A stretch of 64,000 nt of DNA from Candidatus Bathyarchaeota archaeon A05DMB-2 (GTDB lineage: Archaea > Thermoproteota > Bathyarchaeia > Bathyarchaeales > Bathycorpusculaceae), in NCBI GenBank assembly GCA_018475625.1, contig JAAKEZ010000002.1:62001-126000 (forward strand), written 5' to 3'. The notes below the pieces were generated by a model. The model had not been told where the DNA came from and ran no database searches. It saw nothing but the letters and a program-made list of their open reading frames with translations. The position numbers and the translations under genes were made by a program. Position 1 is the first letter of the stretch. Each line of letters starts with the position of its first letter. This document shows positions 1 through 64,000 of this stretch, one piece after another.

Positions 1-626
1 CTAGCTATGTAAGACGCTGATTCAACTATTAAAAAAGCGCAAGCAACAATTCCAGCAGCACCAACAAAGGTCAAGATTACGTACTTACGCAACTGCTGTT
101 TCTCTGCTTCTGATGTAGGCTGCTCTTTAGGAGTTTTAGCCTTAGAGAGCTGGTACATGTAAAATACGAAAATAAACAATAAGAAAGCGCCTATAAACCG
201 ACTTGCATGACCAAGGTAAATCAGAGCTAGAGGAACAATTGAAGCAATGAAAAGACCGAAATAAAGGCTCTCCATTTCACTTTGCGCCATCTTTGGCAGC
301 ACCCGCGATTTAGCTGGGCCTCTGGAAGCCACCAGAACAAAGCAAATTCCAAGTATAAAGCATACATTTACAATGTTTGCGCCCAACACGTTCCCTATAG
401 ACACACCCACATCTTCAGGGTTCAGCACCGAGAAAAACGCCACGAAAAGCTCAGGCAGTGAAGTGGAAAAAGCGACGAGAATAAAGCCTACTGTTGTTTT
501 CCCCAAACCCGTTACGCTCGCCACGTTTATTGAATGAGTGATTGTAAGGTCGCTGGCTTTGTAGAGGATAACTAACGCGGCAATGAGAATCAGCGCATTA
601 CCTAATAGCCCGAGGTCTTCGAACAC
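1..626 (-). CDS. Na+/Ca2+ exchanger family membrane protein (partial)
   Basis: The gene runs off the left edge, leaving about 208 N-terminal residues. Translation from a GTG at 626, preceded by a GGTGA ribosome site, gives several hydrophobic helices. The first repeat carries the CaCA-family signature (STSLPEL, then GANIVNV and a helix), as expected for the alpha-1 repeat that binds cations. The family exchanges Na+ or H+ for Ca2+ across the cytoplasmic membrane. A hydrophilic linker rich in K, E and Q (about residues 155-175) precedes another helix at the cut end. It is divergent from topA with about 170 bases between. The family call is firm; the ion is inferred. Confidence 0.85.
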   Translation of the reverse strand, partial: MFEDLGLLGNALILIAALVILYKASDLTITHSINVASVTGLGKTTVGFILVAFSTSLPELFVAFFSVLNPEDVGVSIGNVLGANIVNVCFILGICFVLVASRGPAKSRVLPKMAQSEMESLYFGLFIASIVPLALIYLGHASRFIGAFLLFIFVFYMYQLSKAKTPKEQPTSEAEKQQLRKYVILTFVGAAGIVACAFLIVESASYIA

Positions 627-794
627 TGCTTCACCTTCCGTTATGCTTCGTTCCCATTGTGCGCAAAACCCACCAAAGTTATTATAAAATGCGGTGAAAC
701 AATTCCTTAATAAATTAATAAACATTGTGAAGTTTTGATATCAAAAAGACAAGAATTCGAGAACCGGAAAGCTTTTTGAAGAGAGAATAAACCA

Positions 795-2936
795 ATGGAG
801 AACCGTGGACGGCAACACTTGCAAAAGTATACGCTAATCATCACTGAAAAACCCGATGCCGCAAAAAGAATAGCGTTTGCGCTGGACTCGTCAGGAAAAG
901 CTGAGAAGAAAGCAAAAAACGGCGTCCCATACTACTCGGCGAAACGGCAGAGCGAGGACATAATTGTAGTTCCCGCGCTTGGTCACTTATACACCGTCAC
1001 AGGTGCCAAGAAGGGAAGAACTGAATACCCTGTTTTTGACTTTAAGTGGGTTCCACGGCACTTAGCCGAGCGTGGTGCAACACGCATCCGCACCTGGCTT
1101 AAAGTTATCTCGGAACTGGCTGAGAACGCAGACGTGTTCATTGACGGCTGCGACTACGACGTTGAAGGAAGCATAATCGGCTACTGCATACTGAAATACG
1201 CTTGCGCTGGCAAAGAGAAGATCGCAAAACGGATGAGGTACTCCACTCTGACACCGGAGGAGCTAGAAGAGTCATACATGCAAACCCTGCCCCATCTGGA
1301 TTTCGCACTCATTGAGGCTGGATTGACAAGGCATGAGGTTGACTGGCTCTACGGCATAAACCTGTCCAGAGCCCTGACGAACGCGGCGAAAAACCACAGC
1401 GGGTACTACGCGACTCTCAGCACGGGAAGAGTGCAGGGACCAACGCTCAAGTTTCTGGAAACACGTGAACAAAGAATAAGGTGCTTCGTGCCGACCCAGT
1501 ACTGGAACATAAAAGCTAAAGTCAGCGCAGACGGTGCAGTTTTCGACGTTGAATACGAAAAGAGCCCTATGGAAACGCGGGCGGAAGCAGACGCGTTAGT
1601 GGATAACTGTCGAGGAAAAGAGGGCACGGTGGAGACAATTGCGACGCAAGAGTTTTTGCAGAAGCCACCGTTCCCTTTCGATTTAGGTTCTCTCCAAAGT
1701 GAAGCCTACCGCTTTTTCAGGTTCACGCCCATGCAGACCTTGAACATCGCCCAGCGACTGTACCTGGATGCGTTAATCTCGTACCCGCGCACGAGCAGCC
1801 AGAAACTTGCCCCAACAATCGGTTACGAAACGATACTGAAGAAGCTGAGCAGGAACACGGAGTACCAAAGACATGCGGCTGAACTGCTCGCCAAGCCAGC
1901 GCTAAAGCCAAACGAGGGAAAAATGGATGACCCCGCACACCCCGCAGTTTACCCAACTGGAAACACGCCTGAGAGGAGCCTTAACAGCGTTGAAAAGAAA
2001 ATCCTAGACCTCATCGTCAGAAGGTTCATGGCGGTTTTCGGCGACCCCGCAACCGTGCAAAGCGTGAAAGTCACCATAAGCATCGGTGGAAACCGGTTCC
2101 TGCTAGACGGCAAGCAAACCTTGGAGGAAGGGTGGCTTCGTTTTTACAAACCCTACATCCGGGATGAAGACAAACCTTTGCCGCCGCTGGTGGAAGGGCA
2201 GAGGCTTGAGGTCAGAAAAGTTGAGGCAGAGGAGAAATGGACGCAGCCGCCTGCGAGATACAATCCCGGCAGTCTCCTCAGGAAAATGGAGAAGGAGGGA
2301 ATAGGAACCAAAGCGACGAGGGCGGGAATCATACAAACCCTGTATGACAGGAAGTACATACGCGGAGAAAAAATTGAGGTTACTGACCTCGGCTTGGAAG
2401 TTGTTGAGGCTATGAAGAAGTACTGCCCCTCCGTCATATCATCAGAGTTAACTCGGAAACTGGAGGAAAGAATGGATGCGATCCAGCAGGGGAACGAAAC
2501 ACGAGAAAACACTTTGAAAGATACAATTGAAATACTGAAGCCAGTAGTGCTGAAACTTAAGGAAAACGAGAGAACCATAGGCGCAAGCTTGAGTCAAGCC
2601 ATAAAAAAATTCAGACTCGAAGAAAGAACAGTCGGCGTCTGCCCGAACTGCCAGAACGGAAAACTCGTGATTTTGCGCTCGAAAAAAACGGGCAAACGCT
2701 TCCTTGGCTGCACCAACTATTTTGAGGGCGTCTGTAAAACCGCTTTTCCCCTCCCGCAAAGAGGCACCGTTAAACCGTCTGGCAAAACCTGTCGCGGTTG
2801 TGGCTGGCCCACCGTGCGCGTCTGGCTGCGAGGGCGACGTTTCTGGAACTTATGTTTCAATCCTGAATGCCCTTTGAAGAAAGAAAGCAAGAGGAGCGTT
2901 GAACTGCCAGGGTTGCAGCAGACAAAACAGTTATAG
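795..2936 (+). CDS. topA: DNA topoisomerase I (type IA)
   Basis: This 713-residue protein relaxes negative supercoils through a transient 5'-phosphotyrosine link. The N-terminal TOPRIM domain shows IITEKPDAAKRIA and the acidic DGCDYDVEGS motif that binds Mg2+. The catalytic tyrosine lies in LISYPRTSSQ at about residue 330. The C-terminus has two cysteine clusters typical of archaeal topoisomerase zinc ribbons (CPNC...C...C around residues 616-650, then CRGCGW...CFNPEC). The length is normal for archaeal topoisomerase I without a reverse-gyrase helicase domain. The ATG at 795 follows a GAAGAGAG stretch. It appears monocistronic. Confidence 0.95.
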   Translation: MENRGRQHLQKYTLIITEKPDAAKRIAFALDSSGKAEKKAKNGVPYYSAKRQSEDIIVVPALGHLYTVTGAKKGRTEYPVFDFKWVPRHLAERGATRIRTWLKVISELAENADVFIDGCDYDVEGSIIGYCILKYACAGKEKIAKRMRYSTLTPEELEESYMQTLPHLDFALIEAGLTRHEVDWLYGINLSRALTNAAKNHSGYYATLSTGRVQGPTLKFLETREQRIRCFVPTQYWNIKAKVSADGAVFDVEYEKSPMETRAEADALVDNCRGKEGTVETIATQEFLQKPPFPFDLGSLQSEAYRFFRFTPMQTLNIAQRLYLDALISYPRTSSQKLAPTIGYETILKKLSRNTEYQRHAAELLAKPALKPNEGKMDDPAHPAVYPTGNTPERSLNSVEKKILDLIVRRFMAVFGDPATVQSVKVTISIGGNRFLLDGKQTLEEGWLRFYKPYIRDEDKPLPPLVEGQRLEVRKVEAEEKWTQPPARYNPGSLLRKMEKEGIGTKATRAGIIQTLYDRKYIRGEKIEVTDLGLEVVEAMKKYCPSVISSELTRKLEERMDAIQQGNETRENTLKDTIEILKPVVLKLKENERTIGASLSQAIKKFRLEERTVGVCPNCQNGKLVILRSKKTGKRFLGCTNYFEGVCKTAFPLPQRGTVKPSGKTCRGCGWPTVRVWLRGRRFWNLCFNPECPLKKESKRSVELPGLQQTKQL

Positions 2937-3093
2937 AGTTTGCGCTCATACCCGAAAACATGGTTAAAGTGCATATGCGGAAGGAAACCGCTCAAGTTCT
3001 TGTGCAAAGGATACTTAATTTGGGAAAAATTCATTAACTGGAGAAGGTGCTAAAGAAGTAGTAAAGCTCTGAACATGTTGAGGGAAAACATTA

Positions 3094-3507
3094 GTGTCGA
3101 AGAAATTTAAGAAGCGCGAGGCACCGACGTCTTTTTCAGACCGATGGTTCCGCAGGATTTCAACTGCGAAGCCGTCAACCTTCGTTGTTACGATAATCGT
3201 AGTGTCGTACACCATATTCTTTTTCAGCGGGGGATTGTTGACCATCATATCGCAGCCGTTGCCCTCAGCCTATTACGGCGGCAAATTCTATTTCCTCTAC
3301 CCTGAACTTGGTTCACAATTCATTTCGGACACCATCATTGCAATAATGCTTTACGTCATTGGCTTCGCGGGGTTGCTGTCCATTTACCAGAGCACAAAGT
3401 ACGCCTACAAACCGAGGCAGGCTTACATGATGATGGTTATAGGCGTGACGCTGCTGCTTATCGCGTACATATTCATCGAAGACGCAATCCACATCAAGAT
3501 AGGCTGA
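3094..3507 (+). CDS. Small membrane protein resembling the OST3/OST6 membrane domain
   Basis: The 137-residue protein starts at GTG 3094 after a GAGGG ribosome site. It has a basic N-terminus and three clear membrane helices (about residues 28-50, 78-100 and 110-130). The stretch between helices 1 and 2, with Pro-Ser-Ala-Tyr, a Gly-Lys, then GSQFISDTII, recalls the segment between the first two helices of eukaryotic OST3/OST6 (MAGT1/TUSC3), where a proline-tyrosine turn precedes GSSQ-Q-F-E-I. No thioredoxin domain is present. If the match holds, it would be an accessory subunit of the archaeal oligosaccharyltransferase. The similarity is from memory and by eye. It converges on carS, 8 bases away. 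Confidence 0.5.
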   Translation: MSKKFKKREAPTSFSDRWFRRISTAKPSTFVVTIIVVSYTIFFFSGGLLTIISQPLPSAYYGGKFYFLYPELGSQFISDTIIAIMLYVIGFAGLLSIYQSTKYAYKPRQAYMMMVIGVTLLLIAYIFIEDAIHIKIG

Positions 3508-3515
3508 GCACTGCG

Positions 3516-4034
3516 TTACCAAGGATTGCTCTTCAATTTCAACTTGTACGCCACATAATTGGTGAGCAGGTGGATTGGAGGGGTTATTATGAGGACAGCG
3601 ACCGCCAACTGCCAATGCACCATCGCTAAAGGCAACGAGAACACAAGTGCACCAACAACGAAGTCAACTTGATCAACAATTGGAAGCAAACCGCCTGGCG
3701 CAATATTTAAGCGCCTTTTCAGGAAAGCCCCCGTTAAATCCCCAAATAACGCGCCGAGAGGTGTAAGGAAGCTGAAAAGCACGCTGTAAGACTGGAAACC
3801 GAAAACGGCGCCCTCCACCAACCCGACGATTATGCCGATTGCCCACCCGAAGAAGAACCCTCTGAAAGTTTTGTTTTTACCAAAAATTCGTTTTCCGTCA
3901 AGGAAGTTTTTTCCAAAATCCATCGGGGGTCCACCGCCTGCTAGTACTGGCGCGGCGTTTGCACAGTAGGCGGGGAAGATGAATTTTAATGCTTCAGCAA
4001 GCAATGTGGCGATTTCCATGCTGTTGTCAACCAT
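3516..4034 (-). CDS. carS: CDP-2,3-bis-O-geranylgeranyl-sn-glycerol synthase (CDP-archaeol synthase)
   Basis: CarS activates unsaturated archaetidic acid with CTP to make CDP-archaeol, the precursor of archaeal polar lipids. The 172-residue protein has the usual length and about five membrane helices. It shows the family pattern of a first loop with DFGKNFLDGKRIFGKNKT and a second with GDLTGAFLKRR, then DQVDF, where the conserved Asp and Lys residues form the active site. Its ATG at 4034 coincides with the last base of the radB stop codon, so the two genes are almost certainly translated from one mRNA. Confidence 0.92.
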   Translation of the reverse strand: MVDNSMEIATLLAEALKFIFPAYCANAAPVLAGGGPPMDFGKNFLDGKRIFGKNKTFRGFFFGWAIGIIVGLVEGAVFGFQSYSVLFSFLTPLGALFGDLTGAFLKRRLNIAPGGLLPIVDQVDFVVGALVFSLPLAMVHWQLAVAVLIITPPIHLLTNYVAYKLKLKSNPW

Positions 4035-4738
4035 CAGTAGTCGTGGAATGCGGAATCATGGATTCCTGTTTCGTCTATCGTTAAGTTGCAGGCTACTTCT
4101 TGAGGCGTTTCTGGCGTTTTTTCCAGCACTGCCTTGATTTCTTGCGGGTTTTCAGTGGGTTTCATGGCGATTATTGTGTCAGCCCAGAATTTTAAAACTC
4201 TGGTCGCCACAGGCTCCACGCTCACCTGCGGCTCATCGAAAACGCTCCGCACTTGGCTAGTTACTATGACTGGGATTTTCTGGATTTTTGCGGTCTGCGC
4301 CAGAATAGCCATTTGCCTGTTTAACTCGCGGTTAAGCTCAAACGCTTTTCCAGATGCTTCTGCGACTTTAATCCTGTACAATGACGTGAAGGTGTCAATC
4401 ACTGCTAAACCAAAGTTTCTCGCGGTGTACTCCGAAAGACGGTCTATGACGGCTGCTTGCTCCCTAAAATCCGCTGGCCGCATCAGGATGATGAGTTCGG
4501 CAACTTCATCAAATTTTCCCGCAGCCACCTGCGCGAGCCGTTTGGGTGAAAACGTGCTGTCGCAGTCCACGTAAAGGGTCTTGTAGCCTTGCATGGCGCA
4601 GTTCACGGCGCACTGCATCGCAAGTGTAGTTTTTCCAGTTTCGGGTTCGCCGTAGATTAGTGTAAGGCTTTCGGTAGAGATGCCACCGTTCAGGTGATTG
4701 TCGATGCAGCCGCAACCAGTTAGGATTTTCTTTATCAC
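4034..4738 (-). CDS. radB: DNA repair and recombination protein RadB
   Basis: RadB is the archaeal RadA/RecA paralog. It is a single-domain ATPase lacking the N-terminal DNA-binding domain of RadA and modulates recombination. A Walker A motif (GEPETGKTTLA) lies near residue 30, a Walker B-like LAVIDTFTSLY follows, and a conserved TSQVR is present. Two in-frame GTG codons are possible, at 4750 and 4738. A TATA box (TTTATAA, about 4764-4770 on this strand) would start transcription almost exactly at the second, so 4738 is preferred as a leaderless start. carS follows directly. Confidence 0.9.
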   Translation of the reverse strand: MIKKILTGCGCIDNHLNGGISTESLTLIYGEPETGKTTLAMQCAVNCAMQGYKTLYVDCDSTFSPKRLAQVAAGKFDEVAELIILMRPADFREQAAVIDRLSEYTARNFGLAVIDTFTSLYRIKVAEASGKAFELNRELNRQMAILAQTAKIQKIPVIVTSQVRSVFDEPQVSVEPVATRVLKFWADTIIAMKPTENPQEIKAVLEKTPETPQEVACNLTIDETGIHDSAFHDY

Positions 4739-4822
4739 GTTAACACACACACGTCAAGGATTATAAACTGCTTAGCTAATAATCTGTTTTGTACTTAAGC
4801 GTATAATCGTTAGGAAGTGTAT

Positions 4823-5470
4823 ATGAAAGCGAAGGTCGCCGTTGCCACGGTTCAGGGAAAAGCTTACTTCTTGATAGTGGAAAAGTTAAGAGAAAGGAAC
4901 ATTCCCTTTGTAAGCTTAATCCCCGGTGAACCTGTACCTGCGGAAGTCAAAGTGGTGATAACCACTAAGAAAGAGCGGCAGCTGATAAACCATGACAAAG
5001 TGCTCGTGTACAACGCGGAAACGGAGCCCGACATGGTAGTGAACGAAGCCTTGAAGGCGCTGGAGGGGAAAGAGTCATACGAAAAGATTGTCATAGGCAT
5101 AGACCCAGGAGACGTGTTTGGGTTGGCGGTGATAGCTGACGGAAAAGTCAACGAGACGACAAACGCTTTCAGCGTGCAAGAAGTGTTGGCAAAGACCCGA
5201 GGCATACTGAAGCATGTCGACGTCTCAGCGACACGCGTCTCAGTTAAAATCGGCAGCGGGGTGCCAATCTACAGGGAGCTTCTGGAGGCTTTGGATGCTG
5301 AACTGCCGCTGCATGTGGTGCTGGAAATAGTCAGCGAGGCGGGAACAAACCTCACCGTCAAAGATGACAAGCACCGGAGAGGGTTAAGAGATATAGCTTC
5401 AGCCATACGAATAGCAGGGAGGACAGGCCGCATTATTCAGCGGAGGCAAAACAATGAACCGGACAGTTGA
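4823..5470 (+). CDS. Conserved archaeal protein with RNase H/RuvC-like motif
   Basis: The protein has 215 residues from the ATG at 4823, chosen because AGGA at 4812-4815 is correctly spaced for it and not for the GTG at 4817. The middle contains IVIGIDPGDVFGLAVI, which is the first beta strand and catalytic-Asp motif of RuvC/RNase H-fold nucleases. A late KDDKHRRGLRDIASAIRIA segment could supply further acidic residues. The gene overlaps the Grc3 kinase gene by 17 bases, implying coupled translation and perhaps a joint role in RNA or DNA end processing. No precise function can be assigned. Confidence 0.65.
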   Translation: MKAKVAVATVQGKAYFLIVEKLRERNIPFVSLIPGEPVPAEVKVVITTKKERQLINHDKVLVYNAETEPDMVVNEALKALEGKESYEKIVIGIDPGDVFGLAVIADGKVNETTNAFSVQEVLAKTRGILKHVDVSATRVSVKIGSGVPIYRELLEALDAELPLHVVLEIVSEAGTNLTVKDDKHRRGLRDIASAIRIAGRTGRIIQRRQNNEPDS

Positions 5471-6569
5471 AAAGGGCAAAACGCTTTTGGTTGACGGCCC
5501 AGCCTCGGTTGCAGTTGTCTCAGGCAGGGTGGAAGTCTTCGGCTCCCACGTGAGGCATGGGCAAAAGATTGTGATTCGGGAGGCAAAGCGCCTGCCATTC
5601 TTCGTCGCCGAGAAAGCCGATTTCGACGTTTCTTTAGGAGAAAACGCGGGCGTGGAGGAAGTGGAAGGCGACACTGTACCCGCGTCATGGGCTGAATCCC
5701 TCAACCTGCTCGCTGAAGTGAAGAAGAAACCCGCAGTCGCCATGATTGTTGGGAAAGCTGACTCAGGCAAGACCAGTTACTGCACCTACCTGATAAACAG
5801 GCTTGTAGGAGCTAAACACAAGATTGCAGTTATAGATGGCGATTTGGGGCAGTCAGACATAGGTCCACCCTGCACTATCGCGTACGCCTTCGTTTCCAGA
5901 CGCCTCGCTGAACTGTATAGTCTGAAGGCGGAACAGGCATTTTTTGTGGGCGCCACCTCACCCAGCGAGGCACCAGACAAAGCAGTAGAGGGCATGACGC
6001 TGATGAAAAAGGAGATTTTAGCCAAAGCACCCGATTTCGTCTTGGTAAACACTGACGGCTGGGTTGAAGGAGAAGACGCCGTCAACTACAAACTGCGGCT
6101 CGCCGAGGTTCTTGAACCCGATGTGGTCCTCTGCATCCAACAGCAAAACGAGTTGGAGCCCATGCTGGCAGCGCTGGAAAAATTCGTGAAAACCAAAGTG
6201 GAATGGCCCTCGGCGGTGAAGCCGCGAGGTATGGAGAAGCGCAAGCACCTGCGAGAGCTAAACTACGCCAAATACTTGATTGACGCAAAAGTGAAAGCGT
6301 GGCCGTTGAGCCACCTGAGAATTGAAGAGGAAAACTTAATTCTCAACAAGCTGGATGAAGGGAAAGGTACGCTAGTGGGATTGTATGATTCCCAGAAGAA
6401 GTTCTTAGGCATCGGCGTTCTAAGTGAATTCGACAACGTGAGAAAAACCCTCAAGATTCTCACTTCGGTCTCCGAGAAACCCATCGTCATCTCATTCGGA
6501 AAGGTGAAGTTGGACAAGAACCTTAGAGAAATACCAACTTCTCAAAGGGAAGACGTAATCGGAAGTTAA
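5454..6569 (+). CDS. Polynucleotide 5'-hydroxyl kinase, Clp1/Grc3 family
   Basis: This 371-residue enzyme belongs to the family that phosphorylates 5'-OH ends of RNA (or DNA), acting in tRNA or rRNA processing in archaea and eukaryotes. An N-terminal beta domain (about 1-90) is followed by the P-loop IVGKADSGKTSYC near residue 105, the metal-binding VIDGDLGQSDIGPP motif and a Clp1-type lid region. The C-terminal beta domain (about 270-371) is typical of archaeal members. The ATG lies inside the end of the preceding gene. Its stop codon overlaps the stop of the XPD gene on the other strand by 4 bases. Confidence 0.9.
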   Translation: MNRTVEKGKTLLVDGPASVAVVSGRVEVFGSHVRHGQKIVIREAKRLPFFVAEKADFDVSLGENAGVEEVEGDTVPASWAESLNLLAEVKKKPAVAMIVGKADSGKTSYCTYLINRLVGAKHKIAVIDGDLGQSDIGPPCTIAYAFVSRRLAELYSLKAEQAFFVGATSPSEAPDKAVEGMTLMKKEILAKAPDFVLVNTDGWVEGEDAVNYKLRLAEVLEPDVVLCIQQQNELEPMLAALEKFVKTKVEWPSAVKPRGMEKRKHLRELNYAKYLIDAKVKAWPLSHLRIEEENLILNKLDEGKGTLVGLYDSQKKFLGIGVLSEFDNVRKTLKILTSVSEKPIVISFGKVKLDKNLREIPTSQREDVIGS

Positions 6570-8494
6570 GGGTTGAAGAAACTCCTAACCTCATCAGCCA
6601 AAACATTGTCGGCGAAGGGCAAACATTTCATTTCCCGCGTCAGCCATGAGGGCAGGAAACCGCGGCAGTAGTTCGTGGCGAAGCGGTAATCCAAGAAAAC
6701 TATGGCGCCTCGGTCCTCTAACGTTCTGATGGGGCGCCCAGCGGCTTGAGAAGCCTTTTTCATCGCAGGTAAAACATAACCGTACTCCCGTCCCATCTTG
6801 GGGAAGCATTTTTCGTAATACGTGATTTGAGCCTTGACCCTCGGCGTGGGCTCAGCATAAGGAACGCCAACGATTAGCACTGAGTTCATCTGGTTCCCAG
6901 GAAAATCCACGCCCTCTGAGGTTCTGCCGCCTTGCACGCCGAGGAAAACGGCGCCGTCTTTTTCGCCGCACTCCTTGAATTCAGCCACTAACTTCTCGTT
7001 CACCTTTGAAGTCATACTCCTGCGCTCATGGAACAACGGCTTGCTCAAAGCGCTTTCTAATCCCTCGGCGATTAAGGAGTTTAGCACTTCGAAGGAAGCA
7101 GCAAAAACGCCGGTGTTGGCGGGAGTGTTCTCCACCACCTCATTTATGCGCTTTATGATTGTTTGGTACATGTCGGAGGTTCTTTTTTCCATGGCAGTGG
7201 TTATGCCGAGGCAGACAAGTGAGAGCACATGCTCTTTGGGAAATGGCGACGGCACGATGCAATGCACCGTATTCTCCGGAAGCCGCGTTATCCGCGCGTA
7301 AGCTTCCAAAGGCTGAAGGGTGCCTGACATGACGATGTTGGAGTAGGTGTTTGCGAAAACTGGTGAGGTGATTTTCGAGGGGTCCAGTGCCACAATCTCC
7401 AGCTTCGCCGTCTTCGCTCCTTCGCGGTTGTAGTACTTGCTTATGACGTGCACGAAGGATTCGTCGCCAAGCGTTTCCAGCCACCTGAGCAGGAACTCGC
7501 TCATTCCATGAATGTACGAGCGCGGGTTTTTTCCCTCCTCCAGCAGGCTCTTCCTCACGGAAACGCCGACCTCGTGGAGGTGCTCGAAGAACTCTCGCGG
7601 TTTAGCCACGCTTCCCTGTTTCTGGATGATTTCGATTAGGGTCTCAGGAGAAACAATTTCCTCTTTACCGATGGCTTCTGTCATTTTCTCGATTTCGCTT
7701 CTAAAAAAGTTGACAAACTCCTCAATTTCCTTGTTGCCGAACCTCTGCGCCTCCAGCTCAGCCTGCTTCAGGACGAAGAGCGACAGAGTGCTGCTTGAGA
7801 TGTCTATGGCGGTTTCAGGCAGGTTATGCGCCTCATCCACGATTAAGATTATCTTCTGCAGTTGAGTGTCAAGGTTCTTCAGAAAAGCCGTGCGAATAAC
7901 AGGGTCAAAAACGTACAAGTAGCTGAGCGCGATGACTTTGATGTCTGACAAAGCAGCCTTCGCAAGCTCGTAAGGACACACCTCTCTTTTTCGACACACG
8001 TGCTGGATTTCAGACGCCTTGTAGGGACGAGCGGCTATCTGCTGCTGAAGATGGAGGTACTCATACGTTTGCTCATCCGCACTCTTGTAGTATGGGCACC
8101 TACCGCGGGCTTTCAGCAGTTCACACGCTTCCATAAGTGATTTCGCGTCGAAATTACCGCGAGACATCATATTGTTGAGACACATCTCATGGCGTCCACG
8201 AAGAGAAATGCCAGAAACAGAATATTTTCTAAAGACTGCTCGCAGTTCTTCTATAACGCGGTCATGCTGCCTGTGAGTTCGAGCAACGTAAAGTATTTTC
8301 AGGTCGTTTTCAACCGCGGTTGGGAGACACGCGGAAAGCGCGGATATCGTTTTGCCTAAGCCGTTGCTTCCTTCGATGAGAACGGAGCGCCTGTCTCGGA
8401 CGGCGGTGAAAACTGTTTTGATGAACTGGTCTTGCTGCGGTCGCACCGTATCGTAAGGGAAATAATGTGTAACTTCCTTGGGTAGCTTCATCAT
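6566..8494 (-). CDS. ATP-dependent DNA helicase, XPD/Rad3 (DinG-like) family with Fe-S cluster
   Basis: A superfamily 2 helicase of 642 residues that unwinds DNA 5' to 3', probably in repair. It shows Walker A GSNGLGKTISAL, a DEAH box (IVDEAHNLPE), and between motifs Ia and II four cysteines (MCLNN, CELL, GRCPYY, CPYELAK) that match the XPD 4Fe-4S domain. Motif VI ends as GRPIRTLEDRGAIVFLD. The reading frame is open to an ATG at 8548, but the ATG at 8494 fits better: it overlaps the endonuclease III stop as TAATG and follows AAGGGATG. The nth-XPD pair suggests a repair operon. Confidence 0.92.
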   Translation of the reverse strand: MMKLPKEVTHYFPYDTVRPQQDQFIKTVFTAVRDRRSVLIEGSNGLGKTISALSACLPTAVENDLKILYVARTHRQHDRVIEELRAVFRKYSVSGISLRGRHEMCLNNMMSRGNFDAKSLMEACELLKARGRCPYYKSADEQTYEYLHLQQQIAARPYKASEIQHVCRKREVCPYELAKAALSDIKVIALSYLYVFDPVIRTAFLKNLDTQLQKIILIVDEAHNLPETAIDISSSTLSLFVLKQAELEAQRFGNKEIEEFVNFFRSEIEKMTEAIGKEEIVSPETLIEIIQKQGSVAKPREFFEHLHEVGVSVRKSLLEEGKNPRSYIHGMSEFLLRWLETLGDESFVHVISKYYNREGAKTAKLEIVALDPSKITSPVFANTYSNIVMSGTLQPLEAYARITRLPENTVHCIVPSPFPKEHVLSLVCLGITTAMEKRTSDMYQTIIKRINEVVENTPANTGVFAASFEVLNSLIAEGLESALSKPLFHERRSMTSKVNEKLVAEFKECGEKDGAVFLGVQGGRTSEGVDFPGNQMNSVLIVGVPYAEPTPRVKAQITYYEKCFPKMGREYGYVLPAMKKASQAAGRPIRTLEDRGAIVFLDYRFATNYCRGFLPSWLTREMKCLPFADNVLADEVRSFFNP

Positions 8495-9156
8495 TAATTC
8501 CACATCCCTTTGGTTGGGCAGTACATGCTCACGGGGCACTCGTTGCAAAGCGGATGCCTAGCTGCGCAGAATCTTCTGCCGTGCGCAATCAGCAACACGT
8601 GAACCGTCAAGTAGTCACTTGGGTCATAGAGCGCTTGGAGGCTCTTGCGGACATCCTCGTAGCTCCCGTTTGCGGGCGCGAAGCCCAGCCGTCTTGCCAC
8701 TCGATTCACGTGCGTGTCTACGGGTATGGTGGGCTGTTTTGCGGAAAAGAGCAAGACCACATCAGCCGTCTTCGGTCCTATCCCGGGCAACTGAATTAAC
8801 GCTTTTCTTGCTTCTTCAAGCGGCATCGCCAAGATGGGCTGGAGCGAACCGTGAAACTTTTCAAGGATTATTCGTGAAACCTGCTTTATCGTTCTCGCCT
8901 TGTTCTTGTAAAGACCACCCACGCGCAAGCAATCTTCAATCTGGCTCGTTTCCGCGTTTGCCAGCACTTCGGGCGTTATTTCAAACCGCTTCGAAAGGTT
9001 TTCGAAAGCTCTCCCAGTGTTCCTGTCCGCCGTGTTCTGTGAAATAATTGTCACGATTAGCGTTTCGAACGGGTCTTTTTGCGATTTGACCCACTTAGGC
9101 ACAGCTAGTGCTTGCCGAAGTATCTGCAACACTGTTTCTGCTCGCGCGTTTTTCAC
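8494..9156 (-). CDS. nth: Endonuclease III, DNA glycosylase/AP lyase
   Basis: The 220-residue enzyme removes oxidised pyrimidines. It contains the helix-hairpin-helix LPGIGPKTADVV with the catalytic Lys, the VDTHVNRVARRLGF segment with the catalytic Asp, and a C-terminal 4Fe-4S loop with C-x6-C-x2-C-x5-C spacing (CAARHPLC, NEC, then C). Translation begins at GTG 9156, which overlaps the stop of a small upstream membrane peptide gene as GTGA. Downstream it overlaps the XPD start by one base. This is a tightly packed repair operon. Confidence 0.95.
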   Translation of the reverse strand: MKNARAETVLQILRQALAVPKWVKSQKDPFETLIVTIISQNTADRNTGRAFENLSKRFEITPEVLANAETSQIEDCLRVGGLYKNKARTIKQVSRIILEKFHGSLQPILAMPLEEARKALIQLPGIGPKTADVVLLFSAKQPTIPVDTHVNRVARRLGFAPANGSYEDVRKSLQALYDPSDYLTVHVLLIAHGRRFCAARHPLCNECPVSMYCPTKGMWN

Positions 9157-9302
9157 TTCGCTGCCTTCCCCTTTTTTGAAGTGCTAATTAGGAAGCCGGT
9201 AGCTATAAATACCATCGCAGCGAAAACGAAAAAAATAAAACGAAACCCAAGAGCAGGGTAGGTGAACTGCCCAGGATAAATGGCGATTCGTTTTCTTGTC
9301 AC
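9153..9302 (-). CDS. Small single-pass membrane protein, 49 residues
   Basis: An open frame from GTG 9302 encodes a basic N-terminus (TRKRIA), a hydrophobic helix rich in Phe (about residues 18-43) and a basic tail ending SKKGKAAK. Its TGA stop overlaps the GTG start of nth as GTGA, a typical sign of translational coupling in archaea. The ribosome site is weak (AGAGCTAGG next to the start). No family is recognised. The compositional logic of charged ends around one helix and the exact overlap are the evidence that it is real. Confidence 0.5.
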   Translation of the reverse strand: MTRKRIAIYPGQFTYPALGFRFIFFVFAAMVFIATGFLISTSKKGKAAK

Positions 9303-9399
9303 CCTAGCTCTTATTAAAGGTCAGTTTTTGGGGATTTTTCGCTTATTGTTGTGTTAATTATGTCAAAATAACCATCATGTCGAAGCCTAGAGGATTAAA

Positions 9400-9406
9400 T
9401 TTATTA
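9400..9406 (+). promoter_or_regulatory. TATA box for the 9442 membrane protein gene
   Basis: TTTATTA lies about 39 bases before the TTG start at 9442, predicting transcription near 9428. An AAAAGGGATG ribosome site stands between. Confidence 0.5.
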
Positions 9407-9441
9407 ACATGCCCAAACGTAATAGTGAAAAGGGATGAAAA

Positions 9442-10101
9442 TTGGGAGAACCAGAAAAATTCAAAATAGCTGACATCCTCTACGGCATAATCATACCAAT
9501 AATTCTAGTGATACTGATCTACGTTCTTGCAGTTTACGTTAATGTCAGCGGACAATACCATGTACTCGGAGAGTCTGGTGCAGGTGGCACCATCGCCGTC
9601 ATCCTAACTCAGGGCTTTGCTCAAATGATTGTTCTCGGTGTTCCACTGGTTCTAGGTTTACTCTGGAATAAATGGGCGGGCGGTGCAGCTGGCTTTATCA
9701 TGGGCGGCCTCTATTACGTAGCAAGCGCAGGACAATATAACGGACTTTACTCAAGTATGGGAGTGACTACTTACAACTTCTTCGGCGACATAAGCATGCT
9801 CTTCTACCTCGTCAATGCCGTTATTATCGGTTACATGGCTGGAGCGCTCAACAAAGGGTCAACGCAATTCAAACGTATGCTAGGTGCAGGTTTAACCGCT
9901 GCACTAATTACTGCAGTGATCCAAGCGATTATGAACTACAATGTCTCGCTTGAACCCGCACGACAGATGGCGCAGGGACTGTGGGCAGATATTCCATACG
10001 CACTCTTGATAAACTTCGTTCCAAGCATTGCTTTAGGCATAATTGTGCCGATTATAGCAAAAGTCATGACTTGGTACGGAATCCAACCTTTGAGGCATTA
10101 A
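9442..10101 (+). CDS. Polytopic membrane protein of unknown function
   Basis: The protein has 219 residues with about six hydrophobic segments (about 12-32, 48-75, 80-95, 112-135, 145-162 and 185-210). The start is TTG 9442, six bases after AGGGATG; the nearby ATG is out of frame. Small residues are frequent in the helices. The size and helix number resemble S components of ECF vitamin transporters, but no diagnostic motif is visible and no ATPase gene is adjacent, so this is only a suggestion. A T-rich stretch just past the stop (10110-10130) is a likely archaeal terminator. Confidence 0.75.
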   Translation: MGEPEKFKIADILYGIIIPIILVILIYVLAVYVNVSGQYHVLGESGAGGTIAVILTQGFAQMIVLGVPLVLGLLWNKWAGGAAGFIMGGLYYVASAGQYNGLYSSMGVTTYNFFGDISMLFYLVNAVIIGYMAGALNKGSTQFKRMLGAGLTAALITAVIQAIMNYNVSLEPARQMAQGLWADIPYALLINFVPSIALGIIVPIIAKVMTWYGIQPLRH

Positions 10102-10207
10102 AAATCCCCTTTCTTTCTTTTTGATTTTTAACCCTGAAAAACTCTTATCTAACAATTTATTTGCTGCAAAGTGGATTCAAAGATTAGAAGGCAGGTGGAA
10201 TAACTTG

Positions 10208-11353
10208 TCAACCAGTTTGCTTCGGCGCGAACTCCCAAGCGATGTTGCCCTTCCACACTTCGCCCTGCTTTGTTATCCTGATTTCTCTGTCGTCAATCTC
10301 AATTAATCCCTTTTCTTTAAGCCTTTTCAGCTGCTGGGGGAAAACGTCTTCGGGAAGTTTCCCGAATCTTTCCATGAACTCCGTTTTGCTCACGGGCAAG
10401 CGCAGGTATAACCGCGTCATTTCACGCCGCATCATATCTTCGTCTGTGGATTCCGATAGTCGGCTGATAGGCAGTTTCCCAGAGTTAACGGTTTTCATGT
10501 ACTGGTTTATATCCTCAATGTTTGAGTAGGAGAACCGTTGCAGGTACCCCATGAAGCAGCCAGCGCCAGTGGTCAGTATGCCGCCCCATGGCCAGCCGTT
10601 CAGGCAGTTTTCTCGCATGTGCCATTCCACCCGGCTGAAGCGATCGTGCCCCACAGCCTTGTAGCCAGCCTCGGTCAGCATTCTGTAGGCGGTAAGGTAC
10701 ATTTGCTTCTCATATTCTGCGTCTCCAGGCGGAGGAGACTTGCCCGTCTTTATCATTTTTTCAAGCAACGTGCCCGGATCCACGTGCAGCGAGTAAGTGT
10801 CAACCTCTACGTCCAGCTCAATTGCTTTCTTTAGCGTGTTTATCCAACTTTCCATCGTCTGACCTGGTAGGTTATACATAAGGTCCACGCACACGCACAA
10901 GCCCAGCTTTCTGGCGTGGCGAATAGCCTTTTCCACATCTGCAGCGCTGTCGGGCAAGCACATCATTTTTCTGAGCTTGTCGTCGAAGGTTTGTGCACCC
11001 ATATCCATCTGGTAAACGCCGTACTCCGCGAGTTTGTCGATTTTGCTGAGCGCCAGCGTCTTCGATGAACCTGTAACTTTAATGAAGTATTCATCATTAA
11101 TGTTGAATCTTGCCTTGCAGAAATCTATGAGGTCAATCATCTGCTCCGCAGACAAGACGCTTGGGGTTCCGCCGCCAAGCACTATTTCGTCGAAAACGCT
11201 TGTTTTCACGTACCTTGTTCCTGCGTACATTTCAAGCTCTTTCTTCAAGGCTTCGAGATACGGTTCTATCCGGATTTTGGTGGTGGCTGTAGTTGGGAAG
11301 TAGCAGAAGGCACATCTTGAGTCACAGATGCTTATCCAAGGCTGCAGTTCCAT
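10208..11353 (-). CDS. Radical SAM protein, HemN/HemW-like
   Basis: The 381-residue frame starts at ATG 11353 with a CDSRCAFC radical-SAM cluster (CX3CX2C) only 10 residues in, followed by the glycine-rich LGGGTPSVL and a HemW-like TIM barrel. A C-terminal winged-helix-like region (about 310-375) also fits the coproporphyrinogen-oxidase-like family. Relatives act in haem synthesis or haem transfer, while others are unassigned radical-SAM enzymes. Coding signal continues upstream in the same frame without a start codon, which points to a frameshift in a run of six C (see 11354-11513). It converges on the 9442 gene. Confidence 0.85.
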   Translation of the reverse strand: MELQPWISICDSRCAFCYFPTTATTKIRIEPYLEALKKELEMYAGTRYVKTSVFDEIVLGGGTPSVLSAEQMIDLIDFCKARFNINDEYFIKVTGSSKTLALSKIDKLAEYGVYQMDMGAQTFDDKLRKMMCLPDSAADVEKAIRHARKLGLCVCVDLMYNLPGQTMESWINTLKKAIELDVEVDTYSLHVDPGTLLEKMIKTGKSPPPGDAEYEKQMYLTAYRMLTEAGYKAVGHDRFSRVEWHMRENCLNGWPWGGILTTGAGCFMGYLQRFSYSNIEDINQYMKTVNSGKLPISRLSESTDEDMMRREMTRLYLRLPVSKTEFMERFGKLPEDVFPQQLKRLKEKGLIEIDDREIRITKQGEVWKGNIAWEFAPKQTG

Positions 11354-11513
11354 TAATCTTTTCGACGTGTTCTCAGTTGATAAGAACTTCCTGAAAGATT
11401 CGTATGTTTCAGGTTTGATGTCTGGGTAATCCCTGTAAGTGTAGGGTGGCCAGTTCTCCCTCGAAGCGTAAACTTGAGCAGATGTTTTTATCGTGAGCCC
11501 CCCTTGTTTGCAT
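11354..11513 (-). other. Probable N-terminal extension of the HemN-like gene, separated by a 1-base frameshift
   Basis: Upstream of 11353 the same frame stays open and encodes protein-like sequence (for example ENWPPYTYRDYPDIKPE) but has no start codon. Removing one base from the C6 run at 11498-11503 joins it to an ATG at 11513, giving a start MQTRGLTIKTSAQVYAS. A TATA box 25 bases upstream of that ATG fits a leaderless start. Either the assembly has one extra base or the gene is damaged. Confidence 0.65.
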
Positions 11514-11534
11514 GCTTAAAACCGCTTGTTAACA

Positions 11535-11541
11535 TAATAAA
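11535..11541 (-). promoter_or_regulatory. TATA box for the HemN-like gene
   Basis: On the minus strand the box reads TTTATTA, centred 25 bases before the ATG at 11513. That is the usual spacing for a leaderless archaeal transcript. Confidence 0.5.
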
Positions 11542-11644
11542 GTTTCGGTAAAAACGCTTCTTTTCGAGAAACCTTGCTATCGTGGTGCTTCCTTCTCTCA
11601 ACAGTGCAGTGGCGGCATTTAATGGCGGAAAATATTGAGGGATG

Positions 11645-13051
11645 TTATACTTTGGATTTGGCTCGCCAGAGCAAATAATTAATCGCGGTCCGCGCCATTA
11701 TCTTGCTGTACAAATTGCCTCTAAAGTAGCCTTTCACGGCTTGGCGAAGAACGTACCGTGGAGAATAGAACTTGTCGTAGAAGGTTTTCCTCATCTTGGC
11801 TATCTCTTTCGCGGGCAAAGCAGGGTCTTCAAATATAGGATGCATAGTGTTGTACAGTTTCCAGTCCTCAGACATCTTCCAGCCGTTGCTCTCCACTAAC
11901 GCGCGGAGTTCCGTTCCAGGATAGGGTGTGGCATGACATAGCCAAACATCATCAGGCTCGACTCTGCGGACAAAATCAAGAGTTTCCTGCAAGGTTTCCT
12001 TCGTCTCACCTGGGTACCCCAGAATCACGGAAACGGTGACGAATATGCCTGCTTCCTTTGCCCATTTAATCGCGTTCTCGCACTGCTCAGTCGTAACCCT
12101 TTTCTTCAGTTTGTCGCGGATTCTTTGACAGCCGGACTCAACGCCGAAACACACCTCGTTGCAATGCGCCTTCGCCATCTTGGCTAAGACTGCTTTCGTG
12201 ACAGTGTCCGCTCTGGTGCCGCAGCCCCATGGAAGCTGAATATTCCTTTCTATGATTCCGTCACATATGTCGAGTATTCTTTTTCTGTTAAACGTTAACG
12301 TGTCGTCCTGGAATGCGATGCCTTCTGCACCGTACTCGTCTCTGAGCCATTCAATCTCGTCAAGCACAAGCTTCGGGTTTCTTCCCCTGAACCCAGCCCC
12401 GAACATCTGAGAAGCCACGCAGAATGAACACTGGAACGGGCAGCCTCTGCTGCTCATTATCGGAAGAAGCTTTCGCCCAAGAATCCGGTACTTATCTACC
12501 GGGATGTAATGATAAGCAGGACGCGGCAGCGCGTCAAGGTCTTGAATGAACGGTCTAGTAGGCGTCTTGATGATTTGTTTGCCTTTTCGGAAAGTTATGC
12601 CCTTGACCTCGTCGAGGCGCGGCATTTCAGGTGCCTGCTGCGCGAGCTCTAGTAGCGTTTCCTCCCCCTCCCCCCTCACCACGATATCAACCGCAGGTTC
12701 GTCCGTCAGTATCTGTTCGTCCATGAAGGTGGCGTGGGGTCCGCCCATGAGAACCTTCGCGTTGGGGAGAACCTCTTTTGCTACGCGTGCGGATTTGAGG
12801 GCTGACTCTATTGTAGGAGTCATGGAGCCGATGCCGACTATGTCGGGTTCAAAAGATGCGAGTTCGACTTTGAGTTTGTCGTGGTCTATCTGGCACACTG
12901 GGCAGTCTACTATTTTCATTTCGAAGTTGTTTTTCTCCAGCACCGCCGCCATGTAGGCTAAGCCAAGCGGTGGAAAAAGCGGGTGGTGAGCGACACCCTC
13001 AAGAAGAGGCGTGTTTACTAATGCAACTTTCGTTTTATTCGTCTTGCTCAT
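11645..13051 (-). CDS. B12-binding-domain radical SAM protein (first paralog)
   Basis: A protein of 468 residues with an N-terminal Rossmann-type cobalamin-binding domain (about 1-150; PDIVGIGSMTPT, LMGGPHATF) and a radical-SAM core with SSRGCPFQCSFC near residue 205. A DxHxxG ligand motif is not apparent, as in many members of this class, so cobalamin use is by family. Such enzymes methylate or rearrange unactivated carbons in lipid, hopanoid or natural-product pathways. It is clearly paralogous to the gene at 20549-22009 (shared MYRILGR/KYRILGR, RGFRxRNP and DDTxTF blocks). Nothing in it identifies the substrate. Confidence 0.9.
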   Translation of the reverse strand: MSKTNKTKVALVNTPLLEGVAHHPLFPPLGLAYMAAVLEKNNFEMKIVDCPVCQIDHDKLKVELASFEPDIVGIGSMTPTIESALKSARVAKEVLPNAKVLMGGPHATFMDEQILTDEPAVDIVVRGEGEETLLELAQQAPEMPRLDEVKGITFRKGKQIIKTPTRPFIQDLDALPRPAYHYIPVDKYRILGRKLLPIMSSRGCPFQCSFCVASQMFGAGFRGRNPKLVLDEIEWLRDEYGAEGIAFQDDTLTFNRKRILDICDGIIERNIQLPWGCGTRADTVTKAVLAKMAKAHCNEVCFGVESGCQRIRDKLKKRVTTEQCENAIKWAKEAGIFVTVSVILGYPGETKETLQETLDFVRRVEPDDVWLCHATPYPGTELRALVESNGWKMSEDWKLYNTMHPIFEDPALPAKEIAKMRKTFYDKFYSPRYVLRQAVKGYFRGNLYSKIMARTAINYLLWRAKSKV

Positions 13052-13248
13052 TCTTTATACCCGCTAACTGGAAGCTCAGATTGCAATTAACAGTCCTGTA
13101 ACCGTTCGGTTTGGTGTTGGACAACATTGTTGAAGGATTTTAATCTTCTGGACATTAATAAGCTTTGAGCGAATCATACAGGAGCATGAATTTTGAGGCG
13201 TTTAAGCTGTTTAGGGGCACGTCACATAGAGCTACAAAAAGGCTACGC

Positions 13249-15723
13249 TCAGCCACTTCTCCTATAAAGGACAATCGCCAACAGCACAGTCGTCAACACT
13301 ATTATCACTATCAACGCTGATAGAATGATGCCCCACGGAAACTCCGAAGTGAAGACTATCTGCTGGCTTACACCCGCCGAGTTCACTGTAATCAAACCTA
13401 CCGAAGGAGACGCCAAGTAGCCAGCAAGTGGAGCCACAGAGAAGTTATACACACCATTTGCTGCCGTGAACACAATGGTGTCTGAGGTGCTGCTTTGGGT
13501 CTGCGAGTTGAAGGTGACCTCCCAGCGGGTTCCAGAAGGCAAACCAGATGCGGTGAACGTCACTGAGTAGGTCTGCGCGCTGGGTGGAGAGCCGAAGGCG
13601 TAAACCATATGGTCATATGAACCCAAGTAGACGTTGCCTTCTGCCACGGCTGGGGAAGAAACCACCATGCCGCCAGTCGCATAGCTCCACACATAGGCAC
13701 CTGAAGTGGCGTTCAAAGCGTACAGCTTGCCGTCGTAAGAGCCCACGAAAACCAAGCCATCGGCTACTGCTGGCGAAGAAGCCACTTCACCACCAGTCGT
13801 GTAATTCCACACGACGCTACCTGTTAAAGCGTTAAAAGCGTAAACCCTGCCGTCTGCTGAACCCACATAGACCCTGCCGTTTGCTATGGCTGGAGAAGAG
13901 GGGATGGCGCCTTCTGTTGCATATTTCCAAACAACGGCGCCTGTTGAAACGTTCAAAGCGTAAAGCGTGTGGTCGTATGAACCAACGTAAACGATGCCGT
14001 TTGCCACTGCAGGCGAGGAAACCACAACATCACCCGCCGGATACTTCCATATGAGCGCGCCAGTGGAAGCGTTTAAGGCGTAGATGTTTTGGTCGTTTGA
14101 GCCGATGAACACTGCGCCGTCAGCTACGGCGGGGGAAGAAACCACTATTACTCCGCCCGTCGTGTAATTCCACACGAGTCTGCCGTCGGAAGCGTTTAAG
14201 GCATAAAGATTATGGTCCTGCGACCCGACGTAGACCAAGCCGTCCACCACTGCGGGAGAAGACACCACGGGATAGCCTGTTGTGTAGTTCCAAACATGCG
14301 CGCCTGTAGTAGCGTTTAAGGCATAGACTTTATGGTCGTAGGAACCCACATAGACCAAGCCGCCAGCAACAGCGGGCGAAGAAAACAAGATAACACCGTC
14401 CGTTTTGTAGCTCCATATAACATTGTTGTGTAGTTCCCAGTCGAAGCCGACCAGACCCGTGGAGGCGTTCAAAGCGTAGATTTTGCCGTCATGCGAACCT
14501 ACATAGACGACGCCGCCAGCTACGGCAGGGGAAGAATCTACTTTTCCGCCTGTCGCATAGCTCCACATGTAATCGCCGCTGGAAGCGTCCAAGGCGTAGA
14601 ACTTGCCGTCCCATGAACCCACATAGACAGCTCCATCAGCGACGGCGGGGCGAGAAATCACTATATCGCCAGTGGCGTAACTCCATAATTTTCCGCCGTT
14701 AGAAGCGCCAAGGGCATAAACCCTGTTGTCCATTGAACCAACATAAACTGCGCCATCCGCAACTGTAGGCGAAGAAGCCACGCCACCATTTGTCATAAAA
14801 TTCCATATATCAGTGCCGTTTGTTGCGTTTAAGGCATAGACTTTGCCGTCCACCGAACCGATGTAGACCACGCCTCCAGAGACGGTTGGAGATGAAAGCA
14901 CATCGCCGCTTGTTGCATGTTTCCAAACAACGGCGCCTGTTGAAGCGTTCAAAGCGTAGACGTTGTCGTCTGTTGAACCAACGTAGACGACGCCGTTGAC
15001 AACAGTCGGCGAGGAGACCACTCTGTCGCCTGTGGTGTAGTTCCACATGCTCGCGCCGTCTGAAGCGTTCAAGGCGTAGACTTTGTGGTCTAACGAGCCG
15101 ATGTAGACTATGCTGTTGTCTTCGCTTACTGCGGGGGAAGAAAGCATGATTTGCCCGTCTGTCGTATAGCTCCAAATGAGTTCGCCTGTTGTGGCGTTCA
15201 AAGCGTAAACGTTCCTGTCCTCTGAACCTACGTATACTAAGCCGTTGGCGACAGCGGGGTCGGAGTCCACATAGTACCCTGTCGTGTAATTCCACACGCG
15301 ACTCCCATCCGTGGCGTTCAATGCATAGAGGTTGTTGTCTTCGGAGCCCACATAAACCAAGCCATATGCCACAGCAGGACGGGAAACCACGACGCCACCT
15401 GTCAAATAACTCCACACCAAAGCGCCGTCGGAAGCGGAGAAAGCGTAAACCTTTCGGTCATAGGAACCTACATAAATCAAGCCACCAGCGACAGTAGGAG
15501 AACCCATTTGACCACCAGTGTTAAATTTCCACAGCGTCTGGTTCGTCCTTGGCGCCGCTGATTTAGTGCTACCTGTGTGTGCGAGGTCGTGATGGAACAT
15601 GGACCAATAGTCTGTTCCAAGCTGTGCACTGGATTTGGCAGAAGGAGGAAAAACGCTTGCTGCAAAAACCGTAACCAAAAACACTATTATTAAGGCGGAG
15701 CAAGCGATTACCGTTCTTTTCAT
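13249..15723 (-). CDS. Surface protein made of 16 PQQ-type beta-propeller blades
   Basis: The 824-residue protein has a signal peptide (about 1-30) followed by 16 near-identical blades of about 40 residues. Each carries a core like SSPAVADGxVYVGSxDxxVYALNATTGxxVW. A short beta domain follows (about 720-790), then one membrane helix (about 797-817) and the tail YRRSG. Sixteen blades suit two eight-bladed propellers, and blade 9 has a roughly 10-residue insertion near the boundary. Nearly every blade has one or two N-x-S/T sequons. The family name does not imply that PQQ is bound. It is probably anchored in the cell envelope. Function is unknown. Confidence 0.88.
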   Translation of the reverse strand: MKRTVIACSALIIVFLVTVFAASVFPPSAKSSAQLGTDYWSMFHHDLAHTGSTKSAAPRTNQTLWKFNTGGQMGSPTVAGGLIYVGSYDRKVYAFSASDGALVWSYLTGGVVVSRPAVAYGLVYVGSEDNNLYALNATDGSRVWNYTTGYYVDSDPAVANGLVYVGSEDRNVYALNATTGELIWSYTTDGQIMLSSPAVSEDNSIVYIGSLDHKVYALNASDGASMWNYTTGDRVVSSPTVVNGVVYVGSTDDNVYALNASTGAVVWKHATSGDVLSSPTVSGGVVYIGSVDGKVYALNATNGTDIWNFMTNGGVASSPTVADGAVYVGSMDNRVYALGASNGGKLWSYATGDIVISRPAVADGAVYVGSWDGKFYALDASSGDYMWSYATGGKVDSSPAVAGGVVYVGSHDGKIYALNASTGLVGFDWELHNNVIWSYKTDGVILFSSPAVAGGLVYVGSYDHKVYALNATTGAHVWNYTTGYPVVSSPAVVDGLVYVGSQDHNLYALNASDGRLVWNYTTGGVIVVSSPAVADGAVFIGSNDQNIYALNASTGALIWKYPAGDVVVSSPAVANGIVYVGSYDHTLYALNVSTGAVVWKYATEGAIPSSPAIANGRVYVGSADGRVYAFNALTGSVVWNYTTGGEVASSPAVADGLVFVGSYDGKLYALNATSGAYVWSYATGGMVVSSPAVAEGNVYLGSYDHMVYAFGSPPSAQTYSVTFTASGLPSGTRWEVTFNSQTQSSTSDTIVFTAANGVYNFSVAPLAGYLASPSVGLITVNSAGVSQQIVFTSEFPWGIILSALIVIIVLTTVLLAIVLYRRSG
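13585..15540 (-). repeat. Tandem coding repeats of about 120 bases (16 propeller blades)
   Basis: The blades of the 13249-15723 gene are visible as DNA repeats with a period of about 120 bases. Blocks such as GTTTAAGGCATAGACTTT recur on the plus strand with small changes. This degree of similarity indicates recent duplication or gene conversion between blades, and makes the region prone to collapse in assembly. Confidence 0.85.
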
Positions 15724-15878
15724 ATTTTGTCTCCCTGTGTCAGCTTTACGTTAAAGCCAAGATTAAGTTGAATTGAATGCAAGCCAATTCATGATTCTTC
15801 TATATATTGTTAATCAGTAAACAACAAAATATAGGTTTATTGGGCTTAGACTTCTTTTTCTCATGCCGCTTTCGCATT

Positions 15879-15896
15879 CAGGCGTTTTGCCGCCTG
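15879..15896. terminator. Inverted repeat between two minus-strand genes
   Basis: CAGGCG and CGCCTG form a perfect 6-bp hairpin with a 6-base loop, 38 bases past the stop of the SPASM radical-SAM gene. It has no strong T-run on the minus strand, so a terminator role is only possible. Confidence 0.3.
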
Positions 15897-15933
15897 TTGT
15901 CTTAAAAATTGAGAAATCGGGAACGTTGCCCAC

Positions 15934-17007
15934 TTACTCTTTTCTGAGACTCTTCGGAATATAGGCACACGCCGGGTCAGACTCATATATGTCTCCCGTG
16001 TAAGCGTAAGCTCGGTTCCTGCAGCCGCCGCAGATCTCGCGGTACTCGCACACGCCGCATTTTCCTTTCAGGTTGCTTCTGTCGCTGAAGCTACTGTAGT
16101 AAGGCGATTTCTGCACTTCTTCCCAAGCTTTCGTCAGGCTTTTCTGTCTTATGTTTCCAAGCATCATGGGTTCTGAGGGCGTCAGATCCGTGTAGAAGCA
16201 GGGTATCAAGTCTCCGTTTTCCGTTATGCTTATGTATCCGCCAAAGGCGAAATACGTGCATTTTCCGTGGAACTTGTGCTCGTACCACTCTTCAAAGTTC
16301 GGCGGGTTTCTCTGCTTGACCACACGTGCAAAGTGGGGACAGTGTACGTGGATTTCAAATTTGTCCTCGTACTTCTGGGTCAGGTCCCATATGTGGTTCA
16401 GGACCCATTCGTACTGTTCAGGTGTCGGAGTTAACTCCATTGTCACTTTTGCTCTTCCGCTCGGCACCAAGTGATTGAACCAGACGAAGTTGGCGTGGTA
16501 CTCCTCAGCCAACTCGGTAACATGGTCGAGATGCTGGTAGTTTATGGCTGTGATGGCTGCTGCTAACCCGTTCAGAATTTTCGCCTTTGACAGTTTCTGA
16601 ATTGCTGCCAACGCCTTTTTGTACGAGCCTTTCCCCCTTAACTGGTCGTTTATTTCTTCAGGTCCATCTATGCTGACGGATGTCCAGACCTGGTTCTTGA
16701 CGAGGTTGTCGTAGATTTCTCCGTCAACAAAACAACCGTTGGTTAGGAGGCACACGTTTAATCCTAAGCTTTTTGCGTGACCCACTATCTCAAAAATGTC
16801 TTCCCGGAGGAGCGGTTCTCCGCCTTTAATTCCGAACCATTTGACACCGAAGCTACGAACCTCATCAACCATGTGCAAAGCCTCTTTGGTTGTTAATTCC
16901 CGTGGAGCGTGAGCGCCGGTGGCGTCAACGTTGCAGTACGCACATCGAGCGTTGCAGGCACCTGTGGCTCTCCAAGAAGTCATAAGCAAAGGACCCTTAT
17001 TCGCCAA
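15934..17007 (-). CDS. Radical SAM protein with SPASM domain
   Basis: The 357-residue enzyme starts at TTG 17007, seven bases after GAGGGGAT. It has TGACNARCAYCN (CX3CX2C) near residue 18, GGEPLLR of the SAM-binding site, and a C-terminal SPASM region with C-x2-C-x5-C-x2-C spacing (CGVCEYREICGGC) plus a final DPAC. SPASM enzymes bind extra Fe-S clusters. They modify peptides (PqqE, RiPP maturases), act on haem precursors (AhbC, AhbD, NirJ) or activate sulfatases. No precursor peptide was found nearby. It lies between two genes for propeller surface proteins, so a role in their modification is conceivable but unproven. Confidence 0.88.
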   Translation of the reverse strand: MANKGPLLMTSWRATGACNARCAYCNVDATGAHAPRELTTKEALHMVDEVRSFGVKWFGIKGGEPLLREDIFEIVGHAKSLGLNVCLLTNGCFVDGEIYDNLVKNQVWTSVSIDGPEEINDQLRGKGSYKKALAAIQKLSKAKILNGLAAAITAINYQHLDHVTELAEEYHANFVWFNHLVPSGRAKVTMELTPTPEQYEWVLNHIWDLTQKYEDKFEIHVHCPHFARVVKQRNPPNFEEWYEHKFHGKCTYFAFGGYISITENGDLIPCFYTDLTPSEPMMLGNIRQKSLTKAWEEVQKSPYYSSFSDRSNLKGKCGVCEYREICGGCRNRAYAYTGDIYESDPACAYIPKSLRKE

Positions 17008-17252
17008 ACTAAAATCCCCTCGAACCCTGTCCGTTAATTCATCATTTACTTTAGAGTTTCTTGCGTCCTAAAAAAGATTATGCGGAGAAAACACGTTTTC
17101 GCCTTTCAAGCTCTTTAGCAACTTTACGTGATGTCGGATAAGGCTGAATTGAAAAATCGTGTTTTAGGAAAGGTTTATAGTGAAAAAGACTAAACCTAGA
17201 AAATGAAGAGCTAGGCTGCATACGCCTGGATAATGACCATTGAGGCTGAACA

Positions 17253-19796
17253 ATGAGAAACCTGAACCGTCTTTGGATTGGCGGAATCTTGGTTCTGATG
17301 TTAATAGCAACGGAGTTTGTGGCTGTCTCTACTTTTGCGGCTACCGGCGCAAACGCATCTTCAAATCAAGACATTTTGCTTCAGTATGAGTGGTCTCAGT
17401 TCAATGGTGGCTCCTCTTTTTCGCGGTTTTCAGCAGGGCCAGCCCCTGACTCGTCAGCTATCCTTTGGAAAGCGAATGTAACGGGAATCCAAACTTACAT
17501 TTCAGCATTTGACGGCATGATTTTCGTGGGCACCAACACCTCAGTCGTTGCACTCGACCAAGCAACTGGCGAAAAGCTTTGGGAAACCCCCATCCCAATG
17601 ACGGCAACCTGGCCGATAGCCTACAAAATCGACGATGCGCACATGATTGTAGAGAGCAGCTGCCTTGACCCTAAGACGGGGAAAATACTCTGGACTAGCT
17701 CAAATTTCACGGCGGACACCGGCATCTTCAACGCCAACGTCTACAGCCCAGAAGAGAAAATGTTCTACACCAAAGTCGACTCCTACATTAAGGCTTGGAG
17801 CTTTGCTGACCCAGCGAACCCGCCAACCTTGGTATGGACCACTTATATTCCAGGCGGCGGCAAAACAGGCATTGGAACAACATACGGCGACGGCAAGGTG
17901 TTTGCGGGTTCTTTCGAGAATCAGCAGTTGGCGCTTGATGCTAAAACTGGCGATGTCCTATGGACTACCCTCACGAAGGGACCGATGATTTTCAGCGGCT
18001 CCTACTATGACGGCAGGTTCTTCAGAGGAGGAACCGATGACAACACAATGTACTGCTTCAACGCCACAAACGGCGAAATCCTATGGACGTATACGCCGAA
18101 CACGGATGGATACTTCACCACAGGCTGCGCGGTAGCTTACGGAATGGTTTATGAAATGAACAAAGACGGACACCTTTACGCTTTCGACATCAAAACAGGC
18201 AATCTCGTGTGGAAGTATAAAGGTCCAGACGAAACACTTCTCTGGCCAGGAATGCCCACGGTTGCGGATGGCAAAGTCTACGTGACCACGGGTCAAGTCG
18301 CGCAATACGGCGGTCAAGTCGGTACCTCAGAGTTTGCATGTTTGGACGCTTACACTGGGCGACCTATTTGGAAGCTACCCATAGAGGCGTTAGCTCCGAG
18401 GGAATCGGTCGCCGTGGCTTATGGCAAATTGTACCTTATTCCTGGCAACGTGACGACATCGGTTGACGCAATCTCAGGCAGCGAGTACACCACGATGAAT
18501 GAGGTGTGGGCTATAGGGTCCAACGCGATTCCCGTAAGCGACTGGCCCATGTGGCGCGCCGATGCAGCACACTCCTCTACCGCCCAAACGGGTCCTTCGA
18601 ACCTTACTTTGGCGTGGAAGTTCACGACCAACGGCGCTGTTATTTCTTCGCCAAGTGTAGCTGATGGGATAGTCTATGTTGGTTCTCAGGATAGGAACAT
18701 CTATGCGCTTGGGGCTTGGAGCGGTAACCTCATCTGGAAATTCACTACCCTTGACGCAGTCGAGTCTTCGCCTGCCGTGGCGGGCGGCAAGGTTTTCACG
18801 GGAGGCGACGACGGATATGTTTACTGCCTTGACGCTTACACTGGTGCCCGCGTCTGGAGCACCTTTGTCAACGGCAACTTGCCGTACACGTATGGGTCGT
18901 TGGTGCTTAAATCCTCACCAGCCGTGGTCGGAGACAAAGTTTACGTCGGGTCATTGGACGGTTTCTTATATGCCCTTAACGTGAATAATGGCAATATCGA
19001 CTGGAAGTTCAAGACCGAAGGACCGATTCTAAGTTCTCCAGCTGTCAGCGACGGGGCGGTTTACTTCACTTCGGAAGAGCCGACAGCAGGTGCCCTCTAC
19101 AAGCTGAACGCAGCAACCGGCGCTATGCTGTGGAAACAAGAAATTCCCTATGAGTACCAGTTTACGGGTGGCACGGAAATGATAGGTTCGCCATCGGTCG
19201 CAGCAGGCATGGTCTTCGCGTCCTCAGACCTAAGGACTTACTATGGCATAAACGCGGTGACAGGCGACATTGTGTGGACGTTCTCAGACCCAGCAGCCAT
19301 GGAGTTCATCGTTTCCTCACCAATCTACGTCAACGGCGAACTGTACATAATCGACAAGTTCAGCATAACGAGCCTTAATGCAACGACCGGCAAAACCATC
19401 TGGAGCTTCTTCACGGGAGACGAGCTATACGTGTCGCCTGCTTACGCCGACGGCAAAATCTACATCGTAACCAGTCAACGCCACATATACATTCTCGATG
19501 CACGAAATAACGGCACAAAACTCGCTGGCTTCACCACTCCATCCAGCAGCTGGTCCTCACCAACCATAAGCAACGGAAGACTTTATGTGGGAAACAATGA
19601 CTGGAACGTCTACTGCCTGACTAATCTTGTCACTTATGAGGAGCCAACGCCGCCACCAGAACAAAGTACATCAGGGGGATACGTCTTTCTGATAGTTGCA
19701 ATCGCCATTATAATTTTAGCTGTTGCTATCGTGGTTGTTAACACAATCAAGAAACGGCGTAAAAGTAGCACGTATAAATTTTCTGAGGGGCAATGA
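17253..19796 (+). CDS. Secreted, membrane-anchored PQQ-like beta-propeller protein
   Basis: The 847-residue protein has a signal peptide (about 1-32), many PQQ-like blades with the hallmarks VxALDQATGEKLWE and YALNVNNGNIDWKF, a Pro-rich stalk (EEPTPPPEQS), one membrane helix (about 810-832) and a basic tail (KKRRKSS). The blades are more divergent than those of the 13249-15723 protein, so it is an older or different propeller. The ATG follows GAGG. A TATA box (TTTATAG near 17175) lies about 75 bases upstream. It is probably an envelope protein. Function is unknown. Confidence 0.88.
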   Translation: MRNLNRLWIGGILVLMLIATEFVAVSTFAATGANASSNQDILLQYEWSQFNGGSSFSRFSAGPAPDSSAILWKANVTGIQTYISAFDGMIFVGTNTSVVALDQATGEKLWETPIPMTATWPIAYKIDDAHMIVESSCLDPKTGKILWTSSNFTADTGIFNANVYSPEEKMFYTKVDSYIKAWSFADPANPPTLVWTTYIPGGGKTGIGTTYGDGKVFAGSFENQQLALDAKTGDVLWTTLTKGPMIFSGSYYDGRFFRGGTDDNTMYCFNATNGEILWTYTPNTDGYFTTGCAVAYGMVYEMNKDGHLYAFDIKTGNLVWKYKGPDETLLWPGMPTVADGKVYVTTGQVAQYGGQVGTSEFACLDAYTGRPIWKLPIEALAPRESVAVAYGKLYLIPGNVTTSVDAISGSEYTTMNEVWAIGSNAIPVSDWPMWRADAAHSSTAQTGPSNLTLAWKFTTNGAVISSPSVADGIVYVGSQDRNIYALGAWSGNLIWKFTTLDAVESSPAVAGGKVFTGGDDGYVYCLDAYTGARVWSTFVNGNLPYTYGSLVLKSSPAVVGDKVYVGSLDGFLYALNVNNGNIDWKFKTEGPILSSPAVSDGAVYFTSEEPTAGALYKLNAATGAMLWKQEIPYEYQFTGGTEMIGSPSVAAGMVFASSDLRTYYGINAVTGDIVWTFSDPAAMEFIVSSPIYVNGELYIIDKFSITSLNATTGKTIWSFFTGDELYVSPAYADGKIYIVTSQRHIYILDARNNGTKLAGFTTPSSSWSSPTISNGRLYVGNNDWNVYCLTNLVTYEEPTPPPEQSTSGGYVFLIVAIAIIILAVAIVVVNTIKKRRKSSTYKFSEGQ

Positions 19797-19805
19797 ATCT
19801 TTCCA

Positions 19806-20522
19806 TTAAGAGGACTTACGTAGCATCAGGATTATTGTGGGTGTTTGAGCCGAACCCGTGGCTTCTAACCGCTTAACCTCGCACAACGTGAATTTTCCGC
19901 TGAGCATCTGCTCCAAACGTTCCACCGTGAAATAGTGCCTGTGAGAGTCATAGTTCAAGCCCGCTTCACCTTCAGGAGTCTCCACAATCAAGAAGCCGCC
20001 AGCCTTGAGAACTCGGTGCGCCTCATCAAGGAAGCTTTGCGGATGCCACAGGTGCTCAACCACCTCGGAAGCTAAGACCACATCGAAACTGTCCGTGACA
20101 AAGGCTAACTGCTCGGCGTCGCAAGCCACCACCTGAGGAACCATACATTTTTTGGCGAGAGTAGCGACTGTTGGCAACTCCACGGAAGCCACGTAATTGC
20201 CCATTTTCCATATTGGCACACTTAGCACGCCGTCTCCGCAGCCGACATCTAAAACTTTTAAGTCTTTGCCAATGCTGTTAACCATGTCTGAGAAAATTTT
20301 TATCCTCGCAGAGTTCAGTTCGCTTGCGCTCAGCTTGTCAGTGTGTGCACGCATCATGGATATGTGCACGTTCGCGTCGTACTTTTGCCATTCAACCCAC
20401 TGCTGCTTGCTACGCTTTCTGCCTCCGTAGTGGGTTTCTCTTATGATTATCCATCTTAGCTGTTTTGGATGAGACAGTAAGTAGATGACTCCTTGCACCT
20501 GTTTTTTGAGAGTTTTTAACAT
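19806..20522 (-). CDS. SAM-dependent methyltransferase, class I
   Basis: The 238-residue protein has the motif I glycine loop LKVLDVGCGDGVLS at about residue 92, then motif II and III regions (VVACDAEQLAF, FDVVLASEVVEHL) and the late LKAGGFLIVETP strand. It matches the Methyltransf_11/UbiE-like group. About 85 N-terminal residues before the fold are basic and may form a helical cap. It shares orientation with the B12-radical-SAM gene 20549-22009, 26 bases away, so the two are likely one transcript. The methyl acceptor is not evident. Confidence 0.88.
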   Translation of the reverse strand: MLKTLKKQVQGVIYLLSHPKQLRWIIIRETHYGGRKRSKQQWVEWQKYDANVHISMMRAHTDKLSASELNSARIKIFSDMVNSIGKDLKVLDVGCGDGVLSVPIWKMGNYVASVELPTVATLAKKCMVPQVVACDAEQLAFVTDSFDVVLASEVVEHLWHPQSFLDEAHRVLKAGGFLIVETPEGEAGLNYDSHRHYFTVERLEQMLSGKFTLCEVKRLEATGSAQTPTIILMLRKSS

Positions 20523-20548
20523 GATTTATTCCGTCGCTCAGTGTTGGG

Positions 20549-22009
20549 CTAGCCACCGCTGGGAGTGCTGTGCCCTCCTCTACTCTGTTGTTGACGACTC
20601 AGCATCTTGGAGCTTGCGAGGAACCATCTGGGCAGTTTAGCTCTTCCCACAAGGTGGTTCAACGCCATGCGCGCCATGGTTTGGCTGTAGAAATCCTTGC
20701 GCCGTGATTTCCGAAGGTAGTATGACACGGAAAAATAGTGGTCGTAGAAGGCTTTCTTGGTTTTCTCAATCTGCTGAAGCGATAAAAGCGGGCTTTTGAA
20801 AACCTGCGTTTGCTCGTGAAACTGGCTCCAGTCAGTGGACATCTCCCAGCCCAGCGCCTTCACCAAGTCGTAGAGTTCAGTACCGGGGTATGGTACCGCC
20901 TCACATATGTAAACGTAGTCGGGTTCTGTTCTTCGGATGAAGTCTATGGTCTGCTTCAGCAATTCAGGTGTCTCACCTGGATAGCCAACGACCACGGATA
21001 TGGCAACGGATATACCGACTTCCTTCGCCCACTTGATGGCTGTTGCGTTCTGTTCAACCGTGGTTCCCTTCTTCATGGCGTCTAACATTTTTTGGCTACC
21101 TGACTCAACGCCGAAGTGTATAAGCTGGCAGTTTGTGTTCCACAGCTTGGTTAGAAGCTCTTTGGAGACTCTGTCAACTCTGGTTCGGCAATCCCATGGT
21201 AAGCTCACTTTTCTCTTCTGCATCTCGTCGCAGATGGCGACTGCCCTTTTTACGTCAAACGTGAACGTGTCATCATAGAATGCGACGGCACCTGCTCCAA
21301 AAGTGTCCCTGAGCCACTCAAGCTCATCAACAACTTTACTCGGGTTTCTTGCCCTGAAACCTCTTCCGCACATGCGAGACGCCAAGCAGAAAGTGCATTG
21401 GTAAGGGCAACCTCTGCTGGTTATGATTGGGAGATACGTTCTTCCGAGGATGCGGTACATGCTCACTTCGAAGTGCTTGTGCGCTGGAAAAGGAAGCTCA
21501 TCTATGTTTTTGATGAGGGGTCGGTCAGGATTATGGAAAATTTGACCGTTCTTCCTGAACGTTATGCCTGCAACTTCACCAAGGTTTTTCAAGCTACGAT
21601 CAGAAACCAGCTTCGCCAGTTCCAGCAGGGTTTGTTCACCCTCGCCTCTGACAATAATATCCACTTCAGGGCTTTCGCTGAGGGTCTGCTCATCCATCAC
21701 CGTGACGTGCGGACCACCCATAAGAGTCAAGCAGTTTGGGAGAGCATGTTTTGCGGCTTTCACTACTTCAAGTGCAGGGAGGTAAGTGACTGTAGCCGAG
21801 GTCACGCCCACGATGTCTGGTTGGCGCTTTTTAAACTCTGTTTCCAACTCTTTTTGTGTGAGTCGAGAAATTGGGCAGTCGATTACGTCAACTTCGAACC
21901 CGTTTTCCTCTAGCACCGCAGCCAGGTAGCTGATGCCAAGGGGAATAAAGATGGCTTGCGGAGCTTCAACTGGATAGGATGGATTTACAAGAGTCACATG
22001 AGCTTTCAC
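20549..22009 (-). CDS. B12-binding-domain radical SAM protein (second paralog)
   Basis: The protein has 486 residues, with an N-terminal cobalamin-binding-type domain (LGISYLAAVLEENGFEVDVIDCP, LMGGPHVTVMDEQTL) and a radical-SAM cluster in TSRGCPYQCTFC near residue 210. It is closely related to the 11645-13051 protein throughout, including YRILGR, RGFRARNP, YDDTFTF and VVGYPGETPE. Its C-terminus has a divergent tail ending in a Gln/Gly/Ser-rich stretch. The downstream methyltransferase suggests a small modification operon. Substrate unknown. Confidence 0.9.
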   Translation of the reverse strand: MKAHVTLVNPSYPVEAPQAIFIPLGISYLAAVLEENGFEVDVIDCPISRLTQKELETEFKKRQPDIVGVTSATVTYLPALEVVKAAKHALPNCLTLMGGPHVTVMDEQTLSESPEVDIIVRGEGEQTLLELAKLVSDRSLKNLGEVAGITFRKNGQIFHNPDRPLIKNIDELPFPAHKHFEVSMYRILGRTYLPIITSRGCPYQCTFCLASRMCGRGFRARNPSKVVDELEWLRDTFGAGAVAFYDDTFTFDVKRAVAICDEMQKRKVSLPWDCRTRVDRVSKELLTKLWNTNCQLIHFGVESGSQKMLDAMKKGTTVEQNATAIKWAKEVGISVAISVVVGYPGETPELLKQTIDFIRRTEPDYVYICEAVPYPGTELYDLVKALGWEMSTDWSQFHEQTQVFKSPLLSLQQIEKTKKAFYDHYFSVSYYLRKSRRKDFYSQTMARMALNHLVGRAKLPRWFLASSKMLSRQQQSRGGHSTPSGG

Positions 22010-22180
22010 GCCTGGTTCCTCGACGATTAATCATGGAAAATCGCTCTTGCCGACTATTATGTGTTTTGCAGATAAGCTCAACATAACACTCCTTTTATGA
22101 TTTGCAGTCGGCACAAAGCACAAGGCTTTTTATGCAAGATTTTCACTAGCGACATATCGTATAGAATAACTTCAGGAAAA

Positions 22181-23755
22181 ATGCCTGCTTTGTTCGCGGA
22201 TTTAGCTCTCGTTAACGGAAAAGTTCGGACAATGAATCCTGCTCAGCCCACCGCTGAAGCAATCGCCGTAGGAAAGGACAGAATACTCAAGGTCGGCACC
22301 AACGATGAGGTCAATCCGTGGATTGGAGAAAATACAAAGGTAATCGATCTAAAAGGAAAAACTGTAGTTCCAGGCTTTATCGACACTCACATTCACGTTG
22401 CGGACTTTGGAAGGTCCCTGATGTGGCTAGACCTAAAACACGTAAAGTCAATCAAGGAACTTCAGAGCTCCCTCAAAGAGCGCGTACAGAAAACTTCTAG
22501 CGGAAAGTGGATTATAGGTCGCGGATGGAGCCAAGATCGTTTTGAAGAGAAACGCTTACCAACTCTTTCCGACTTGGATTCAGTTTCGCCAGATAACCCC
22601 GTGATTCTCTATCACGAATCCGCGATGATGTGCATAGTGAACAGCAAAGCTTTGGAATTGGCTCATATAACAAGACTGTCTCCTAATTCTATGGATGGTG
22701 CGATTGACAGAGACCCAAAAACAGGTGCGCTTACAGGCATTTTTCGGGATAGCGCTACTGACTTATTGTGGAAAATGGTGCCAGAACCAAGCGAAAATGA
22801 ACTCTTAGACGCCATAGTCTTAGCGTGTAAAAAGATCGCAGCAGCAGGCGTGACCAGCGTGCACTGGATGGTTCTTTCACCAGTTGAGATTCCAATTGTT
22901 GAAAAACTTCATGCTCAAAGAAAGCTCTCCATTAGGGTATACTTGATAATTCCAGCAAACCTCTTGGACAGTATGTTAAATTTTAGATCAACCTATAATC
23001 TGGCATTGAGGATTGGTGGCGCTGTGATTAATGCTGACGGCTATTTAGCCGCAAAAAGCGCTGCGTTGTTTCAGCCCTATAAGGGGGAAATAGAAACAAG
23101 CGGAACCCTGCTCTGCACGCAGGAGGAAATGTATTCAGCGACATCCAAAATACTTAAAGCAGGTCTCCAACCGGTCATTCACGCCATGGGTGACAGGGCT
23201 GTGGATGCAGTTTTGACAACGATTGAGCGGCTGACAAGCGAAACGTCCAGCAAAGGTATCAGCTTTCGCATTGAGCAAGCTGCACTTCTTGACAAGATGT
23301 TGATTGAACGCATGAAAAAGCTGAAAGTTATTGTTTCCGTTCAACCCTGTGTTGCCGAGTCTGAATTCTCAGTCTGGTCTGCCTTGGAAAACTTGGGTCC
23401 TTTCAGGGCTAGATGGCTTTACCCGCTCAAAACGTTATTTGAAGAGGGCGTACGGGTTATCGGTGGCTCCGACTGCCCGATGGAACCTCTGAGTCCTTTA
23501 CTGGGGATTCAAGCGGCTGTGACAAGAGAGTTCTTTCCTGAGGAACGCATCTCTGTTGATCAGGCTCTCCGCATCTATACGATTGACGCTGCGTATTCTT
23601 CCGGAGAGGAAAACATGAAAGGGTCATTTGAAGAAGGAAAACTGGCCGATATTGTGGTTCTTTCGCGTGATCCCTTAACCGTTGCACCGAACAAGATTTG
23701 CGACATCCAAGTTGAGATGACCTTTATTGGCGGTCGCATAGTTTTCAAAAGATAA
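22181..23755 (+). CDS. Metal-dependent amidohydrolase, YtcJ-like
   Basis: From the ATG at 22181 (AGGA just upstream) the protein has 524 residues. An upstream in-frame ATG at 22097 adds 28 residues that do not look like the family, and it lies before a TATA-like TTTTTATG at 22129-22136. The amidohydrolase motifs are PGFIDTHIHV, IHAMGDRAVD and GGSDCPMEPLSPL, and the C-terminal beta domain ends in ADIVVLSRDPL. YtcJ-type enzymes hydrolyse amides or formamides of unknown identity with a bound zinc ion. It is transcribed alone. Confidence 0.9.
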   Translation: MPALFADLALVNGKVRTMNPAQPTAEAIAVGKDRILKVGTNDEVNPWIGENTKVIDLKGKTVVPGFIDTHIHVADFGRSLMWLDLKHVKSIKELQSSLKERVQKTSSGKWIIGRGWSQDRFEEKRLPTLSDLDSVSPDNPVILYHESAMMCIVNSKALELAHITRLSPNSMDGAIDRDPKTGALTGIFRDSATDLLWKMVPEPSENELLDAIVLACKKIAAAGVTSVHWMVLSPVEIPIVEKLHAQRKLSIRVYLIIPANLLDSMLNFRSTYNLALRIGGAVINADGYLAAKSAALFQPYKGEIETSGTLLCTQEEMYSATSKILKAGLQPVIHAMGDRAVDAVLTTIERLTSETSSKGISFRIEQAALLDKMLIERMKKLKVIVSVQPCVAESEFSVWSALENLGPFRARWLYPLKTLFEEGVRVIGGSDCPMEPLSPLLGIQAAVTREFFPEERISVDQALRIYTIDAAYSSGEENMKGSFEEGKLADIVVLSRDPLTVAPNKICDIQVEMTFIGGRIVFKR

Positions 23756-24002
23756 GCTTTAACCACATAATAAAAAGATGCACACCCTGTTGAAGATTTG
23801 GGATGAACGATACTCATGTCATTTCAATTTCCGCCATATTTTTACTTGTTTGATCACCTTTTTTTCCTATTTAAGTAATCTTTACATTCGTTTTCCCGCA
23901 TGCAAAACGTATTAATCACGGCGTGGTTTCTATTTTGCATGAAAAACGTGTTCAAAACTCCACACAATAAATCTAGCGTATCTTCAATGAGCGTATCTCA
24001 AG

Positions 24003-25454
24003 ATGCGTGTTTGCCTAATTAATCCACCTCGTATTCAACCGAAACTGTGGGGAAAACCAGGCGTATTTCAACCGTTGGACATAGCATACATAGCAGCATT
24101 GCTAGAAAACCAACATACAGTAAGCATTATAGATGCGCCTACAGAAGGTTGGAAAAATCTTGAAGAAATAGATGGAATGAAATACCGACAGGGTTTACCA
24201 AACAAAGAGATAGCAAACAGGGTCAAACAGAGTTCGCCAGATGTTGTCGGAATCACCGTTCCATTCTCTGGTTGGTGGAAATCTGCACGCGAAGTAATTT
24301 CTGTCGTGAAAAATGTTAACAAAAACATAATTGTTATATTAAGTGGTTTACATCCTTCTGCAAGACCCAGAGAATGCCTTGCGAATCCCGATGTCGATTT
24401 CGTTGTGATAGGCGAACCAGAACAAACTATCTCCGAATTAGTAGACGCACTGGAGCAAAGAAAAATTGAAGACCTCGCAAAAGTAAGAGGGATCGGCTTC
24501 GTCAACAATGGAAAAGCAGTCATTACTCCCCCAAGACCACCAATCGAGGATTTGAATTCTCTACCATTCCCAGCAAGACACCTGCTTCCGATGAATATCT
24601 ACTTTGAAGCTGTGAAAGAAAATCCCCTGCGTGGCGAAATCTGCAAACCCTGGGCGATTATGATCACCAGCAGAGGCTGCCCATACGATTGCGTTTTCTG
24701 CTCGATTCATAATGTTATGGGCAAAAAATGGCGTGGAAGGAGCCCTCAAAACGTGGTAGAGGAGATAGAGCAGTTAATTCAAACTTATAAAATTGAACAA
24801 ATCGACTTCTACGACGACAACATGACGCTGAACAAAAAACGGATGGAAGCCATCTGTGACTTAATCTTAGAAAAAAGATTAAAAGTAGAATGGTACACTC
24901 CTAACGGCGTTCGAGCGGATACTCTCGACGAAAATCTTCTCCGAAAAATGAAAGCTTCAGGCTGCAAGAAAATCCGAATTGCTCCAGAGTCAGGTTCGCA
25001 ACAGGTTTTAGACAATATTGTTAAGAAGAACCTAAACCTGAAAGACGTAGAAAAAGCAGTTATTTTATCAAAAAAAGTGGGGCTTAAAGTGGGCTGTTTC
25101 TTCGTGATTGGACTTGTCGGGGAGACAAAAAAAGATATAAACGACACCATAAATTTCGCCTACAAGCTTAAAAGCCTCGGCGCTGAAGGGTTCTATTTCA
25201 GTTTAGCTATGCCTGTTTATGGAACTGAACTCTACGAACAAGCCAAGAAAGGTGGATTCTTAAAGTCCACATTTAGCGAGGAAGCTTTGGCAGGGGTCGA
25301 ACCACTGATTGAAACTCCAGAATTCACGGCAGACGATTTGCTCGAACTCTGCACAAGAGCCAACATGATAAACCAAACCTTCACCGTTGGAAAACTCGTA
25401 AAGGCAATTCGAGAACCCAAGAAAGCAGTAAAGTTTTTGATAGGTAAAAAATGA
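24003..25454 (+). CDS. B12-binding-domain radical SAM protein (third, distinct)
   Basis: The protein has 483 residues. The N-terminal domain (CLINPPRIQP, SPDVVGITVPFSG, ILSGLHPSARP) resembles cobalamin-binding radical-SAM enzymes of the BchE/oxidative-cyclase type, and the cluster motif is TSRGCPYDCVFC near residue 222. It is more distant from the two minus-strand paralogs. It has an additional early insertion (about 45-75) and a different C-terminus. Codons look more AT-rich than in neighbouring housekeeping genes. Family is secure; substrate unknown. Confidence 0.9.
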   Translation: MRVCLINPPRIQPKLWGKPGVFQPLDIAYIAALLENQHTVSIIDAPTEGWKNLEEIDGMKYRQGLPNKEIANRVKQSSPDVVGITVPFSGWWKSAREVISVVKNVNKNIIVILSGLHPSARPRECLANPDVDFVVIGEPEQTISELVDALEQRKIEDLAKVRGIGFVNNGKAVITPPRPPIEDLNSLPFPARHLLPMNIYFEAVKENPLRGEICKPWAIMITSRGCPYDCVFCSIHNVMGKKWRGRSPQNVVEEIEQLIQTYKIEQIDFYDDNMTLNKKRMEAICDLILEKRLKVEWYTPNGVRADTLDENLLRKMKASGCKKIRIAPESGSQQVLDNIVKKNLNLKDVEKAVILSKKVGLKVGCFFVIGLVGETKKDINDTINFAYKLKSLGAEGFYFSLAMPVYGTELYEQAKKGGFLKSTFSEEALAGVEPLIETPEFTADDLLELCTRANMINQTFTVGKLVKAIREPKKAVKFLIGKK

Positions 25455-25501
25455 GGATAAAGTCAAAACTCAAGCACGATGTTTCGCAATGTGTGGTTTT
25501 C

Positions 25502-25509
25502 TTTATATA
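25502..25509 (+). promoter_or_regulatory. TATA box upstream of the ferredoxin gene
   Basis: TTTATATA is a strong archaeal box predicting transcription near 25530, which would leave a leader of about 115 bases. A weaker box (TTTAGATA, 25613-25620) would give a leaderless start at 25646, so two promoters are possible. Confidence 0.5.
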
Positions 25510-25645
25510 GGGAACTATCGTCTCAAAGTGCACGTCGCTTTCGACAGCTCAGTTATAGCAAGCGTAGAATCGTCAATAACTAACAATCAAAAACAGTCTG
25601 GGACATAGAAATCTTTAGATACCTCATGCAACTCAAATATTAGAA

Positions 25646-26263
25646 ATGCCATCATCTAAATTCGAACAAAGAAAATTCGTCTCAGTTGACCCAAGCAAGT
25701 GCACAGGCTGTGGAATCTGCGAGTACGCCTGCACAATCGAAAAAAACGAAACCATCTCAAACCCCATACATTCACGAATCCGCGTAGTCCGCATGACCCC
25801 GCTTTTCAACTTCGCCCTAGCATGCCGATTCTGCGAAGACGCCAAATGCGTCAAAGCTTGCCCAGAAAAAGCCCTTGTGCAATCGGAGAAAACTGGCATT
25901 CTCATGGTCAAGGAAAAACAGTGCAAAGGCTGCGACTGGTGCGTTCAAGCCTGTGAACACGGTGCGATCGCCATACACTCCGACACAGGCAAAGCCGTTG
26001 CATGCGACCTCTGCGAAGGTGAACCAAAATGCGTCGAGTTCTGCCCCGAAGAAGCGCTGGAAATGGTCGCCACGGACGAAGAAGCAGATGAACGATTCAA
26101 CAATGCACTGGAGAAGCTTCCTGCGCAAGTGGAACGTTTAACCAACATCGTCAAAAGCAAAGATTGGAAACCGCTCTTGGCGGAAGCAGAAGAAAGATCC
26201 CTGAAAGTCAATGAAAAACTCGAAGCCCTGAACAAGAAAGTAGCCGATAAGAAGCAAAAATAG
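25646..26263 (+). CDS. Four-cluster 4Fe-4S ferredoxin-type electron carrier
   Basis: The 205-residue protein carries four cysteine groups: CTGCGICEYAC, CRFCEDAKCVKAC, CKGCDWCVQAC and CDLCEGEPKCVEFC. This is the arrangement of HycB/DmsB/HydN-like polyferredoxin subunits, which wire a catalytic subunit to a membrane or soluble partner. The last 60 residues (about 145-205) are a charged helical tail. No catalytic subunit (molybdopterin enzyme, hydrogenase or aldehyde oxidoreductase) lies beside it. It could supply electrons to the nearby radical-SAM enzymes, but that is only positional inference. Confidence 0.88.
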   Translation: MPSSKFEQRKFVSVDPSKCTGCGICEYACTIEKNETISNPIHSRIRVVRMTPLFNFALACRFCEDAKCVKACPEKALVQSEKTGILMVKEKQCKGCDWCVQACEHGAIAIHSDTGKAVACDLCEGEPKCVEFCPEEALEMVATDEEADERFNNALEKLPAQVERLTNIVKSKDWKPLLAEAEERSLKVNEKLEALNKKVADKKQK

Positions 26264-26325
26264 TCTCGCTTGCGCCCTGTTCCTAACCAACACGAAACAT
26301 TTTTCCAATTTTTAATAAATGGAGA

Positions 26326-27174
26326 TTACGCTTCGCCCTCGTAACCTCTCAAAAACTGGTCAATGTCTTTCCCGTTCTTCTCACCCATATAACCACCTTC
26401 CAGAACAAAAAACGTTGGCTTACCCAAAGCGGCAATCTTCTTTCCGATTTCATGATAGGTGTCTTCTGTCAAGCCAAGAGACGCCAAATCCCCTGCGTGT
26501 GTGTCAAAGCCAACCGAAACCGCCACAGCCTCAAGCTTGTTCATGTCAACCATTGCCAACGCCTTGTCCAGCGTTTGCAGATAAACAGCGTCGCCGCAGT
26601 TAGCGGGCAAGGGAAAATTCAGGCAGTTTCCCTCAGAACGTAAGCCAGTGCCAGGATAATGCGGGTAACGGTGTAGCGAAACGTAAACCACTTTCTTGTT
26701 ACTCTGAAAAATCTCCTGCGTCCCGTTCCCATGATGCCCATCAACATCCAGAATCAACGCCGCCTTGCCAACTGCTTTCACAGCAACCGCCACATTGTTC
26801 AAGTAGCAGAAACCTCGCGTGGGAACCCCCAGCGCCGTGCCACTTCTCCCCGCGTGATGTCCAGGTGGTCGCATAAGCGAAAAACCGTTTATCTCAGCCG
26901 CCAACAATGCTCCTCCAGCCGACAGCCGCGCAAACTCGTAGATGTTATCGTACGCTGGTGTATCCGAATCCTCAACCAAGCCCTTTTTGAGGTTCCAGAT
27001 ATACTCGGCATCATGCACTCTAAGCAAGTCCTCTTCAGAAGCCGGGATAGGCTCCACGAATTCATAGCCTCTCTCCTTCAAAAACTCATACGCCAGCTTG
27101 ACTCTTTGGGGTCCTTCTATATGCCATGTGCCGTAACCCAAACTTTTTTCCGAAAACACAATTTTCGTCTTCAT
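26326..27174 (-). CDS. Histone deacetylase family protein
   Basis: The 282-residue enzyme belongs to the arginase-fold zinc deacetylases (HDAC, acetoin utilisation, acetylpolyamine amidohydrolase). Visible catalytic motifs are the tandem histidines RPPGHHAG, the metal site DVDGHHGNGTQE, and VGFDTHAGD with a second metal-binding Asp. In archaea the substrate may be acetyl-lysine on chromatin proteins or an acetylated polyamine. The gene is divergent from argS, with less than 100 bases between them. Confidence 0.9.
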   Translation of the reverse strand: MKTKIVFSEKSLGYGTWHIEGPQRVKLAYEFLKERGYEFVEPIPASEEDLLRVHDAEYIWNLKKGLVEDSDTPAYDNIYEFARLSAGGALLAAEINGFSLMRPPGHHAGRSGTALGVPTRGFCYLNNVAVAVKAVGKAALILDVDGHHGNGTQEIFQSNKKVVYVSLHRYPHYPGTGLRSEGNCLNFPLPANCGDAVYLQTLDKALAMVDMNKLEAVAVSVGFDTHAGDLASLGLTEDTYHEIGKKIAALGKPTFFVLEGGYMGEKNGKDIDQFLRGYEGEA

Positions 27175-27270
27175 CGTATTTCATCCATGCATATAGATAA
27201 ACGACGGTTTTCACATTAAAATACAACCTCCTCTTAAAGGTTTACCGCATCCCGCAAGGATGGAGAAAAC

Positions 27271-29229
27271 ATGAAACCAGCCACGCCTTCAGAAAACCCG
27301 TTTGCACTCTTCCGCAGCGAATGCGAAACCGCCTTAATCCACGCGCTGCAGAAGGTTCTGCCTGAAATAAAAGTTGAGACGCTAACGTTTAGCAAGCCAC
27401 CGAACATCGAGTTTGGGCAACTTGCCTCTTCACTATGTTTTGAGCTGGGGAAAAAACTCAACCAGAAACCCGGTGACTTGGCTACGCACTTGGTTAAAGC
27501 CGTTGGCAGACAAAAATTCACATTGCTCAACAAGGTTACGGCTGCAGGCGGCTACATCAACTTTCACGTAGATTTTCCCAAGTTTTCTTCTTTAACGCTG
27601 GAGTCCATCAGGCAGTTGGGACCGGCGTACGGCTTTGTCAAGACGGAAAAACCCCTGAAAATCATTGTGGAACACACCAGCGTCAACCCGCTTCATCCAA
27701 TTCACATAGGGCAAGCCAGAAATCCCATGCTGGGTGATGCGTTGGCGCGAATTTTGAAGCAGAGAGGCCACACTGTCTCTTGCCACTACTACATCGATGA
27801 CGTTGGTCGCCAATCCTCCGTAATTGCTTACGGCTACCAAAAGCTTGGTTGCCCCGAACCTGACGAGAAAGCAGACCATTTCGTGGGCAAAATATACACC
27901 ATAACAAGCTGCTTGGTGGAGATTAACCGTCTGAGAAAGAGTTTGGAGCTTAAAAAAGCTGTTTCGCCCGCTGAGGAGGTGGCTAAGACTACCAAAGAGA
28001 TTGACGAGTGGATGTCTATTGCCGCTGAGCTTAAAGAAAAGTATCCAACGCTGTTCGAAAAATTGATGGCAAAAATCAGCGCAGACGAGAACCCTGAGGA
28101 AGAAATTAACAAGTTAAATCGCGCTTATGAAGACGGAAAGCCTGAGGCGAAGCGGCTTATCCGCGAAGTCAGCGAACTCTGCCTGAAGGGTTTCAGGGAA
28201 ACGCAGGCGCGCGTGGAGGTTTATTACGACTCGTGGGATTGGGAAAGCGACTTTGTCTGGAGCGCCCAAGTCACCGCGGTTCTCAGGAAACTGAAGAATT
28301 CTCCGTTTGTTTACAGTGAAAACGGAGTTCTAGAGTTTGACGCTGAAAAAGTGGTTCGCGTCCTCAACCTGAAAGACAAGCTGGGGTTAAGGGAGGATTA
28401 TGTTATTCCGCCATTGACCCTTGTCCGGGCTGACGGCACCACGCTCTACACCACACGTGACATAGCTTACTCGCTGTGGAAGTTTTTGCGAGCGGAAAAA
28501 GTCATAAACGTGATTGGCATGGAGCAGTCGCTGGCGCAGTTGCAACTAAAAATCGCCCTGTACGCCTTAGGCTACGATAAGTACGCAGACAACTTCGTTC
28601 ACTTCGCCTACAACTTGGTCACGCTTCCAGGCTACAAGATGAGTAGCCGCAGAGGACGCTACATCACCTTCGACGAGGTCATAGACGAAGCAGTTGAACG
28701 AGCCTACGAAGAAGTCTCGAAACGGTCACCCCAGTTGGCTGAGGCTGAAAAACGCGAAATCGCCAACTTCGTGGGCATCGGCGCAGTGCGTTACGCGCTG
28801 GTTGACGTTGACGCTTCCAAGCCCGTGGTTTTCACATGGGACAGAGTGCTCAACTTCGAAACCAACAGCGCACCTTACGTGCAGTACACGCACGCCAGAG
28901 CATGCAGCATCCTGCGCAAAGCGAAAAAGGAACCGGAAAAACCTGCGTTTGAGCTATTGACGGAGAAGCTGGAACGCGAACTCGTCTTAGCGTTAGCAGG
29001 TTTTCCCGACACGTTCATCGAAGCCGCGGAATTCCTCAAACCCAACTTTCTCGCGGACTTCGCCAACTCGCTGGCAGACAAGTTCAACACCTTCTACAAC
29101 GCACTGCCGGTCATCAAAGCTGAACCGCGGGGACTCAGCGATGCAAGACTAGCCCTGACAGACGCCATTCGTATAGTACTGCATAACGCGCTAAATTCAA
29201 TAGGGATTCTGGCACCAGAACGAATGTAA
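27271..29229 (+). CDS. argS: Arginyl-tRNA synthetase
   Basis: The 652-residue class I synthetase charges tRNA-Arg. It has an N-terminal Add-1 domain (about 1-110), the HIGH signature as HPIHIGQARNPMLGD near residue 150, the KMSKS equivalent YKMSSRRG near residue 455, and a C-terminal DALR anticodon-binding domain starting with APYVQYTHARACSILR. A charged helical insertion between about 200 and 300 is typical of archaeal versions. The ATG follows CAAGGATGG. Its stop lies just before the T-rich end of the antisense ncRNA. Confidence 0.95.
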   Translation: MKPATPSENPFALFRSECETALIHALQKVLPEIKVETLTFSKPPNIEFGQLASSLCFELGKKLNQKPGDLATHLVKAVGRQKFTLLNKVTAAGGYINFHVDFPKFSSLTLESIRQLGPAYGFVKTEKPLKIIVEHTSVNPLHPIHIGQARNPMLGDALARILKQRGHTVSCHYYIDDVGRQSSVIAYGYQKLGCPEPDEKADHFVGKIYTITSCLVEINRLRKSLELKKAVSPAEEVAKTTKEIDEWMSIAAELKEKYPTLFEKLMAKISADENPEEEINKLNRAYEDGKPEAKRLIREVSELCLKGFRETQARVEVYYDSWDWESDFVWSAQVTAVLRKLKNSPFVYSENGVLEFDAEKVVRVLNLKDKLGLREDYVIPPLTLVRADGTTLYTTRDIAYSLWKFLRAEKVINVIGMEQSLAQLQLKIALYALGYDKYADNFVHFAYNLVTLPGYKMSSRRGRYITFDEVIDEAVERAYEEVSKRSPQLAEAEKREIANFVGIGAVRYALVDVDASKPVVFTWDRVLNFETNSAPYVQYTHARACSILRKAKKEPEKPAFELLTEKLERELVLALAGFPDTFIEAAEFLKPNFLADFANSLADKFNTFYNALPVIKAEPRGLSDARLALTDAIRIVLHNALNSIGILAPERM

Positions 29230-29249
29230 AAAACTAAAACCATAATATC

Positions 29250-29384
29250 GCGCTCTTAGCCCACCAGCCTATTTGGAGCCTATTGGTGGCTCGCTGCAAG
29301 AACGATAGAGGGGATCGCTTTAAAGCAGATGCTTTCAACGCTGTTTATAGTATTTATGGAGGGCTATACCCCTGTTCCGAGCGC
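29250..29384 (-). ncRNA. Structured RNA, copy A of a two-member family
   Basis: On the minus strand the sequence opens with GCGCTC (29384-29379) and closes with GAGCGC (29255-29250), a perfect terminal helix, followed by a T-rich tract (29243-29229). Inside, CCACCA (29289-29284) pairs with TGGTGG (29266-29261) around an AATAGGCTCCAAATAGGC loop, and CCCCT (29313-29309) can pair with AGGGG (29373-29369). The core 29263-29319 aligns with 32017-32076 at 49 positions with compensatory changes. A TATA box at 29401-29408 is about 20 bases upstream. There is no open frame. The strand is chosen from the T-tract and box positions. No known family was recognised. Confidence 0.7.
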
Positions 29385-29400
29385 CAGAGCTCTGGAAAGG

Positions 29401-29408
29401 TTTATTTT
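29401..29408. promoter_or_regulatory. Shared TATA element between ncRNA A and the eL15 operon
   Basis: TTTATTTT on plus (AAAATAAA on minus) sits about 20 bases from the proposed 5' end of ncRNA A on one side. On the other side it lies about 25 bases before the three-way-junction leader of the eL15 operon. It may serve both directions. Confidence 0.45.
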
Positions 29409-29430
29409 CAACCCTGAAGCTAGCATCTGA

Positions 29431-29489
29431 ACGGTTGGCGGACACCCCTGTCCGCTGGGATGTGGTCCCTGAGAAAGGGACTGAACCGT
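29431..29489 (+). promoter_or_regulatory. Three-way-junction RNA leader of the eL15 operon
   Basis: ACGGTT (29431-29436) pairs with AACCGT (29484-29489). It encloses two hairpins with perfect 6-bp stems: GCGGAC/GTCCGC (29438-29443 with 29450-29455) and GTCCCT/AGGGAC (29465-29470 with 29476-29481). The structure begins where transcription from the box at 29401 should start and ends 14 bases before the ribosome site. Position and structure suggest a cis-regulatory leader, perhaps autoregulation by a ribosomal protein. No known riboswitch was recognised. Confidence 0.55.
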
Positions 29490-29521
29490 AAACTTTGAAC
29501 ACAAGAGGTGAAAAAGACAAG

Positions 29522-30103
29522 ATGGCATACAAGTACATCGCTGAAGAATGGGCAAAACCCGAGAAATCTTTCCTCGATGAGCTTATGCGCCAACGCCTAA
29601 TCGAATGGCGAAAGCAGCCTACCACCATCCGCATCGAACATCCAACACGGCTTGACCGCGCAAGAAAACTCGGCTATAAAGCCAAACAAGGCTTTATCAT
29701 CGCTCGCACACGCGTCCGCAGAGGTGGACTCCGCAAACAACGCCCCAAAGCAGGACGCAGACCCAAACGTATGGGAGTCAAGAAATTCAAACCCGCTAAA
29801 AGCTTACGTCTAATCGCGGAAGAACGCACAGCCCGAAAATATCCCAACATGGAAGTCTTGAACAGCTACTGGGTTGGCGAAGACGGACGCTACAAATGGT
29901 TCGAAATAATTCTCGTCGACAAAAACCACCCTGCCATAAAGACCGACAAAGACATAAACTGGATAACCGAGAAACAACACAACCGCCGCGTGTTCCGTAC
30001 TCTAACAAGCGCTGGGAAAAATGTCAGAAGTCTCCATGGAAAAGGTAGAGGCTCAGAAAAAGTCAGACCCAGCAAACGCAAAGGCGCCAAAGGAGCACAG
30101 TAA
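29522..30103 (+). CDS. rpl15e: 50S ribosomal protein eL15
   Basis: The large-subunit protein has 193 residues from the ATG at 29522, the start giving the family N-terminus [10 protein letters not shown]. An upstream in-frame ATG at 29495 lies before the GAGGTGA ribosome site (29504-29510) and is rejected. Conserved basic blocks ([34 protein letters not shown]) bind 23S rRNA. It is the first gene of an operon that continues with eL13, a COG1325 protein and two RNase P proteins, a known archaeal association of ribosome and RNA-processing genes. Confidence 0.95.
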
Positions 30104-30104
30104 A

Positions 30105-30365
30105 ATGCACCACATCAAACCCAAAATCCAAAAGACAGACGGAAAACAACGCGACGGAAAAGGCTTCAGCCTGAACGAGCTTAAGGAAGCAGGCTTGAAC
30201 AAAGCAGACGCCAAACGGCTGAAGATACCTGTAGACCCACGCAGAAAAACCGCACACGCCGAAAACATAGAAACTCTGAAAGCCCACTTAGCACAACAGA
30301 AGCTGCAAACCAAACCTAAGTCTAAACCTGAACGGCAAGCAGCCAAGAACAAACCTAAAAAGTAA
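30105..30365 (+). CDS. rpl13e: 50S ribosomal protein eL13
   Basis: The protein has 86 residues from the ATG at 30105, two bases after the eL15 stop and with AGGAG at 30091-30095. A longer in-frame start at 30021 would overlap eL15 by 80 bases and adds no family sequence. The core GFSLNELKEAGLNKADAKRL then IPVDPRRKTAHAENIE matches eL13. This protein is found in eukaryotes and in TACK and Asgard archaea but not in most Euryarchaeota, so it is a useful lineage marker. Confidence 0.93.
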   Translation: MHHIKPKIQKTDGKQRDGKGFSLNELKEAGLNKADAKRLKIPVDPRRKTAHAENIETLKAHLAQQKLQTKPKSKPERQAAKNKPKK

Positions 30366-30397
30366 AAACCGCCCTAACAAAGAGCGGTGCTACACCA

Positions 30398-30844
30398 GTG
30401 CGTTCATCACCCTCAATTGGATACATCTACCTACGAGTTTTCTCTCATGCCACTGAAGACGAAGCCAAAGTGCTCACAGCCACACGCAACACACTCCCGC
30501 AATCGCTCGCCGAAGAAGCAGTCTTTCAGAAAACCTGCTTGAAAGGGCACTATGGAAATCCTATCACTCTTTTTCAAACCAAACTCACCGACAAAAAAAT
30601 ACTTCCCTCTGTTTTGGAGAAAATCGCAGCGGGCTTGAGATCCTTAGACAAGGAAATGCTTCAGCGCGACATGAAGCTGCACTTGGAGAAGAGCAACCTT
30701 TATTTGCGATTTGACAAGCAAGCCGCGTTCATGGGCGAACTGCACTTTTCAACCATAGACCCAATCCACTTCAAAATCCACTTTAAGAACAAAACACCCC
30801 AAGAAATAATCGAGTTTCTCAAAGAAACGGGGCTACTGCCGTGA
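30398..30844 (+). CDS. RNA-binding protein, COG1325 (exosome-associated prediction)
   Basis: The 148-residue protein starts at GTG 30398, eight bases after GGTG. It matches the small archaeal family with the pattern YIYLRVFSHATEDEAKV, GHYGNPI and LYLRFDKQAAFMGEL, which was predicted to be an exosome-linked RNA-binding protein because of its operon context. Its stop overlaps the rnp3 start as GTGA. Function is inferred only from this conserved linkage to RNase P and ribosomal genes. Confidence 0.85.
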   Translation: MRSSPSIGYIYLRVFSHATEDEAKVLTATRNTLPQSLAEEAVFQKTCLKGHYGNPITLFQTKLTDKKILPSVLEKIAAGLRSLDKEMLQRDMKLHLEKSNLYLRFDKQAAFMGELHFSTIDPIHFKIHFKNKTPQEIIEFLKETGLLP

Positions 30845-31575
30845 AAAAAACCTTCTCCGACCTGCACTTGCATGCCAACCCAAAAAAACCCGAAGACGCC
30901 AGACAATTGATAGCTAAAGCAGCTAAGCTGGGCTACAGCTTAATCGCTGTGCCAACTTCGCCTGAAACAAGCCAAGGTGATATGGCTTGGTTGCGAGAAG
31001 TTTGCGGCGAGGTAGGTGTGGATTTTGTTTCGCGGTTGGATTTACATCCGCGGTCGCAGGGTGAACTTCTGCGTTTGCTGCGAAAGTTTCGTCGGAGATT
31101 TGAGTTGGTGTGCGTGGTGTGTGAGAGTAAGGAGATTGCGCGGCAAGCAGCAAAGGATAGGCGTGTGGACTTGCTGAATTTTCCGTCATTGGATTGGCGT
31201 AAACGCTTTTTTGACCGTGCCGAAGCCGAGTTAGCCAGCGGCGGTTTGGCGGGGTTGGAGATTGATATGGGGCTTGTTCTTGTTTTGGAAGGGCGTGCCA
31301 GAGTGCGGTTGTTGTCGAGTTTACAGCGGGAGATTGCAGTAGCGAGGGAGTTTCATGTGCCTGTTGCGCTTTCGAGTGGGGTTGAGGAGTTGCTGCTTTT
31401 GCGGATGCCACGTGAGGTGGCTGCTTTGGCTGGGCTTTTCGGTTTGGACGAAGCAGAAGCGGTGGATTCTGTTTCACGTGTTCCAGTGGCGCTGGTGCAG
31501 CGGAACAGGCTAAAGCTGCGTTCTGGGTTCGTGGCGCCTGGAATTCATGTGGTGCGGGAGGGCGATGACTGTTGA
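30841..31575 (+). CDS. rnp3: RNase P protein component 3 (Rpp30)
   Basis: Rpp30 is a PHP-like TIM-barrel protein that, with Pop5, activates the catalytic RNA of RNase P in tRNA 5' maturation. The 244-residue sequence opens with KTFSDLHLHANPKKPEDA, has GYSLIAVPTS and a barrel-like series of strands, including VDLLNFPSLDWRKRFFDRAEA. It starts at GTG 30841, overlapping COG1325 by four bases, and overlaps pop5 by four bases at its end. The pairing with Pop5 makes the assignment firm. Confidence 0.92.
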   Translation: MKKTFSDLHLHANPKKPEDARQLIAKAAKLGYSLIAVPTSPETSQGDMAWLREVCGEVGVDFVSRLDLHPRSQGELLRLLRKFRRRFELVCVVCESKEIARQAAKDRRVDLLNFPSLDWRKRFFDRAEAELASGGLAGLEIDMGLVLVLEGRARVRLLSSLQREIAVAREFHVPVALSSGVEELLLLRMPREVAALAGLFGLDEAEAVDSVSRVPVALVQRNRLKLRSGFVAPGIHVVREGDDC

Positions 31576-31895
31576 GGCGGGTTAAGCGTCGCTACTTGCT
31601 GGTACGGTTTGAAATTGAGCATGTGCCTGATGAAAGGGAGTTTCTGGACGCAGTTTGGGCTGCTGTTGGCAAGCTTTACGGCGAGTTTGGCGCAAGCTTG
31701 GCGGGGTTGGCGTTGATTAGTTATGACGCTGCAGAGAAGACGGCCATTATCCGCGTTGCACTCAAGGCATTAAGGATGGTCAGAGCGGCTTTGGCTTCAA
31801 TAACCTGCATCGCAGGTGAAAAAGCGGCTGTGCACGTCATGACAGTTTCAGGCACCCTAAAATCACTTCACAAACGAGAAACACGTGTTTTCTGA
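31572..31895 (+). CDS. rnp2: RNase P protein component 2 (Pop5)
   Basis: The 107-residue Pop5 forms a dimer with Rpp30 on the RNase P RNA. The sequence begins MRRVKRRYLLVRFEIEH, the typical first strand, and continues with AVWAAVGKLYGEFG and a KTAIIRVALKALRMVRAALA strand-helix. The start at TTG 31572 overlaps the rnp3 stop. It is the last gene of the operon; the second copy of the structured RNA starts about 50 bases later on the same strand. Confidence 0.92.
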   Translation: MRRVKRRYLLVRFEIEHVPDEREFLDAVWAAVGKLYGEFGASLAGLALISYDAAEKTAIIRVALKALRMVRAALASITCIAGEKAAVHVMTVSGTLKSLHKRETRVF

Positions 31896-31919
31896 CGTGT
31901 GAATTTGCTCCATAGCCCC

Positions 31920-31928
31920 TTATTTAAA
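31920..31928 (+). promoter_or_regulatory. TATA box of ncRNA B
   Basis: TTATTTAAA is centred 25 bases before the proposed 5' end of the RNA at 31949, which is the normal archaeal spacing. Confidence 0.5.
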
Positions 31929-31948
31929 GGAGCCCTGTACAGCGCTTT

Positions 31949-32102
31949 TGCTCTGCAGGGCAGTTCCCTTCCCTCTCCTGATTTTCAACATGCCTTTGAC
32001 GGTTTTCTGCGCCAATAGCGACCCCCCCTCTATAGATTTCTGCATCGAACCACTAATAGGCGCCAAATAGGCTGGTTCCATCATGCCCCTATGCTAAGGG
32101 CA
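31949..32102 (+). ncRNA. Structured RNA, copy B of a two-member family
   Basis: The region from the pop5 stop to the next gene (336 bases) has no credible open frame and contains this RNA. TGCTCT (31949-31954) pairs with AGGGCA (32097-32102) to close it. GAACCA (32047-32052) pairs with TGGTTC (32073-32078), and T-rich CCTTTTTTG follows at 32108-32116. The same helices in copy A use different bases: the outer two pairs of the internal helix are C-G in copy A but G-C and A-T here, and a C-G pair in the closing stem is T-A here. Length is about 154. Function unknown; it is not recognisable as RNase P RNA, SRP RNA or a box C/D guide. Confidence 0.7.
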
Positions 32103-32231
32103 CTTGTCCTTTTTTGTTTAAAGGGTTAGAATGGTTGTTTGAGGATTTGCTGGATGTTGAAGGCGCGGGCATTTATCCGAAACCTTATAATTACTTGCTG
32201 TTTTCTTTGCGTGCCGTAAGGATGTGCAGGT

Positions 32232-33140
32232 TTGAAGTTCGGCGCGTACATGTATGAGCCAGAGAAAGCTGAAGGCTTCGACCTTCACCTGTTACGCGTT
32301 AAGATAGAAACTGGCGCACGGATTCCGCCAGTGGCTGGCATGCATAGCAACATTGCCATTTTCGCGGATAACGCTGCTGTTCACAGGCATCCTGACTGGA
32401 TTTCGCAGTCGCCTCTTGGTCCAGCGCGGATGGGAAACGGTCGTTTTAACTTTTACTGGGATATTGTGTGCGCGACGCAGCCGGATCATCGGGCTGAGCA
32501 GCTGGATTACATTGAGGATGTTGACAGGCACTCTTTGGGTGTGTGGCTGAACAGTCAGTACTTCGCAGATCATGGTCACTGCACTTGTCCGCGATGCAAT
32601 GAGCTGTGGCGGAAAAGCGGGCTCAGTTGGCTAGAGTGGCGCCGAAAGGAGGTCACGGAGTTTATCTCTCAAGTCAGGGAACGCGTGAAAAAAGAGTTAG
32701 TTCTGTCTATTCAACCTGACCCTGTGTGCTCTTATGAGCGTTATGGCGTTGACTTTGATGACTTTGCCAAGTACGCTGACGCGTTTAATGTCGTGATGTT
32801 TAGCAAGAGTTATGCGACGCCGTGGTACTGGGAGATGCTGGCGCGAGCTTTCAAGAAGCTGCTTAAAAAGCCAGTGTACGTCAGCTTGTACGTTTTTGGT
32901 CCAGGCGATAGCGCGAAAGACGTGCCATCCGCCTCGGAGCTGCTTACTGTTAGCGTTCGCTGTGCACGAACAGGCATCGATGGAATTCTCTACTTGGCAA
33001 GTGGCGCAAGCCAAATCAGGGACTTCCAGAAAGCAGCAGTTGACAAAGTGGAGTTCCGAGCGCGTTTGGAAAGCTACGGTGGCAAGCCTGTCCAGGAAGT
33101 TTTGGATTTGGTGACGAGTTGGGAAAAAATCGTGGAGTAA
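32232..33140 (+). CDS. Hypothetical protein, TIM-barrel glycosidase-like
   Basis: The 302-residue protein starts at TTG 32232, about eight bases after AGGATG. A TATA box (TTATAAT near 32185) lies upstream. It has no signal peptide. The sequence alternates strands and helices with aromatic, acidic patches (GRFNFYWDIV, LGVWLNSQYF, DAFNVVMFSKSY, GIDGILYLASG) as in glycoside-hydrolase barrels. A CTCPRC cluster near residue 117 may bind a metal. Catalytic residues are not obvious. The fold is a guess from pattern; the gene itself is well supported. Confidence 0.7.
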   Translation: MKFGAYMYEPEKAEGFDLHLLRVKIETGARIPPVAGMHSNIAIFADNAAVHRHPDWISQSPLGPARMGNGRFNFYWDIVCATQPDHRAEQLDYIEDVDRHSLGVWLNSQYFADHGHCTCPRCNELWRKSGLSWLEWRRKEVTEFISQVRERVKKELVLSIQPDPVCSYERYGVDFDDFAKYADAFNVVMFSKSYATPWYWEMLARAFKKLLKKPVYVSLYVFGPGDSAKDVPSASELLTVSVRCARTGIDGILYLASGASQIRDFQKAAVDKVEFRARLESYGGKPVQEVLDLVTSWEKIVE

Positions 33141-33153
33141 GTTTCTCTCTGCG

Positions 33154-33534
33154 TTACTGCAGTGTTTCTTTGAGAGTTGATAGGTAGGACATGACTTCCT
33201 CGATTTTGGGTTCAGAAATGTTCAGGGCTAGCTGGATTGTTGGTCTGGGTTTTGAACGGGGTGAAGTCTGCAGCGTCTCCAAGGCGTTGTCTATGTTCGT
33301 GAGGAGAGAATCCCATGTGATTTTGGTTTTTTGTCCTTTCAACGTGTAGAGGGAGAGGATGTGGGCGCTGATTTTGCTTAAGTTGTCTCGGAATGCCCGC
33401 AGGGTTCCGATGATTTCCAGGCTGTCGTATTCTTTTCCTGAGAGGTACTCCTTAATCGTGCGGTACTGGTTTTGTAAGGTTTCGATTTCCGCGTATAGCT
33501 CAGTTTTTATTATCTCGTCTGTTCCGTCTTGCAT
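33154..33534 (-). CDS. Hypothetical helical protein
   Basis: The 126-residue soluble protein is almost entirely predicted helix, with heptad-like spacing of Leu and Ile (for example EIETLQNQYRTIKEYL and IGTLRAFRDNLSKISAHIL) and a short Pro-rich break (SPRSKPRPT) near residue 92. No cysteines or motifs are visible. It converges on the preceding gene with 13 bases between. No family is recognised. Confidence 0.6.
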   Translation of the reverse strand: MQDGTDEIIKTELYAEIETLQNQYRTIKEYLSGKEYDSLEIIGTLRAFRDNLSKISAHILSLYTLKGQKTKITWDSLLTNIDNALETLQTSPRSKPRPTIQLALNISEPKIEEVMSYLSTLKETLQ

Positions 33535-33610
33535 AGATTATCAGTCTCCTTTTCTATGTCCAGCACAGAGCTACATAAGAGTTTATTTCCAAATCTGCTC
33601 TGAGGCTGCG

Positions 33611-33979
33611 TTAGCTGAAACTATTTTTCATTAACGCCTTTACATCTGCGTACTCTTCGGCCAAACGTTGCTTAGGCAGGGATGCTTCGCATGATATGCA
33701 GTTACCATCTTGACATGTTAAAGCGTAGTTTCGTCCCTTCAACTCTTTAAGGCAAGTCAAGCTCCTCTCTAAGGCATCGAGGTCAGCGTTACTAAAGCTG
33801 GGGCACAGGTAAATCAGGATTTCCACAAAAAAATTAGGAGGGTTGGGCGGTATTAGTCGCACGCCCACGCCGATTCGGTAGTTTGGGTTCCTTTCGAGTG
33901 TTCGGTACGCTTCTTTGTGCTCTGAGGCTTCTGCTTCTTTAAGCAGTGCTGCGGCGTCTATGGGCGTTTGTGTCTTCAT
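33611..33979 (-). CDS. Hypothetical small cysteine-containing protein
   Basis: The 122-residue protein starts at ATG 33979 with GAGG eight bases upstream. The frame is also open further upstream, but that part belongs to the damaged regulator and is not this gene. It has a helical N-terminus (AALLKEAEASEHKEAYRTLE), a beta-like middle with PPNPPNFFVEILIYLCPS, and a CQDGNCISCE cluster near residue 95 that may bind metal. No family is recognised. Confidence 0.65.
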   Translation of the reverse strand: MKTQTPIDAAALLKEAEASEHKEAYRTLERNPNYRIGVGVRLIPPNPPNFFVEILIYLCPSFSNADLDALERSLTCLKELKGRNYALTCQDGNCISCEASLPKQRLAEEYADVKALMKNSFS

Positions 33980-34005
33980 ATCTCTATCCTCTTGTGATGT
34001 CGCGG

Positions 34006-34891
34006 TTAGATTTTGTAGTATTTTCCGTACAGGACTATGCCTAGTGCGAGGATGGCGACGCAGACTGCAGGTCTGCTTCTTTTTCCAGGTTTTCCCGTAT
34101 TTGCTGGAGGGCTTCATGGTGTTGGTCCAGACCATTGCGATGAACGTGTCGGGCAGGTTGCTGAAGCCCCAGTAGAAAACCATGTTCGGCGCGTACTTTC
34201 GGAGAATCCTGTTCATCGTGTTTTTGTCGGTTTGGGGTTTGACTCGAAGGTGGATGAGGCTGATTATGTCGTTTGAAACGTCAGGGTACCACTCCATCGA
34301 GAGTTCAATGAGGTGGTCTTTCATCATCCGCGAAAGCCTGCGGCGAACCGTTTTCGCTGAGACGCTCAGTTCATCCGCCACTTCTGAGGTGGCTTTGCGC
34401 GAGTTATCCCTCAATGACTGTATTATCTGGTAGTCCAAGGGGTAGAGAGTTTTGCTTTTCAGGGCGGGGATGAAGCCGGGCATCACGGGGAACGTGTTTA
34501 TGCCAACTGTCAGGTCAGGCATCGCCGCTGCGTCCTTCACGAAGTTCACAAGGGCGTTCAGTCCACCGATGCTCTGCAGGTAGGCGCCGATGTACAGGTG
34601 GTTTCCGCCGCCCCACTGAGAGCCAGTAAATTCTCCCGTTTTTCTCGAATTTCTGAGGTAGGGTATGCATCGAGTCAAGCTTGGAGTTTCCAAAAATCAA
34701 AATGTGAAGTGCGTCGAGTTGGAAGAGGCTGATTTTGGCGGTGAACTTGCGGATGACGCCTGAAACCGTTAAGTCTTGGATGCGCTTGTGGACGGCTGTC
34801 ACAGACAAGTTCAGCGTGTCCTCCAGTTCCCTGTAAGAGAGCCTTGAGTTGCTCAGCAGGAGTTGCATAGAACGATGTCGGTTTTGTCCAT
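34006..34891 (-). pseudogene. Lrp/AsnC-like multi-domain regulator with several frameshifts
   Basis: Pieces of one protein lie in different frames. An N-terminus MDKTDIVLC at 34891 shifts to LLLSNSRLSYRELEDTLNLS (winged helix). This shifts at the G4 run near 34611-34614 into GGGNHLYIGAYLQSIGGLNA, then a second helix-turn-helix (VADELSVSAKTVRRRLSRM). A further shift near 34110-34130 leads to LQQIRENLEKEADLQS. A final hydrophobic segment ending YGKYYKI occurs in the third frame. At least three one-base shifts are needed. The gene is either decayed or the sequence has indel errors here. Confidence 0.75.
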
Positions 34892-35046
34892 GACTTATTC
34901 AAATCAACCTTACTGCCTCATTCAGCTTTAAAGATTTGCACTGCTCAAGGTTCGGCGAGCTACTTTTTTGTTCCTGTTTGTTGTGTTGCGGATTTTTCCA
35001 TAAATTATAAGTGCGATTACAGCGGAAATATTGCGGATGGTGGCGT

Positions 35047-37479
35047 ATGCACATGGCGGCATCACAGCCGAGCTCGGCATTGCGGTGGAGTTCGCGCATA
35101 GTTGTGGCAGCTCTGCTCATCGGGCTAATGCTCATTGCTGTGATTCCTCATTGGAACGTCGTTGCTGAAGTGCCTTCAACGGAATGGAGTAAGACCTTCA
35201 GCGGTGTAGCCAATTCAGTCATTCAGACCGCGGACGGCGGATACGCCATAGTAGGCTACAGCGTCACGTATTCAGGTACAGGCTTCGTTAGAGCCAACGC
35301 CCTGCTTATAAAAACCGACTCATCAGGTGGGTTCCAATGGGAAAAAACGTATGGAACGGATGTTTTCCTCGGCACAGCCAATGCTGTTGCGGTGGCGCAG
35401 ACTCCAGATTCGGGGTACGTGCTGTTCGGCGAAAGCGGCGTCCTCGTTAAGACGGACGCTGACGGGAACGTTCAATGGTCGACGCCTTTAGGGATGAGTG
35501 GCGCGTATGCAAGCGTCCGAGTCAGTGACGGCAACTATTTTGTGATAGGCAACCAGATAAACACCGACGGCGAACAAGTTGCTTGGCTACTTAAGGTCAA
35601 TGAACGGGGCAACGTGATTTTGAATAAGACTTGGACTGGCGGCGTCGTTTACCGTGCGGTGGTTGAGACTGATGACCGAGGCTACGCGCTTGCAGGATAC
35701 TGGAGTAACGATTTCTGGTTTGCCAAGGTTGATTTGAACAACAATCTTCAGTGGGCTCAAACTTATTCTTACGGCGGAGTTACAGACAGACATGCAGTCT
35801 ATGCCATCACGAAAACCAAGGACGGCGGATACGTGCTCGCTGGGACAGGAGACTGGCAGGTCAGCGGCGGCACAGTGCCATGGATTATAAAAATCGACTC
35901 TCAGGGACATGAGAAATGGAGCCTACCCTATGGACAGATACCCCACAACGAGTTCGGCGCTGTCTTGCAGACCGAGGATGAAGGCTACCTGTTGGCTTTA
36001 ACCAACAGCGCAATGCTGCTGCGGACAGACAGTTCCGGCAGTGAAAAATGGAACATGATTTACGCCGACACAGGCGGGCAAAGCTCGAACTATCGTGCAT
36101 CCGCCCTGATACAGACCAGTGACCGAGGCTACGCAGTTGTGGGCACATCCTCGGGCAGCGTCATCATGCTCACCAAGATTTCGCCTGAACCCGACGTTAC
36201 CCCGCCTATCATTTTTGTCTCAAGCCCGAAAAGTAAGACGTATGACCCAGGCGAAATTCCTTTGACTTTAACGGTGAACGAGCCTACCTCATGGATTAAG
36301 TACAGCCTCGACGGGCAAGACAACGTAACCATACCGGGAAACATCACCTTGCCAACGCTTCCAAGCGGCAACCACAGCATTACGGTTTACGCTCAGGATC
36401 TTGCCGGAAACGTCGGCACTTCAGGACTAATCCAGTTCAGAGTCGCCGCTGGTTTTCCCATAGGCTGGATTGCTGTTGGCGTAGCCATTGCCGTCGGGGT
36501 GGTTGCCGGCGTTCTGATTTATGTTAAGAGGGACTCTCTTAGGTCAGGCGGGCGGCGTGGGCTTCAAAGCTACTTCAAGAAGCATCATTTAACTGCCATA
36601 GCTAACAACCGCATGATACGGACCTTAACTATGATCGGCCTCTGCATCATGTTTGTTCTTGTTCAGCTTTTCTTCCCGTTCTTTTACTTCTCAGCCTCGA
36701 ACAGTTCAAACAGTGGGTTTGAGGTGGGCGTAACCTACGTTTATGAGCAGGACACTGTGGACCAGATTTATGATGAAGTGACACGGATCCATAACTTAGG
36801 CATCCGAACAATCCGCGTGAATTTAGTATGCGACGCGGTTGACCCTAATAATTACTTGAACGGCATGACAGACGTCTTCTTCTCCGCGGCGCAGCACCTC
36901 GGCATGCGCGTGGCGCTTATAATCCAGAACCGCGAGGACCCCGCTCAAATAAGGTACTATCTTGGCAGGTGGGGTCAATACCTCACGTACGTTCAGATTC
37001 TTAACGAGCCCGAGTCCGCCTCGTCATGGGATGTAGGCGCATTGTTCACGGATGACGAAGCAATTTCCCTGTTCGAAAAAGTGTACGGGATAGTTGAGCA
37101 GTATAATCTTTCCGCGCAACTCTACACGAATTTTGGAGCGGGCTTCGTTGTCAGGTCTAACTTGCCCATCAAATTCAGCGAGAACCTTGATTTCGTGGGG
37201 CTAGACGTCTTCATGGACTCCTTCCTTGTTATGTCACCGAATTTTATCCAGCTTCTCCATGAGATAACGAACAAGGATGTGGTCATCACCGAGTTCGGCA
37301 TGTCCACGAGCGACGACGTTGCCCAGAGCAACTACATCATAAGCGGACTTAACCTCTTCAAGAGCATGGGCCTCCGAGGTTGCTGGATAGTCTACTGGAA
37401 CAGCCAAGCGGATTATTACGGAATCCGCGGAAGACTCGCAGAACAAAAGGTAGGTGAATGGATTGCAGAGAACGCGTAA
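35047..37479 (+). CDS. Surface beta-propeller protein fused to a clan A glycoside hydrolase-like domain
   Basis: The protein has 810 residues from the ATG at 35047, preceded by GGATGGTGG; a TATA box near 35003-35010 excludes the earlier ATG at 35011. It has a signal helix (about 15-38), repeats such as SVIQTADGGYAIVGYS to about residue 385, an Ig-like domain (TPPIIFVSSPKSKTYDPGE), membrane helix 1 (about 470-492), a basic loop, and membrane helix 2 (about 525-548). An extracellular barrel follows with LNEPES (about 650) and ITEFGM (about 747), the pair of Glu motifs expected of GH clan A. Both globular parts would face outside. Confidence 0.8.
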   Translation: MHMAASQPSSALRWSSRIVVAALLIGLMLIAVIPHWNVVAEVPSTEWSKTFSGVANSVIQTADGGYAIVGYSVTYSGTGFVRANALLIKTDSSGGFQWEKTYGTDVFLGTANAVAVAQTPDSGYVLFGESGVLVKTDADGNVQWSTPLGMSGAYASVRVSDGNYFVIGNQINTDGEQVAWLLKVNERGNVILNKTWTGGVVYRAVVETDDRGYALAGYWSNDFWFAKVDLNNNLQWAQTYSYGGVTDRHAVYAITKTKDGGYVLAGTGDWQVSGGTVPWIIKIDSQGHEKWSLPYGQIPHNEFGAVLQTEDEGYLLALTNSAMLLRTDSSGSEKWNMIYADTGGQSSNYRASALIQTSDRGYAVVGTSSGSVIMLTKISPEPDVTPPIIFVSSPKSKTYDPGEIPLTLTVNEPTSWIKYSLDGQDNVTIPGNITLPTLPSGNHSITVYAQDLAGNVGTSGLIQFRVAAGFPIGWIAVGVAIAVGVVAGVLIYVKRDSLRSGGRRGLQSYFKKHHLTAIANNRMIRTLTMIGLCIMFVLVQLFFPFFYFSASNSSNSGFEVGVTYVYEQDTVDQIYDEVTRIHNLGIRTIRVNLVCDAVDPNNYLNGMTDVFFSAAQHLGMRVALIIQNREDPAQIRYYLGRWGQYLTYVQILNEPESASSWDVGALFTDDEAISLFEKVYGIVEQYNLSAQLYTNFGAGFVVRSNLPIKFSENLDFVGLDVFMDSFLVMSPNFIQLLHEITNKDVVITEFGMSTSDDVAQSNYIISGLNLFKSMGLRGCWIVYWNSQADYYGIRGRLAEQKVGEWIAENA

Positions 37480-37900
37480 ACTATTGTCTAAACCAGTCCT
37501 GATCCACGGCTTCATAATCGTTCTCACCTTAGCTATCATACAGGTGATACTCGATGCCCTTCAGAAACCTTTTCTGCTCTTCATGCCGCCGCTGGGCTTC
37601 GCCTTCTTCATGGTAGCCCAATACCTCATCCAACCTATAATGGTAGGTGCCCTGAACATCGCTCTGCTCCATCGCCTGTACGGTTACGAAGGCTGGCAGA
37701 CAGGCTTTTGGCTCAACGGTATATTCCTGCTGCTCGCGTTCTCCACCATAACCGTCATATTCCAGACAATCTTCGGCTTAGCCGCTACTCCGTACATCAT
37801 GATAGCCGAGGTTTTCCTGATGCCCCTTCCCTTCGGTTACCTTGGAAAGTTCAGCAACCGCGGCAACAAACCAGCCACCCACACCCAGCAACAAGCCTAA
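37454..37900 (+). CDS. Small polytopic membrane protein
   Basis: The 148-residue protein starts at GTG 37454, overlapping the glycosidase fusion by 26 bases, with GGTAG just upstream. It has about four membrane helices (about 17-36, 42-66, 84-105 and 108-128) and a hydrophilic tail ending ATHTQQQA. The overlap implies coupling with the fusion protein, perhaps as a membrane partner. No family is recognised. Confidence 0.65.
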   Translation: MNGLQRTRKLLSKPVLIHGFIIVLTLAIIQVILDALQKPFLLFMPPLGFAFFMVAQYLIQPIMVGALNIALLHRLYGYEGWQTGFWLNGIFLLLAFSTITVIFQTIFGLAATPYIMIAEVFLMPLPFGYLGKFSNRGNKPATHTQQQA

Positions 37901-37910
37901 CCAGTTTCAG

Positions 37911-38956
37911 CTACGTCATCTTAAGAAATGCTCGGATTCTTTCCGCCAAGCGTTCAGGTTCTTCTACCCCTTCGCCATCCCACAGCAAGTAAGGCGCAGC
38001 CCACGCGTCAGTGAAGCAGAACTGCTGAATCCCAGGTCTGCTGATGATTCTTAGGTTCACGTCAAAATAATCCGTGTGCTCATCCAGCGGTCCAGAAAGT
38101 ATAATCGCGTTGAAGCTCGTGTATCCTTGGGCGCTGTAGAACCTGAGGATGCTAGTTATGCCTTCAGCCAGTCCTTGCCACTCATCTGCGCGGGTTCTTT
38201 CAGGCTGGGTCTCCCGTTAACTACTGCTTGGACATCGTTTAATCCACGGAGAGGCGCGGAAGGAACCAGCCAGTCGATGCCGTTAACTTCGAAGAGGTAT
38301 CTTTCTCCGTTCTTCTCTTTCGCGGTCAAACCGCATCAGTAATTGGACCATGCTCTTTCCAGTACGCTTGGCTCTTGTCCATAAGTAGCTTCACGAGGAA
38401 GAACGGGCGGTCTCTAACCAAGATTTGCATGTGCGGATGAAATATCGAAGAACCAGCAAGCGTCAAGTAGTTGAAAACGAACACGGGAAACTTGACTGAG
38501 GTGTCCACTTCGCTCAGGCATTTCAAATATTCCATGCTGCCGTGGAAGCCGTCAAGCAGCATACGAGGCGTGAAATCCGTCAGTTTCAGGTGGTGCTCCC
38601 GCAACAGAATCGCTAAAACGCTCTGCTCCGCATGCCCCAGCAGATTCGGCATCACAACCGCGTCGCCTGATTGGGTTCTGCCGCCTGCAAGGAAGCTTTT
38701 GGGGAACATGGGCGTCTTGGTTTCCACGTTTTCGGGGCAGAAGGGACAGTTGGCTCTTGTTTTTTCCATCAAGGCACGGAGCAGTTCCCGTCTGAGGTCA
38801 AGAACTGCCAACGTAGTTGAGCATGCCTTTGGTGACTGTCGTGTTCCTTCCCGACACCGGGTCGGTTCGGTACTCGAAGGTTACTGTGTCTTCCTCAAAA
38901 TTTTTCAAGGGACTGAGAATCTTGGCTTGCTTAACGGTTTTTTCGAACTCTATCAT
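37911..38956 (-). pseudogene. Galactose-1-phosphate uridylyltransferase-like gene with three frameshifts
   Basis: The start MIEFEKTVKQAKILSP (ATG 38956) runs to a stop at 38797. Translation then continues in a second frame with ANCPFCPEN (zinc-site-like) and the GalT active-site motif HPHMQ in GSSIFHPHMQILV, stopping at 38326. A third frame encodes KNGERYLFEVNGIDWLVPSA to 38156, and a fourth segment DEHTDYFDVNLRIISRPG ends at 37911. Together they cover a whole GalT/HIT-type nucleotidyltransferase. The order and full length suggest recent damage or sequencing indels. Confidence 0.75.
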
Positions 38957-39089
38957 TCAGTTCGTCACATCATGTTCGGTGTTCAGAATTAATTTGTTTT
39001 GACCCCTCTCCTGAGCATTTTCGTTCAGGAATCTTAGAAAGATTTAATTCTTCAATCCTATGATGTGCATTGTTAAGGGGCGAATTGCT

Positions 39090-40139
39090 TTGGCGAACTT
39101 GGCACAGTTGAAACTTGCGATGGGAACGAGCATACTGATAGCTGGCTTCATATTCGGCATATTCATATTCGCCATCCTGTTCCTTCTGCAACTGGATTTG
39201 GTGACTGGGCTAATCGTCGCTTTAGGCGGGGCTGGACTCTTCATACTTTTCCAGTACCTAATAGGACCCGTCGTTGTGGCTGCCTCCACGCGACTGCACT
39301 TCCTTAAGCCTGAAGAAAACCCATGGCTTGAATCCACTGTTAAGGAGCTTGCGGACAAAAGCGGCTTGCCAATGCCAAAACTTGCTATTGTTCCTAACAA
39401 GACGCCTAACGCCTTCACGTACGGCAGAACATCCAGCAGCGCCGTTTTGGCTGTTCATGAAGGCCTGTTGACCAGCTTGAACGAGGATGAGATTAAAGGC
39501 GTCATAGCACATGAGCTGGGTCACATAAAGCACAAGGATTACATCGTTATGACAGTGCTTTCAGCGTTGCCACTAATCGCGTACATTGTCGCTTGGAGTG
39601 CTTTGCGCGCAGGCATGTTCAGCTCATATTCTGGGCGAAGAGGCAAAGAGAACAATGCTGGCATAATCTTGATAGCCATCGGCGTAATAGCGTTCATAGT
39701 TTACATCATCACCTTCCTCAGCGTCATGCGGCTCAGCCGACTGCGCGAGCACTTCGCCGACGCGTACTCCGCCTATGTGACAGGCTCCCCTCGAAGCTTG
39801 GAAAGTGCCTTGACGAAAATCACTTACGGCTTATCCCTCGCGCCTCAACCGTCCTCGGAAGTCCGAGCGTTCTACATCGAGGATCCAGCTTTGGCGAAGC
39901 AGGAAGCCCACGCCATTTTGGAGAAGAAGCAGGACTACGACTTGGACAAGGACGGCGTGCTGGACGAGCGCGAACTTGAACACGCCATGGAAAAGGAAGC
40001 CAAGTCCACGTGGAGCAACCTGAATACGCTGTTTGCCACGCACCCGCCGACGTTCAGGCGGATACTGCTTCTGCGCGAGATAGAGAAGGAGATGCAGACT
40101 GGAAGGTACACTGGCGACCGCGTTTATACCCACGTTTAG
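39090..40139 (+). CDS. M48 family zinc metallopeptidase, HtpX-like, with EF-hand loop
   Basis: The membrane protease that degrades misfolded membrane proteins has 349 residues from TTG 39090 (AAGGGGCGA upstream). An ATG at 39060 is possible but adds an atypical 10 residues. Two helices (about 8-55) precede the zinc motif HELGHIKHKD at about 141. Two more helices flank about 155-205, and a later REHFADAYSA supplies the third ligand. Residues 284-295 read DLDKDGVLDERE, an exact EF-hand calcium loop, unusual within HtpX. The end contains THPPTFRR, conserved in the family. Confidence 0.9.
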   Translation: MANLAQLKLAMGTSILIAGFIFGIFIFAILFLLQLDLVTGLIVALGGAGLFILFQYLIGPVVVAASTRLHFLKPEENPWLESTVKELADKSGLPMPKLAIVPNKTPNAFTYGRTSSSAVLAVHEGLLTSLNEDEIKGVIAHELGHIKHKDYIVMTVLSALPLIAYIVAWSALRAGMFSSYSGRRGKENNAGIILIAIGVIAFIVYIITFLSVMRLSRLREHFADAYSAYVTGSPRSLESALTKITYGLSLAPQPSSEVRAFYIEDPALAKQEAHAILEKKQDYDLDKDGVLDERELEHAMEKEAKSTWSNLNTLFATHPPTFRRILLLREIEKEMQTGRYTGDRVYTHV

Positions 40140-40248
40140 ACCATCGCGACCATTTTTTGATCATCAATTAAATTGATTAGCTCGAGTTTACGCTTTATAC
40201 AGGATTTCCCAGTTGGAATGTTGATCACTAATCCGTTTTGAGAAAGTC

Positions 40249-40255
40249 TTATAAA
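40249..40255 (+). promoter_or_regulatory. TATA box of the RnfD-ferredoxin fusion gene
   Basis: TTATAAA, with GAGGAG at 40288-40293 before the ATG at 40306, defines a leader of about 30 bases. Confidence 0.55.
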
Positions 40256-40305
40256 CTCACCATTCTAAATTGAGCTTATTCATAATCGAGGAGATTGTGT
40301 AAAGA

Positions 40306-41697
40306 ATGTCTAAAGTGAAAGAGTATTCTTGGATGACTAAAGATAAACTGATGGCGTACACTTTCGTTGCACTCTTAATACTCGCAGTAATAACGATAGT
40401 CATGTGGTGGAATGTCTATGCAATAACATATGACGCAAACGGAGCAACCGTACAAATTGGTATGTCATACGGCTTAACTGTTCTAATCAATTGCCTCATA
40501 GCAGTAGGAATCGCAGTCGGAATCGACGCACTGCTATATAAGGTAGCATCTGACAGCCCACTCAACACATTGTCCGCCGCCGTATTCGGCTTAATCGTCG
40601 CATTATCCTATACTATTGGCGAACCGGCAATGCGCGTAAGCGAAGTGCTGCCTTTGCTTGGTCCTGAAGCATTCATCTATGTCGCATTAATATCCGTAGT
40701 TGGCATGGTTGTATTCAAAAAAGTGCAGGGTATAAAAGGAAGAAAATACGTAAATCCTGCTGCAGCAGCAAAGCTCGTTGTACTAGGTTTCGTAGGACTG
40801 TTCACAATTCTGATTCCTGCCGACCATCTTGTCGCAGGCGGACTGCAAGTGCCCTCACTGGCTGGGCCAATTGGCTATGACGTAATCGCAGGCAACGGTG
40901 CTGCAGGATTCGGCTTCTACTTAGTAGGCTGCTTCGCAAACCCGGCTACACCCGTCCCTACCACCACACCTACACAAGGTGACATATTTAATCTGTTATT
41001 CTTGAGTAAATTCCACAGTTGGGCAGGTGGCGCTTCAAGCCTCGCAGTAATCATTGTCGGCATAGCCCTATTTGTTCTTGCACGCCGATACATAAAATGG
41101 AGAATCACAGTAGCCTACTTTGTATCCGTCGCAATAATGTCGGTGATTCTGAACTATGCATATCCAGGAGGCGACTTGCTGCTAAGACTCGGCTTTGAAC
41201 TATTCGTCGGCAGTTCAATATTCCTAGCGTTCTTCATGGCAACAGACCCAGCAACTACGCCTCTTACGTACATGGGACAAACAATATTCGGTGTAGGCTT
41301 AGGAGTGCTAACGGTTCTGATTCAAACATATATGGGTTTCTTCGGCGGCTCAATCTTGGCGCTGGTAATAATGAACTTCACGTCACCGTTCTTAGACAGA
41401 GTAGGCAAACTGAAACCCACCACAGAAAAGAAAACACCAAAACTTCCCAAAGCCAAACAATTCATTGAAGTCAAAACTTACGATTGCATAAGATGCGGAG
41501 CCTGCATGCGCGTTTGCTGCCACAAACTAAGCCCAATAGTGATTAAAGAAGCCTTCGACAAAATGGACGTGGAGAAACTAGTGAAACTTAACGCGGACTA
41601 CTGCGACGGTTGTGGACACTGCAGCTTCGTCTGCCCATCAAGAATCGACTTGAAAGGCAGTGTGCTCAGAGCCAAAGCAATGATACGAAAACAGTAA
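40306..41697 (+). CDS. RnfD/NqrB-like membrane subunit fused to an RnfC-type ferredoxin domain
   Basis: The 463-residue protein has about nine membrane helices (about 18-365) of the RnfD/NqrB type, including KYVNPAAAAKLV and the late TDPATTPLTYMGQTIFGVGL signature. The C-terminus has two 4Fe-4S sites, CIRCGACMRVC and CDGCGHCSFVC, linked as in the C-terminal part of RnfC. A flavinylation S/T-G-A-S/T motif is not evident. Rnf complexes couple ferredoxin and NAD oxidation to ion pumping, yet no rnfA, B, C, E or G lies nearby. It may be a stand-alone membrane electron-transfer protein. Confidence 0.8.
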   Translation: MSKVKEYSWMTKDKLMAYTFVALLILAVITIVMWWNVYAITYDANGATVQIGMSYGLTVLINCLIAVGIAVGIDALLYKVASDSPLNTLSAAVFGLIVALSYTIGEPAMRVSEVLPLLGPEAFIYVALISVVGMVVFKKVQGIKGRKYVNPAAAAKLVVLGFVGLFTILIPADHLVAGGLQVPSLAGPIGYDVIAGNGAAGFGFYLVGCFANPATPVPTTTPTQGDIFNLLFLSKFHSWAGGASSLAVIIVGIALFVLARRYIKWRITVAYFVSVAIMSVILNYAYPGGDLLLRLGFELFVGSSIFLAFFMATDPATTPLTYMGQTIFGVGLGVLTVLIQTYMGFFGGSILALVIMNFTSPFLDRVGKLKPTTEKKTPKLPKAKQFIEVKTYDCIRCGACMRVCCHKLSPIVIKEAFDKMDVEKLVKLNADYCDGCGHCSFVCPSRIDLKGSVLRAKAMIRKQ

Positions 41698-41745
41698 AAA
41701 AGCAACTAGTTCTTTCCCACTCTTCTTTCTCTTTTAAGAAAACTC

Positions 41746-41760
41746 CCACTGTAGCAGTGG
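41746..41760. terminator. Hairpin between convergent genes
   Basis: CCACTG TAG CAGTGG is a perfect 6-bp hairpin in the 80-base gap between the convergent fusion gene and the epimerase gene. Pyrimidine-rich DNA lies just before it on the plus strand. Confidence 0.4.
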
Positions 41761-41777
41761 ATAGCCCCTTGTGAATA

Positions 41778-42869
41778 TCAAATGTAAAACTCTTTCTGAA
41801 TTATCTCCACGATTTTTTCCGCTGCGTTTCCGTCACCAAAAGGAGATGTTGCAGACAATTCTTTCCGTTGTACCAGAACTTCTTCTATACCTTTTAAGAT
41901 TTTCTGTTTCTCAGTTCCGACAACTTTGGCGAAACCAGCCTCCACGGCTTCAGGTCTCTCCGTGGATAGGCGAATCACCAACACAGGTTTCCTGATGGAC
42001 GGCGCCGTGGCTTCCTCTTGGATTCCGCCGGAATCAGTCACTACCAACTCGCAACGTCTCATCAGCACCAGAAAATCCAGGTACCCTACAGGTGGAAGAA
42101 CCTGAACGTTTCCGCTCTTCAAGAGTTGCGCGTACATCTTGTTCTGGCGCAGCCTCTTCTTGGTGCGTGGATGCATCGGGTAAACAACAGGCACCGGCGA
42201 CTCGGCGAAGGCACCGATGAAATTTTTTAAAACTTTCAAGTCATCCACGTTCTCCGCCCTGTGAGCCGTGGCTAAAGCGAACCTTTTGAAGTGAATCTTG
42301 TCCAGTATTTCGGATTTTTTCTCTGCTATCGGCAGATGCTGAAGCACGGCGTCTATTATTGTGTTGCCAGTCACGAAGATTTTTCCCCAGACATTCTCTT
42401 TCTTCAAATTTGCTTCCGCCAACGCAGTTGGGGCGAACAAGTACCCGGATACGTGGTCTGTCAGGCGTCTGTTGTGCTCCTCGGGCATGCGCAAGTCAAA
42501 GCTTCTCAATCCCGCCTCCACGTGACCAGCAGGAATCCCCCGCTTGTTAGATGCTAGCGCCGCTGCAAGCACGCTGTTTGTGTCTCCTTCAACCAAAACA
42601 AGCGACGGCGCAGTTTTTTTCAGCAGTTCATCCATGTTCATCATTATTCGTGCTGTCTGCACACCAGCCGAGTAGGCTTTAATCTTGAAAGTGTAATCCG
42701 GCGGTGGAAGTTCAAGGTCTTCGATGAACTGCTGCGACATGTTATAATCGTAGTGTTGACCGCAATGAACAAAAATCATAGGAACATTGCGTTTCCGTAG
42801 CGCTCTTATGATAGGTGCCATCTTAATAATTTCAGGTCTTGTGCCCGCAACAACCGTGACAGCCTTCAT
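41778..42869 (-). CDS. wecB: UDP-N-acetylglucosamine 2-epimerase, non-hydrolysing
   Basis: The 363-residue enzyme converts UDP-GlcNAc to UDP-ManNAc for surface glycans. It shows the N-terminal GTRPEIIKMAPIIRAL, the HVEAGLRSFDLRMPEEHNR active-site block and the GPHRTKK/DSGGIQEEA UDP-binding region of the GT-B fold. Length is normal. It lies downstream of mcm on the same strand, 15 bases away, so cotranscription is possible. ManNAc-dehydrogenase-like and acyltransferase genes occur at 54.6-56 kb in the same region. Confidence 0.92.
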   Translation of the reverse strand: MKAVTVVAGTRPEIIKMAPIIRALRKRNVPMIFVHCGQHYDYNMSQQFIEDLELPPPDYTFKIKAYSAGVQTARIMMNMDELLKKTAPSLVLVEGDTNSVLAAALASNKRGIPAGHVEAGLRSFDLRMPEEHNRRLTDHVSGYLFAPTALAEANLKKENVWGKIFVTGNTIIDAVLQHLPIAEKKSEILDKIHFKRFALATAHRAENVDDLKVLKNFIGAFAESPVPVVYPMHPRTKKRLRQNKMYAQLLKSGNVQVLPPVGYLDFLVLMRRCELVVTDSGGIQEEATAPSIRKPVLVIRLSTERPEAVEAGFAKVVGTEKQKILKGIEEVLVQRKELSATSPFGDGNAAEKIVEIIQKEFYI

Positions 42870-42884
42870 CCTTCAACCAGCCAG

Positions 42885-44921
42885 CTAAGTCTTCTTGAGG
42901 TAGCCTTCTTTAGGTTCGTAAATCGTGCCTTCACGCAGCAACTGCCCCAGCATGCGTTCGGTTTCAGCTCTTGGAATCTTATGTTTCGACTCTAATTCGC
43001 TCATAAGCGCCGATTTCTCAACTAAGCTTGTCACCTTTTCCATATCAATCAGCACCGAAAGAATAATCTGCAGCCTGTCCCGCATGCTCTTAGGCTTCCC
43101 AGTCATTATTATGTCAATGTCCATCTTGAACGAGGATAGGTCGATTCCAACCTCCTCAAGAGACCTTTTCATTATTGCAATGGCTGCTTCCGCGTCTTCA
43201 CCAGACACCTCCTTCCGCAATGCCACTCGCGCTCTCGCCTCAGCAATACGTACAAGCGACTCAAGCTGACGCGCGGTTATCGCCACGGGTGACCCCTCTG
43301 TCTCGCTTGCCGCACGCATTGCCAGATAGAAATCGCTAAGGCGATTCAGCGCTTCATTGCTTAATACAGGTTTGATTCCCTTCGCGTAGCTGATGTACTT
43401 GCGCACAAGCTCCGGGTCAATCTGCGCCTCCACAGGACTTGCGCCTCTTCTGTGAATTTCAAGGATATGCCGAGACATCTTCCCATCCGCCTCCCTGTCA
43501 GGCACGTCGCGTAGCACAAAAATCAGGTCGAACCTAGACAGAATCGTCACTGGAAGCGAAATGTTCTCCGCCACCGTTCGGTGCGGCTCATACCTGCCCA
43601 AAGATGGGTTTGCAGCCGCAAGAATGGCGGTTCGAGCGTTCAACGTGGCAACGATGCCTCCCTTGGCGACCGAAACCGTGTGCTGCTCCATAGCTTCGTG
43701 AATGGCAACGCGGTCTTCAGGACGCATCTTATCCATCTCGTCGATGCAGGCTATTCCTTTGTCGGCTAGCACAAGTGCGCCTGCTTCCAGACTCATGGAG
43801 CCGCCTTTTTCTCTAATGACGGCAGCGGTTAAGCCGGCGGCGGTGGTTCCGCGTCCTGATGTGTACAAGCCACGTGGCGCTATCCTCGCAACGTACTGCA
43901 GCAGCTGCGATTTGGCTGTGCCCGGGTCGCCTATCAGAAGCGCGTTCATCTCGCCTCTCACCGTTATGTCTGGTAGGGCTTTTGACACTCCGCCAAAGAG
44001 AAGGTACATGATGGCTTCTTTGATGTGTTCGTAGCCGTAGATTGAGGGCGCTATCGAATTCATTATTTTCCTGTGCACCCACGGGTCTTTTGCGAGTTCA
44101 AGGATTTTCTGTTCCTCTTCAGGAGACGGCGGCGAAGTCTCAGGTTCTTTGCCTAAAACCTCAAGGGAATTGGCATCCACATGCAGTATGAAAGTGCGGA
44201 GCTTGCCGATTCCAGGGCGGGAGGGCGCGAAAGCGCGGACGATTCCAACTAGCGAAACGTGGTCGCCTGGTCTAGCTAAGTCAACTATCTCGCTCCCCAC
44301 AAGCTTAACGTTCAACGTGCGGGGAAGCTGACCAGGCGGCAAATCCTCGGGTCTCTCCTGTAGGCGCAGGTCCTGCGAATCTATAAACGTGGATTCCTCT
44401 TGAACGAACTCGAATGGTCCCTTTTGCCTACATGAAGGGTCACTGCATTCGAACGGCGCTCTCAGAAACGGACCTGACTGCTCTACCTGCGTCTGCGTTC
44501 CGCAGCGTTTACATTTGAAGGAAGCTTTCATAACCATCGGGCGCACTGGTGTGGCTCGCACCACGATGCCTTCAACCATGACGAGTTTTCCCAACTGCTT
44601 TGAGCCGAGTTTTCTCAGCTGCTCTTTCCCCAAAAGCTGCACGATGCGAACGGTTACTTTTTCTATTTTCTCCGCGTATTCCGCGTCTTGAATTCCGAGT
44701 TGAGCATACGCCGCGTTGCTTGCGTACTGCAAATAGTCATCAGGCTTCTCGAGGAGTCTCTCGGCGAGCCTCTGGTCGAACCCGAAAAGGTCCATGAAGT
44801 CCACTGTGACTGATTCTCTTCCTGCTATTGCCATCTGCGAGATTCTCTGGCGGTACTTCTCTCTCTTGAAAAATTCCAGAAATCGTTCCTGCGGATCTAT
44901 GGTTTGCAGCTCTTTAGCCAT
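42885..44921 (-). CDS. mcm: Replicative minichromosome maintenance helicase MCM
   Basis: The 678-residue AAA+ ring helicase unwinds DNA at the fork. The N-terminal domain has the zinc site CKRCGTQ with CSDPSC. The AAA+ domain has Walker A GDPGTAKSQLLQ, Walker B-like ACIDEMDKM and the arginine-finger ILSRFDLIF. A C-terminal winged helix (about 600-678) completes the archaeal plan. The adjacent upstream GINS gene (5 bases away) is the usual archaeal partner and gives two parts of the CMG helicase one transcript. Confidence 0.96.
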   Translation of the reverse strand: MAKELQTIDPQERFLEFFKREKYRQRISQMAIAGRESVTVDFMDLFGFDQRLAERLLEKPDDYLQYASNAAYAQLGIQDAEYAEKIEKVTVRIVQLLGKEQLRKLGSKQLGKLVMVEGIVVRATPVRPMVMKASFKCKRCGTQTQVEQSGPFLRAPFECSDPSCRQKGPFEFVQEESTFIDSQDLRLQERPEDLPPGQLPRTLNVKLVGSEIVDLARPGDHVSLVGIVRAFAPSRPGIGKLRTFILHVDANSLEVLGKEPETSPPSPEEEQKILELAKDPWVHRKIMNSIAPSIYGYEHIKEAIMYLLFGGVSKALPDITVRGEMNALLIGDPGTAKSQLLQYVARIAPRGLYTSGRGTTAAGLTAAVIREKGGSMSLEAGALVLADKGIACIDEMDKMRPEDRVAIHEAMEQHTVSVAKGGIVATLNARTAILAAANPSLGRYEPHRTVAENISLPVTILSRFDLIFVLRDVPDREADGKMSRHILEIHRRGASPVEAQIDPELVRKYISYAKGIKPVLSNEALNRLSDFYLAMRAASETEGSPVAITARQLESLVRIAEARARVALRKEVSGEDAEAAIAIMKRSLEEVGIDLSSFKMDIDIIMTGKPKSMRDRLQIILSVLIDMEKVTSLVEKSALMSELESKHKIPRAETERMLGQLLREGTIYEPKEGYLKKT

Positions 44922-44926
44922 TCAGT

Positions 44927-45490
44927 TCACGTTTCCCCTTCATGTTCAAGTATGTGGGCTTTCCATTCGCTGATTATCTTGCCGAGTTGCTGGTAAATGA
45001 ATTTCTCCTCGCTTGTAAGCTTTTTCAGAACCTGATCGGTTTGTGCGGGACCTGCGGATAACGCAACTATTTTTTTCAGCCTTGAATCCACAATGTCCCA
45101 TGCCAAATGCTTCGCCTTCTCATATTCCTGCACTTTCTCAGGTTGCTTTGCTATTTCCTCCTTCATGCTTGCGAGGTACCGGCGGAGTTTAGGATAAAAA
45201 TCCTCGGGGAGTTCAGATATCTGTCCTGCGATTTGGACGCGTTCTTTCCAAATGACCTTGTAAAGCTTAGCGGCGTCTAGACTGTCTTCTTCACGGAAAT
45301 GGGCGATTCCCTGCTCCGCGAACATTTGCGCAATCCAAAAGTAAAGCTCATATTCATTACCCTCCTCGAAAGGACCAACTGTTAACCCGGCAAGCTTGAT
45401 TTCCGGATAGTTCCTGTTGGCGATAACTTTCACGAGTGAGTTTTCGAAGCAAAAATCCAAATTCTTATTGTTTAACTCCATCCAACCCAT
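44927..45490 (-). CDS. GINS complex subunit (Gins23-like)
   Basis: The 187-residue protein has a beta-rich N-terminal domain (about 1-60; VKVIANRNYPEIKLAGLTVGPFEEG) followed by a helical domain (about 65-180; VIWKERVQIAG, ELPEDFYPKLRRYLASM). This B-then-A order is that of archaeal Gins23, and linkage to mcm supports it. GINS joins MCM and a Cdc45/RecJ-like protein in the replication fork. Some features of the helical part resemble Gins51, so subunit identity is less certain than family. Confidence 0.8.
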   Translation of the reverse strand: MGWMELNNKNLDFCFENSLVKVIANRNYPEIKLAGLTVGPFEEGNEYELYFWIAQMFAEQGIAHFREEDSLDAAKLYKVIWKERVQIAGQISELPEDFYPKLRRYLASMKEEIAKQPEKVQEYEKAKHLAWDIVDSRLKKIVALSAGPAQTDQVLKKLTSEEKFIYQQLGKIISEWKAHILEHEGET

Positions 45491-45647
45491 TTCCCCGCTG
45501 ACTCTTCCTTACTCTTTATGCGGTGAAACAGGATATAAGAGGAACAGTTTAAAGATTTAGATTAGTCAATTCGAGAATTTAGGGAAACCAAACCTACAGC
45601 ACCTGTGCATTTTTAGCAATGCAAGAAAGGGCTTGTCCCCGTTTTTG

Positions 45648-46898
45648 TTAAGGCCAGAGTCCTCGTGTCCGTATAGCATTGGCGACTCTTCCCACTCCAA
45701 GCATCAAAGCAGCGGTTCGCATGTCGCTCTCTTCCTCCTGTGACAGCTTATATACGTCGTCGAAGGCTTGAGTCATCTTGCTCTCAAGCTTCCGGTTCAC
45801 TTCCTCCAGCGACCAGTGCTCCCTCGTCAAGTTTTGAACCCACTCGAAATAGCTGACGGTGACCCCTCCAGAGTTGGCGAGAATGTCAGGGATAAGACAT
45901 GTTCCCTTCTCGAAGAGAATCCTGTCAGCCTCAGGTGTCGTGGGTCCGTTAGCGGCTTCAGCAATCATGCGTGCTTTGATCTTGTTCGCGTTCTTTCTTT
46001 TTATTTGGTTTCCTAACGCCGCAGGGATGAGTATGTCGCATTCTGCTTCTAAGAGCTCTTCGTTAGTGATATTGGTGCAGCCCTTGAAGTTTTGAACTGA
46101 GCCTGTTTTCTCCTTGTGCGCCAACACTCGGGCGGGATCAAGCCCCTCTGCACAGTAGATTCCTCCCGTGGAGTCGCTTACAGCGACAACCCTGCAGCCT
46201 ATGTCATGGATTGCTTGGGCTGCGTGGTATCCGACGTTACCGAATCCCTGTATGGCTACCGTGGCGTTTTTAAGCCTCAAGCCTGTGACTTCGGCTGCCT
46301 TTTTTATGCAGTGCACCACGCCTCTGCCGGTCGCTTCGGTTCTTCCTTCTGACCCGCCGATTTCAACTGGTTTTCCCGTGACAGATTCAGGGATGCTGTA
46401 GCCCTTGAGCTGGCTATAGGTATCCATTATCCAAGCCATAGTCTGCGCGTCAGTGTACATGTCAGGCGCTGGGATGTCCCGATGCGGTCCAAGGTAATCC
46501 GCGATGAGGCTCACGTAGCGACGCGTTAGCCTTTCCAGTTCGCCAAGACTCATTTTCTTGGTGTCGCAGCACACCCCGCCTTTTGCGCCGCCATAAGGGA
46601 TATCTGCTACTGCGCATTTCCACGTCATGAGCATAGCAAGCGCGGTTACTTCCTCGACTGTGATGTTCGGGTAGTAGCGGATTCCGCCCTTGAACGGTCC
46701 TTTCACGTCCCAGTGCTGAACTCGGATGCCTTTAAATACCCCAACCGTGCAGTCGTCCATCCTTATGTCGATGGAGACCATGATGGACCTTTTCGGCTGG
46801 CTGAGAATTTTGTGAATTCCATCGTCAAGACGCAACTTTTTAGCTGCAAGGTCAAGTTGTTCTAACGCAACTGTTAAGGGCGCGTGTTCATTCGCCAT
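45648..46898 (-). CDS. gdhA: Glutamate dehydrogenase
   Basis: The 416-residue enzyme interconverts glutamate and 2-oxoglutarate plus ammonia. Visible are the substrate-binding PYGGAKGGV with its Lys, PAPDMYTDAQTMAWI and the Rossmann motif VAIQGFGNVGYHAA. The length is that of the small hexameric archaeal type. ATG 46898 has a TTTTAT-like promoter upstream. It appears monocistronic and unrelated to the glycan genes around it. Confidence 0.95.
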   Translation of the reverse strand: MANEHAPLTVALEQLDLAAKKLRLDDGIHKILSQPKRSIMVSIDIRMDDCTVGVFKGIRVQHWDVKGPFKGGIRYYPNITVEEVTALAMLMTWKCAVADIPYGGAKGGVCCDTKKMSLGELERLTRRYVSLIADYLGPHRDIPAPDMYTDAQTMAWIMDTYSQLKGYSIPESVTGKPVEIGGSEGRTEATGRGVVHCIKKAAEVTGLRLKNATVAIQGFGNVGYHAAQAIHDIGCRVVAVSDSTGGIYCAEGLDPARVLAHKEKTGSVQNFKGCTNITNEELLEAECDILIPAALGNQIKRKNANKIKARMIAEAANGPTTPEADRILFEKGTCLIPDILANSGGVTVSYFEWVQNLTREHWSLEEVNRKLESKMTQAFDDVYKLSQEEESDMRTAALMLGVGRVANAIRTRGLWP

Positions 46899-46945
46899 AA
46901 AACATCACTACACGATAGTGTCGCTCAGCTATTAAAAATTGCTTT

Positions 46946-47902
46946 CTATTTAACGCCTTTGACGCTTTGGTACCAGTCAATTGTTTTCTTCAAGCCGTTT
47001 CTGAAGTCAGTTTTTGCTTCAAACCCGAATTCACGCTTGGCTTTACTGGTGTCAAGGCGTCTTCGGGGTTGCCCGTCAGGCTTTGAAGTGTCCCATGTTA
47101 TTTTTCCTTTGTAACCCGAAAGCTCGGCTATCAGGTCTACAAGTTCGCGTATGGTAATTTCTTGACCTACGCCTATATTCACAGGTTCCGATTTGTTGTA
47201 TCTCTCGGTTGCCAGAAGAATAGCTTCCGCGGCGTCTTCCACGTACAAGAATTCTCGTGATGCTTTTCCAGTTCCCCAGACCACAACCTCGTTTCTTCCT
47301 TCGCGTTTCGCGTCTACAAATTTCTTTATTAGCGCTGGTATCACGTGCGACTGTTCAGGGTTAAAATTGTCTCGCGGCCCGTACAGGTTTACTTGCAATA
47401 GATAAATTGAATTGAAACCGTACTGGGCTTTGTAAGCTTGAGCTTGAACCAGAAGCGCTTTTTTGGCGATGCCATAAGGTGCATTTGTTTCCTCCGGATA
47501 GCCGTTCCATAAATCCTCCTCTTTGAAAGGAACCGGCGTAAATTTAGGATAAGAGCATACAGTTCCCACAGTAACAAATTTCTCCACTCCCTCCTGTCTG
47601 GCGGCTTCCATCAGCTGAATACCCATGATGGCGTTGTCATAGAATAGTTCCGCGGGATATTTCTGGTTGAAACCTATCCCGCCAACTTTCGCCGCGAGAT
47701 GAATAACTATATCCATGTCCTTAACAGCTGCAACGCAACTCTCCCATTTCCTCAGGTCAGATTCTTTGCTTCTTGGGACTCTAATATTCTCGGGATTAAC
47801 TTTTTTTTCTTTTGTTAATTTTTCGGTTATGAATGAACCTAAGAAGCCAGCGCCGCCTGTAACGAGTACCTTCTTGTTTTCCCAAAAACTCACCTTAATC
47901 AA
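46946..47902 (-). CDS. fcl: GDP-L-fucose synthase
   Basis: The 318-residue short-chain dehydrogenase/epimerase makes GDP-L-fucose from the product of GDP-mannose 4,6-dehydratase. It has [11 protein letters not shown] for NADP, the Ser/Tyr/Lys site in [15 protein letters not shown], and the C-terminal [17 protein letters not shown] block typical of the family. Its start overlaps the gmd gene by 8 bases. The pair makes fucose (or a close relative) for surface glycans. Confidence 0.92.
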
Positions 47903-48989
47903 CGCTCCACCAGCGCTTTGGAAACTTTCGCTTCAAAATTTCATATCCTTCGCCGACGGGTTCAAGCCCAATCCTATGCAGGTCAGCATCCACCATTATC
48001 TTAACCAAATCCTTGAAACAGATTTTCGGGTACCAATGCAGCGCCTTCTCGGCTTTTCTTGAATCAGCGATTAATTCTCCGGTCTCGGTGGGTCTGAAAT
48101 ATCTCGGGTCAATCTTGATGTACTTTTCGGGATTTAAGCCGGCATACGAAAAGGCGTGGTCAACAAAATCTTTTACGGAGTGGCTTTCTCCTGTGCCGAT
48201 GACGAAATCTTGGGGTTTCTCCTGTTGAAGCATGTTCCACATTGCTTCCACGTATTCAGGCGCGTACCCCCAGTCCCTTTTCGCGTTGAGGTTGCCTAAA
48301 TATAGAACTTTCTGAGTCCCTGCTAAGATGTTGGCTATTGCCCGCGTTATCTTTCTGGTGACGAAGGTTTCTCCTCTTCTGGGCGATTCATGATTGAAGA
48401 GAACCCCGTTGCACGCAAACAGATTGTAGGCGTCTCTGTAATTCACAGTCATCCAATACGAGTAAACCTTGGCAATCGCGTATGGGCTTCGAGGCCTGAA
48501 CGGGGTTTCCTCGTTCTGTGGAGGAGGCGACTCTCCGAACATTTCGCTGCTTGACGCTTGATAAAATTTGATGTTGTTTCCGCTGCGTTTTATGGCCTCC
48601 AAAATCCTTGTTACGCCCAGAGCTGTAATGTTCCCAGTGTACTCTGGGATGTCAAAGCTCACTCGAACATGGCTCTGAGCGCCCAGATGGTAAACCTCGT
48701 CTGGCTTGACATTGTAAATTATGTTTGAAATTTGCTCTGAGTCAGATAAGTCCCCGTAATGAAGGAAGAATTTTGCTTCTGGAGTGTGGGGGTCCACGTA
48801 TATGTGGTCTATTCTTGAAGTATTAAACGTGCTGGCTCTGCGAATAATCCCGTGCACTTCATACCCTTTCGACAATAGAAGTTCCGCTAAATATGAGCCG
48901 TCTTGTCCTGTAATTCCAGTGATAAAGGCTTTTTTAACCAATACTCTCGCCAGGGTTGCCTTTCTTGTTTTATGTACTTTTTCATTCAT
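47895..48989 (-). CDS. gmd: GDP-mannose 4,6-dehydratase
   Basis: The 364-residue protein converts GDP-mannose to the 4-keto-6-deoxy sugar. Motifs are [15 protein letters not shown], the [11 protein letters not shown] block, and [15 protein letters not shown] with catalytic Tyr and Lys. The initiating ATG at 48989 adds about 18 basic residues before VKKAFITG, longer than most homologs, so a start at the GTG just before VKKAFITG is possible. It is coupled with fcl. Confidence 0.92.
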
Positions 48990-49030
48990 TTAACTCTTTC
49001 ACAGAATTATGGTGGAACAAGGAAGCTTGA

Positions 49031-50242
49031 TTACACTGCAGTAGCCTCATCAAATATTGTCTTTAGTTTCGCATTTCTTTTTGTTAGGGAAAATTCTCCA
49101 CGGTCTGTTTCTTCTCTCGCCTCTCGCCCAATTCTCCGCCTCAACGATGCATCTTCAATCAGAAGCGAAGTCTTCTCCACGATGCGCTTCACAATCCAAG
49201 GTCTAAACTGACGAATTCTCGGCAACAGCGTGTTATCTTGGTGATTCGCGGCGCCATTCCAAGTGTAGTAGTTCACGTTTGGCGGCGGTTTTATGAGAAC
49301 TCCAGTTTTCATGTCTTTAAGTGCTTCCGAAACATCGTAAACGTCAATGGCGATTACTGGTAGCTCGTAACTCATAGCTTCTAGTATTGCCATGCCCAAG
49401 TTTAGATGCGAGGGAAACAACAAAATGTCTGAAGAAACGTAAAGGCTCGCGAGGTCTTCTTCACTTAACGGATTATCGATTATGATTATGCCGGCTTTGT
49501 CGCCGTATTTCTCTTTTATTTCAGGCGGCACCCACGAACGCAAGACCAACTCTAAACCATCATATTTCTTGCTCAACTCAACAAACGCTTCTGCAGCCTC
49601 GAAGCCTCCTTTCCATTCAAAGTTCAGATAGTTGAGTCGATTAGTGCTTCCGACAAAAAGAAAACGCAGTTTTTCTTTGTCTGTTTTTTTGATGAAGTTT
49701 TTTGCTGCCACTCCTAAGTGTACGACTTCGATTTTTTCTCTAAAGGAACCGCAGTCCATGCTGCGTAGCAGAGTCCTCTTGGACCATTCGCTCCATGGCA
49801 TAATCTTCTTGCAATATCTTGAGCGGAGAGCTTTTTGGATAAATCTCCTAGCGAGCCTTATGTCTCCGTAATCCACCAATGCATCAGCATACTCAAAATC
49901 AGCCACCCAAGGCATCTCAGCGAACAGCAACTGTTGAGAAGAAAACACCAAATCTATTTTCCTTCCCGCAGGTAGGCGTGGACGCTGCGTTTCTTTAAGA
50001 CCCATATAGAATAAAGTCCTTGCTTCACGCCACAAACGGTCATAAGTAACTCCTCGAAGTTTACGATTCAAATCATAAAAAAGTTGCTGCTTCTTGCTGA
50101 ACGGCGTTAGTTGCTTCATTCCTGTGTTTTCAGCGTTCCGCGTGAAGATGCGGTACCCATCAGGCGGGAACCTAAGCAATTCTCTATATAGAGAATGAGG
50201 CAATCCACCTTCGGATCGCCCTTTAAGGAACACATACTTCAT
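49031..50242 (-). CDS. Glycosyltransferase, GT4-type
   Basis: The 403-residue GT-B protein has a C-terminal Rossmann half with LRFLFVGSTNRLNY and the E-x7-E-like LFPSHLNLGMAILEAMSYELPVI motif that contacts the donor nucleotide. It transfers a sugar from an activated donor to a glycan chain. A TATA box at 50264-50272 is on this strand, with GGAG before the ATG. It starts the minus-strand glycan group 46946-50242. Confidence 0.85.
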   Translation of the reverse strand: MKYVFLKGRSEGGLPHSLYRELLRFPPDGYRIFTRNAENTGMKQLTPFSKKQQLFYDLNRKLRGVTYDRLWREARTLFYMGLKETQRPRLPAGRKIDLVFSSQQLLFAEMPWVADFEYADALVDYGDIRLARRFIQKALRSRYCKKIMPWSEWSKRTLLRSMDCGSFREKIEVVHLGVAAKNFIKKTDKEKLRFLFVGSTNRLNYLNFEWKGGFEAAEAFVELSKKYDGLELVLRSWVPPEIKEKYGDKAGIIIIDNPLSEEDLASLYVSSDILLFPSHLNLGMAILEAMSYELPVIAIDVYDVSEALKDMKTGVLIKPPPNVNYYTWNGAANHQDNTLLPRIRQFRPWIVKRIVEKTSLLIEDASLRRRIGREAREETDRGEFSLTKRNAKLKTIFDEATAV

Positions 50243-50263
50243 TAATGGAACTTCTCCGTACCG

Positions 50264-50272
50264 TATATAAAA
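50264..50272 (-). promoter_or_regulatory. TATA box of the glycan operon 46946-50242
   Basis: TTTTATATA on the minus strand is centred about 26 bases before the ATG at 50242. It is divergent from the box at 50367. Confidence 0.55.
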
Positions 50273-50366
50273 CAGTTCGTCTTCTTTTAAAGCGGTCGGT
50301 TAAAAGCAAGCCGCACATCAGCGCATTGTTCAGATCAAAGGCATCGAGTGGAATTTAGCGAAATAA

Positions 50367-50374
50367 TTATATAA
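50367..50374 (+). promoter_or_regulatory. TATA box of the DUF268 gene
   Basis: TTATATAA lies about 38 bases before the TTG at 50409. Confidence 0.5.
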
Positions 50375-50408
50375 CAACGGCAATAGGTATCATTTCTTAC
50401 AGACGGGG

Positions 50409-51182
50409 TTGGTTTTGGGAAGACGTACCCGAATACGGAATAGGGCTCTGTTCAGATGGATAACGCCCTTTTTTAATCCTGTGCAGTTGATTCACACTTT
50501 TCCAAGGTACATCAGTTTTCTTGAAGATTTAAAGCGGTATTCAAGATTGAAAGGCGCAGAGCATATAAGATTCGCTGATACTTATCCTTGCATCAATGAT
50601 AAGACACCAAGCACCGTTTTCGACGCACACTATTTCTATCAAGATATTTGGGCTTTCAAAAAAATTTACCGATCTAAAGTCAAGCAGCATGTTGATGTTG
50701 GTTCCAGAGTCGACTTGATTGGTTTTTTAACAGCCATAACTGAAGTTACCTTCATTGATATCCGACCGTTGTTGGCAACGCTGGAAAACTTTCATTCAAA
50801 GAAAGGCAACATTCTCTCAATGCCTTTTAGGGACAATTCTATCTTGTCTCTTTCTTGTTTGCATGTGGCTGAGCATGTAGGTTTAGGTAGGTACGGCGAT
50901 TCCCTCGACCCGCTTGGAACAAAAAAGGCATGCAAAGAACTTGCGAGAATACTCGCAAAAGGTGGTTCAATGTATTTCTCTTTGCCTGTAGGAAGACCAA
51001 GGCTGTGTTTCAATGCCCATAGAATTCATTCGCCACAGCAAATAATCAAGTACTTCGCCAATCTCGAACTTGTCGAGTTTTCAGGCATAGATGACGAAGG
51101 CAATTTTAAAAACAACATTCACCCTTCTGCTTTGGAAAATTCTGATTATGCTTGTGGGCTCTTTCATTTTACGAAACGGTAA
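50409..51182 (+). CDS. DUF268 family protein, methyltransferase-like
   Basis: The 257-residue protein starts at TTG 50409. The stretch HVDVGSRVDLIGFLTAITEVTFID resembles a SAM-binding strand-loop, followed by SLSCLHVAEHVGLGRYGDSLDP and LAKGGSMYFSLPVGRP, hallmarks of DUF268. These proteins sit in sugar-polymer loci and are thought to methylate glycans, but no activity is established. The single plus-strand gene interrupts minus-strand glycosyltransferase genes. Confidence 0.82.
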   Translation: MVLGRRTRIRNRALFRWITPFFNPVQLIHTFPRYISFLEDLKRYSRLKGAEHIRFADTYPCINDKTPSTVFDAHYFYQDIWAFKKIYRSKVKQHVDVGSRVDLIGFLTAITEVTFIDIRPLLATLENFHSKKGNILSMPFRDNSILSLSCLHVAEHVGLGRYGDSLDPLGTKKACKELARILAKGGSMYFSLPVGRPRLCFNAHRIHSPQQIIKYFANLELVEFSGIDDEGNFKNNIHPSALENSDYACGLFHFTKR

Positions 51183-51208
51183 TTGCGAACAGTGAAGACA
51201 CCCAATCT

Positions 51209-52339
51209 TCATTCAACCCGAATATCGGCAAGCAGGTTCAAGAATCTCAGCATATCTCGACTTTTTTCATAATCCTTTTCCGAGACGGAGACGGTGCCGA
51301 AACCGCTGGCTGCTTCGCCAAGGATTTGGTCATAAATCGCTGGCAATCTCTGCATCATGTTGTAGAAAACACGCGCGTCCTTTCCAAGGAAGGGTGCTTC
51401 TTCCTCGAAACGCAGTTTTATCGTTCGTTTTGAGGGAAAATTCGAATAAAAGCCCATTAAGCCGTTAAAATAAGTGTTCTGCGGGACCTTTAGATAATAA
51501 CTGTTTATAACGTATTGGACCATTTTCCGCAGATTCTCTGGCGGACATGATCCAAACTTGTAAACTGGCTTTATCCGCGTCTTAAAAATCCTAACCAGCA
51601 ACCGTTGGATGCTGAGTAAAGGTGGGTTTATTCTTTGTCCAATCTCCAGCACCGTCCTTAAGCATCCATTCACCGTTTCAAATTTTCCCACGTCTGACCG
51701 CAGGTAATTTTCACCGTAAACCCTGTACATGTACCACGGCTCAACTTTTTTCAGTCTTAACGTGCTTACTCCATTTTCGTCGAATCTCAGCCAGTAGGGC
51801 ATATTCCAAGTTATGTAGCTTGAAAACACGTTTCTGAATGCCTCACGTTTCACGAAGAAGAAGTCAGGAATCATGTTTGACCCTGCTCTCAAAAATAGAG
51901 TTGCTAGCGAGGAATCATCAAGGCTCTTAACAGTATTTACTTTCCCGTTGACAGCGCCTTCTCTATTCATTGTCAGCAGGTCGGAGAAAACGCCATCACA
52001 ATCAGTCTGTTCTAAAGCAAGAATGTTTCTTTCAAACGCTTTGGCATCTGACAACATGTCATCCGAATGTAGCATAGTGACGTAGCGCCCCCTGATAAAA
52101 TCGGCGCCGTAGGCTAGCGCGTTCAGCTGTCCGCTATGAGGCTCGCGCAAATACCTGATTCTGTCGTCGTTTTCAGCGATTTCCTTGACGATTTCTGGCG
52201 TGTTGTCTGTGGAGCCGTCAATCACGATTAGTTCAAAGTTCCTCCGGGTTTGATTCCGCAAGCTTTCTATCGCCGCAGCTATGAACTCGGAATCATTGTA
52301 AGTAGGCATCAGCACCGTGACTTCGGGGTTTTCAACCAA
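51209..52339 (-). CDS. Glycosyltransferase, GT2 family
   Basis: The 376-residue protein has a GT-A domain: VTVLMPTYNDSEFIAAAIESL at the N-terminus, FELIVIDGSTDNT and the metal-binding DDML in HSDDMLSD. The C-terminal 180 residues are helical with no membrane segment. It lies 6 bases downstream of the GT4 gene 52346-53503, so it belongs to a three-gene transferase operon. Confidence 0.88.
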   Translation of the reverse strand: MVENPEVTVLMPTYNDSEFIAAAIESLRNQTRRNFELIVIDGSTDNTPEIVKEIAENDDRIRYLREPHSGQLNALAYGADFIRGRYVTMLHSDDMLSDAKAFERNILALEQTDCDGVFSDLLTMNREGAVNGKVNTVKSLDDSSLATLFLRAGSNMIPDFFFVKREAFRNVFSSYITWNMPYWLRFDENGVSTLRLKKVEPWYMYRVYGENYLRSDVGKFETVNGCLRTVLEIGQRINPPLLSIQRLLVRIFKTRIKPVYKFGSCPPENLRKMVQYVINSYYLKVPQNTYFNGLMGFYSNFPSKRTIKLRFEEEAPFLGKDARVFYNMMQRLPAIYDQILGEAASGFGTVSVSEKDYEKSRDMLRFLNLLADIRVE

Positions 52340-52345
52340 CTTGCA

Positions 52346-53503
52346 TTACTTCTCCAACACTTCGTGGTATATGTTCAAGACTTTTTGAGCGTGGGCTAGA
52401 TAAGAGTGATTTTGCAGCACGTATTCCCTCGCGTTTCGTGATAACTCGCTCATTAACACTGAGTTGTTCATTATGGCGCTGATGGTCCTAGCTATTTCCT
52501 CAGGATCTTTTTCCTTTATGAGTATGCCGTTTTTCATGTGCTGGATAATTTCCCGCATACCGCCGATTTCAGAGCAGATGACTGCTTTGCCGCAGGACAT
52601 TCCCTCAAGCATCGCAAGTGATGTCGCTTCTTGGATGCCGTGAGTTGTTGCCGAAGGTATCAGAACAGAATCAGCCATCATGTAATAGGAAGCAACTTCG
52701 TCGTGAGGGACAGCACCGACGAGTTTGATTCTTTGGTCTGCAGCTGCTTCCACAAGTATTTTTTGCCGTTCAGGGCCGTCGCCAGCTATTATAAGCCTCA
52801 CGTTTTCACCTGCCACATGCTTCATGGCGCGGACGGCGTAGATTACGCCGTTTTTTTCTACGAGTCTTCTAGGCACAAGGACGATGAAGTTGTCTCGGCT
52901 GAACCCTGCATTCGCCTTGATTGCGCTCTGCTCTTCTTTCGTAACGGGTCTGAAAGTGTCAGTGTCAACAGAATTGTATAGGACGGTGACTCTTGTGGAG
53001 GGGTACTTGAATTCTTTTAGCACATAGTCTTTGAGGCGTTGGTCAACAGTTATTATGCGCTCAGCATTCTTCATACCCTTCGTCTCCGTCTCGAACAGGA
53101 AAGGGTAAACTTCATCGCGTTCTCTCTCATTCTTTATGAACTCCACGTTTTCTCTTGCGAAGTAGCCGTGCAGCGTGAGCACCTTTTTCTGAGGCGCCTT
53201 GGCAGTAGCCAGCATCGATAATACGTCGTGAGCGTGGATTATGTCGATGCCGCCGTGGCGAGGGAGATGCGCTACCAAGTAGTTTATTTTCGTGTCAATT
53301 TTGCGTTTAAATTGTTGTTTTTCGGAGAAGGGAAGCATCACGCCTTTCTTAGCTAACTCCATGATGCCGCTCGATTTATAGTAAAGCGTGGCGACTTCCA
53401 CGTTCAGCTTTTTCAATCCTCTCTCCAAAAGCAGCAGGTGAATGTGCTTTCCTCCGATTCGCGTGGTGTACGGGTTGTCCGTGGATGTCAGAAGCACTTT
53501 CAT
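52346..53503 (-). CDS. Glycosyltransferase, GT4 family
   Basis: The protein has 385 residues from the ATG at 53503, chosen because GGTGA precedes it and MKVLLTSTDNPYTTRIGGKH is a proper GT4 N-terminus. An in-frame ATG at 53602 would extend into the previous gene. The donor half has IVLVPRRLVEKNGVIYAVRA and the E-x7-E motif in IQEATSLAMLEGMSCGKAVI. The start lies 5 bases past the stop of the preceding gene. Confidence 0.88.
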   Translation of the reverse strand: MKVLLTSTDNPYTTRIGGKHIHLLLLERGLKKLNVEVATLYYKSSGIMELAKKGVMLPFSEKQQFKRKIDTKINYLVAHLPRHGGIDIIHAHDVLSMLATAKAPQKKVLTLHGYFARENVEFIKNERERDEVYPFLFETETKGMKNAERIITVDQRLKDYVLKEFKYPSTRVTVLYNSVDTDTFRPVTKEEQSAIKANAGFSRDNFIVLVPRRLVEKNGVIYAVRAMKHVAGENVRLIIAGDGPERQKILVEAAADQRIKLVGAVPHDEVASYYMMADSVLIPSATTHGIQEATSLAMLEGMSCGKAVICSEIGGMREIIQHMKNGILIKEKDPEEIARTISAIMNNSVLMSELSRNAREYVLQNHSYLAHAQKVLNIYHEVLEK

Positions 53504-53508
53504 TTCGC

Positions 53509-54447
53509 TCACCGCTCTAGCGAACCGTAAATTTCTAACAGTCGTTCGAGTACGGCTTCTGTTCGATGATTCGCCAACAAGTATTGATACTCCTTCTCCC
53601 ACAGACTCTCATCAGCGGCTTCCACCGCATCGGCAACCGCGTTTTCAGCAACAGCATCTTTTAAGGGAAAATCGATGTATTCTTCGAATTCTGATGAAAC
53701 ATAAGTTATCACGGGTCTCCCGCAAGCTATGGCTTCAAGAGAGACCATTCCAAGTGAGCCGAGTTTGAACCTGTCAATCACCACGTCCGCATTCCAGAAG
53801 TACTCGTTTAGTTTTTCATGTGTTACCTTTGGGAGCACGTTTAGGTTTAGACCAAGCGAGGAGGCTAACGTGCGTGTTTTTTCGAAGTCCACGCCATTCT
53901 TGATTATGCTGACTTCGACTTTGTCTTTGATTCTACTTAGCGCTTTGATGGCTATATCTGTGCCTTTCACGTTGAAGTTGCAGTCGCTGGCTATCAGCAC
54001 CCTCTTTTTCCCATCATATTGAGAGACAGGTTTTGGATAAAACAGTTCAGCATCAACAGGGTTCGGCATGTATTCAGCGTCCTCCCGATACCGTTTTGCC
54101 AAGCCGAGGACGTCAGGGGTGCTGACAAGCACCTTGCCGCAGCTTTTCAGGTTGTGCCTCACGACTCTTCCCCATAACGTATGCGCTAGGCTTGTTCTTA
54201 AATCGCTGCCGTGAGCATGACCGATCAGAGGCTTCTTGCCTAATCTGGCTGCTATGTAGCAGTCTTGGAGAAGATAATGCGCATGATAAACATCGCCGTG
54301 GGTTCTGAGAATCTTTAAAGCCAGCCCGAACGTCTTGTTCCAAAAGCCCCGAGTGCGCTTGATGTGTTGCTTTTCCACGTTGGGCGGCATGTACTTAAGC
54401 AGGGTTTCCCCAACGTAGGCGCAATCGTTTATCATGACAACTTTCAT
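53509..54447 (-). CDS. Glycosyltransferase, GT4-like
   Basis: The 312-residue, shorter GT-B protein has MKVVMINDCAYVGETLLKY and GHAHGSDLRTSL in the acceptor half, then RVLIASDCNF and GSLGMVSLEAIACGRPVI (E-x7-E-like) in the donor half. It is the first gene of the operon with the GT4 and GT2 genes downstream. Acceptor and linkage cannot be told from sequence. Confidence 0.85.
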   Translation of the reverse strand: MKVVMINDCAYVGETLLKYMPPNVEKQHIKRTRGFWNKTFGLALKILRTHGDVYHAHYLLQDCYIAARLGKKPLIGHAHGSDLRTSLAHTLWGRVVRHNLKSCGKVLVSTPDVLGLAKRYREDAEYMPNPVDAELFYPKPVSQYDGKKRVLIASDCNFNVKGTDIAIKALSRIKDKVEVSIIKNGVDFEKTRTLASSLGLNLNVLPKVTHEKLNEYFWNADVVIDRFKLGSLGMVSLEAIACGRPVITYVSSEFEEYIDFPLKDAVAENAVADAVEAADESLWEKEYQYLLANHRTEAVLERLLEIYGSLER

Positions 54448-54632
54448 TGAAGCACCTTAATCGCCTAAATGTAGTCACGTCCAGAATCTAAATCTTTTCT
54501 AAACTGATTTTGCTTTGCTCTTAATTATTCTTATAAATGGATTAGCAAAAATAAAGCTCCTTTTCCCATAAGGTACTCTGACTGTTTAATCATTACTCAA
54601 ACGATAACATTTTCATCCTGCGGTTCATGAAC

Positions 54633-55505
54633 TTAGCAAGTCTCGCCTTCGCCAAGCTCGCCCATTAACTCCCTTTGGAGTGCTTCGGCTCTTTTCTTGA
54701 CCTTCTCCGCTTCCACACGAACAGCTTCATCTTTGACCTCAATTTTACGCTTCTCGTTCGACTCCAAAATCAAGCGCAGAAATTCTGAATCATAAACGCT
54801 GAGCAACAGTTCTGTGTTTGGCACGAGACAGTGTCCGCCTATTACGCCAGGAAACATGACTGGGCGGTCAAGCCTCACGCGGTGCGTGTCTTCCAAGAAA
54901 TCCACGACGTCATCAAAGTCAGCCTTGCATTCTCTGGAGATTCGGTGCATCTCTTGGAAGCACGCTATCATCCAGGCGCGGTAGGTTGTTTCGAAAAGCT
55001 TAGCCAGCTCTGTTTCTTTGCAACTGTTTAGCTTTTTCACTTTTAGGTTCATTTTTTCAAAATGCCGACAAGCCGCGTTTGCGGATTCTTTGGTTGTTCC
55101 GCCGATGTATTTTGTCCAGCGTTTCATTTCCCACTTCATGTGCTCGGGGGTTCGGTGCACTCCGCGGACTGGCGAGTGGGCTACAAGGCATCTGCAGCGT
55201 TCTTGGATTTTCATGGTAGTTCCCGGTGGAACAGTGCTGTTTATGATGACGAGTTTCGGTTTGAAACGTTGGACGTAGCCGTAAACTAAGTCTGTGAAAG
55301 TTGATTGGGTTTTGCATGGTAGGCAAACGTGCATAGTGGCCACTTCGCTTGGCAGTTTGCTCTCTTCTTGGCCAACCGCACGCATTTTTAATTCGTCCAC
55401 GTCTAAACCGTAAACGACAAAGCTTTCTTTCTGTTCTTTTAGCAGCGCAAACAGCGTGGCTCCAATTTCTCCCAAGCCCACAACTAAAACTGTCTCTTGA
55501 GTTAT
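54633..55505 (-). CDS. UDP-sugar dehydrogenase-like protein with a probable AUA start
   Basis: From an ATA at 55505 (290 residues) the protein begins with a Rossmann motif VLVVGLGEIGATLF. IINSTVPPGTTMKIQ and GVIGGHC, with the catalytic-Cys context of UDP-glucose/ManNAc dehydrogenases, follow. It lacks the C-terminal UDP-binding domain and ends in a charged helix. The frame extends to an ATG at 55766, but that lies inside the divergent acyltransferase gene and upstream of the TATA box. GGAGG (55514-55518) is spaced eight bases from ATA, and no ATG, GTG or TTG is available in the right place. Confidence 0.75.
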   Translation of the reverse strand: MTQETVLVVGLGEIGATLFALLKEQKESFVVYGLDVDELKMRAVGQEESKLPSEVATMHVCLPCKTQSTFTDLVYGYVQRFKPKLVIINSTVPPGTTMKIQERCRCLVAHSPVRGVHRTPEHMKWEMKRWTKYIGGTTKESANAACRHFEKMNLKVKKLNSCKETELAKLFETTYRAWMIACFQEMHRISRECKADFDDVVDFLEDTHRVRLDRPVMFPGVIGGHCLVPNTELLLSVYDSEFLRLILESNEKRKIEVKDEAVRVEAEKVKKRAEALQRELMGELGEGETC

Positions 55506-55546
55506 TTTGGTTGCCTCCGTCAGAGAAAACTCGTAGAGCGTTAAAC

Positions 55547-55554
55547 TATTTAAA
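55547..55554. promoter_or_regulatory. Bidirectional TATA element
   Basis: TATTTAAA sits about 25 bases before the leaderless ATG at 55578 on plus, and about 25 bases before a predicted minus-strand 5' end near 55526 for the dehydrogenase-like gene. Confidence 0.5.
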
Positions 55555-55577
55555 TCTGGAGCCCAAAAGGAAAGCCT

Positions 55578-56090
55578 ATGCCACAACTGAAAATGGGAAA
55601 AGGCGTAATCGTCGGAAAAGACGTTCAACTGGGCGCAGATGTCGTGGTCTGGAACTATGTGGTTATAGGTGACAACACCAAAATCGGCGACGGAACCACC
55701 ATTGGAAGTTTCTGCGACATTGGCAAAAACGTGGTAATCGGCAAGAAATGCAATATACAAGCGCACGTGACAATCTCGAACGGTTGCGTTCTGGGTGACA
55801 ACGTGTTCATTGCACCCAACAGTTCTTTGCTGAACGATAAATATCCCAGAACAGACCTCCTCACGCCTCCAACTATAAAAGACAATGTTACCATAGGTGG
55901 CGGCGTCACTATCCTGCCTAACGTGGTACTAGGCGCCAACTGCGTCATCGGCGGCGGAAGCGTCGTCGCGAAGAACGTTCGCGCTGGAAAAGTCGCCATG
56001 GGCGTGCCTGCAAGAGAAGTGATGACTGTAGAGGAGTACGCGGCTAAGCGTGAAGCGTTCATTCGGGCAAAGCGCAAGGTGAACCCATGA
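55578..56090 (+). CDS. Hexapeptide-repeat acyltransferase (left-handed beta helix)
   Basis: The 170-residue protein has repeated [LIV]-G-x4 hexapeptides throughout (VVIGDNTKIGDGTTIG, NVVIGKKCNIQAHVT, NVVLGANCVIGGGSVV). It resembles WbpD-type N-acetyltransferases that act on 3-amino sugars of UDP-GlcNAc acid. Beside a dehydrogenase-like gene it suggests synthesis of a diacetylated uronic acid, but the aminotransferase is not seen. ATG 55578 is leaderless. It overlaps the next gene by 4 bases (ATGA). Confidence 0.88.
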   Translation: MPQLKMGKGVIVGKDVQLGADVVVWNYVVIGDNTKIGDGTTIGSFCDIGKNVVIGKKCNIQAHVTISNGCVLGDNVFIAPNSSLLNDKYPRTDLLTPPTIKDNVTIGGGVTILPNVVLGANCVIGGGSVVAKNVRAGKVAMGVPAREVMTVEEYAAKREAFIRAKRKVNP

Positions 56091-57073
56091 AAATCTGGTA
56101 TGACGCCTGCACCGGCAAGCACATCCGATACGGCACAGCCATAGCGCAGAGGCTCAGAAAACGCGGTCACGAAGTCGTTTTCACTACGCGAGAGCATCCT
56201 GACACGCTGCCGTTGGCGCGGATTCTCGGAGAAAACCCCATCGTTGTCGGCAGGTACAATCCGCAATCGCTTTTTTCACGGCTGGAAGAGAGCGCAGACC
56301 GCGTCATCCAATTCTCAAGAATGTTTAAGGATAATGTGCCAGATATGGCGATTTCGCATCAATCCGTCGAGTTATGTCGCACTGCGTTCGGCTTAGGTAT
56401 TCCGATAATTTTGACTGCTGATACGCCGCACGCCACGGCAGTTAACAGGCTGACCATACCTTTCGCAACCACCGTGGTGGTGTCAAGCTCTATTCCGAAG
56501 CGGTTTCTGAAAAACCATTGTGCCAAGAACATCATCCAATTCAAGGGCGTAGACGAAGTTGCATGGATAAAGGGGTTCAAGCCGTCCAAGATAACGGGGC
56601 TGAAAAAACCGTTGATAGTAGTCAGACAGATGGAGCACAAAGCCGCTTACGCCGCGAACAAGACTGATTTGACCGCGCAGGTTGCGGAAAAACTCGGCAA
56701 GCTGGGAAGCGTGCTGTTCATAAAGAGATACAATGAGAACGGCAAAGAGTTCGGGTTGAAAGAGGAACTTGTTGACTCTGCAAGCCTCGTGGCACACGCC
56801 GACTTGGTCGTCAGCGCCGGAGGCACCATTGCTCGGGAAGCGGCACTTCAGGGAGTTCCCAGCTTGGTAGTTTCCGAAATGGGCAAGACCTACGTGAACT
56901 GGTACCTCGCAAGGCAGGGCTTCCCCCTGTTCATCGTCAGTCCACAAAGGGTTTTGAGCATGGCAAAGAAGTACATGGGAAAAAGATTCGGCGTCCAAGC
57001 GAAGCTTGCACTGCTGGAAAATCCCGTGGACAAAATCGAGGAAGCCGTCACGGAAGCTAAATCCGCCGCTTAA
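56087..57073 (+). CDS. DUF354 family glycosyltransferase-like protein
   Basis: The 328-residue protein matches the archaeal DUF354 group, with MKIWYDACTGKHIRYGTAIA, ISHQSVELCRTAFGLGIP and the C-terminal VSAGGTIAREAALQGVPSLV (donor-binding, GT-B-like). It is thought to act in surface polysaccharide synthesis; no activity is proven. It is translationally coupled to the acyltransferase. Confidence 0.85.
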   Translation: MKIWYDACTGKHIRYGTAIAQRLRKRGHEVVFTTREHPDTLPLARILGENPIVVGRYNPQSLFSRLEESADRVIQFSRMFKDNVPDMAISHQSVELCRTAFGLGIPIILTADTPHATAVNRLTIPFATTVVVSSSIPKRFLKNHCAKNIIQFKGVDEVAWIKGFKPSKITGLKKPLIVVRQMEHKAAYAANKTDLTAQVAEKLGKLGSVLFIKRYNENGKEFGLKEELVDSASLVAHADLVVSAGGTIAREAALQGVPSLVVSEMGKTYVNWYLARQGFPLFIVSPQRVLSMAKKYMGKRFGVQAKLALLENPVDKIEEAVTEAKSAA

Positions 57074-57145
57074 GCAGCCTCCGCATTGAATACTGGGAAC
57101 GAAAAATTAAAGACTGTCAGGGCAGATTGAATCAGAAGAAGAAAC

Positions 57146-57223
57146 GGGCCGGTCGTCTAGCTTGGTTAGGACATTGGCTTTACGAGCCAAAGGTCGCCGG
57201 TTCAAGTCCGGCCCGGCCCACCA
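57146..57223 (+). tRNA. tRNA-Val (anticodon TAC)
   Basis: The acceptor stem is GGGCCGG with CCGGCCC, the anticodon arm is TTGGC/GCCAA with loop TTTACGA (TAC, reading GTA), and the T arm is GCCGG/CCGGC with loop TTCAAGT. The discriminator is A at 57220, and CCA is encoded at 57221-57223. No intron. A TATA-like AAATTAA is near 57104. Confidence 0.96.
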
Positions 57224-57324
57224 TCGGGTTCTTAAAACCTGTTTGTTTCAACGACCAGTTTATCTTGAGGAAAACTGCCGAATGATGAGAAAAAGATGTA
57301 AGAAAGCTGGAATTGATTGGTTGC

Positions 57325-58032
57325 TCAAGAAGGACTGCTTTTTGAGCCTTGTTTTTCATCGATTATTTTTCCGTCTTTTAAGAAGAGCATTCGCCTCGTG
57401 TGTGCTGCAACCTTTTCGTCATGTGTCACTATCAGAATAGTAGCACCTTGTTTTTGGTTGAGGTCTGCGAGTAGCTTTACGATTTCTTGTTTGTTGGCGG
57501 CATCTAAATTGCCTGTTGGTTCATCAGCTAAGATTAGGACGGGGTCGTTTGCTAATGCGCGGGCGATGGCGACTCTTTGTTGTTCTCCTTGACTTAAGTG
57601 TTGGGGTCTGTGTTGTTCCCGCCCTGATAAACCAACTGTAGCCAAGAGGTCTTTTGCTCTTTGTTTTCTCTGTTCCTTAAATTTACCCGCAAGCTCCATT
57701 GCCAGTTCCACGTTTTCTCGTGCGTTGAGGTATGGTAGCAGGTTGAAGTTTTGGAAGATGAAGCCTATTTTGTCGCGGCGTATTTTGCAGAGCTGCGATT
57801 CTGGCAAGCGTGCAATGTCCATGTTGTCTATGACTATTCTGCCATCTGTTGGTTTGTCCATGCAGCCTATGAGGTTTAGCAATGTGGTTTTGCCTGAACC
57901 AGACGGTCCCATGATAGCTGTGAATTCGCCTCGTTTAACCTCAAGGTCCAAGTTGCTTAGGGGCTGTATTTTGCGTTTGCCAAGCGTGAATGTTTTGGTT
58001 AAGTTTTCAATTTTTAGAACGGGCTCATTCAT
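57325..58032 (-). CDS. ABC transporter ATP-binding protein, MacB/LolD type
   Basis: The protein has 235 residues from the ATG at 58032, the start that gives MNEPVLKIENLTKTFTLGKR. An upstream in-frame ATG at 58113 is inside the permease gene and adds non-family sequence. Walker A is GPSGSGKTTLLNLIG, the signature is LSQGEQQRVAIARAL (with Q for the usual G), and Walker B is LILADEPTGNLD. It overlaps the permease end by 8 bases. Confidence 0.92.
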   Translation of the reverse strand: MNEPVLKIENLTKTFTLGKRKIQPLSNLDLEVKRGEFTAIMGPSGSGKTTLLNLIGCMDKPTDGRIVIDNMDIARLPESQLCKIRRDKIGFIFQNFNLLPYLNARENVELAMELAGKFKEQRKQRAKDLLATVGLSGREQHRPQHLSQGEQQRVAIARALANDPVLILADEPTGNLDAANKQEIVKLLADLNQKQGATILIVTHDEKVAAHTRRMLFLKDGKIIDEKQGSKSSPS

Positions 58033-59389
58033 GACGCATTGCCTCCGCTGGTCGTATTTTTGCTGCTCGCCAAGCTGGATACAAGCTTCCAAGAGCGCCC
58101 AGCGCCACTGCAATGCCCAACCCAGCCAAGATAAACTCAGGCATGGTCATAGCAAGGATCGCCACATCTTGCCCACCCACTGATATCTCAAAGCCTACAT
58201 CAGTAGGGCGGGGAATCAACAAATTCCCGATTGCTGATGCGCCAACTGTACCGATTACTACACCGATTATACCAGCAATTAGGCTCAGAATGATGCCTTC
58301 AAGCATAAACTGCCCCAGAATTGTACTGTTGCTGGCACCCATAGCTTTGAGCGTACCAATCTCTCTGGTTCGCTCACGAACAGCATACAACATCACAAAC
58401 AACATTATAGCGACCTGAGCAACCACTACTAAGCCCATCTCCATTATAGCAGTGTTTTTTAAATTATCAACCGCCGCTTGTGTGTTTTGCAGATTTTTCT
58501 CCCACTCCGCTTTATTTTCCAAAGCCTGGTTTATAATCGCTTTATTGGTCGTAACCTCAAGCCGCTCTGGGTATTGTTCTTTAATTTTGTTTTCAACTGT
58601 ATCTACGTTTTCAACTTTATCAGCAAAGACCAAGAGCTTCGATGCTTGTCCAGTAGTGTTGGTGATTTTTTGGGCGTCCTCAAGATTCATGTATATATCA
58701 AAATATTGGGGGTACCTCCCCGTTCCCTGAATGCCTACCACCGTAAAGTTTTGCCCCAAAATGTTAACGGTGTCACCAACGCTGGCGTTAAAGTAGTTAG
58801 CAATAAACTCCTGCAAAACGACGACGCCACGGTCACCAGCTTCAAGGTTTCGACCAGCAGTAATATTTTCCTTCGTGCTGAAAGTCCAAGTGTCCGTTGT
58901 AGGTATAACCGAGGGAAACTTTTCGAGATAAGAGGCTTCTAAAGGTATTCCCCAAATATACATGAAGCCCCTGTATGTGTATCCGTTGTAAGTGAAGTTG
59001 AAGTAAAAGTTCTCCTCATCTGGTTGCCAGTATAAAAGCATAGGTATAACGTCTGCGATTTCTGGGATAGAGGTGAGGTTAGCGTAGTCAGATATGTTCA
59101 AAAACGGCGTTACCATCATAGTTACGTTTTTGTAGGGTCCCTGGTTATGAAGAAATTGTAAACCCAGATTGCAGTCTATTTGAGTTGCAGTAAGATTCAG
59201 GCGCTCACTAGAGCTTTGAATGGCGCCTAACATTTGGTCGATTAGTCCTTGGTTGCCTTGCTGGTTTGCGATTATGTTTGGCGGCAGAGAAGTTATTACC
59301 GCTAAAGCCAAACTCAACACTACAATCAGCAATAGAGCTCTTGCTTTTCTTCGAGCTATGTTTCTGGAGGCTCTTGTCAGGATGCCCAT
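58025..59389 (-). CDS. ABC transporter permease, MacB/FtsX type
   Basis: The 454-residue permease has one N-terminal helix (about 15-38) after a basic start ASRNIARRKARALLL. A large extracellular domain follows (about 40-320), rich in N-x-S/T sites. Three C-terminal helices with RTREIGTLKAMGASNSTILGQ between them are characteristic of the FtsX-like domain. It forms a mechanotransmission-type exporter with the ATPase. A membrane-bound wHTH gene lies upstream on the same strand. Confidence 0.92.
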   Translation of the reverse strand: MGILTRASRNIARRKARALLLIVVLSLALAVITSLPPNIIANQQGNQGLIDQMLGAIQSSSERLNLTATQIDCNLGLQFLHNQGPYKNVTMMVTPFLNISDYANLTSIPEIADVIPMLLYWQPDEENFYFNFTYNGYTYRGFMYIWGIPLEASYLEKFPSVIPTTDTWTFSTKENITAGRNLEAGDRGVVVLQEFIANYFNASVGDTVNILGQNFTVVGIQGTGRYPQYFDIYMNLEDAQKITNTTGQASKLLVFADKVENVDTVENKIKEQYPERLEVTTNKAIINQALENKAEWEKNLQNTQAAVDNLKNTAIMEMGLVVVAQVAIMLFVMLYAVRERTREIGTLKAMGASNSTILGQFMLEGIILSLIAGIIGVVIGTVGASAIGNLLIPRPTDVGFEISVGGQDVAILAMTMPEFILAGLGIAVALGALGSLYPAWRAAKIRPAEAMRHE

Positions 59390-59526
59390 TTTTTATCCCT
59401 AAATTGTTGATGTTGAAAGGTGAACTATTAATTTCTACAGGATAGAACGAACTGTACTACTGCATAGAACACGCCACTTAACCAACAGGAGAGCAACCCA
59501 ACAAAAGATTGCGGTGTGTTGACGCG

Positions 59527-59949
59527 TTATAGGCTGCCCTTACGCCAAATTTTAATGACCTCATAACCAAAGATTACAATAAATATTATGGCGGCAATGA
59601 CTGAGAAAACATACGCCTCGCAGAGAACATTTGGCCGAAGAACAGTGAGTTCTAGCACTAAAACCGCAACGGCGAATAAGAGGTAAAAGAAATATCTAGG
59701 AATTAGGAAGCGGCTGATCTTTACGCAATTCTCCAGCACCACTCTATTGATGACATAATCGCCCCATTCACGTTTGATAAGCCCCGCGTTTTCCAGCCTA
59801 GCGAGATGATGCTGAGCCACTGATGGACTGCTGAGGCTTAGTGCTCTTTGAATTTCCCTAATTCCAATGGGTTTATTGGCTTTCAGCAAGAAGCGGTAAA
59901 TATCAAGCGTGGTTCCCTTCAGAGTGTCAACGTCTTCTTTTTCAGCCAA
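59527..59949 (-). CDS. Membrane-bound winged-helix transcription regulator
   Basis: The 140-residue protein has an N-terminal winged helix (about 8-75; IREIQRALSLSSPSVAQHHLARLE) of the ArsR/MarR-like type. Two adjacent membrane helices (about 82-104 and 111-133) and a short basic end follow. It lies about 140 bases upstream of the ABC permease gene and is a plausible regulator of it. Confidence 0.82.
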   Translation of the reverse strand: MAEKEDVDTLKGTTLDIYRFLLKANKPIGIREIQRALSLSSPSVAQHHLARLENAGLIKREWGDYVINRVVLENCVKISRFLIPRYFFYLLFAVAVLVLELTVLRPNVLCEAYVFSVIAAIIFIVIFGYEVIKIWRKGSL

Positions 59950-60158
59950 GCCGACTTTCCCCCTTAAAAAGAGATAAACAGCATTATCATTTAAGCACTT
60001 TTCTTTTTGGGTTCGTACATGTTTTAGTGAACTTCTGGTTGAAGCTATATATAGAGGGGGTATAAGTCAAAAATCGCACAACAAGGCAGCGAAAAACCAG
60101 CAAGCCTTAACAAGCACATGCGCTTTCGCATTCCGCCAATAGTTTAATTCTAAATTTT

Positions 60159-60923
60159 TTAGACTTCTAGAAACTGTCGCAGCCTTTTTGGGTCGAACAC
60201 GGCGAACTTGGCTTTTTTTAGGCTTCTGCCGATTTTCGGTATCAATCCTGCAGCATCCGTTCCAAGCTTGCATGTCAACGCATGCTCAAGCAACCCCAAA
60301 GGTTCCACATCAATAATATCTCTATCTAACGTTGCACGAGCCAATGCCACCTTTACCTCAGCTAAAGATGCGCCTAGAACCAATAGCCTGTCCAGCAGAG
60401 ATTCCCGCCAAACTTTAAACTTTGACAATTGCGCATTTGAAAGCTCGGCTTCAACACGGTCTTCCTCTTCTATAATGCTGGTAATCTTGATGTTTACAGG
60501 TAAATCCTCGCAGAGCCCATAAAGTTCAGCTATTTTTTTCAAGGCGATTTTTCTTCCATCCACCAGTTGAGCCTGCAAAACTCGCAGAGGAACGGCGGCG
60601 TAAACGGTTTTCGGCTGGAAAACGCCCACGTCTAATAGCAGTTCTTCTCTGCTTTTTTCCAAGCTTATCAGGCATCCATTAATCGCTGAAAACCGCTTCA
60701 ATCCCTGAAGGCTGACGGGGCAGATGCCTATCTCCTTTGCCACGTAGTTTGCGGCTATGCCTTCGTCTTCTCCGTCCAGAGCGATTTGCACCCACCTATC
60801 AGCTACCATGTCCAGTATCTTCGTTTCTATTTCCAGCCCTTCTAGCGAATCGTGGAGGATTTTGCCGATTTGTTCCAACTGGCTGGAATCGTTGGCTTTA
60901 GTCAGCAACGTAAGTGTAGTCAT
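60159..60923 (-). CDS. DUF2110 family archaeal protein
   Basis: The 254-residue soluble protein matches DUF2110, with GICPVSLQGLKRFSAINGCL near residue 70 and VDVEPLGLLEHALTCKLGTDAAGLIPK near the end. A middle segment (about 110-180) resembles an S1/OB-like RNA-binding fold, which may indicate RNA contact. It overlaps the HD hydrolase gene by four bases and sits in an operon with TFE. Confidence 0.8.
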   Translation of the reverse strand: MTTLTLLTKANDSSQLEQIGKILHDSLEGLEIETKILDMVADRWVQIALDGEDEGIAANYVAKEIGICPVSLQGLKRFSAINGCLISLEKSREELLLDVGVFQPKTVYAAVPLRVLQAQLVDGRKIALKKIAELYGLCEDLPVNIKITSIIEEEDRVEAELSNAQLSKFKVWRESLLDRLLVLGASLAEVKVALARATLDRDIIDVEPLGLLEHALTCKLGTDAAGLIPKIGRSLKKAKFAVFDPKRLRQFLEV

Positions 60924-61450
60924 GGGTCATCGCCAAGAAGACGACATATCTCTTCGTGAAGTCTCCGCACGCGCTCTGCAGCCTCTTCTTTATGTTCTTC
61001 AACAAGTTTTCTGACGGTTACTTCAACAAGCGCCTGTTTGGCACCTTCAATTAACTTATCAGCGTATGACACTATTTTTTCTTCCAGCGTCATCGGCACA
61101 TAAACGTCTTTTGGCCACCCGAGTTTCTCCGCTTCGTCTGCGGTTATTCCGCCTCCAACGTGCCGCTTTATTATTGAAATCACGGCGTCGGGTAAGCCTG
61201 CTGACTCGGCTATCTCTGCTCCAACCACTGCATGATGGACCGTGTGAGTTTTCGCTCTGCCGATGTCGTGGAGAAGGGCGCCTACCTCTACGAGGTCAGA
61301 ATCAACTTTAAACCCTTTTTCTTTGAGGGCTTTCGCGGTTTTCAACGCGACCTCTGCCACGGCTTCACAGTGCCTTATGACCGCGTGAGAACATCGAGTT
61401 TCACGGAGAAGTTGTAATGCTTGCGCTCTGGACGGAAGAGGGTTACTCAC
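60920..61450 (-). CDS. HD domain hydrolase (TIGR00295-type)
   Basis: The 176-residue protein belongs to the archaeal HD family of uncertain substrate. The metal-binding residues are in CSHAVIRHCEAVAEVA, GALLHDIGRAKTH (HD) and HHAVVGAEIAE, with a final SYADKLIEG. It overlaps the next gene by four bases and the TFE gene by eight, giving a compact three-gene operon. Confidence 0.88.
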   Translation of the reverse strand: MSNPLPSRAQALQLLRETRCSHAVIRHCEAVAEVALKTAKALKEKGFKVDSDLVEVGALLHDIGRAKTHTVHHAVVGAEIAESAGLPDAVISIIKRHVGGGITADEAEKLGWPKDVYVPMTLEEKIVSYADKLIEGAKQALVEVTVRKLVEEHKEEAAERVRRLHEEICRLLGDDP

Positions 61451-61955
61451 CCAGTTCCTTCCTCAACTGGTCAACTTTTTCAGACAGTTTCTGGACGATT
61501 TTTTCGTTCCCACAGTGAACCAGTGGTTTGCCGCAGGTGGAACAGTGGAAAACCAGCTCCACGGCTTCTTCAAACGGAACTCGCTTGCATCCCGGAGTGT
61601 TGCAGTAATAGAAGTCGTGGTTCTTTTCGTATTCTAAGCGAACATTGAGTTTCTCAAGAACCCTGCGTTTTTGGCTTAGGATAAAGCCTTCAAGCTGGTC
61701 TGGCTGAAGTTTCCAGTGGAAAATGAACCAGCCGGTTTTGGGGTCGCGTGTTCTCCTTAGGCTTACGAGGGAATGGTCATAAAGTTTGTAGAGGATTTTG
61801 CGCACTGAGTTTAAGCGAATGCCTGTTTTGTTGGCTATTTCGTCGTCTGTTATTTCATCTGCGTTTTTGATGTATTCAATCAGCGTTACCGCTTCTTCCT
61901 CGCCTAACGCTGCCGCCACTTTCATTAATGTTGCATCATCGATGGTTGATAACAT
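61443..61955 (-). CDS. tfe: Transcription factor E (TFE, TFIIE-alpha homolog)
   Basis: The protein has 170 residues from the ATG at 61955, with AAAGGA spaced eight bases upstream. An earlier ATG at 62015 adds a hydrophobic stretch foreign to TFE. It has a winged helix (about 1-95; LIEYIKNADEITDDEIANKT), then a zinc ribbon (CNTPGC...CSTCGKPL) at about 115-150. TFE stabilises the open complex of archaeal RNA polymerase with TBP and TFB. Confidence 0.92.
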   Translation of the reverse strand: MLSTIDDATLMKVAAALGEEEAVTLIEYIKNADEITDDEIANKTGIRLNSVRKILYKLYDHSLVSLRRTRDPKTGWFIFHWKLQPDQLEGFILSQKRRVLEKLNVRLEYEKNHDFYYCNTPGCKRVPFEEAVELVFHCSTCGKPLVHCGNEKIVQKLSEKVDQLRKELGE

Positions 61956-62028
61956 GCCTTGGTTCCTTTCAACAGATATAATTAGTAGCAGTGCTTCCAT
62001 AAAACTCTTCTTCAAAATTTAGCCAGAA

Positions 62029-62622
62029 TCAACATTCAACCCGCGTTTTTTTACCTCTTTTTTGAGGAACAATCGCAATTTTCGCGTTGCCAAACACCTT
62101 AGTTAATTCTTTGCCTTCAAAAAAGCGGTCCAAGAAAACCGCCAGAGCCGCGCATTCCGAGTGGGGCTGATTTCCGACTGCCACGTTGAAGTCTGAAACC
62201 TCTTCGGAATAGAATTCTTTTGGGACTTTTTGGCTTCCCACAAGGATCAGAATGTCTTTTTTCAGACTTCGGATTCTTTTCAGTGCATCGCTTGCCTGCA
62301 GGTTTTCTCCGTAAGCCGTCAAGTGGACAACTATGCCCCCTTGGATTTTCCAGTCTTTCACGGCGGTTTTCCAAGGCTTCCCCATTTCGAACAGGAATTC
62401 TCCACCCCAGTTTCGGTTCACCTTCTCAACGGTTTCTTTTATTTTCTGGTCCACCGTGTCTGAGAGTATGAACCCAGAGGCGCCAAGTGCTCTGGCTGTG
62501 AGAGCAACATGAGTGGTGAGCCGCACATCTCGTTGAGGTCTGTGTCCCCACCTTAAAACGACGATTTTCCGCGTGCTCGCTATCCCTTTACTGGTTTTTG
62601 CGGCTGGTTCTGAATTTTCCAT
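62029..62622 (-). CDS. trm56: tRNA (cytidine(56)-2'-O)-methyltransferase
   Basis: The enzyme has 197 residues from the ATG at 62622, with GAGGA just upstream. A longer ATG at 62676 is inside the hflX gene. It shows the aTrm56 N-terminus VVLRWGHRPQRDVRLTTHVA and a SPOUT-type knotted C-terminal half (LILVGSQKVPKEFY, VGNQPHSECAALAVFLDRFF). It methylates C56 in the tRNA T-loop. It overlaps hflX by 35 bases. Confidence 0.92.
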   Translation of the reverse strand: MENSEPAAKTSKGIASTRKIVVLRWGHRPQRDVRLTTHVALTARALGASGFILSDTVDQKIKETVEKVNRNWGGEFLFEMGKPWKTAVKDWKIQGGIVVHLTAYGENLQASDALKRIRSLKKDILILVGSQKVPKEFYSEEVSDFNVAVGNQPHSECAALAVFLDRFFEGKELTKVFGNAKIAIVPQKRGKKTRVEC

Positions 62623-63844
62623 CGAGTTCCTCAACTCTTTTTCTGACTTTTTCGGCGAACCAAGGTGTTGAATCAAAAATCACCTGCACCGAGTTATCGC
62701 TGTAGTCTGCTTTCTGCACGTCTGCTCTTTCATGAATCCAAGACATGAACGGCATGGTCTGATTGGTCAGAGGAACTGTGAACGATGCTTGAACGTAATC
62801 TTCGAGGTTTTTCAGCACCGCTTGCTTCAACGACTCCAAGTTTGTATGGCGCAGAGCTGACAGGAGAACAGGGTTCTTGATTTTGGTTTTCAGGATTTCA
62901 AGTTTTTGTTCCAGTTCTGCGTCGGTTAGAAGGTCAATCTTGTTCAGCGCTGTGACGACGGGGATTCCTGATGCGCCTATGCGTTCTATGGTTTCTAGGC
63001 AGATGCTGTTTTTGCGTTCAATCATTTCTAAGGGTTCGCTGACGTCGAGAACTAGGATTATCAGGTCGGAGTATATGGTTTCTTCAAGTGTTGACTGGAA
63101 AGCCTCTATCAACGTCAGGGGCAAGCGGTCTATGAAGCCGACGGTGTCGGTTAACAGGAATTTTCTCTTCGAGATTTCTATAAGCCGCGTCGTGGTTGAC
63201 AGCGTTGTAAATAGTGCGCCACTAACTTGCGATGTTTCAGTCGTTAACGCGTTAAACAGTGAACTTTTTCCAGCGCTTGTGTATCCTGCTAAAGAGACTG
63301 CGGAAAACCCCAGTTCTGTTCTTCTTTCGCGGTGCAAAAGCCGTTTTTCCCGTATCTTCGTGAGTTTCTTCTGGATGGTGTGCACTTGCCGTTTGACTGC
63401 TTCCTGATAAACATCTGCTTCGTAGGCGCCGAGTCCCATGAATCCAGGCTGTTCTTTCATTTTGGCTAAGCGTACTCTTTCTTTGGCGTGTGCAAGTTCA
63501 TACTTCATTGTGGCTAGCTGAATCTGGAGTTTGGCTTCGGTGGTTGTGGCTCGTCGGGTGAAGATTTCAAGTATGAGGTGGAAGCGGTCGATAGCTTCTA
63601 CTCCCGTGGCTTTCGCCAGATTGTAGGATTGGACTGGCTTCAAGGGATTGTCGAAGAGGATTTTTTCAGCGCCCGTCTCCTTTACGAGCGCGGTGAGTTC
63701 TTCTACTTTGCCCGCGCCTATTTGGTAGCGTGCGTCGGGTTCTCTGGTTTGCTCCAACTCTGCGACAATGGTGTATCCGGCGGCTTCTGCTAGTCTCCTG
63801 AGTTCCGGTAAACTTGATGCTTCCTGGTTTCGGCGTCTTTGCAC
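62588..63844 (-). CDS. hflX: GTPase HflX
   Basis: The 418-residue ribosome-associated GTPase has an N-terminal HflX domain (about 1-170), a coiled linker with RRTELGFSAV, the P-loop GYTSAGKSSLFNALT, DTVGFIDRLP (G3) and NKIDLL (G4). The start is GTG 63844; the same frame continues upstream, so translation could begin a little earlier. The stop of the preceding gene is at 63846-63844, directly overlapping this start. Confidence 0.93.
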   Translation of the reverse strand: MQRRRNQEASSLPELRRLAEAAGYTIVAELEQTREPDARYQIGAGKVEELTALVKETGAEKILFDNPLKPVQSYNLAKATGVEAIDRFHLILEIFTRRATTTEAKLQIQLATMKYELAHAKERVRLAKMKEQPGFMGLGAYEADVYQEAVKRQVHTIQKKLTKIREKRLLHRERRTELGFSAVSLAGYTSAGKSSLFNALTTETSQVSGALFTTLSTTTRLIEISKRKFLLTDTVGFIDRLPLTLIEAFQSTLEETIYSDLIILVLDVSEPLEMIERKNSICLETIERIGASGIPVVTALNKIDLLTDAELEQKLEILKTKIKNPVLLSALRHTNLESLKQAVLKNLEDYVQASFTVPLTNQTMPFMSWIHERADVQKADYSDNSVQVIFDSTPWFAEKVRKRVEELDGKFRTSRKNQ

Positions 63845-64000
63845 TATGATTGCTTTCGTTCTGTCGGCTCCTCCCCGCCTTTCTTTTCAAGCTGCATCAG
63901 GTCGCCCAGTGTTAACTCGCGGTTCGGTGACTTGGGGATCTCGGTGACTTTTTCTTTTGTTATCGGAACAATAAGCTTGATTTTCAGTGCATGCTCAAGC
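63844..64000 (-). CDS. C-terminal fragment, possible multiprotein bridging factor (aMBF1)
   Basis: Only about 51 residues are in the window, ending in TERKQS with TAG at 63846-63844. The fragment begins with EHALKIKLIVPI, which fits the last helix of a helix-turn-helix domain as in archaeal MBF1. A polar tail follows with ELTLGDLMQLEKKG. The identity is a guess from this short match and from linkage with other transcription and translation genes. Confidence 0.4.
   Translation of the reverse strand, partial: LEHALKIKLIVPITKEKVTEIPKSPNRELTLGDLMQLEKKGGEEPTERKQS

Follow-up and report, generated by a model that had tools for sequence, protein, structure and literature searches.

We describe a gene at 40306-41697 of the window (the whole 64,000-nucleotide stretch of Candidatus Bathyarchaeota archaeon A05DMB-2 that was analysed) that joins an RnfD-type membrane domain to the ferredoxin end of RnfC in a genome lacking the other Rnf parts. 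We propose that its product is a self-contained, one-way membrane flavin/Fe-S electron conduit and an archaeal variant of the NQR/RNF-like systems, a reading to which we assign a probability of roughly 0.65.

An intact fusion gene in genomes without RnfA/E

The gene is one intact open reading frame on the plus strand, and its 463-aa product falls into two parts (Table 1). PF03116 (NQR2/RnfD/RnfE) spans residues 37-366 in Pfam (E=8e-34), while residues 383-462 match positions 354-433 of the 435 in the TIGR01945 rnfC profile (E=1.5e-13). By sequence, the best PDB matches are the solved RnfD chains 8ahx_D, 9eri_D and 7zc6_D, and residues 387-459 match the solved RnfC 9eri_C, with the tail also matching 7zc6_C. 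Eight ligand Cys are arranged as two CxxCxxCxxxC motifs (394/397/400/404 and 433/436/439/443). The AlphaFold model, with a modest mean pLDDT of 75 and low values in the linker and the Fe-S end, has RnfD and NqrB as its nearest folds (9eri_D, E=1.4e-10).

The fusion gene is not a chimera, since G072, an independent genome of this genus, has it in the same setting: the two copies share 94% identity, and both are preceded by an M48 peptidase gene and followed by an epimerase gene and MCM. Comparison of these copies gave a dN/dS of 0.11 for the whole gene and 0.013 for the Fe-S domain, and both cluster motifs are kept in all 34 distinct fused proteins (34/34). The gene is under purifying selection. 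The preliminary description of an RnfD-like membrane protein fused to an RnfC-type ferredoxin end is thus borne out by the two profile matches, the eight Cys and the G072 copy. We rejected a window-level operon with the M48 peptidase and left this gene out of the system, of which it is probably not part, because it directly adjoins RnfD only in this genus.

Table 1. Features of the window and, in the last row, the triple fusions of relatives.
Feature	Position	Strand	Basis
c2: 219-aa six-helix membrane protein, ECF S-component-like fold	9442..10101	+	alignment, co-occurrence, fold search
HutW/HemN-like radical SAM	10208..11353	-	profiles; beside RnfD in relatives; start probably ~150 bases further upstream
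B12-binding radical SAM (BchE/HpnJ-like)	11645..13051	-	clusters with L037:3513-4904; B12-binding + radical SAM
Secreted-type PQQ beta-propeller	13249..15723	-	Pfam; cluster c6
AhbD/NirJ-like radical SAM/SPASM (AhbDb type)	15934..17007	-	profile; RnfD neighbour in relatives
Secreted-type PQQ beta-propeller	17253..19796	+	Pfam
B12-binding radical SAM	20549..22009	-	Pfam; cluster c4
B12-binding radical SAM	24003..25454	+	Pfam; cluster c4
M48 peptidase, directly upstream of the fusion	39060..40139	+	close adjacency only in two genomes of this genus
RnfD-2x[4Fe-4S] fusion gene, 463 aa	40306..41697	+	ORF; Pfam/NCBIfam/PDB matches; AlphaFold; G072 copy
RnfD/NqrB membrane domain, residues 37-366	40414..41403	+	PF03116, alignments; D314 and N150 kept
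RnfC C-terminal ferredoxin domain, residues 383-463, two [4Fe-4S] motifs	41452..41694	+	TIGR01945, 9eri_C
RnfD-2x[4Fe-4S]-FrhB triple fusions (relatives)	L033:7503-9737, L034:6156-8282, L035:2850-4970, L036:5693-7951, L042:6368-8050

The window genome (2.48 Mb, 96% complete) contains a single PF03116 match, i.e. no second RnfD. Capped family searches of this genome with positive controls gave no RnfA/E (PF02508), no FMN_bind protein of the RnfG type (PF04205) and no ApbE (PF02424). The NAD/FMN module of RnfC (RnfC_N, PF13375), which is present in split-form relatives, gave no match there either. RnfB was not found as a PF04060 membrane ferredoxin; the sole match to this RnfB-type FeS family in the genome is a 477-aa protein beside CODH/ACS-type genes. 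The preliminary description had found no other rnf genes with the fusion; this holds genome-wide, and no complete rnf operon was found elsewhere in the genome.

Across the class, RnfD is present in 57 of 257 genomes, and none of the 257, single-contig ones included, has RnfA/E over cut-off with controls positive. ApbE exceeds its cut-off in one class genome (G094), which is without RnfD. When a phylum sample of 398 genomes was searched, RnfD matches were confined to two families of this class. Named relatives with RnfD matches are Bathyarchaeia-type MAGs, including Bathyarchaeum tardum and Bathycorpusculum, the exceptions being one short cluster-only hit and bacterial hits in ordinary rnf operons. 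A bacterial source of the fusion was considered but is not supported by the hits L145 and L146, which lie in such operons at ~30% identity. These sequence surveys give good support to a module for membrane electron transfer that stands outside any Rnf complex. The earlier proposal of a minimal module of this kind stands in that RnfA/E is absent class-wide and ApbE essentially so, but the module is not alone, because it has a near-obligate membrane partner and conserved radical SAM neighbours.

Exchangeable inlets, a membrane partner and radical SAM neighbours

In a census of 56 distinct RnfD sequences, 29 have the RnfD-2x[4Fe-4S] form of the window, 5 add FrhB after the clusters and 22 stop after RnfD. 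The FrhB-type fusions carry PF04422 and PF04432, measure 706-752 aa where complete, and have an input module with matches to the profiles of coenzyme F420 hydrogenase beta subunit and FpoF; this extension of the fusion in some relatives amends the earlier proposal. Directly after nearly all RnfD-only sequences lies a full RnfC gene, which encodes RnfC_N, Complex1_51K and the clusters; these separate RnfC genes match TIGR01945 at 403 bits, over its cut-off. On a maximum-likelihood tree, the RnfD+RnfC form falls with strong support into a single clade of 20 that is nested within fusions, and the FrhB fusions are scattered, requiring at least three changes, on a tree whose outgroup is very distant and whose root within the RnfD family is unsure. 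Apart from this clade sits the third RnfD copy of G085 (L038:3764-4849, contig C57), which ends before the Fe-S domain, has no RnfC neighbour and may be decaying or derive from a contaminant contig.

Separate genes for the two halves, which the preliminary description would have taken as evidence against its module, do occur in relatives (Bathycorpusculum-type, RnfD with a full RnfC). They do not overturn the module reading, because those genomes also lack RnfA/E and form one clade nested among fusions. The membrane domain was retained as the cytosolic inlet was exchanged, a pattern that suggests a membrane carrier of electrons supplied by whatever donor is on hand. Judged by the inlet swaps in relatives (NADH or F420), the protein looks like a modular membrane electron connector.

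The membrane partner, which we call c2, is in relatives a 200-250-aa membrane protein without a Pfam family. It occurs in 54 of the 57 RnfD genomes vs 10 of the 200 others (Fisher p=3e-41, kinship and genome size ignored), usually 120-300 bp downstream of the fusion on the same strand, or after RnfC in the split form. In the window it lies ~30 kb from RnfD, and it persists in genomes in which the linkage is lost. The best PDB matches of the c2 model are S-components (6zg3_C with probability 1.00, 3rlb with 0.99 and 5kbw with 0.97), although these matches (PanT, ThiT, RibU) are below significance, with a best E=0.016 (PanT) and TM-scores of 0.39-0.50; no sequence match of c2 to ECF S-components was found. 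Paralogues of c2 without RnfD were observed at three loci: L062 (contig C103 of the window genome), near DUF169; L067 (G143, C22), near OsmC and an SBF-type transporter and downstream of a tetrapyrrole-synthesis cluster; and L068 (G094, C1).

Among 61 relatives, a second EcfT-type gene was present in 13 of 15 RnfD genomes vs 0 of 46 others. We considered this gene as a dedicated EcfT for c2 and rejected it: it tracks RnfD, but the fetched loci (L155-L161) encode a transporter of the CbiM-EcfT-EcfA type, in most cases next to genes for cobalamin synthesis, and on account of these neighbours we read it as cobalt uptake rather than as a c2 partner. A general ECF module could still serve c2. Most RnfD genomes are among the larger ones, and genome size is therefore a confounder of the B12 correlation.

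Radical SAM genes flank RnfD in all three architectures. At ~40 of 56 loci, many of which have short flanks, an AhbD/NirJ-like radical SAM/SPASM gene is divergent from RnfD. After it come further radical SAM genes (HutW/HemN-like, BchE/HpnJ-like B12-binding and a second AhbD-like type) together with PQQ-type propellers. The AhbD-, HutW- and BchE-like genes that adjoin RnfD in relatives are 15-31 kb away in the window, where c2, the radical SAM genes and the propellers occupy 9442-25454. The scanned radical SAM proteins score far below the curated cut-offs of their namesakes, and capped family searches did not locate an AhbDa gene in the window genome. Six loci have MtrH within 9 kb of the RnfD cluster, some of them together with a small B12-binding protein, and three loci have CbiB within 8 kb.

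Other genes were observed in the window and around the fusion in relatives. Near the B12-binding radical SAM genes, 25646-26263 (+) encodes a ferredoxin-type protein of 205 aa with multiple 4Fe-4S clusters, which may act as a soluble electron partner. At 35011-37479 (+) lies a gene for an 822-aa protein without a Pfam match; its N-terminus has 'DGGY'-type repeats, and its C-terminal part looks like a barrel of the glycosidase type. A second cluster type (L069, L070 and L113) has a NapH-like polyferredoxin (PF12801) and PQQ propellers around the fusion, with a ~450-aa secreted-looking protein without a Pfam family directly adjoining RnfD and no AhbD- or HutW-like radical SAM genes nearby.

A proposed one-way conduit and its alternatives

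The bacterial flavinylation motif [ST]xATP is conserved at no position of the RnfD linker across the family. The window copy carries a chance 'NPATP' in its linker, which we rejected as a flavinylation site because it lacks conservation and cannot be aligned with confidence to the bacterial Thr; the earlier remark that the protein has no flavinylation motif therefore holds as a statement about the family. D314, equivalent to Asp248 of C. tetanomorphum RnfD, a residue linked to riboflavin and Na+ (PMC9588780), is invariant in the family, as is N150 of the NPA motif, which appears to match Asn124. The position of Glu185, on the FMN side, is an invariant Gly throughout. Since the FMN site has neither the Thr anchor nor the Glu, the transmembrane flavin path may be incomplete. 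In solved Rnf, the riboflavin of RnfD and [4Fe-4S]-2 of RnfC are 11.7 A apart and exchange electrons, and the cytosolic C-terminal arm of RnfD rests on RnfC (PMC9588780), so the fusion joins natural electron partners.

We infer that the membrane domain holds non-covalent flavin and that transfer is one-way, in line with the proposal for the bacterial NQR/RNF-like systems, whose membrane part likewise has no such Thr (PMC8238504, PMC11334425). Electrons would enter from a cytosolic low-potential donor at the pair of [4Fe-4S] clusters in the RnfC-type C-terminal domain, pass to flavin(s) within the RnfD-type domain and leave to a membrane or extracytosolic acceptor. Of the two arms that make up the electron path of Rnf, the module would use one and leave out the RnfA/E/G/B arm, without which the Rnf ferredoxin:NAD cycle cannot run. 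The donor to the bare clusters of the window protein may be ferredoxin, or a separate F420- or NAD-dependent flavoprotein, while the inlet in relatives would be FrhB for F420H2 and full RnfC for NADH. The conduit may work with c2 and serve a pathway of AhbD-like, HutW-like and B12-dependent radical SAM enzymes. A multihaem cytochrome outlet was rejected, with 0 proteins carrying two or more CxxCH motifs in the fetched loci; as the window genome also yielded no extracytosolic FMN-binding subunit and no ApbE, the outward acceptor is missing from this picture.

The same neighbourhoods could be read in the opposite direction, with the module giving low-potential electrons to cytosolic radical-SAM/corrinoid enzymes, possibly via membrane potential, so that it would serve SAM cluster reduction or Co(II) re-reduction and not outward flow. 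The radical SAM genes in all three architectures, B12-binding ones included, the nearby MtrH and CbiB genes and the second EcfT-type gene all favour such a role, and Rsx provides a precedent in delivering electrons to the cytosolic regulator SoxR (PMC12174285). However, no coupling of an ion gradient to cytosolic reduction is known without RnfA/E/G, electron passage between soluble carriers requires no membrane protein, and the B12 correlation may follow genome size. We consider an inward role possible but rather unlikely.

The invariant D314 and N150, at Na+/riboflavin positions of Rnf (PMC9588780), would suit a reduced Rnf in which RnfD alone couples oxidation of NADH, F420H2 or ferredoxin to Na+ movement. 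Such a pump is improbable, as the Glu185 position, associated with Na+ near FMN, is Gly in the whole family, the coupling proposed for Rnf needs RnfG movement and RnfA/E, all of which are absent (PMC9588780), and the fusion carrier B. tardum (L123) has no detected quinones or cytochromes as acceptors (PMC10477458). We give hardly any credence to an ordinary Rnf subunit whose partners were missed by assembly, or to a decaying leftover of a lost Rnf. MAGs are fragmented and the third copy of G085 has no Fe-S end, yet the partners are absent across 257 genomes with working controls, single-contig genomes among them, so that the class survey largely refutes this explanation; the low dN/dS values and the full cluster motifs of every fusion also speak against it.

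Relation to known systems and significance

The one-way conduit that we favour most resembles the bacterial NQR/RNF-like systems (Meheust et al. 2021, PMC8238504; Huang et al. 2024, PMC11334425), which likewise have an NqrB/RnfD domain with an electron-input domain at its cytosolic C-terminus, a membrane part without the flavinylation Thr, no RnfA/E and a proposed one-way flow. Their input is an NqrF-type NAD-binding domain (PF00175), whereas the window protein has RnfC-type 2x[4Fe-4S] and relatives have FrhB or RnfC in trans; they also possess an ApbE-flavinylated FMN-bind subunit outside, whereas the Bathyarchaeia module has neither that subunit nor ApbE. Unlike them, the module is archaeal and accompanied by an S-component-like protein and radical SAM genes. 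Its RnfD and RnfC Fe-S domains are homologous to those of Rnf (RnfABCDGE) and fused in the order of electron exchange, but the window genome is without RnfA, B, E, G, ApbE and the RnfC NAD module, and the flavinylation Thr is lost. Classified by sequence, the fusion is not a member of Rnf and is of the NQR/RNF-like kind. The FrhB-fused relatives match FpoF/FrhB F420 modules, which here sit on RnfD instead of a hydrogenase or Fpo complex.

In the parts of the Polar Fox Lagoon study available to us, RnfC and RnfD were each reported in a few of 19 Bathyarchaeota MAGs with no full complex (PMC9534799). A complex was what that paper sought, and those parts do not describe the fusion, the FrhB form, the partner or the cluster. 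Among open-licence papers, we found no description of an RnfD fusion with RnfC clusters or FrhB, or of RnfD with radical SAM genes.

Bathyarchaeia rank with the most abundant archaeal groups in anoxic sediment. Rnf has been reported missing from the Bathy-6 subgroup, and FrhB occurs without its hydrogenase in some members (PMC7886697). In B. tardum, no quinones or cytochromes were detected, yet the organism is stimulated by nitrate and DMSO (PMC10477458). As a route for electrons at the membrane of Bathyarchaeia, the module is a concrete candidate, and five loci physically link FrhB to an Rnf-type membrane domain. We propose that a piece of Rnf was cut free, joined to the iron-sulfur tail of its neighbour and kept for another electron-carrying job. 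RnfD may accordingly work outside Rnf with exchangeable donors, and the RnfC-RnfD half could then be tested alone. A bolder reading, which we hold only tentatively, is that of a stand-alone RnfD flavin wire with swappable inlets (clusters, FrhB or RnfC) and c2 as its partner, feeding a radical-SAM/B12 cofactor or surface-redox pathway. It would make up a new archaeal oxidoreductase family, and the hosts of this putative family are organisms thought to lack quinones and cytochromes.
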